From a virus, in the IMG/VR virus record IMGVR_UViG_3300042896_001128, positions 1 through 22,224 of that record: 22,224 bases of DNA; one strand, written 5' to 3'. The stretch's first letter is position 1; each line of letters opens with the position of its first letter. The position numbers were made by a program, and so were the translations under genes. Below the pieces are notes generated by a model. That model did not search any database, had not been told where the DNA came from, and saw only the letters and a list, made by a program, of their open reading frames with translations. Positions 1 through 22,224 of this stretch are shown here, in pieces.

Positions 1-452
1 TTTCTATGTACAAAGAAGTTTACACAAAATGGTCGGATGTTTTCATACTTGTTGCCTTTACCTCTCATTCCATCATTACAATGAACCATTAAAATTTTAT
101 CTTTTGGACCGTTTTTAAATTCATCTATAATTTTTTCATCCCAGTCCTTAGTCATAAACACCATATCGTCGCCAACCATAGCATGTATATCACAAGTGGT
201 TTTATTTTTGGACATAATATTCCACATTCTCGAAAGACCTAAAAACTTTCCATGGTTTTGGAATATAACTAATTCTACAAATTTAGTATTGCGTGATAGG
301 TATTCATAATGCTCTAAAGCTGGATCATCTTCATCGACACCTAATACTAAACAAATATTATCTGGATTTTTTACAGTTGTTAATAGACTTGAAATAAGCG
401 TCAATAGCTTATTCATTCTATTTCTAGTTGGGCATAGTAACGCTATTTTCAT
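1..452 (-). CDS. Glycosyltransferase-like protein, 3' end cut by window edge
   Basis: About 150 residues are visible from an ATG at 452, open to the window edge, so the C-terminus is missing. The N-terminus MKIALLCPTRNR is the nucleotide-binding strand and turn typical of GT-A (family 2-like) glycosyltransferases. Acidic clusters at residues 40-43 (DEDD) and 94-96 (GDD) are candidates for the metal/nucleotide-sugar DxD site. It overlaps the preceding gene by 29 bases, so the two are probably translated from one message. It is the last visible member of a run of four glycosyltransferase-like genes that probably act on a surface glycan or on a virion component. The acceptor and sugar cannot be read from the sequence. 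Confidence 0.7.
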   Translation of the reverse strand, partial: MKIALLCPTRNRMNKLLTLISSLLTTVKNPDNICLVLGVDEDDPALEHYEYLSRNTKFVELVIFQNHGKFLGLSRMWNIMSKNKTTCDIHAMVGDDMVFMTKDWDEKIIDEFKNGPKDKILMVHCNDGMRGKGNKYENIRPFCVNFFVHR

Positions 453-1089
453 TCGATTTAAGTTTGTTAGTATATAAAGTTTCCAACCCGTGAGTTAATT
501 GATAAAGTTTATCTCCTAACAGTTCATGACTTTTAAATCCTATATGCGTAATTTTAGCGTCTTTAATAAAAGCATGCGATAGATTGTGTTTTTTAAGTTG
601 GTCAGCATAGTCATTATCCTGATACCAAAATGAAAATTGTTCATCAAACTTACCTATCGTTTCGTATGTTTCACGAGTTAATCCTATACAGCAACCTGTA
701 ATGTGAGTACCAATATCATACCCAATTACAACGTCTAATAAGTCATTATGTTTTTGATTATTATAGTCGAACGGTGATACTGAATCGTACTGATCTAAAG
801 CTCTTTCTATTATTTTAATACTATCTTTAGAATATACTACATCATTATTACTGATAATAAATTTATCATCTTTTATATGACTAATACCAATGTTTAAAAA
901 TTTGTTGTAATTAAATTCCTCTTCTGGAAAAATAAACTTGCATTTATTAGCTAAAGGTATCTGCTTATCTTTTAATTTAGAATTTGTCTCTACAACAATT
1001 ATCGGATAATCACCTATTGAATTGATACAATTTTCTAAAAGATTGTAGTAAGAGACGTCAACGGTATTTGACAAAATTAAAACTGTCAT
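424..1089 (-). CDS. Family 2-like glycosyltransferase
   Basis: A 221-residue protein with a GT-A-like fold signature. It has a hydrophobic N-terminal strand (MTVLILSNTV) and an NND triplet at residues 81-83 where the DxD metal site is expected. A segment at 146-165 (GKFDEQF then WYQDNDYADQL) matches the acceptor/catalytic-base region of rhamnosyltransferase-type GT2 enzymes. His182 follows in the THIGF segment. Upstream, AAAATAATGA precedes the ATG and there is no Shine-Dalgarno sequence. It lies 12 bases after the previous gene and overlaps the next by 29 bases. Phages use such enzymes to decorate DNA, capsid or host envelope sugars; which applies here is unknown. Confidence 0.75.
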   Translation of the reverse strand: MTVLILSNTVDVSYYNLLENCINSIGDYPIIVVETNSKLKDKQIPLANKCKFIFPEEEFNYNKFLNIGISHIKDDKFIISNNDVVYSKDSIKIIERALDQYDSVSPFDYNNQKHNDLLDVVIGYDIGTHITGCCIGLTRETYETIGKFDEQFSFWYQDNDYADQLKKHNLSHAFIKDAKITHIGFKSHELLGDKLYQLTHGLETLYTNKLKSNENSVTMPN

Positions 1090-1101
1090 TCATTATTTTA
1101 A

Positions 1102-1740
1102 TCACTGATTTCGTCTCTTCAAGGTGTATATGCTATTACCGCTACTTAAATGATGTTCATCTGTCATGAAATGTATTTTATCTTCACCAATAATTTTAGC
1201 TAACGGTGTATACAACCCGTGCATATCCATTAAACCATATCTTGGGGGATTATTACATAAATCTATACTTGCATTCTTCAACTCATTTAAAAGACTAAAG
1301 GGTAAAAAATAAAAGCAATCATTTACAAATTTGTAGTTATCCCAATGGTCTTTTTCTTTACATAAAAAGTTAAATTTGGTTAAATCAAACTTTAAAGATT
1401 TTAAACTTAAAAGATCAAAGTGTATATCAAATCTTGTAATTAAAAGATAGTCTAACTGTTCATCTTCTAATAGTTCTAAACTTTTTATAAATGTAAGTAT
1501 TTGATGAGATGATACAAAATCTAAAAACAAATGTTTTTTGGGCTTATAAAACTCTAAAATGTTTTGCGATTCAGATGAATTATATGTTGTAGTATACGCT
1601 GTAACTTCCATTACCCTAGACATAGATTGTTTTAAAACATCAGTATAGTTCTCTTTACAATCTAAGTATGATCTACTTATTGGCCATCTTTGATTACCTA
1701 TTAAATGGCTTATACCTACTAAACTAATTCCTAATTTCAT
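1102..1740 (-). CDS. Putative glycosyltransferase-like protein with TRFD motif
   Basis: A 212-residue protein that I recognise only in outline. A strand followed by TRFDIHF (residues 102-108) resembles the DxD-bearing loop of capsular-polysaccharide-type glycosyltransferases found in bacteria and aquatic viruses. Its position among three other glycosyltransferase genes supports this. No signal peptide or membrane segment is visible. Its start codon lies inside the end of the preceding gene (17-base overlap), which indicates coupled translation. It could instead be a non-catalytic partner of the neighbouring enzymes. Confidence 0.55.
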   Translation of the reverse strand: MKLGISLVGISHLIGNQRWPISRSYLDCKENYTDVLKQSMSRVMEVTAYTTTYNSSESQNILEFYKPKKHLFLDFVSSHQILTFIKSLELLEDEQLDYLLITRFDIHFDLLSLKSLKFDLTKFNFLCKEKDHWDNYKFVNDCFYFLPFSLLNELKNASIDLCNNPPRYGLMDMHGLYTPLAKIIGEDKIHFMTDEHHLSSGNSIYTLKRRNQ

Positions 1741-2563
1741 TTTTAAGCTTCTTTACAATATCTAAAACTTCATCTTTAGTTACAGGGGGTGGCATATTAG
1801 GGTAATGTCCGTGTTTCTTTTTATAAATTTCTCTACCACCGTAAACATTCTTTTGCCATTGTTCAGATTTATTTGCAATAGATGAATTATCGATAGCACC
1901 AGGAGCTTCTGTCAACAATTTATCACTGTCTGCAATATCTGCAAAATACCAAAACGGTGGGTGATAACCTGCTTTTATAATACGGTATGTATGATCAACA
2001 TGCTCCCAAGCATTATAAAACTCTTCATCTATATAACCAACCTTTTCTAAAACCTCTCTTGTGAAAAATGAAAACATTGCAACGGTATGTTCATATAAAG
2101 CAACTTTTATATCATTACCATAATCAATAATAAGTCTAGGATTAGGTTCACTATGCTGATCTAACATATGTCTATTATGTAAATCAAAAGCTATGTTTTG
2201 TTTACGATTAAAAGGAGATCCTGGCCCGTAATTAAAATGATGTATTCCAGATTTTTTATATGTTTCAATGTACTTATCGAACACGTTTTCATCTTTTAAA
2301 AGCATATCATCTTCAATAATAAAGATATAATCGCAACCTTCACCATAAAGATGTTTCATTGCTTTGTTCTTAGATTTACCTACTCCTAAATTTTGTTCAT
2401 TTTGAATCCAAACTCCAGGATTTTTTAAATCGAGTTTATTTTTTACATCACCGTCATTAACAACAACCAAACTACTTAATTTACTAATAGGTATGGTCTT
2501 TAACAGTGCTAACAAATAATCGTTTCTATTACAAGTAATGATGCCTACACCTATCTTTGCCAT
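1724..2563 (-). CDS. Family 2 glycosyltransferase
   Basis: 279 residues from the ATG at 2563. The frame extends 11 codons upstream, but those codons (MTYINYLIYNL) run through the divergent spacer, and MAKIGVGIITCNR is the natural GT-A N-terminus. The IITCNRND motif (residues 8-15), VVVNDG (33-38) and the EDD triplet (84-86) are standard GT2 landmarks for nucleotide-sugar and metal binding. The EEFYNAWEHVDHTYR region fits the acceptor-side segment. It is the first gene of the leftward glycosyltransferase run and faces the tail-fibre genes across a 26-base spacer, so it may modify the adjacent tail proteins. That link is inference. Confidence 0.8.
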   Translation of the reverse strand: MAKIGVGIITCNRNDYLLALLKTIPISKLSSLVVVNDGDVKNKLDLKNPGVWIQNEQNLGVGKSKNKAMKHLYGEGCDYIFIIEDDMLLKDENVFDKYIETYKKSGIHHFNYGPGSPFNRKQNIAFDLHNRHMLDQHSEPNPRLIIDYGNDIKVALYEHTVAMFSFFTREVLEKVGYIDEEFYNAWEHVDHTYRIIKAGYHPPFWYFADIADSDKLLTEAPGAIDNSSIANKSEQWQKNVYGGREIYKKKHGHYPNMPPPVTKDEVLDIVKKLKNEIRN

Positions 2564-2589
2564 AAGATTATATATTAAATAATTGATAT
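2564..2589. promoter_or_regulatory. Divergent 26-base spacer with AT-rich element
   Basis: This spacer separates the leftward glycosyltransferase start (2563) from the rightward tail gene start (2590). Positions 2567-2581 (ATTATATATTAAATA) are repeated exactly at 8156-8170 in the queE/phoH spacer, which is also 26 bases. Leftward it reads TATATAATCTT directly before ATG; rightward it reads TTAAATAATTGATAT directly before ATG. A divergent phage promoter is the likely role. Confidence 0.45.
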
Positions 2590-3291
2590 ATGTCAACAGC
2601 TTCAGTGAATTACTTCCAGCTCCCTTTTACAGGCGATGTAAAGAATGGAGATTTTTTTGTAATCGAGGATGTAACACAAACAAAGAAGATAGATTATAAA
2701 AATTTACAAATAGGTTTAGATAACGTAACTTTTGCATCAACAATTTCTAGTCAAACTACTGATATAGTAGGTCTATCATCTAGTATAACATCTTTATCAG
2801 CACAAATTTTACAACAAGCTCAATACATTTTAAACTTAGGTAATATAAATGCTAATAATTCTATACAAAAGTTTATTAACCTTGTGTTTCCAGTAGGATC
2901 CTTTATGTTTACAGAGTCTAATAATTCACCAAATAACTTTGTTGTAGGGACGAATTGGTTAAACGTTTCACAAGGATTATTTTTAGCAGGTGTAGGTTCT
3001 GGTGTCGATAAAAATGGTAATGGTTTTACAGTTAGCCCGCAATTAGCTAATTCCAATTTTCAAGCCGGTGAATATAATAGCACTTTAACTGTTTCTGAAT
3101 TACCAAGTCACAATCATACATTTGCACCATTTGAAGGCACTACTACATCAACAGCTGGTATTTACGTTGAAAGTGGTCCAGGGCCTGGTAGCCCATCCGC
3201 TCCTTTTACATCGACTTCAACAGGTAATAATATACCTCATAACAATATTCCTCCAGTATATGGTTTATATGTTTGGTTGAGAATATCATAA
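2590..3291 (+). CDS. Tail-collar/tail-fibre protein, paralogue 1
   Basis: A 233-residue structural protein. The N-terminal part (residues 9-60, with LPFTGDVKNGDFFVIED) is shared with the next two genes and probably attaches to a common partner. The C-terminal half carries a tail-collar/short-tail-fibre-like pattern: FPVGSF (100-105), GTNW, GLFLAGVGSGVDKNGNGF (129-146), a His pair in SHNHTF (173-178) and a terminal HNNIPPVYGLYVW (217-229). The His motif resembles the HxH metal-binding sites of T4 gp12-type trimeric fibres. It probably forms a trimeric host-recognition tip. It is the first of three tandem paralogues. The ATG at 2590 has no Shine-Dalgarno sequence. Confidence 0.7.
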   Translation: MSTASVNYFQLPFTGDVKNGDFFVIEDVTQTKKIDYKNLQIGLDNVTFASTISSQTTDIVGLSSSITSLSAQILQQAQYILNLGNINANNSIQKFINLVFPVGSFMFTESNNSPNNFVVGTNWLNVSQGLFLAGVGSGVDKNGNGFTVSPQLANSNFQAGEYNSTLTVSELPSHNHTFAPFEGTTTSTAGIYVESGPGPGSPSAPFTSTSTGNNIPHNNIPPVYGLYVWLRIS

Positions 3292-3299
3292 TAAATACA
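3291..3299 (+). promoter_or_regulatory. Late-promoter-like box before tail paralogue 2
   Basis: ATAAATACA lies exactly three bases before the ATG at 3303. It is a two-mismatch version of the ATAAATAAT box found at the same spacing before other late-looking genes in the window. It overlaps the stop codon of the previous gene by one base. Confidence 0.35.
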
Positions 3300-3302
3300 A
3301 AT

Positions 3303-4004
3303 ATGTCTAATCACGGAATAAGCTTTTCTCAATTACCAGAAGCTGGCGAAGTAAAACAAAACGATTTTTTTGTTTTAGGTACATCAACTGGAGTCAAGTC
3401 TATTGAATTCAAAGATATAATATTTGGATTAGATAATTTTACATTTGCTCAAAACGTTTCTGCTGAATCAACAAACATAGCTACTATATCATCAAATACA
3501 GATAGCTTATCAGGTGAGTTATATGATTTTGTAAAATTTGTAGAACAATTATATGGTACAACTATTGCATCTGCATCAGCTAACGCACTTAATGCAATTT
3601 ACCCTATAGGTTCTGTATTGTTTACTTTATCTAGTGTAAACCCTTCAACTTATATTCCTAATACTTCTTGGGATCCAATAGCTCAAGGGCTTTTTGTAGC
3701 TGGTGTAGGCTCTGGAGTAGATAAAAATGGTAACGGTTTTGTAGTTGGTGAAGGTACAGCTCCAGTTAACTTTAATACCGGTGAATATAGACATGTATTA
3801 ACTATAGATGAATTACCTGCACATACGCACGTTTTTAATCCCCCGCAAGGATATTATGCTGCTAATGCTGGTCCGTTTACAGAAAGTGCAGCAACAAAAG
3901 GCTCTAAACTAGCAACGCTTCAGTCAACTTACACTGGTAAAAACGTAGCTCATAACAATATACCACCGTTTTATGGAATGTATATGTGGACTAGAATAGG
4001 ATAA
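3303..4004 (+). CDS. Tail-collar/tail-fibre protein, paralogue 2
   Basis: 233 residues from the ATG at 3303, the same length as paralogue 1. The frame is open from 3273, but those codons overlap the previous gene, and MSNHGISFSQLPEAGEV aligns with the paralogue N-termini. Landmarks sit at the same residue numbers as in paralogue 1: YPIGS (100-104), GVGSGVDKNGNGF (134-146, identical protein sequence with several synonymous base changes), AHTH (173-176) and HNNIPPFYGMYMW (217-229). Divergence is highest just before the C-terminal HNN motif, as expected for a receptor-facing surface. The gene starts 11 bases after paralogue 1 and ends 3 bases before paralogue 3. Confidence 0.7.
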   Translation: MSNHGISFSQLPEAGEVKQNDFFVLGTSTGVKSIEFKDIIFGLDNFTFAQNVSAESTNIATISSNTDSLSGELYDFVKFVEQLYGTTIASASANALNAIYPIGSVLFTLSSVNPSTYIPNTSWDPIAQGLFVAGVGSGVDKNGNGFVVGEGTAPVNFNTGEYRHVLTIDELPAHTHVFNPPQGYYAANAGPFTESAATKGSKLATLQSTYTGKNVAHNNIPPFYGMYMWTRIG

Positions 4005-4007
4005 AAT

Positions 4008-4763
4008 ATGAAACTAGGAATTTTAAATCTACCTCAAACTTTTGATATAACAAATGATGATTCGTTTATCGTTCAGACGAAAAATACCACATCACCGGAA
4101 GGGGTAACTGAACAGATTGTTTTAAGAGATCTTTCTTTCGGTTATGATAATGCTACGTTTGCGAATACACTTTCAACTAATTCCACTAACACTCAATTTT
4201 TATCTACTACATTAACAAATTTATCGAGCGATTCAATATCTCTATTTAAAACTTTAAGCACGTATGCAGTTTCTATTATAAACGATTCGTTTAATTTTTA
4301 TAAGTACGAATTTTACCCTGTTAATAGTATACGTTTCACTACAACGTTTGTTAACCCTACAGTTTATTTACCAGGTACTCAATGGATATTAGTTGCTCAA
4401 GGAAGTTATATAGCTGGAGTTGGTAACACTTATAGTAACGGGGCTCCATATAATTCAGGCGATGTAAATGGTGATCAAGTAACTATTTACCCGGGTAATT
4501 CAGCAACTAATACAACAGTTGGTAACTTTGATTTAGGTGAATATAGCCATCAATTAACTGTTGAAGAGCTTGCTGCTCACACACACGATGGAAGCTTTTT
4601 CGGTGAAACTAACGCAAGTATCGCTGGTATATACACTGAAAGCCAATTAGGACCTGCTCAAGTAGGATTAGAGCCAATTACTACAGATGCAACTGGATTA
4701 AGTGCATATCACAACAATATGCCTCCAATGTATGGTTTATACGTTTGGAAAAGAGTAAGTTAA
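4008..4763 (+). CDS. Tail-collar/tail-fibre protein, paralogue 3
   Basis: 251 residues, the most diverged of the three. It keeps the shared N-terminal pattern (LPQTFDITNDDSFIVQ, then LSFGYDNATFANTLSTNST), YPVNS (103-107), QGSYIAGVG (131-139), a HTHD motif (191-194) and the terminal HNNMPPMYGLYVW (235-247). Extra residues at about 140-175 replace the GSGVDKNGNG loop of the other two with an Asn/Gly/Thr-rich insertion, which probably changes the exposed surface. GATAAAAT stands before the ATG and there is no Shine-Dalgarno sequence. Its stop codon overlaps that of the convergent kinase-like gene within TTAA at 4760-4763. Confidence 0.68.
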   Translation: MKLGILNLPQTFDITNDDSFIVQTKNTTSPEGVTEQIVLRDLSFGYDNATFANTLSTNSTNTQFLSTTLTNLSSDSISLFKTLSTYAVSIINDSFNFYKYEFYPVNSIRFTTTFVNPTVYLPGTQWILVAQGSYIAGVGNTYSNGAPYNSGDVNGDQVTIYPGNSATNTTVGNFDLGEYSHQLTVEELAAHTHDGSFFGETNASIAGIYTESQLGPAQVGLEPITTDATGLSAYHNNMPPMYGLYVWKRVS

Positions 4764-5539
4764 AGCTTCAATCTACCGCCGGACTTTTTAACAAAGTCTT
4801 TAATTTGAGCGATTTCTTTAGAATACATATCTTCTTTTTCTTTTGTTTCTTTCTGCACTCTAAGTAGCTTTTCCATCTCATCTAAGTTTTGAGGATTAAA
4901 TAAATTGTCTGGTGATGAGACATCACCGCCAATTAAGTCGCCGTCAACGTCAAGATAGAACTTAATCATCTCAATTCTTTCTTGCGGATTACCAAATATT
5001 TCTATAATACCCGGAGAGTCATCTGCAGGAAAGAAAGGTGTTCTTCCTAAAGCTTCTCTATATTGTCTATGTAGACTCTTAAACAAAGCATCTATTTCTT
5101 TTATATAGATTTCATCGGTTTCTCTCTTTCCATTCTCTTCTATCTTTACAGGAGCTACCTTTGTAATAGGCAAGAGAAAGATAATATCTAAATGTTTAAA
5201 ACTCTCTTTTACAATAGGAATACATTTTGTAATAAACTTATCATCTATCTTTCCAACTTTCTTTTCACAACACCAAAGTGAATAAACAAGATTATCTAAT
5301 GGACATCTATCGAATAAAACTTTATCAGTCTTCTTATACTTTTGCAATTCTTCAACCATTAGGTTAAGAATCTTCCACTGAGAGTTTTTAGTAGCGTTTT
5401 TACTATGAGGTAGCTTTTGTTCAGCTATAAGATCTCTATAAGTCTTACTCTCTGTCTTATACGCAGGCCAAGTCTTTAAAAAATCGTTAATTAATGTAGT
5501 TTTACCTTGATTGGAGGTACCGGAAATTGCAATACGCAT
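4760..5539 (-). CDS. P-loop kinase-like protein (AAA_28/NadR-kinase-like)
   Basis: 259 residues with a clear Walker A motif GTSNQGKT at residues 7-14 right at the N-terminus. DRCPLD (77-82) follows a hydrophobic strand and fits the DR/P site of small-molecule kinases in the AAA_28 group, which includes the ribosylnicotinamide kinase domain of NadR. FLLPITK (121-127) is a plausible core strand. The C-terminal 60 residues are charged and probably helical. A nucleoside or nicotinamide-riboside kinase role is possible but unproven; it could equally be a generic phage NTPase. It converges on tail paralogue 3 with a 4-base overlap. Confidence 0.6.
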   Translation of the reverse strand: MRIAISGTSNQGKTTLINDFLKTWPAYKTESKTYRDLIAEQKLPHSKNATKNSQWKILNLMVEELQKYKKTDKVLFDRCPLDNLVYSLWCCEKKVGKIDDKFITKCIPIVKESFKHLDIIFLLPITKVAPVKIEENGKRETDEIYIKEIDALFKSLHRQYREALGRTPFFPADDSPGIIEIFGNPQERIEMIKFYLDVDGDLIGGDVSSPDNLFNPQNLDEMEKLLRVQKETKEKEDMYSKEIAQIKDFVKKSGGRLKL

Positions 5540-5568
5540 TAAACTACTTAGATTAATGCTTTATTATT

Positions 5569-6003
5569 TCAAGGTGCTTTTTTAATATCAGCTACTAATG
5601 CATCAAATGCTTTACCCATTTGAGATGAAAATAGTTTAGCACTGTTTGGCGAAACACCTTTTACGTTAATACCTAATTTTGACATATCATCAAACATCTC
5701 TTTTGTTAAATTATCAATCTTCTTCAATGCTGTTTTCTTATAGCTTTCTACTTTAGCAATATCACCTTGAACACTGCCTAGCTTTTTTTGCTGTTGTGCT
5801 GCTTCAACTCCTGCAATATCGCCTTTAGCACCAGCAACTGCACCTTTAACTGCACCTGTTGCTTGTTGGCCTAATCCTTTAACCGCACCAACAGCCTGTG
5901 CACCTCTAGCCTTTAAAGTATCAAACATACCTTCAGATATAATTTCTAGGTTTGCTGGCTTTTGCTTATAGGTTTCGAAGATTTGATGCGAGTCTTTGTT
6001 CAT
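5569..6003 (-). CDS. Ala/Gly/Lys-rich protein with capsid-leader-like N-terminus
   Basis: 144 residues from the ATG at 6003. The frame is open to 6021, but the extra six codons (MDINNI) lie over a TATAAATA box, and 6003 has the three-base box-to-start spacing seen elsewhere. Residues 1-24 end in IIS-E, an I-x-E site like those cut by T4-type prohead proteases. The next part (25-70) is rich in Ala, Gly, Val and Lys, repeating AVGAVKG- and TGAVKG-like units, which suggests a flexible amphipathic segment. The rest is helical and charged (KKTALKKIDNLTKEMFDDM). I do not recognise the family. An internal head or scaffold-associated protein is the best guess. Confidence 0.6.
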   Translation of the reverse strand: MNKDSHQIFETYKQKPANLEIISEGMFDTLKARGAQAVGAVKGLGQQATGAVKGAVAGAKGDIAGVEAAQQQKKLGSVQGDIAKVESYKKTALKKIDNLTKEMFDDMSKLGINVKGVSPNSAKLFSSQMGKAFDALVADIKKAP

Positions 6004-6006
6004 AAT

Positions 6007-6016
6007 ATTATTTATA
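6007..6016 (-). promoter_or_regulatory. T4-type late promoter box TATAAATA(AT)
   Basis: On the minus strand TATAAATA is followed by AT, then ATT, then the ATG at 6003. This is the exact T4 late -10 consensus. With T4 geometry transcription would begin at about the ATG itself, giving a leaderless message. Confidence 0.55.
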
Positions 6017-6025
6017 TCCATAAAT

Positions 6026-6982
6026 ATGAATATGTATAGATTTATAATAGTTTTTTGTCTATTTTTAACTGGTTGTTCTATGGTACCTGGTTTAAAAATG
6101 CCAGAATCATGGAAAACTTTAGGTAAAACTCCTGATAAAGCTATAGCTGGGGGACGAGCAACAAATGAAGCATTAGGTCAGGTTGCCGATGCTGATAAAA
6201 AACTACAAGAGGCTAGACTGAAAATGGAGCAAGAATATGAGGCTTTTCGCAAAGAATTGCAGGCAGCTTATAAAAAGAGAGAAGAAATAGATTTTGCTAA
6301 TTTTGCCGAAATAAGTAAAATTAATTACGGTATATATTATGTAACAGATAACGATAAGAAAGGTAAAGATATGGACTTTTTAATTGCTCATTTAAGAGCT
6401 AAAGAAAATATGTCACGTTTGGATCAATTACCTGAAGAAACGAGACTATCTATTAGAGCGGAAGTTGATGGAGATAGGAAGAAAACTATGGACGATGTGT
6501 TGAAGAAATATGAGCAAAAGGTAAAAGAAGGCCTTTTAGCTGCTGCAGCATATGAAGAAGCTACTAAACAAATCGAACAAAAAGAAGAAGAAAAGCGTAA
6601 GCTTAGAGAAGAAAACAAATTATCTCTCGAACGTTTAGAGGCTCAAAAACAGGCAGATTTAGAACGTATTAAAAAAGAAACAGAAGCTAAAATTGCATCC
6701 GCTAAAGAAGAACAACGTATGGAAATGTTAGGTTGGATAGTTAAAGCTTTAGGTATAGTGGGTATACTTCAATTAGTAGGTGGGTTATTATTAAAGAGCC
6801 CTACATTTATTATAGCAGGTATCTTTACTTTAGGTATGGCATATATAACCGTTATGGTGCCATTCTGGATAGTAGCCGTATCAATGGGTGTTATAATACT
6901 TGCAATGGTGGTAGTTAACCCTAAGACCGGTAAATGCGATTTATTTAAAAAATTACCACCTCCAGATCAAAAAACATTTTAA
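6026..6982 (+). CDS. Lipoprotein with coiled coil and C-terminal membrane segments (u-spanin-like layout)
   Basis: 318 residues from the ATG at 6026; an in-frame ATG at 6032 is the alternative. The N-terminus MNMYRF-IIVFCLFLTGC is a lipoprotein signal with lipobox LTGC and the lipidated Cys at 17. The following Ser is not an inner-membrane retention signal by the usual +2 rule. Long charged heptad-like helices fill about 48-90 and 170-232. Three hydrophobic segments follow at about 235-256, 258-278 and 280-298, with a short tail (PPPDQKTF). An outer-membrane anchor, a coiled coil and an inner-membrane anchor in one chain is the layout of unimolecular spanins such as T1 gp11, though this protein is much longer. 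A superinfection or envelope protein is the alternative. Confidence 0.6.
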   Translation: MNMYRFIIVFCLFLTGCSMVPGLKMPESWKTLGKTPDKAIAGGRATNEALGQVADADKKLQEARLKMEQEYEAFRKELQAAYKKREEIDFANFAEISKINYGIYYVTDNDKKGKDMDFLIAHLRAKENMSRLDQLPEETRLSIRAEVDGDRKKTMDDVLKKYEQKVKEGLLAAAAYEEATKQIEQKEEEKRKLREENKLSLERLEAQKQADLERIKKETEAKIASAKEEQRMEMLGWIVKALGIVGILQLVGGLLLKSPTFIIAGIFTLGMAYITVMVPFWIVAVSMGVIILAMVVVNPKTGKCDLFKKLPPPDQKTF

Positions 6983-7344
6983 CTTAAATCAAGTAAGTAT
7001 TGAAGATGGTTTAATTCACCTTCAATTTCATCAATTATATTAATTAAGTCTTTATCGGCTTCAGTAGTTAGTTCACTTCTAAGATAGTTAATTAAAGCTC
7101 TTTTTTTATTAGCTATAAATTTTTTTATATCTGTATCTTTAGTAAGAGAATCTATTTCAATATTGTATATATTGTTTTGTAGTGTTTTACCGTACTTACC
7201 GTAATATACTTCAATAAATGTATCGAATAGTTCGTCAAGATTTTCATAAGTTTTACCTAATGCTTTATGCTGAGCGTATGAAAAGGTTTGCCAATGAAAT
7301 ACTTTAAGTTGAGATAAGAATGATAGAAACACTACAATTTTCAT
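6979..7344 (-). CDS. Ferritin/Dps-like small protein (DUF5856-like)
   Basis: 121 residues, all helical in appearance. The segment LKVFHWQTFSYAQHKALG (residues 13-30) followed by DELFDTFIEVYYGKYG (37-52) matches the phage family I know as DUF5856, which resembles the LHW...H and DE..E pattern of Dps/ferritin-like four-helix proteins. His17, His26, Asp37 and Glu45 are candidate metal ligands. The expected role would be metal or DNA binding, but no function is shown here. Its stop overlaps that of the convergent lipoprotein gene within TTAA (6979-6982). An ATAAATATT box lies three bases before the ATG. Confidence 0.6.
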   Translation of the reverse strand: MKIVVFLSFLSQLKVFHWQTFSYAQHKALGKTYENLDELFDTFIEVYYGKYGKTLQNNIYNIEIDSLTKDTDIKKFIANKKRALINYLRSELTTEADKDLINIIDEIEGELNHLQYLLDLS

Positions 7345-7347
7345 AAC

Positions 7348-7356
7348 AATATTTAT
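7348..7356 (-). promoter_or_regulatory. Late-promoter-like box ATAAATATT
   Basis: A one-mismatch version of the ATAAATAAT box, three bases before the ATG at 7344. It overlaps the queE stop codon by one base. Confidence 0.4.
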
Positions 7357-8150
7357 TACACTCGTAATGCCAAATCCCAGATTTGTAAATGTAAACGATT
7401 TGAGAATTTAAATCCATACTTCTTACAAATGTCCGCTACAGCTGGTCCTATTTCAATGAGTTCTTTACGTGAGCCGCACATAGGCATAATCCAAATTAAA
7501 TCTGTTGGTAAATTGATATCTGGGTTATTGACATACTTTTCTAAAACTTCTTCTAGATCTGATTCTTGTTTTGCTACAAACTTAAAACAAGCACCGGAGT
7601 TTACTAAATACTTTAATACCTCTGGCTTATAACGTTTTTCAACTGCATCACCGTTATTAGATAATTTAGGCGACGTCGTAAATGTACACACCCATTTAGC
7701 ACTATATTCCCATTCTTCATCAGGCATGATAGTAGCGTTTGTTTCAAAGTCTATATAGAGTGTAGGTTTCTTTAATTCCGAAACTGAAACTTCTGTAGAG
7801 TAATCATCAAATCCCCATCTCTCATGGATAAACTTTACAAACTCAAGTAGATTTTTTTGTTGAATAAATGGCTCACCACCAGTTATCTTTAGTAAGGCTC
7901 CTTTACGAAGTTGTTCATGATAACCTTTTTTTTCAAAATATTGAGCTATTTCTTCAAAGGTCATTTTATTCTTCTTAGACCAACTCACGTAACTATCACA
8001 ACCAAAAGGTGCATCTTCACTCTTAAACCCAATGCAAGTAAGATTGCACATAGACAATCTCATAAACACTGAAGGCCAACCGATATACTTACCTTCACCT
8101 TCTAAAGTATAAAAAACAAAGTCATCACTGAGATATAGAGTTTTTTCCAT
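7356..8150 (-). CDS. queE: 7-carboxy-7-deazaguanine synthase QueE (radical SAM)
   Basis: 264 residues. QueE converts 6-carboxy-tetrahydropterin to 7-carboxy-7-deazaguanine on the path to preQ0. Landmarks: FYTLEGEG (residues 13-20, the family's substrate-side motif), a radical-SAM cysteine cluster at C35, C39 and C51, KITGGEP (88-94) for SAM binding, and TSPKLS (about 159-164), found in QueE near the substrate. The cysteine spacing is C-x3-C-x11-C rather than the common C-x3-C-x2-C, with an insert ending FGCDSYVSW. It is divergent from phoH across a 26-base spacer. The queD-like gene and folE follow within 4 kb, supporting one pathway. queC is absent from the window. Confidence 0.85.
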   Translation of the reverse strand: MEKTLYLSDDFVFYTLEGEGKYIGWPSVFMRLSMCNLTCIGFKSEDAPFGCDSYVSWSKKNKMTFEEIAQYFEKKGYHEQLRKGALLKITGGEPFIQQKNLLEFVKFIHERWGFDDYSTEVSVSELKKPTLYIDFETNATIMPDEEWEYSAKWVCTFTTSPKLSNNGDAVEKRYKPEVLKYLVNSGACFKFVAKQESDLEEVLEKYVNNPDINLPTDLIWIMPMCGSRKELIEIGPAVADICKKYGFKFSNRLHLQIWDLALRV

Positions 8151-8155
8151 ATCGA

Positions 8156-8174
8156 ATTATATATTAAATATATA
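8156..8174. promoter_or_regulatory. Divergent queE/phoH AT-rich inverted repeat
   Basis: Positions 8158-8174 form an inverted repeat with 8-base arms (TATATATT / AATATATA) around one A. Positions 8156-8170 duplicate 2567-2581 exactly. Leftward the element gives TATATAAT followed by TCGAT and ATG. It is probably a bidirectional promoter, possibly with operator symmetry. Confidence 0.45.
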
Positions 8175-8176
8175 CG

Positions 8177-8935
8177 ATGTCCAATAAAAAATTCCGTAAA
8201 GGAAAGAAAAACGACAATGCTAGTTATAAGGAAATTGAAGAATTAGAAAAGTCATTTAAGACTAAAAAATGGGAATATGATTTCGATGTAACTAATAAGT
8301 TTACATTTAATGTAATACAAAATCAATTCCTAGATGTTATCTTAAAAGATGATTCTTACGCAGCCATTATAGATGGTCCAGCTGGTTCAGCTAAAACATA
8401 TTTAGCTGTAATGGCCGCATTAAAACTACTTTCAACTAGACGATTAGATCAAATCGTTTATGTTAGAAGCGTGGTAGAAAGTGCTAGTAAAAGTATAGGT
8501 TCATTACCTGGAGAAATAGATGAGAAATTCTCTCCATGGGCAATGCCATTGCATGATAAACTAGAGGAGCTTATTTCTCCCGCTGTAATTAAAAACTTAG
8601 TAAGTAGCAATGTTATTAAATGCATACCTGTTAATTTCTTAAGAGGTTTGACATTTAGAGATAGTTTTGTTATAGTAGATGAAGCTCAAAATTTAACTCT
8701 TTCTGAGTTAACCACGATTTTGACCCGATTCGGTCACAACTCTAAATACGCTATACTTGGAGACTCATTTCAAGCTGATATCGGTAAATCATCAGGCTTT
8801 AATAAGATATTGAACGCGTTCGGTACAGATGATTGTAAAGAAAAAGGTATTTTCACTTTCAAATTTACAGAAAGTGAAATAGTTAGAAGTCAGATCTTAA
8901 GATTTATTGTCAGTAAGCTTAAGAGTATTAGCTAA
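8177..8935 (+). CDS. phoH: PhoH-like P-loop ATPase
   Basis: 252 residues. After a basic, charged N-terminus (SNKKFRKGKKNDN) comes the PhoH ATPase core: Walker A GPAGSAKT (67-74), VRSVVESASKSIGSLPGE (97-113, family-specific), Walker B VIVDEAQN (165-172) and LGDSFQADIG (194-203). PhoH-like genes are common in marine phages and are often regarded as phosphate-stress or RNA-metabolism genes, but their phage function is unsettled. No Shine-Dalgarno sequence precedes the ATG (ATATACG). The 3' end overlaps the convergent small gene by 39 bases, the largest overlap in the window. Confidence 0.9.
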   Translation: MSNKKFRKGKKNDNASYKEIEELEKSFKTKKWEYDFDVTNKFTFNVIQNQFLDVILKDDSYAAIIDGPAGSAKTYLAVMAALKLLSTRRLDQIVYVRSVVESASKSIGSLPGEIDEKFSPWAMPLHDKLEELISPAVIKNLVSSNVIKCIPVNFLRGLTFRDSFVIVDEAQNLTLSELTTILTRFGHNSKYAILGDSFQADIGKSSGFNKILNAFGTDDCKEKGIFTFKFTESEIVRSQILRFIVSKLKSIS

Positions 8936-9178
8936 TTCCTTAATAGCCTCCTCATAACTAACTATTCTAGTCTTATGAGGAGGGTTAAAAACTTTCTTAG
9001 TCTGTTGAGGTACTACGCCGTCAATAGCTTTTTGCATTTTTTCGTTTACTGAGCGTTCTAACTCAACAGACTTAGGATCTTTTTCAATAAAAGACTTTGG
9101 GGTAATATTGGGTAAAACCACATTCATAACGTTTGGTTTACCTGCAATATAATTACCGTATATGTCTTTTAACTTCAT
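8897..9178 (-). CDS. Small unknown protein
   Basis: 93 residues; family not recognised. The first 40 residues are Pro/Asn/Val-rich (NVVLPNITPKSF) and the rest is charged and probably helical (VELERSVNEKMQKAI, then SYEEAIKELANTLKL). There is no signal peptide, membrane segment or leader-like L-x-E site near the start. The coding case rests on a full open frame, an AT box three bases before the ATG, and tight spacing (4 bases) to the queD-like gene. Its last 39 bases overlap phoH on the other strand. Confidence 0.6.
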   Translation of the reverse strand: MKLKDIYGNYIAGKPNVMNVVLPNITPKSFIEKDPKSVELERSVNEKMQKAIDGVVPQQTKKVFNPPHKTRIVSYEEAIKELANTLKLTDNKS

Positions 9179-9181
9179 AAA

Positions 9182-9190
9182 TTTATTTAT
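9182..9190 (-). promoter_or_regulatory. Late-promoter-like box ATAAATAAA
   Basis: A one-mismatch version of the ATAAATAAT box, three bases before the ATG at 9178. It overlaps the end of the queD-like gene. Confidence 0.4.
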
Positions 9191-9866
9191 TACCCCAAGA
9201 GGTTCCTTTAAATAAGTCCTTGTAAGTATTCTTGGTTTTTGTTTGATAAAGCGGTGGGTATAAAGGTTGTGTGGGAGGCGGGGGTGGTTGCGGTTGTGGT
9301 GTAGACGATGGTTCTGGTGATGATGATGAGTTTTTAACCTCTACCGGCGACTCATCATTACTGAGTGGTTTATAATCTAGTTTAGATTCTTGTTCTGAAA
9401 CATACTTTTGCATGTAAGAACGTTCATATGTTGCAGAGTTAAGTTCATGTTCCCAAACTTCCACTTTATCTACCCAGCATCTATTATTTGTTTTTTCAGC
9501 AATAAACTTATTTGCAATACCAAAACAATGCTCAGCAAACTTTTCTATACCAACACCGTCTGGAAAAATACGTAAGTCTATAATTCCTTTTTCATGAAGC
9601 ATTTCAAATACAGAACGTTGTGGATCTTTACCCCAAATAACAGTTGTATGATCAAACGTTTGTTCTAAGAGTGTCTTTAACTCTTTAAGTGCACCAAAAT
9701 CTACCACCCAGTTATTACGATCTAATTTATCGCATGAAAACCAAAACTTTGCTTGTAATCTATAACCGTGTAGAAATTTGCAATGACTATCTGCATATGG
9801 TTGACGAAATGCACAAGAACCGAGAGGAATTACTTTAGTTGAGGTAAACTTAGCTGTATATATCAT
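9183..9866 (-). CDS. queD: QueD-like 6-carboxytetrahydropterin synthase with Pro-rich tail
   Basis: 227 residues. The N-terminal 150 are a QueD/6-pyruvoyl-tetrahydropterin synthase domain: ADSHCKFLHGYRL (25-37) holds the catalytic-Cys region (C29) and a zinc His (H33); VVDFG (54-58), FDHTTV (71-76, catalytic Asp-His) and WEHE (138-141, pterin-binding Glu) follow. Compared with E. coli QueD, the first zinc His is a Cys (C18) and HGH is HGY. A low-complexity tail (about 158-210, Ser/Pro-rich with a run of five Pro) ends in a conserved-looking DLFKGTSWGNK. The enzyme would convert dihydroneopterin triphosphate from FolE to the QueE substrate. The ATG abuts a hairpin. Confidence 0.8.
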   Translation of the reverse strand: MIYTAKFTSTKVIPLGSCAFRQPYADSHCKFLHGYRLQAKFWFSCDKLDRNNWVVDFGALKELKTLLEQTFDHTTVIWGKDPQRSVFEMLHEKGIIDLRIFPDGVGIEKFAEHCFGIANKFIAEKTNNRCWVDKVEVWEHELNSATYERSYMQKYVSEQESKLDYKPLSNDESPVEVKNSSSSPEPSSTPQPQPPPPPTQPLYPPLYQTKTKNTYKDLFKGTSWGNK

Positions 9867-9889
9867 CTGGGTATTATGTAATATCCCAG
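9867..9889 (-). promoter_or_regulatory. Hairpin abutting the queD-like start codon
   Basis: On the minus strand CTGGGATATT, then ACAT, then AATACCCAG can form a nine-pair stem with a one-base bulge and a 4-base loop. It ends directly at the ATG (9866). There is no following T-run, so it is not an intrinsic terminator. It could hide the start codon region and control translation. Confidence 0.4.
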
Positions 9890-9910
9890 TGTATTTTCAA
9901 CTACTATTTG

Positions 9911-11419
9911 TTAAAATTTTAACTCGGTTTGTTTAGGTTGTTTTGTTGCTTTAGGCTTCGGTTTTGATTTAGCCTTACTTGATACCCCTTTTGCTTGATT
10001 TTGATCGTAGAATTTAGTATTTCTATCAAACGATGTGTTTAGCTTAGAGGCATCTAAAATGTAATAATCTTTACCTTCAGAGAACTGAAACGGGGCACTA
10101 ACACTTGCATATATTTCACCTGGAGTGCCTCTTTTAGCACCGGATTGTACGAATTTATCTTTAAAGCTAGTTAAACCGGTTTTGTTAGTAAATGCAGATG
10201 GCTTAAAGTTAAACTTAATAAGTTTATTAGCATCATCTCTGCTAATAATATCAACGTTATTTACAGATACCGGTAAGCTAGATTTATATATAACTGGTAA
10301 TTTTTTAGTAGCTATTTTTGAATTTACAGCATACGCTTTTTTGTTTTCATCATATGCGTATTTCAAACCTGAAAACATCAACTGGGGAATTGTATTTGTA
10401 GGTGAGCTGTAAAAGTAAACATCAACCGTATTGTTACCTTGACTTTTATCGTCAGATCTAAAAAGTGTAACTTGACTTACACCAATCTCATTTAGTAAGC
10501 TTGCTAAAGCTTCACTTTCCGGTTTCAAAAGAAACTGCGTACCTTTAGCAAATTTTTTTTCATTTTCAATATTAAAAATTAAATTGCTTTCATTAAAACT
10601 ACCAGTGGGTTGTTCAACTTCAGGTGTAACCTCAGGTACAATTTCAGATTCAATTTCACCTTTTAAATCTGGGTCAGCTCTAACTAAACTAACAACATTT
10701 TGCACACCAGTTTCTTTTTGTTCTGTAGCCATTTGTTGCTTCTCTTTTTCATACTGTTGCTGCATATCCATACCCTGCAATATGTAGTAAAGTTTAATTT
10801 TCTCTTCACGAGACATTGAACGAACAATTCTTAAAGCTTTTTCTCTATTTTTAGCTCTTTGTTTGTCAATTCTAGGTTTTATCTTTAAAGGAAATTCCAA
10901 CTGCTCACCTTCAGGTTGCGTACGTTTTACTTGTTTTTTAGGTTCTTTTTTAGGTTCTTCTTTTTTAAGAAAATCAAATATACCTTCATTTACTCTATCT
11001 AAAAATGATTCTTTTTTTACAACCGAACTAGAATATTGATTTAGTGCGTCAATTATTCCCTCATCATTCAAATTTACTCTTCTAAATCCTTTTTTGCCTA
11101 ACGATAAAGCTTTAATGGTGTTTTTATCGTAAAGGCGTTCTAGTAAAGTATTACCTATATCTTCAAGTTTGCTTAAATCTCCTTCACCTATCTGTCTAAA
11201 GGTTCTTGCTCCTTGTTCTATATTTTTAATTGTACTTCCAATAGTCTTTAAAACATTACCAACATACTCTAAAGTTACTTCAGATTTTTCTTGGGGTTTT
11301 TCACTTAACATATAACCTTCATATGATTTAGAAGAATCTACTGGATCAGTTTTTAACCTAAACTTTTTTAACTTTTGCTCGTGCTCTTTAAAGATAGCTT
11401 CTAATTTAAACGAACTCAT
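9911..11419 (-). CDS. Large Lys-rich protein with leader-like N-terminus, probable virion-associated protein
   Basis: 502 residues from the ATG at 11419. The frame is open from 11488, but the upstream codons overlap the folE start and an ATAAATAAT box sits three bases before 11419. MSSFKLEAIFKE ends in an F-x-E site; a second site-like stretch, SFLDRVNEGIFDFL (about residues 148-161), has V-N-E followed by GIFDFL, echoing ISEGMFDTL in the 5569-6003 protein. A Lys/Glu/Pro-rich linker (about 162-180), an Arg/Lys-rich helical part (MSREEKIKLYYILQGMDMQQQ), a compact domain in the last 200 residues and a basic tail follow. The family is not recognised; an internal head protein cut at several sites is plausible. 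Confidence 0.6.
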   Translation of the reverse strand: MSSFKLEAIFKEHEQKLKKFRLKTDPVDSSKSYEGYMLSEKPQEKSEVTLEYVGNVLKTIGSTIKNIEQGARTFRQIGEGDLSKLEDIGNTLLERLYDKNTIKALSLGKKGFRRVNLNDEGIIDALNQYSSSVVKKESFLDRVNEGIFDFLKKEEPKKEPKKQVKRTQPEGEQLEFPLKIKPRIDKQRAKNREKALRIVRSMSREEKIKLYYILQGMDMQQQYEKEKQQMATEQKETGVQNVVSLVRADPDLKGEIESEIVPEVTPEVEQPTGSFNESNLIFNIENEKKFAKGTQFLLKPESEALASLLNEIGVSQVTLFRSDDKSQGNNTVDVYFYSSPTNTIPQLMFSGLKYAYDENKKAYAVNSKIATKKLPVIYKSSLPVSVNNVDIISRDDANKLIKFNFKPSAFTNKTGLTSFKDKFVQSGAKRGTPGEIYASVSAPFQFSEGKDYYILDASKLNTSFDRNTKFYDQNQAKGVSSKAKSKPKPKATKQPKQTELKF

Positions 11420-11422
11420 GAT

Positions 11423-11431
11423 ATTATTTAT
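11423..11431 (-). promoter_or_regulatory. Late-promoter-like box ATAAATAAT
   Basis: An exact ATAAATAAT box followed by ATC and the ATG at 11419. It lies in the divergent spacer opposite folE. Confidence 0.5.
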
Positions 11432-11433
11432 TG

Positions 11434-11448
11434 ATTTCCTTAGGAAAT
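11434..11448. promoter_or_regulatory. Inverted repeat in the divergent folE spacer
   Basis: Seven-base arms ATTTCCT and AGGAAAT flank a single T. The repeat lies between the leftward box at 11423 and the folE ATG at 11465, where a repressor or activator site would be expected. No protein can be assigned. Confidence 0.3.
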
Positions 11449-11464
11449 GTACTATCATATACAT

Positions 11465-12124
11465 ATGAAATGTGAACGTGTGAAACATCCTACTATACCA
11501 ACAGCTAATAGCAATTTACCAAGAACAGAAGAAGAGAAGCAGCAGATCATAGAAAACGCTACTACAGCATATGAAGCTTTTCTCGACGCTTTATGTATTG
11601 ATTGGCGTAATGATCCTAACAGTGACGGTACTCCTCGTAGAGTAGCTAAAGCTTATGTTAGAGATATAGCTTCAGGATGCTATGACCAACCACCGAAGAT
11701 TACCTCGTTTCCTGCAGATGGTTATGATGGTATGGTGTTTCAAGGTGGTATACCAGTTAAGTCATTATGCAGCCATCACCATCTTGCCTTTACTGGTGTA
11801 GCTCATGTAGCGTATATTCCAAGTCTTAAAGGCAGAGTTATCGGTCTTTCTAAATTAAACCGTATTGTTGAGTTTTATGCAAGACGTCCGCAGATTCAAG
11901 AAGGATTGACCATGCAGATTCATCAGGCTGTTTCCGAAGTTTGTGAAATGAATTTAGGTGTTGCAGTTATGGTAAGTGCAACTCATACTTGTGCTTGCAA
12001 TAGAGGTGTACGACATGACGGTTGTGAGATGAATACATCTAAACTATCTGGTGACTTTTTAAATGATGCAGCTGTAAGAGCTGAATTTTATCAGTTTATT
12101 AATCACTGGTCTAGACAGAAGTAG
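11465..12124 (+). CDS. folE: GTP cyclohydrolase I FolE
   Basis: 219 residues from the ATG at 11465; an in-frame ATG six codons upstream overlaps the spacer and is less likely. FolE turns GTP into dihydroneopterin triphosphate, which feeds folate or, here more likely, QueD. Family landmarks: DGTPRRVAKAY (54-64), SLCSHHHLAFTG (100-111) with zinc ligands C102 and H105, IGLSKLNRIVEFYARRPQ (126-143), and HTCACNRGVRHDGCEM (174-189) with a third zinc ligand at C176. The usual CEHH is CSHH, and the last motif has extra Cys residues compared with the common HMCMxxRG. The 3' end overlaps the convergent protease-like gene by 14 bases. Confidence 0.9.
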   Translation: MKCERVKHPTIPTANSNLPRTEEEKQQIIENATTAYEAFLDALCIDWRNDPNSDGTPRRVAKAYVRDIASGCYDQPPKITSFPADGYDGMVFQGGIPVKSLCSHHHLAFTGVAHVAYIPSLKGRVIGLSKLNRIVEFYARRPQIQEGLTMQIHQAVSEVCEMNLGVAVMVSATHTCACNRGVRHDGCEMNTSKLSGDFLNDAAVRAEFYQFINHWSRQK

Positions 12125-12539
12125 TATTTGTTCCTAAATTATACTCCTTAGTTACATCTATAACACCGCCGTTTTTAACAATAAAGTCTTTACCAATGAG
12201 TACTGGTTGCTCATTGGTTCCTCTATCTGATATAGAAAACGGTATATTTTTCCAAAGTTTACCACCAAACTCTATATCAAAAGTAACTACTGGTCGTTTT
12301 TCTACTTTACCAGCACCTATATTAATGTCAATATAGTCTTTAACTCTTTTAGTTAAACCTTTACCGCCAACTGTTTTAAAGTTTATCATATCTCCGTACT
12401 CTTGAACATCAGTCCCGTGTAGAACATTAAAAGCCCCGTTACCGCTATCAACTTTAGCGTCAACGGGGCCTAGTTCTTTAAAAACTACAGTTTCTACTAA
12501 ACCTAATGCTCTTTCAAAAAATAATTGGTATGATAACAC
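12111..12539 (-). CDS. Retropepsin-like (RimK-type zinc-protease-like) protein, GTG start
   Basis: 142 residues. VDAKVDSGNGAFNVLHG (26-42) puts Asp31 in a DSG version of the DTG aspartic-protease motif. RPVVTFDIEFGG (82-93), ISDRG (103-107) and VLIGKDFIVKNGGVIDV (113-129) match the pepsin/retropepsin-fold family called ATP-dependent zinc protease (PF05618-like). The start is GTG at 12539, supported by an ATAAATAAT box three bases upstream. The N-terminus SYQLFFERALGLVE resembles a capsid-leader with F-F-E and L-V-E sites. It may be a virion-carried protease; T4's prohead protease is an unrelated serine enzyme. Confidence 0.65.
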   Translation of the reverse strand: MLSYQLFFERALGLVETVVFKELGPVDAKVDSGNGAFNVLHGTDVQEYGDMINFKTVGGKGLTKRVKDYIDINIGAGKVEKRPVVTFDIEFGGKLWKNIPFSISDRGTNEQPVLIGKDFIVKNGGVIDVTKEYNLGTNTTSV

Positions 12540-12542
12540 CCA

Positions 12543-12551
12543 ATTATTTAT
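12543..12551 (-). promoter_or_regulatory. Late-promoter-like box ATAAATAAT before a GTG start
   Basis: An exact ATAAATAAT box, then TGG, then GTG at 12539. The conserved three-base spacing supports GTG as the true start. Confidence 0.5.
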
Positions 12552-12748
12552 TAAGCTACCTTAGCGCCTTTCAGTTCTTTCTTGCGTTCTTGAATCTGCT
12601 TTCTCAAGGTACGGGTAAGCTTACCAATTTCCAAGAGAGCTTTACGAGCTCTAGCTGCAGCAGAGCTATTGTTCTTTTCTGTAAACTTTACAATCTCTTC
12701 CTGAAATGTTGCAAAGTTGGTCTGTAATGAAGTAATGTTTTCGTTCAT
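12551..12748 (-). CDS. Histone H1-like (Hc1-type) small protein
   Basis: 65 residues from the ATG at 12748; the frame is open to 12781, but MNENITSLQT is the natural start. The pattern of an acidic first helix (NFATFQEEIVKFTEKN), Ser/Ala, then a basic Ala-rich helix (ARARKALLEIGKLTRTLRKQIQERKKELKGAK) resembles the Hc1 histone-like family known best from Bacteroidota and Chlamydia. The role would be DNA binding or compaction. No leader-like cleavage site is present. An AT-rich inverted repeat touches the start codon instead of the ATAAATAAT box. Family assignment is moderate, since basic coiled helices are easily confused. Confidence 0.55.
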   Translation of the reverse strand: MNENITSLQTNFATFQEEIVKFTEKNNSSAAARARKALLEIGKLTRTLRKQIQERKKELKGAKVA

Positions 12749-12766
12749 ACAATATGATATTATTGT
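12749..12766 (-). promoter_or_regulatory. Inverted repeat abutting the histone-like gene start
   Basis: On the minus strand ACAATA, then ATATCA, then TATTGT directly precede the ATG at 12748. The six-base arms are perfect. It could be a weak hairpin in the message or a protein-binding site. Confidence 0.3.
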
Positions 12767-12800
12767 AAATATATAAATCAACTAACGCATTTAACTGTTT

Positions 12801-13037
12801 TTATTTCCACTGCACTCTACCTGGGCCTTTTTTTCTATGCATTTTATGTTTAATAGTTTTACACTGAGCATGAGAAGGTCTACAAACCGGATACTTACCA
12901 CCTTTACTTTTTGAAGAACATGGTCCTCCAGTTCGACAATTTATCCATCCTCTGAACTTTTTACCAGTTCTTTTATCTTTGTGAGATTTAAACCAATCTC
13001 TCAAAGACTCGTTAAAAAACTCTACAAATTTAACCAT
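12801..13037 (-). CDS. Small basic Cys-rich phage protein with leader-like N-terminus
   Basis: 78 residues. MVKFVEFFNESLRDWF has a leader-like start ending in F-N-E (residues 8-10). The rest is a conserved phage module: FRGWINCRTGGPC (28-40), GGKYPVCRP (46-54), C59, and a KKGPGRVQWK end. The four cysteines (34, 40, 52, 59) could form a zinc-knuckle-like site, though this is unproven. The protein is strongly basic and may bind nucleic acid. Its ATG shares one base with the stop codon of the preceding gene (TAATG), so the two are translationally coupled. Confidence 0.7.
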   Translation of the reverse strand: MVKFVEFFNESLRDWFKSHKDKRTGKKFRGWINCRTGGPCSSKSKGGKYPVCRPSHAQCKTIKHKMHRKKGPGRVQWK

Positions 13038-13345
13038 TACTTTTTCTTTTTAAAAGCTTTACCTTTGCGACACTTTACTAGAGCGCCGGATGCATATGCG
13101 CTAGGCCATACTTTATATCTTGCCTTCACGGCGTAATAACAACGATCTTTTTTTTCAGTCAACATCCATCTTTCAAAATAATTTAAAAATGATTCTTGCC
13201 CTTCCTTTTTAAGATACTTCTTAATTTGTTTCTTAGTCATTTCTTTGGCAGCTTTTTTAGCTGCTCCAGAAACTCCCTTTTGACCCTTTTTAGCACCCAT
13301 TACTGCACCAAAGAATCTTTTTTGTTTTTCTGTTGTTGATGGCAT
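13037..13345 (-). CDS. Small Lys-rich phage protein with KVWPSAYASGALVKCR module
   Basis: 102 residues in three parts. Residues 5-48 (KQKRFFGAVMGAKKG, then GVSGAAKKAAKEMTKKQIKKYL) match a common phage module of unknown function. Residues 50-64 (GQESFLNYFERWMLTE) look like a capsid leader ending in L-T-E but sit inside the protein. Residues 68-95 hold RCYYAVKARYKVWPSAYASG and ALVKCRKG, a motif widespread in phages and large DNA viruses. The end is Lys-rich. Cleavage after Glu64 would free a 38-residue basic peptide. CTAAATAAT lies three bases before the ATG. Confidence 0.7.
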   Translation of the reverse strand: MPSTTEKQKRFFGAVMGAKKGQKGVSGAAKKAAKEMTKKQIKKYLKKEGQESFLNYFERWMLTEKKDRCYYAVKARYKVWPSAYASGALVKCRKGKAFKKKK

Positions 13346-13348
13346 AAA

Positions 13349-13357
13349 ATTATTTAG
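13349..13357 (-). promoter_or_regulatory. Late-promoter-like box CTAAATAAT
   Basis: A one-mismatch box, then TTT, then the ATG at 13345. It fits exactly in the gap after the previous gene's stop codon. Confidence 0.45.
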
Positions 13358-13648
13358 TTACCAATTTTTGCAGCTATAATATTTAGCTGTGCCAGGTTTT
13401 GCTGTAGAACATTTATGGCGTGCTCTAAACGATTTACGACGTTTTGGATTGGATTTCTTAATACGTAAATTCGGATCACCGTAGTGTATTCTTTTTAGTT
13501 TACCATCTACTCTTGCACATCTCATATACTTTTTATCTGATCTGGTAGATGATTGTTGACCGGTTACCTTGGTACATCTCTTACCTTTCTTTTCTTCTAT
13601 AATGGTAAATTCGTTTAGTAATTGTTCTACCAATGTATCAAATCTCAT
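13358..13648 (-). CDS. Small basic phage protein with RARHKC module and leader-like N-terminus
   Basis: 96 residues from the ATG at 13648; the frame is open to 13672, but those codons lie over the palindromic promoter. MRFDTLVEQLLNE ends in L-N-E at 11-13, the clearest leader and cleavage-like site in the window. The C-terminal half carries KRIHYGDPNLRIKKSNPKRR and KSFRARHKC...KYYSCKNW (72-96), a conserved domain found in many phage proteins. It is strongly basic, with Cys25, 44, 80 and 93. The product after cleavage would be about 83 residues. It is probably virion-internal or nucleic-acid-binding. Confidence 0.7.
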   Translation of the reverse strand: MRFDTLVEQLLNEFTIIEEKKGKRCTKVTGQQSSTRSDKKYMRCARVDGKLKRIHYGDPNLRIKKSNPKRRKSFRARHKCSTAKPGTAKYYSCKNW

Positions 13649-13651
13649 ACA

Positions 13652-13667
13652 ATTATTTATAAATAAT
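13652..13667. promoter_or_regulatory. Palindromic bidirectional late promoter
   Basis: ATTATTTATAAATAAT is a perfect 16-base palindrome holding TATAAATAAT on both strands. Leftward it is followed by TGT and ATG (13648); rightward by AAC and ATG (13671). Both starts have the three-base spacing seen elsewhere. Only one polymerase could occupy it at a time. Confidence 0.6.
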
Positions 13668-13670
13668 AAC

Positions 13671-14156
13671 ATGAGAATTACCGGTGCTGATAAAAATGAA
13701 ATCTTTAGTAAGTATATGCAATTGAACGAGGATGTTGGTCTCGGACCAAACGTTAATGGTAGGGGTATGATGAAAGTAACTACTATCGGTGATAGTGATT
13801 CAGCTGCAGCAGTTCAAAGAAGACCATCAGCAGCAGCTGCCGGGTCTGGTAATTTATCAGTAGGCGGTGTTCAGAAGAATGTAGGTCCTGGTGCGGAAAA
13901 CAATGAAGAAGAAGCTTGCGGTCCTGATGCAGTAGATATGGCAAAACGTCAGCTATTAAACATAGCTAATAGATCTATCGAATTATTTGAAAATCTACAT
14001 AACGGTGGTAAATTAGAACCTTGGGTAGCTTCTAAAATAACTTTAGCAGAAGATTACATTATAACATCAAGCGATTATGTAGCTTTCGATGATAATAAGA
14101 AAATGCCGCCTGTAACTGGAATGGTTGATATAGAAACCGAAGAGTTTCCTAACTAA
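13671..14156 (+). CDS. Conserved phage protein with LEPWVASKITLAEDYI domain and leader-like N-terminus
   Basis: 161 residues from the ATG at 13671; the frame is open from 13569, but those codons overlap the divergent gene and its promoter. MRITGADKNEIFSKYMQLNE ends in L-N-E (18-20), a leader-like site. A Gly/Ala/Ser-rich linker follows, including RRPSAAAAGSGNLSVGG. The C-terminal domain (about residues 88-135) reads MAKRQLLNIANRSIELFENL and LEPWVASKITLAEDYI, a helical motif I know from many T4-like phage hypothetical proteins. Function is unknown; a head-associated role is inferred. The end overlaps the convergent ligase-like gene by 4 bases. Confidence 0.7.
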   Translation: MRITGADKNEIFSKYMQLNEDVGLGPNVNGRGMMKVTTIGDSDSAAAVQRRPSAAAAGSGNLSVGGVQKNVGPGAENNEEEACGPDAVDMAKRQLLNIANRSIELFENLHNGGKLEPWVASKITLAEDYIITSSDYVAFDDNKKMPPVTGMVDIETEEFPN

Positions 14157-15988
14157 ATTAATTTCTTATTAAACAAATTATAAACATCGGGCTTAAACTT
14201 ACCGTATAAGTCAGTTATTATTTGTTTCCTTTGATTATCGTTAGAGCGCTTATAGAGATCTCTTATTTCGCTTGCGCTTTTAACATCGCCATCACTTAAT
14301 TTAAACTTTACCGTGGGTATAGTCATTATATAACCATGTTTTTCGATAGGTTCTAACTTATCTTTACTTACAAATCTTTGGAAATACGTAGGTGAACCAT
14401 CTTTTTTAACTCCAAATTTAAATCTTGGATTAGGACCTTTCATATCTTTTTCACCTACTACAAATATAATTCTTGCTGATGATTTATCGTACTTGTTTAA
14501 TAGTTCAGGAGCTTTATAAGGTTGTGCTGTTTTTACTACATCCTGTGGATGAATTCCACTTGAAACTATCATCTGTAGTTTATCATCAAAAGTGAACGGA
14601 GACGTATCCTTATCGGTAGCATCAGACGTGGCTATAAAAACTTGAGCTTCCGGAAACAATTGTTTAAGTTTGTTATAAACTGCAGCATGACCTAAATGAA
14701 AAGGTTGAAATCTTCCCGGATATACAACGATTAATTTTTGTGATTCTGGTCTGAATGTACCCACTGCCATGTCAACCATTTCACCAAACGTCGCTGGCTT
14801 CGGTACAAGTGTTCTACCCTCTACACCCCAACCCGGGTATGCATAAACACTATTTGGTGTGTTCTGACCGCCTTGATCTAAGTAAGGTGAATCAAAATTT
14901 TCATCTTCTTCACCTTCTTCTGGAGATTTTTTAAACGGTGTTTGTAGACCTGATAGTATAAAGCTACCGGTAATTTTTACCGGTGTAGGAGATATTCTTG
15001 TGTCTCTTAAAACTACACCTTCATGTTTATCAGCTGAACCCATATCAGTATCTGAATGTCTTAAAATTTCATCACCTAACAATCTTGTCGCGTGATATAA
15101 GACTGCTCCATCTACTACGTCATCAAAATCTTTTTTATCTTTAACAAAATTTTCTAGAGGTGTACCGTTTAAGATATTAATGTAGTTCTGTTTAAGCATT
15201 GCACTTACACTTCTACCGTCAGATAGGGTAACCTGTTTATTGAAAGGATTGCTTGCAGAATTTAAAAATTCAATTAATGGTTTAGTAATTTTTTGTCCTT
15301 GAGCTATTACGGTAAATGGGATATTTAAAATTTTATCAAACGACGGTAACTTCTTTAAATTCACTCCAACTTCACCGTAAACTTTAAAGTTTTGATTCTT
15401 AGCAACTTTATTAACTTCTTCGATGAGAGAAGCTAATGCTTGTTTATCATATGGAATTTCTACACTGTCGCGTCTCTTAGGTGTAGCTTGTACAAATTTA
15501 TTAACTCCGTGAATAGCTAAAAAGTCGTGGTCATATGCTAGTACGTTGGTTTGTCCTTGTACAAACTCTGTGTTTAAAAATATATTAGAATTCTGAAGCA
15601 TTCCTAATTGCTGCAATTGTTTAAGAATGTTAGGTAAAGCTTCGTTGAAAATTGTTAATGTTTTTTCTCCTGCAGCTACCATTCCATGACCTGCACCGAA
15701 TCTAGACTCTAAATCATTTAAAGTTATACCTTCAACGTCTAAAGGTTTCATTGAACCTCTATCTAATGCAAATTGAAGTATGTTATCTTTACGCACCACT
15801 TTGAGGCTAACGTTTAGGCCGTCAATCTTTAAAGTACCTTTAGAAGTTTTTAAAGAATTAGATGCTTTGTTAAAAAAATTAACTAAGTCTTTTCCTGTTT
15901 TTATTTCAGGCAGCTCGAAAGGATGTGCCATATGACCAGCTGCTCCACCTTCTAATAAAAAATAAGTTTTGAAATTAAGCATTTGCAA
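14153..15988 (-). CDS. Fusion of a ligase-like nucleotidyltransferase and an NMN-adenylyltransferase-like domain
   Basis: 611 residues; a second ATG two codons in (15982) is an equally good start. MLNFKTYFLLEGGAAGHM looks like a capsid leader with L-L-E (residues 11-13). Domain 1 has KIDGLNVSL (54-62; KxDG as in motif I of DNA/RNA ligases, with Lys54 the candidate nucleotidyl-lysine), YGEVGV (204-209, motif III-like), HEGVVLRD (322-329, motif IV-like) and PVKITGSF (336-343, motif V-like). Domain 2 has GRFQPFHLGH (425-434) and SASEIRD (571-577), the two signatures of the cytidylyltransferase/NMNAT superfamily. Related two-domain proteins occur in T4-like marine phages, often annotated as cytidylyltransferase. 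The substrate is unknown. Confidence 0.75.
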   Translation of the reverse strand: MQMLNFKTYFLLEGGAAGHMAHPFELPEIKTGKDLVNFFNKASNSLKTSKGTLKIDGLNVSLKVVRKDNILQFALDRGSMKPLDVEGITLNDLESRFGAGHGMVAAGEKTLTIFNEALPNILKQLQQLGMLQNSNIFLNTEFVQGQTNVLAYDHDFLAIHGVNKFVQATPKRRDSVEIPYDKQALASLIEEVNKVAKNQNFKVYGEVGVNLKKLPSFDKILNIPFTVIAQGQKITKPLIEFLNSASNPFNKQVTLSDGRSVSAMLKQNYINILNGTPLENFVKDKKDFDDVVDGAVLYHATRLLGDEILRHSDTDMGSADKHEGVVLRDTRISPTPVKITGSFILSGLQTPFKKSPEEGEEDENFDSPYLDQGGQNTPNSVYAYPGWGVEGRTLVPKPATFGEMVDMAVGTFRPESQKLIVVYPGRFQPFHLGHAAVYNKLKQLFPEAQVFIATSDATDKDTSPFTFDDKLQMIVSSGIHPQDVVKTAQPYKAPELLNKYDKSSARIIFVVGEKDMKGPNPRFKFGVKKDGSPTYFQRFVSKDKLEPIEKHGYIMTIPTVKFKLSDGDVKSASEIRDLYKRSNDNQRKQIITDLYGKFKPDVYNLFNKKLI

Positions 15989-16991
15989 ATTCGATTTGAT
16001 GACCTAAAACGGTATTGTAATCTAAATTATATTTAATGTCTGAAATGTTATATAACTGCTCCACCGTTGTTTCACCATCGAAGTTAAAAGAAATGAACTT
16101 AACTTCATTATCTACATCGAATAAAACTAACCTATCAAATTTGTTTTCTACCTGATAACCTAATAACGATATACAACCTATTATTTTACCAACAAATTTT
16201 AGTTGTAAATTAGATAGTTCAGGATTTATATTATGTTTTAAAACGTCAAGAATGTCCTGTAATTTTGTAGTTACAAACTGTTTGAGTTTATATCTTTCAT
16301 CAAGCACACAACCTGCAGCTTTTTGAATAATATCCATAATCATATCAACCTGAACATCCGCAGACGTTTGGTCTAAAACAGCTTTGAAATCTTCTTTGCT
16401 GGGTTTAATTTTGTTACCGGTTGGAAGTCTTCCTTGATTCTTTTTTAATTCATACAACAAACCACCCATATAAACATCCCCTTTTCTTATTCCTTTATCT
16501 GTCAATTTACCTTTTTCACCATTACCGTAAAAATTTATAAACAATTCACCTTTGCCGGTTTTGTTCATTGTTACATCTGTAGGAGGCTCCGTCGTTACTA
16601 TATTATGAAAATTTTTGCTTTCTAAAATTTTCGATTTATCAACGTCGTAAGCTAATGAAAGAACAGTTGCAAAATTATTTTTAAATCCCGTACATGAAGT
16701 AAATTGATCAAATAGCTGAGCAAACTTTTCATTTTTTAACACATCATCGATTGCAATATCTAAGTCATTATTTAAACCATCAAACAAGTCTATAAACTGT
16801 ATAGCATTTAAATTATTAAGTTTTTGGATAGTTACGTTTCTACGAACCTGCTTTTCAGGAGCGCCGAAAGAAATTTTTGGTTCGATATCAGTTGTGTAGA
16901 AACTTTTGGTTACCGTTCCTACTTTGGTAAACTTATGGTCTGTTAAATCGTAAACGTATAATACTAAATTAGGTGACGTATCACCTGTCAT
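15975..16991 (-). CDS. Unknown protein with PD-(D/E)XK-nuclease-like motif
   Basis: 338 residues. The only motif I can see is GKGEL (146-150), then GDVYMGGLLYELKKNQGRL (171-189). The GE...GD...ExK order fits a PD-(D/E)XK nuclease core with Glu149, Asp172, Glu181 and Lys183. Similar stretches occur in unannotated proteins of marine T4-like phages. The N-terminal 120 residues and the C-terminal half show no recognised domain. The gene begins two bases after the previous stop and overlaps the ligase-like gene by 14 bases, so it sits in one translated unit with it. No leader is seen on this protein. A structural role remains possible. Confidence 0.55.
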   Translation of the reverse strand: MTGDTSPNLVLYVYDLTDHKFTKVGTVTKSFYTTDIEPKISFGAPEKQVRRNVTIQKLNNLNAIQFIDLFDGLNNDLDIAIDDVLKNEKFAQLFDQFTSCTGFKNNFATVLSLAYDVDKSKILESKNFHNIVTTEPPTDVTMNKTGKGELFINFYGNGEKGKLTDKGIRKGDVYMGGLLYELKKNQGRLPTGNKIKPSKEDFKAVLDQTSADVQVDMIMDIIQKAAGCVLDERYKLKQFVTTKLQDILDVLKHNINPELSNLQLKFVGKIIGCISLLGYQVENKFDRLVLFDVDNEVKFISFNFDGETTVEQLYNISDIKYNLDYNTVLGHQIEFANA

Positions 16992-16993
16992 AA

Positions 16994-17332
16994 TTATATT
17001 GATGTATTCGGATTACTATCAATATCAATATCAGCTGAGTAAGTTTTCATTATTGTTAGTAATTTATTAATGATTTCATCAGCATTTTTTTCATTAATTT
17101 CTGGCAACTGTGAAATTTTATAACGATCATCATCACTGATATTCATGGTAAGAGCTTTCTTAAGCAAATTACCCATGGTTGCAATACCTGCTGGTACATC
17201 TGGTGTATTGTTAGTATCTTCTGCTGGTGGTATTGTATCAGCTGGAGATGATCCAGACTCCGGAGGAGGTGGTACGTCCTGTTCTGAAAGAAGCTTAGAA
17301 TGTTGTTCGATTATTTGAATAAATTTAGACAT
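16994..17332 (-). CDS. Small acidic protein with leader-like N-terminus
   Basis: 112 residues; family not recognised. MSKFIQIIEQHSKLLSE gives L-S-E at 15-17, and I-I-E at 7-9 is a second candidate site. A Pro/Ser/Asp-rich linker (PPPPESGSSPADTIPPAEDTNN) follows, then a probable helical domain from about 47 (AGIATMGNLLKKALTMNISDDDRYKI). The overall charge is acidic, unlike the basic small proteins at 12801-13648. It overlaps the previous gene by 8 bases and is followed by the next after 2 bases, so it belongs to a tightly coupled operon. Confidence 0.65.
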   Translation of the reverse strand: MSKFIQIIEQHSKLLSEQDVPPPPESGSSPADTIPPAEDTNNTPDVPAGIATMGNLLKKALTMNISDDDRYKISQLPEINEKNADEIINKLLTIMKTYSADIDIDSNPNTSI

Positions 17333-17603
17333 TTATACCTTTCAATCTTTGAGAAAGTTTATCCATTAGACGAGCATATTCTGCTTTTAAAGCTTGTTGT
17401 TTTTGTGGATCTGTTGCTCCAAGTTTACTAGCAACTTGAACTGCTGCTACAGTTTGAGGAGTAACTCCTAGTTGTTTTAATGATTCATCTGAAACATCTG
17501 TTACAGTTTCAGCATCCTCTTCTGAGGAATAAACTACCTGTTCTTGTTTTTCTTTTAAAACGTATTTTAAAATGTTGTTAGCCTTTTCAGTAAATAGATC
17601 CAT
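17325..17603 (-). CDS. Small helical protein with leader-like N-terminus
   Basis: 92 residues; family not recognised. MDLFTEKANNILKYVLKE ends in L-K-E (16-18), a leader-like site. An acidic part (SSEEDAETVTDVSDE) is followed by a Gln/Ala-rich helix (TVAAVQVASKLGATDPQKQQ) and a basic C-terminus. An ATAAATAAT box precedes the ATG by three bases. It overlaps the next gene by 8 bases and heads the run that leads to the ligase-like gene. Confidence 0.65.
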   Translation of the reverse strand: MDLFTEKANNILKYVLKEKQEQVVYSSEEDAETVTDVSDESLKQLGVTPQTVAAVQVASKLGATDPQKQQALKAEYARLMDKLSQRLKGINV

Positions 17604-17606
17604 AAT

Positions 17607-17615
17607 ATTATTTAT
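17607..17615 (-). promoter_or_regulatory. Late-promoter-like box ATAAATAAT
   Basis: An exact box followed by ATT and the ATG at 17603. It probably starts the four-gene run ending with the ligase-like gene at 14153. It overlaps the last base of the preceding gene. Confidence 0.5.
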
Positions 17616-18157
17616 TAAACTGTTAATAATTTAGTTTTGAATCTGTTAAGATAATCTTTATCTAAAAACGTTAAATCATACTTCTTAGCAAACTTTTTAA
17701 TTTTCTCTAACGTAAAGGACTTATTATCTTTATTACAACATTGTTGTATACAACCATTTAATATTAAATTCACTTTATCATCTTTAACATCTAAAGCAAA
17801 TACATCTTCATCAACTACGCATATTTTTATTGGAAGCATTTTTTCTAGCTTGTTAAAAAACTTTATTAAAAACTGTACTAAGGTTTCTTCATCGTAATAG
17901 TAAGTTAAATCGCATGGTTGTATAAATTTAGAGTTAAACACGAGTAGCGGTTTACCTGCATATTCCTGTAATAAAGTTTCACTTATATCATGTATTAAAC
18001 TATGGTAAAATATCTTTGTAACATCCTTACTGGTTATTTTATCTTCAATTAAATTATACGAACGAAGCAAATTTGCAATATTAAGCTGGTACTTTTCTGC
18101 AAAAAGTGTATTAAAACTTAATACAGTAATATTGTGTTGCTCAAGTTCCAGTTTCAT
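17615..18157 (-). CDS. Unknown protein
   Basis: 180 residues; family not recognised. It looks like a mixed alpha/beta globular protein. Hydrophobic strands include NITVLSFNTLF (9-19), KPLLVFNSKF and PIKICVVDEDVFALDV. LNGCIQQCCNKDNKSF carries a Cys cluster (CIQQCC) of unknown meaning. No signal, membrane segment or leader is seen. TATAAATG overlaps the start codon rather than standing three bases upstream, so it may be read through from the upstream genes. It lies 22 bases after the GIY-YIG gene. Confidence 0.6.
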   Translation of the reverse strand: MKLELEQHNITVLSFNTLFAEKYQLNIANLLRSYNLIEDKITSKDVTKIFYHSLIHDISETLLQEYAGKPLLVFNSKFIQPCDLTYYYDEETLVQFLIKFFNKLEKMLPIKICVVDEDVFALDVKDDKVNLILNGCIQQCCNKDNKSFTLEKIKKFAKKYDLTFLDKDYLNRFKTKLLTV

Positions 18158-18179
18158 TTATAATGTTATAGCTGTGTTC

Positions 18180-18587
18180 CTAGGATTTGACTTTAAATCT
18201 AGGCAATCTGCAGTTTATTATACCATTATAAAATGATTCTTCCAGCAAAACGTTGTTATCAAATTGCATTTTAGCTTCGAAATAGGCGAGTTCAGCCTTG
18301 GACTGACAAAAACGTAAAATTTCAAATTTGAAGTTATCTTTACCTAAATCTTGTAAATCTTGATTGACATCATTTGAGGATGATGTATACGTTCTCCAAT
18401 CCGTTTCTATATCAAAATGTCTTTTATTTTTCTTTCCTTTTAAAGGCTTTAATTTTTTAACAGACTTAATTTGTTTTTTACCAATATACTTCTTACCGTT
18501 TACTAAATTAGTAATCATATAAATGAAACCATATGGTAGATTATTTTCATCTACTGGTAATGATGTTGTCCAATGGCCTAAATTCAT
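18180..18587 (-). CDS. GIY-YIG nuclease-like protein
   Basis: 135 residues. YGFIYMITNLVNGKKYIGKKQ (residues 19-39) is the GIY-YIG signature, here GFIY...KYIG. WRTYTSSS (64-71) and the candidate catalytic Glu104 in YFEAKMQF follow at the expected distances, and a conserved Asn lies near the end (NGIINCRLPR). The family cuts DNA in repair, restriction or homing. No DNA-binding addition of the kind carried by Seg-type homing enzymes is visible, and closely similar single-domain proteins are common in T4-like phages. The ATG overlaps the previous stop (ATGA, 4 bases). Confidence 0.75.
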   Translation of the reverse strand: MNLGHWTTSLPVDENNLPYGFIYMITNLVNGKKYIGKKQIKSVKKLKPLKGKKNKRHFDIETDWRTYTSSSNDVNQDLQDLGKDNFKFEILRFCQSKAELAYFEAKMQFDNNVLLEESFYNGIINCRLPRFKVKS

Positions 18588-18820
18588 TTCTTTTTCTTTT
18601 TACGCTTATTTCTTCTCTTGATTACTCCGAATATTGATTTAGGAAGTCTGAAATCTCCAGGCGCATAGGTATCAGTACCAGTAGTACCTGATGCTGTACC
18701 TGTTGTATACATCGTTGGTGAATTACCTAATGCACCGCCTGATCCTGCAGTATTACCTGAGGTAGATACGTAATTAGGACCCATTTCTCTCAAAATTCTT
18801 AAAAAAATATGTTTATACAT
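18584..18820 (-). CDS. Small Gly/Thr/Ser-rich protein with leader-like N-terminus
   Basis: 78 residues. MYKHIFLRILRE ends in L-R-E (10-12), a leader-like site; MGPN at residue 13 is the alternative start. The middle is Gly/Thr/Ser-rich and low in complexity (STSGNTAGSGGALGNSPTMY and TTGTASGTTGTDTYAPGDFR), and the end is a basic run (KRRNKRKKKKK). The family is not recognised; an unstructured virion protein with a nucleic-acid-binding tail is possible. It is preceded by an exact TATAAATA box with an ordinary 20-base leader, unlike the other late genes here, which supports the start at 18820. Confidence 0.6.
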   Translation of the reverse strand: MYKHIFLRILREMGPNYVSTSGNTAGSGGALGNSPTMYTTGTASGTTGTDTYAPGDFRLPKSIFGVIKRRNKRKKKKK

Positions 18821-18822
18821 GG

Positions 18823-18850
18823 TTGATTTCTGTAAAAATATATTTATAAT
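18823..18850 (+). promoter_or_regulatory. Sigma70-like early promoter for uvsY-uvsW-55-47
   Basis: TTGATT at 18823-18828 and TATAAT at 18845-18850 are separated by 16 bases. It is the best host-type promoter I see in the window and faces the recombination and sigma-factor genes. Its -10 overlaps the opposing late box. Confidence 0.55.
18841..18848 (-). promoter_or_regulatory. T4-type late promoter TATAAATA
   Basis: An exact TATAAATA on the minus strand, 20 bases before the ATG at 18820. This is normal T4 late-promoter spacing. It overlaps the rightward -10, so the two directions probably exclude each other. Confidence 0.6.
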
Positions 18851-18867
18851 AAAACAGAGAGAGGGAG

Positions 18868-18873
18868 AAGGAG
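18868..18873 (+). promoter_or_regulatory. Shine-Dalgarno sequence of uvsY
   Basis: AAGGAG lies within a purine run (18855-18878), 12 bases before the ATG at 18886. The spacing is longer than usual. It is the only strong ribosome-binding sequence noted before any gene here. Confidence 0.5.
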
Positions 18874-18885
18874 TAGAGTAACAAA

Positions 18886-19281
18886 ATGCAATTATTAGAA
18901 CAATATCAGAAAGAAATCGAAGAAGATCTCAGAATTGACGAATTCACTATTAAAGAGGCATCCCTTAGATCCCCTGGTCGTAAGCATTTCTGGGTTTGTA
19001 GACTAATTACTCATAAGAAAAATCTCCTTAAACTTGAGCAAGAAAAAGAGAAACTTAAGAAAAAGATAATTTTAGAAGTACAACATCAATCCCCAGTTAA
19101 GTTATCTAATATTACTGTAGATAAAGCCTCTGAAGATAGCGAGTTAATTAAAAATATACAAAATCAGATTAACGATGAAAAATTAATCGTAGAGTTTTTA
19201 GAAAAAACAGAGAAAATTTTCACATCATTAACTTACGATATTAAAAATATCATAGATGTAATGAAGCTTGAAACTTTATAG
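18886..19281 (+). CDS. uvsY: UvsY-like recombination mediator
   Basis: 131 residues, close to T4 UvsY (137). In T4, UvsY loads the UvsX recombinase onto gp32-coated single-stranded DNA. The N-terminus MQLLEQYQKEIEEDLRID resembles the T4 start (MRLEDLQEELKKDVFID). The pattern of Lys/Glu-rich helices, with HKKNLLKLEQEKEKLKKKI in the middle and a helical C-terminus (about 95-131), also fits the family. It lies directly upstream of uvsW, with which it is associated in T4-like genomes. It starts a plus-strand run under a sigma70-like promoter with a Shine-Dalgarno sequence, consistent with early or middle expression. Confidence 0.8.
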   Translation: MQLLEQYQKEIEEDLRIDEFTIKEASLRSPGRKHFWVCRLITHKKNLLKLEQEKEKLKKKIILEVQHQSPVKLSNITVDKASEDSELIKNIQNQINDEKLIVEFLEKTEKIFTSLTYDIKNIIDVMKLETL

Positions 19282-19300
19282 TTATCGCATACATACATGT

Positions 19301-20728
19301 ATGATAACGTTCGAATATTTTCCAAATAGAAAGCTTTGTAGAATATTCGGAGATAATTTTGATACTATAAGAGAGCATTTTAGTATTAAAAATGCAAATG
19401 CATTTTTTATAAAACGAATGACTGGAGGATTTGCACCGGATAGAATATATGCAATAACTCCAACAGGTCTTTTTGAGCCAGGACTATTTCAATCAATTCT
19501 TAGATATATAAAAGCCTCATTACCTAATGAAGAGATAATTATTGATGATAAAGTGAAAGCGGTTATAAAGCCAGACTTAACAGGGTGTGAAATTTATAAC
19601 AATCTTAGCTTACCTTTACGGGACTATCAAATTGATATTGTGAATCACGCCGTTAAAAGAGGTAGGGGTATTATTACTTTGGGTACTGGAGGTGGTAAAA
19701 CTTTAACTATAGCAAGTTTATTATCTTCAATCTTTCTTTTTAAGAATAAGCAAATGAAATGTTTGCTTATAGTACCAGATCTATCTCTTGTTAAACAAAC
19801 GTACGATGACTTTATACAGTATAATGTTCCTTTTAAAATTACAAAGTGGACTGGTAGCATCACCCCAGACTTAACTAGTAATGTTGTGATAGTTAATATG
19901 GGTGTTTTACAAAGTAGATATAAAGAAGAACAATGGATTACTGATGTAGATGCTTTGATTATTGATGAGTGTCACAAATTAAAAAAGGGGAATAAAATTA
20001 ATAAAATTATTAGTTCCGTTAAAACCCATTACAAATTCGGCTTAACAGGAACACTTCCTGACAATAAAATCGATGAATGGAACATTGTAGGAAAAATAGG
20101 AGATGTTTGTTATGTAAAAAATAGCTACGAGTTAAGACTGGAAAGTTACTTAACAAATGCTGAAATTAAAATACTCCACATAACTTACAAAGACAAAGTT
20201 GTCAATAATGCACTCAATAATTCATTTAGAAATGAGTTGGACTTTATATATAACAACAATTATCGAAATAATATTATTAAGTCTGTAAGTGAAAGATTTA
20301 ATAATAACATTCTCATACTAGTAAATCATATTGCGCATGGTGAAGCCTTATACAAGTATATATCTAGCAACCTTAATGGTAGGTCTGTACATTTTATAAG
20401 AGGAGAGGTTGAGGTAGACGAAAGAGCTCGTGTTATAAAAGAGATGGAAAACAATAATAATGTAGTATGCGTTGCAATAAGTGCTATATTCTCCACTGGT
20501 ATTAATATTAAAAATCTTCATATGATAGTATTTGCGTCAGGCGGCAAAAGTTTTATACGTACTATACAATCTATCGGCAGAGGCCTACGTTTGAATAAAA
20601 ATAAAGACAAGCTGATTATTATCGATATAGCTGATAATTTGAAATACAGTTCAGCTCACGCCGTAAGACGTCAAGAAATTTATAATCAGGAAAAAATACA
20701 ATATAAAATAAGCGATATAGTTGAATAA
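19301..20728 (+). CDS. uvsW: UvsW-like superfamily 2 helicase
   Basis: 475 residues from the ATG at 19301; the frame is open from 19268, but those codons overlap uvsY. UvsW unwinds branched DNA and R-loops and drives the switch from origin- to recombination-dependent replication in T4. Motifs: the small N-terminal UvsW-type domain (1-100), RDYQ (Q-motif-like, 107-110), Walker A GTGGGKT (128-134), DECH (222-225), LTGTLPD (248-254, motif III), and QSIGRGLR (423-430, motif VI) followed by IIDIADN. Length is near that of T4 UvsW. It follows uvsY by 19 bases and precedes gene 55 by 27 bases. Confidence 0.92.
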   Translation: MITFEYFPNRKLCRIFGDNFDTIREHFSIKNANAFFIKRMTGGFAPDRIYAITPTGLFEPGLFQSILRYIKASLPNEEIIIDDKVKAVIKPDLTGCEIYNNLSLPLRDYQIDIVNHAVKRGRGIITLGTGGGKTLTIASLLSSIFLFKNKQMKCLLIVPDLSLVKQTYDDFIQYNVPFKITKWTGSITPDLTSNVVIVNMGVLQSRYKEEQWITDVDALIIDECHKLKKGNKINKIISSVKTHYKFGLTGTLPDNKIDEWNIVGKIGDVCYVKNSYELRLESYLTNAEIKILHITYKDKVVNNALNNSFRNELDFIYNNNYRNNIIKSVSERFNNNILILVNHIAHGEALYKYISSNLNGRSVHFIRGEVEVDERARVIKEMENNNNVVCVAISAIFSTGINIKNLHMIVFASGGKSFIRTIQSIGRGLRLNKNKDKLIIIDIADNLKYSSAHAVRRQEIYNQEKIQYKISDIVE

Positions 20729-20755
20729 AGTAATTTGTATTATATATTCTACATA

Positions 20756-21214
20756 ATGGCTAAACGAGGACCCAAACCTAAGAAGACTGAATATTATATT
20801 GACCCGGTAATTTTTAAGCAGCAGCTAGTCGAGTACTATAAAGATAGTCAAAAGAATGAGAAGGTAATTGCTGAGTCAATTAATAAGATTGCTCACGGGT
20901 TAAGTTTTTCATCCAACTTTATTAACTATACATATAAGGATGAGATGATAGGTGACGCCATAGTCAAAATGTACACTGCAGTAAAAAATAAAAAGTTTAA
21001 TGTTGACTCAGAGTATAATCCTTTTTCGTACTTTACTACCATAGCATTTCACGCGTTTATTAATAGAATTAAAAAAGAGAAAAAGCATACAGAAGCTTTA
21101 AACGAATATAAGAGTAGATTCTACGAACAAGAGATGATGGAAAGTTCTGATGCTAATATTTACATAAAGCCTGATACGAGTGAATCAGATGATCTTTCTT
21201 ACGACAGTCAGTAA
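20756..21214 (+). CDS. 55: Late-transcription sigma factor, gp55-like
   Basis: 152 residues from the ATG at 20756; an in-frame ATG at 20735 is unlikely because MAKRGPKPKK is the natural start. gp55 directs host RNA polymerase to late promoters with the TATAAATA -10. The core FINYTYKDEMIGDAIVKMYT (55-74) and NPFSYFTTIAFHAFINRIKK (88-107) match the conserved part of T4 gp55 (sigma region 2-like). It is shorter than T4 gp55 (185 residues). T4 gp55 ends near a sliding-clamp-binding motif; here the end is SDDLSYDSQ, only weakly similar. It explains the late-type boxes in the window. Confidence 0.88.
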   Translation: MAKRGPKPKKTEYYIDPVIFKQQLVEYYKDSQKNEKVIAESINKIAHGLSFSSNFINYTYKDEMIGDAIVKMYTAVKNKKFNVDSEYNPFSYFTTIAFHAFINRIKKEKKHTEALNEYKSRFYEQEMMESSDANIYIKPDTSESDDLSYDSQ

Positions 21215-21248
21215 GTTGATTAATCTGAATTATTTCATATCATAGGTC

Positions 21249-22224
21249 ATGGGTAAGATAGCTATATTTAGCGATTTACATTTAGGTGTTCATCAAAATA
21301 GTGATTTTTGGTTAGATATATCTCATGAGTGGATGAAATGGTTTGTTAATGAGATAGAAAAACAAAACTGTGATGAGATAATTTTTTGCGGTGACTTGGT
21401 ACATTACCGGGATGAAGTATCCGTTAAAGTACTTCAACATATACATACTATTTTTGATCTTTTAAAAGATTATAAGATCACAATGATTACAGGTAATCAC
21501 GACTGTTTCTATAAAGAAACATCTGAAATTAATACTCTATCCATTCTTAAAGGTTACAAAAACGTCACTGTGTATGATAACCTAACAACTGTAGTTAAGT
21601 GGTCTAAGACTGTATCATTTTGTCCTTGGGGTACAAAACTTAAAGATATAGAACAGTCAGAAATAATTTTCGGTCATTTTGAATTACAGAACTTCAAAAT
21701 GAATGCGTTTAAAGTTTGTGAAAGCGGTGATGATGCAACAATGTTATCGACGAAAGCGCCGTTAGTATTCACTGGACATTTTCATTTACGTGATGAAAAG
21801 AAAATTAACGATACCAATATAATTTACATTGGTAATCCGTATCAAATGGATTTCGGAGATGCATATCAATCTAAAGGATTTTATATTTTAGACACGGAAA
21901 GCAACGACTATACTTTTATTGAAAACATCTTTACACCTAAGCATATTAAAGTATATCTTTCTAGCTTGATAGTAGCAACGTTAACTAAAGGTGGAGATAT
22001 TTTAGATATTTTTCAAAATGCTTTACCTAACAATCTAGTTAAACTGGTGGTTGATCGCAATATTAGTTCAGATCATTTAGATCTGCTAATTGCAAAGATG
22101 TCTAGCTTCAAACCTAACGATTTGCATGTAGACTACGATGTTAATTATAATAAGATAAAGGTTACTCAGGATAATGATGTAGATTTATCTGGGGTTGATA
22201 TCACTAAAGCTAGTGAAGATTTTG
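21249..22224 (+). CDS. 47: gp47-like Mre11/SbcD-type nuclease subunit, 3' end cut by window edge
   Basis: 325 residues are visible from the ATG at 21249, with no stop before the window edge. This is the nuclease partner of the gp46 (Rad50-like) ATPase in phage recombination and host-DNA breakdown. Calcineurin-type phosphoesterase motifs are complete: SDLHLG (8-13), GDLVHYRD (48-55), GNHD (82-85), FGHFEL (141-146) and TGHFHLRD (175-182), supplying the Asp, His and Asn metal ligands. GNPYQMDFGD (195-204) is also typical of SbcD. It follows gene 55 by 34 bases, the same order as in T4, where 47 precedes 46. Confidence 0.88.
   Translation, partial: MGKIAIFSDLHLGVHQNSDFWLDISHEWMKWFVNEIEKQNCDEIIFCGDLVHYRDEVSVKVLQHIHTIFDLLKDYKITMITGNHDCFYKETSEINTLSILKGYKNVTVYDNLTTVVKWSKTVSFCPWGTKLKDIEQSEIIFGHFELQNFKMNAFKVCESGDDATMLSTKAPLVFTGHFHLRDEKKINDTNIIYIGNPYQMDFGDAYQSKGFYILDTESNDYTFIENIFTPKHIKVYLSSLIVATLTKGGDILDIFQNALPNNLVKLVVDRNISSDHLDLLIAKMSSFKPNDLHVDYDVNYNKIKVTQDNDVDLSGVDITKASEDF

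Follow-up and report, generated by a model that had tools for sequence, protein, structure and literature searches.

In phage T4, the internal proteins IPI, IPII and IPIII and the protein Alt, all cleaved by gp21, have unrelated bodies behind N-terminal leaders of about 10–19 residues that end in a hydrophobic-x-Glu motif, and leaders of the same build, with a gp21-family protease in complete relatives, are found in the marine lineage described here. The ejection proteins of SPN3US and phiKZ-like giant phages offer a further parallel, with many head proteins whose propeptides are cut by the prohead protease. In cyanophages, a SAM hydrolase, an APH-like kinase, an NMNAT-like cytidylyltransferase and Cas9 were the enzymes detected in S-CREM2 virions besides two endolysins (PMC10665884), and an NMNAT-like protein was reported in the virions of S-SM1 (PMC3037559) and S-SCSM1 (PMC9602691); the cyanophage authors caution that enzymes in CsCl-purified particles could be contaminants. 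No targeting leader was linked to these virion proteins in the accessible portions of the open-license full-text literature that we searched.

The window, i.e., the whole 22,224-base stretch of a virus record analyzed here, encodes a T4-type late sigma factor, UvsY and UvsW, and its phage is a marine relative of T4. Since UvsW is ~27–34% identical to that of the nearest named isolates, relatives were taken from IMG/VR; a search for related loci with the 14153 protein as query (genes are named by their first coordinate in Table 1) gave no match, and the relatives were therefore reached via UvsW and via terminase. Several of the terminase relatives, with lengths of 217–230 kb, encode both a gp21-family protease and gp23. 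A gp21-like protease gene, which a preliminary description of this DNA had named as one to look for, is present together with a gp23 homolog in eight long relatives but absent from the window; the window is a 22-kb fragment that lacks head genes, so that evidence for the protease comes solely from relatives.

The preliminary description had attributed a common N-terminal leader to about ten proteins, and all ten starts lie where it had placed them (Table 1), with orthologs of nine of the ten keeping the leader in alignments. The ten starts are real but make up two leader classes rather than a single set (5569 and 13671 belong to class 2), and the list, correct for these ten, had overlooked an internal leader in gene 13037. 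Conserved leaders in the nine families are 10–24 residues long and share a layout: at about position 3–4 there is an aromatic or aliphatic residue, amphipathic spacing follows, and hydrophobic-x-Glu then leads to a small or polar residue. The control genes (queE, phoH, folE, UvsW, and gp55) lack the leader, and so do the tail genes of the window, which have no hydrophobic-x-Glu leader. Gene 15975–16991 is without a leader, and its orthologs start leader-like (MYKTLNQVYSE, MSWKSLTDIYLQE). We consider the leaders to be, very probably, capsid-targeting propeptides like those of T4, serving here for an unusually wide range of cargo.

Table 1. Leader-bearing genes and two further features of the window; a slash marks the leader junction.
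Coordinates	Strand	Product	Leader (position)	Remarks
2590–4763		Three tail-fiber-like paralogs in tandem		Common domain at the ends
5569–6003	-	144-aa protein, alanine-rich repetitive body	Class 2, MNKDSHQIFETYKQKPANLEIISE/ (5932–6003)	N-terminal motif enrichment
9911–11419	-	502-aa protein	MSSFKLEAIFKE (11384–11419)	Leader-like start in orthologs L008, L026, L030, G013, G014; further Glu sites in interior (SFLDRVNE/GIFDFL)
12111–12539	-	Retropepsin-like aspartic peptidase (PF05618; NCBIfam RloA3/RimB)	MLSYQLFFERALGLVE (12492–12539)	GTG start, also in G012 and G014 orthologs; leader in 7/8 orthologs
12551–12748		Histone H1-like Hc1 domain protein		Leader-free, amid leader genes
12801–13037	-	Small basic Cys-rich protein	MVKFVEFFNE (13008–13037)	Orthologs MKFDDLVDNYLTE/ASDSLHKWFK...
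13037–13345	-	Two-domain protein	Internal, ESFLNYFERWMLTE/ (13154–13195)	Leader lies ahead of KKDRCYYAVKARYKVWPSAY
13358–13648	-	Basic Cys-rich protein, RCTKVTGQQSSTR body	MRFDTLVEQLLNE (13610–13648)	Modularity test over 80 loci; possible second site FTIIEE
13671–14156	+	Gly/Ala-rich body	Class 2, MRITGADKNEIFSKYMQLNE/ (13671–13730)	
14153–15982	-	Fusion of RNA-ligase-like domain (KIDGLN motif) and NMNAT-like domain (PF01467)	MLNFKTYFLLE (15950–15982)	Leader region disordered in structure model
16994–17332	-	Acidic/Pro-rich 112-aa protein	MSKFIQIIEQHSKLLSE (17282–17332)	Leader in 24/25 orthologs
17325–17603	-	Acidic 92-aa protein	MDLFTEKANNILKYVLKE (17550–17603)	Leader in 10/11 orthologs
18584–18820	-	Mini-gp23: leader, copy of capsid mature N-arm, poly-Lys tail	MYKHIFLRILRE (18785–18820)	

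With a leave-one-family-out weight matrix, the ten leaders outscored both internal null segments (combined P = 4e-6) and control genes (P = 0.001), with those of 9911, 12111, and 14153 not significant when taken singly. When trained on window-lineage leaders alone, the matrix ranked the nine known gp21 substrates of T4 above other T4 genes (P = 6e-4), which bears out the likeness to T4 internal-protein leaders proposed at the outset, and the protease and core protein of the complete relative G031 were among its top matches. The matrix is not specific, and chance is expected to account for a sizeable share of its matches in complete genomes (e.g., at score 8, for 8 of the 26 in G031). A strict regular expression matched five leaders in the window against 1.1 in shuffles, an excess that is weakly above chance, and the case therefore does not rest on a single expression; in the genome-wide count that had been suggested, simple leader expressions were weakly enriched. 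Blind motif discovery by expectation maximization yielded a motif that was amphipathic and diffuse, and this approach was abandoned. The modest enrichment of a single regular expression would suit amphipathic starts arising by chance and picked by eye, an explanation that is extremely improbable, being contradicted by the ortholog and modularity tests as well as by held-out scoring, the T4 cross-check, and the proteome matches described below.

In the class-2 form, to which two of the ten leaders belong, the cleavage-like site is at residue 20–24. Leaders of this type, like MNKDSHLIFEAY, head many unrelated proteins in relatives, and were found N-terminally 18 times in the window and relatives, compared with ~2.5 expected from internal rates. 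The 5569 protein has no ortholog; its start, MNKDSHQIFETY, is an almost exact copy of MNKDSHLIFEAY, and its junction (ISE/GMFD) resembles one in G012 (ISE/GIFD). The 13671 leader has a conserved cleavage-like Glu at residue 20, and orthologs keep a Glu at about this position after hydrophobic-x (YKQVNE/DVGLGP, YTKLDE/AGCVAN). Separately, three genes of one genome (G011 857–1453, 77947–78390, and 79256–79612) start with MTFNELYTLLENDFMNGLD or nearly so, forming a leader-like repeat family.

The leader is modular, common to otherwise unrelated proteins. The basic Cys-rich body of the 13358 type is widespread in marine phages, and in T4-type contexts it bears a leader in 21 of 29 loci, vs. 4 of 51 in other phages, where the remaining 47 start directly at the body; the associated Fisher P = 3e-9 is optimistic, because the rows of this comparison of 80 loci are related to one another. 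As for the four exceptions, two are on gp23-carrying contigs, the third has the same leader sequence as one of these two, and the fourth is a 4-kb fragment. One form of this protein, MKTYREFVTE/AEY, nearly repeats the T4 internal-protein leader MKTYQEFIAE/A. Where genes are split or fused, the leader remains at the domain border: the NMNAT-like domain standing alone bears its own leader in four relatives (L080, L085, G031, and G032), and the second domain of gene 13037 has an N-terminal leader in L082/L083 and an internal one in the window (junction FLNYFERWMLTE/KKDRCYY).

The T4 capsid protein is cleaved at residue 65, and capsid proteins of the window lineage have a candidate cleavage site (...WCLRE/AGPNY, ...WCLNE/ANVAGG) close to this, at about residue 60. 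The leader Glu aligns with this candidate site, and the protease and core protein of the relatives carry leaders themselves. From the alignment with capsid, protease and core sites we infer that the leader would be removed by the protease, the leader Glu probably being the cleavage site. Gene 18584 continues, after its leader, with a copy of the candidate capsid cleavage site, its Glu aligned with that of the capsid protein, followed by the mature N-arm and, at the end, poly-lysine; searched against all G031 proteins, its best match is the major capsid protein (score 138; next 58; shuffle maximum 47). Comparable N-arm mimics are present in G029, G013 and cyanophages, including within S-SCSM1 ORF97 and S-CREM2 gp160, both listed as virion proteins, and none was detectable in HTVC008M. 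An N-arm copy with a basic tail is seen in L335 13121–13306, window 18584–18820, and S-CREM2 gp160 (L328 28342–29235), and in the last of these the mimic and the second domain of 13037 are strung together with L/I-x-E linkers between segments, as if the protein were a cargo polyprotein.

The leaders might instead have a different role, for example in guiding proteins to GroEL, the tail or the neck, with the Glu motif incidental. Judging by its title, a paper cited in PMC10052503 describes the targeting of proteins to GroEL by the gp23 N-terminus. We regard such a role as very unlikely, as the hydrophobic-x-Glu motif is conserved at domain borders and aligned with the candidate capsid cleavage site, and the window tail genes do not have it.

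The leader genes also look late-expressed. Within the window lineage, a T4-late-promoter-like box (TATAAATA or TAAATAAT) is located ≤30 nt upstream of 48 of 135 leader genes, compared with 34 of 409 low-scoring genes (odds ratio ~5), with the same trend in the held-out genomes G031 and G032. In its exact form, TATAAATA shows no enrichment across the whole window. TAAATAAT is mostly found 3 nt upstream of the start codon, both in the window (5569, 9911, 12111, 13037, 13358, 13671, and 17325) and in many relatives, and by T4 late-promoter spacing the transcript would therefore start at about the ATG, which suggests leaderless late mRNAs for the genes preceded by this box.

Turning to the cyanophage proteomes, which come closest to testing the idea by experiment, the SAM hydrolase, kinase, and virion-detected NMNAT-like protein of S-CREM2 start with MKDFDSFLEE, MKRFDAFLTE, and MKNFSSFLTE, respectively, and its Cas9 has LRFASFMAE/AA slightly inside the N-terminus, while the NMNAT-like proteins of S-SM1 and S-SCSM1 start with MKKFSAFLNE/AE and MKSFLQFLKE/AA. 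Both domains of gene 13037 also have virion counterparts, the first resembling S-SCSM1 ORF93 and the second being contained in S-CREM2 gp160 (E = 5e-14), and S-CREM2 homologs of the window phoH, UvsW and gp55 are not among the virion proteins detected. A 12801-like stretch in gp160 was set aside, scoring barely above shuffles (66; shuffle maximum 62). Among non-structural S-CREM2 proteins, 5 of 10 with a leader by the T4-like rule were detected, vs. 21 of 181 others, with P = 0.005, a value that is not blind because both S-CREM2 leader rules were drawn up with the detected N-termini already in view. The matrix score failed to discriminate between non-structural S-CREM2 proteins that were detected and those that were not (P = 0.11), and several leader-like S-CREM2 proteins are absent from the detected virion set. 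By analogy, packaging of the leader proteins is supported by these homologs and same-leader proteins in cyanophage virions.

The cargo is unusually broad, comprising the RNA-ligase-like/NMNAT-like fusion, the retropepsin-like peptidase, basic Cys-rich proteins, acidic core-like proteins, and the capsid N-arm mimic. The RNA-ligase-like domain of 14153 has an invariant K-x-D-G-x-N motif and weak fold matches to RNA ligases, and the call is supported by a leader-bearing protein of a relative that matches Pfam RNA_ligase. An Fe/Mn superoxide dismutase with leader MNYDELADVILESVEG is encoded at L098 17272–17895 (= G013 55272–55895) and G014 26449–27069. One might speculate that such cargo would serve NAD supply, nucleic-acid repair, and protection from oxidation inside the host.

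Alternatively, the leaders might mark prohead core (scaffold) proteins that help to build the head and are mostly degraded, with few staying in the virion. Such sites are present in the T4 core proteins gp22, gp67, and gp68; in the window, 16994 and 17325 encode small acidic proteins and 9911 contains several such sites in its interior. Some of the small acidic leader proteins may indeed belong to the core and be broken down instead of being retained. As an account of the whole set, however, this is unlikely, since several bodies are folded enzymes (NMNAT-like, peptidase, and superoxide dismutase in G013/G014), and homologs of the NMNAT-like protein were detected in virions.

Taken together, at least ten unrelated proteins, enzymes included, are most likely tagged for loading into the virus head. 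As a capsid-targeting propeptide, the leader would bind the scaffolding core during prohead assembly, and the protein bound to the core would thereby be enclosed; the gp21-type protease would then cut after the leader Glu, releasing the mature protein within the head ahead of DNA packaging. It is plausible that retained proteins are ejected into the host with the DNA, where they would act at the start of infection. We lean slightly toward a more general hypothesis, in which marine phages of the T4 type have in common a general code for loading cargo. This code would comprise two leader classes, processing sites between domains by which small domains in a row become cargo polyproteins, and a mimic of the capsid N-arm, and it would place enzymes such as the RNA-ligase-like/NMNAT-like protein, retropepsin-like peptidase, superoxide dismutase, SAM hydrolase, kinase, and Cas9 in the head for delivery at infection.

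Cyanophage proteomics repeatedly finds virion enzymes, and the authors were unable to tell cargo from contamination. A recognizable leader allows a sequence-level prediction of which marine phage genes of unknown function are likely packaged, and suggests the exact mature N-terminus of each protein. The leaders are also candidate tags for loading foreign proteins, and they would reveal the functions that such phages deliver ahead of any phage gene expression.

Compared with the T4 internal proteins, the window lineage has more and more varied putative cargo per genome and two leader classes, its leaders also occur between domains, and its putative cargo includes a capsid N-arm mimic. In SPN3US and phiKZ-like phages, cleavage follows A-x-E, whereas the motif of the window lineage is L/I-x-E. 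The virion proteins of S-CREM2, S-SM1, and S-SCSM1 (NMNAT-like, SAM hydrolase, APH-like kinase, and Cas9) have the same leader type as the window, with two bodies in common; the available text of those reports gives the proteins without mention of a leader and discusses contamination as an alternative.
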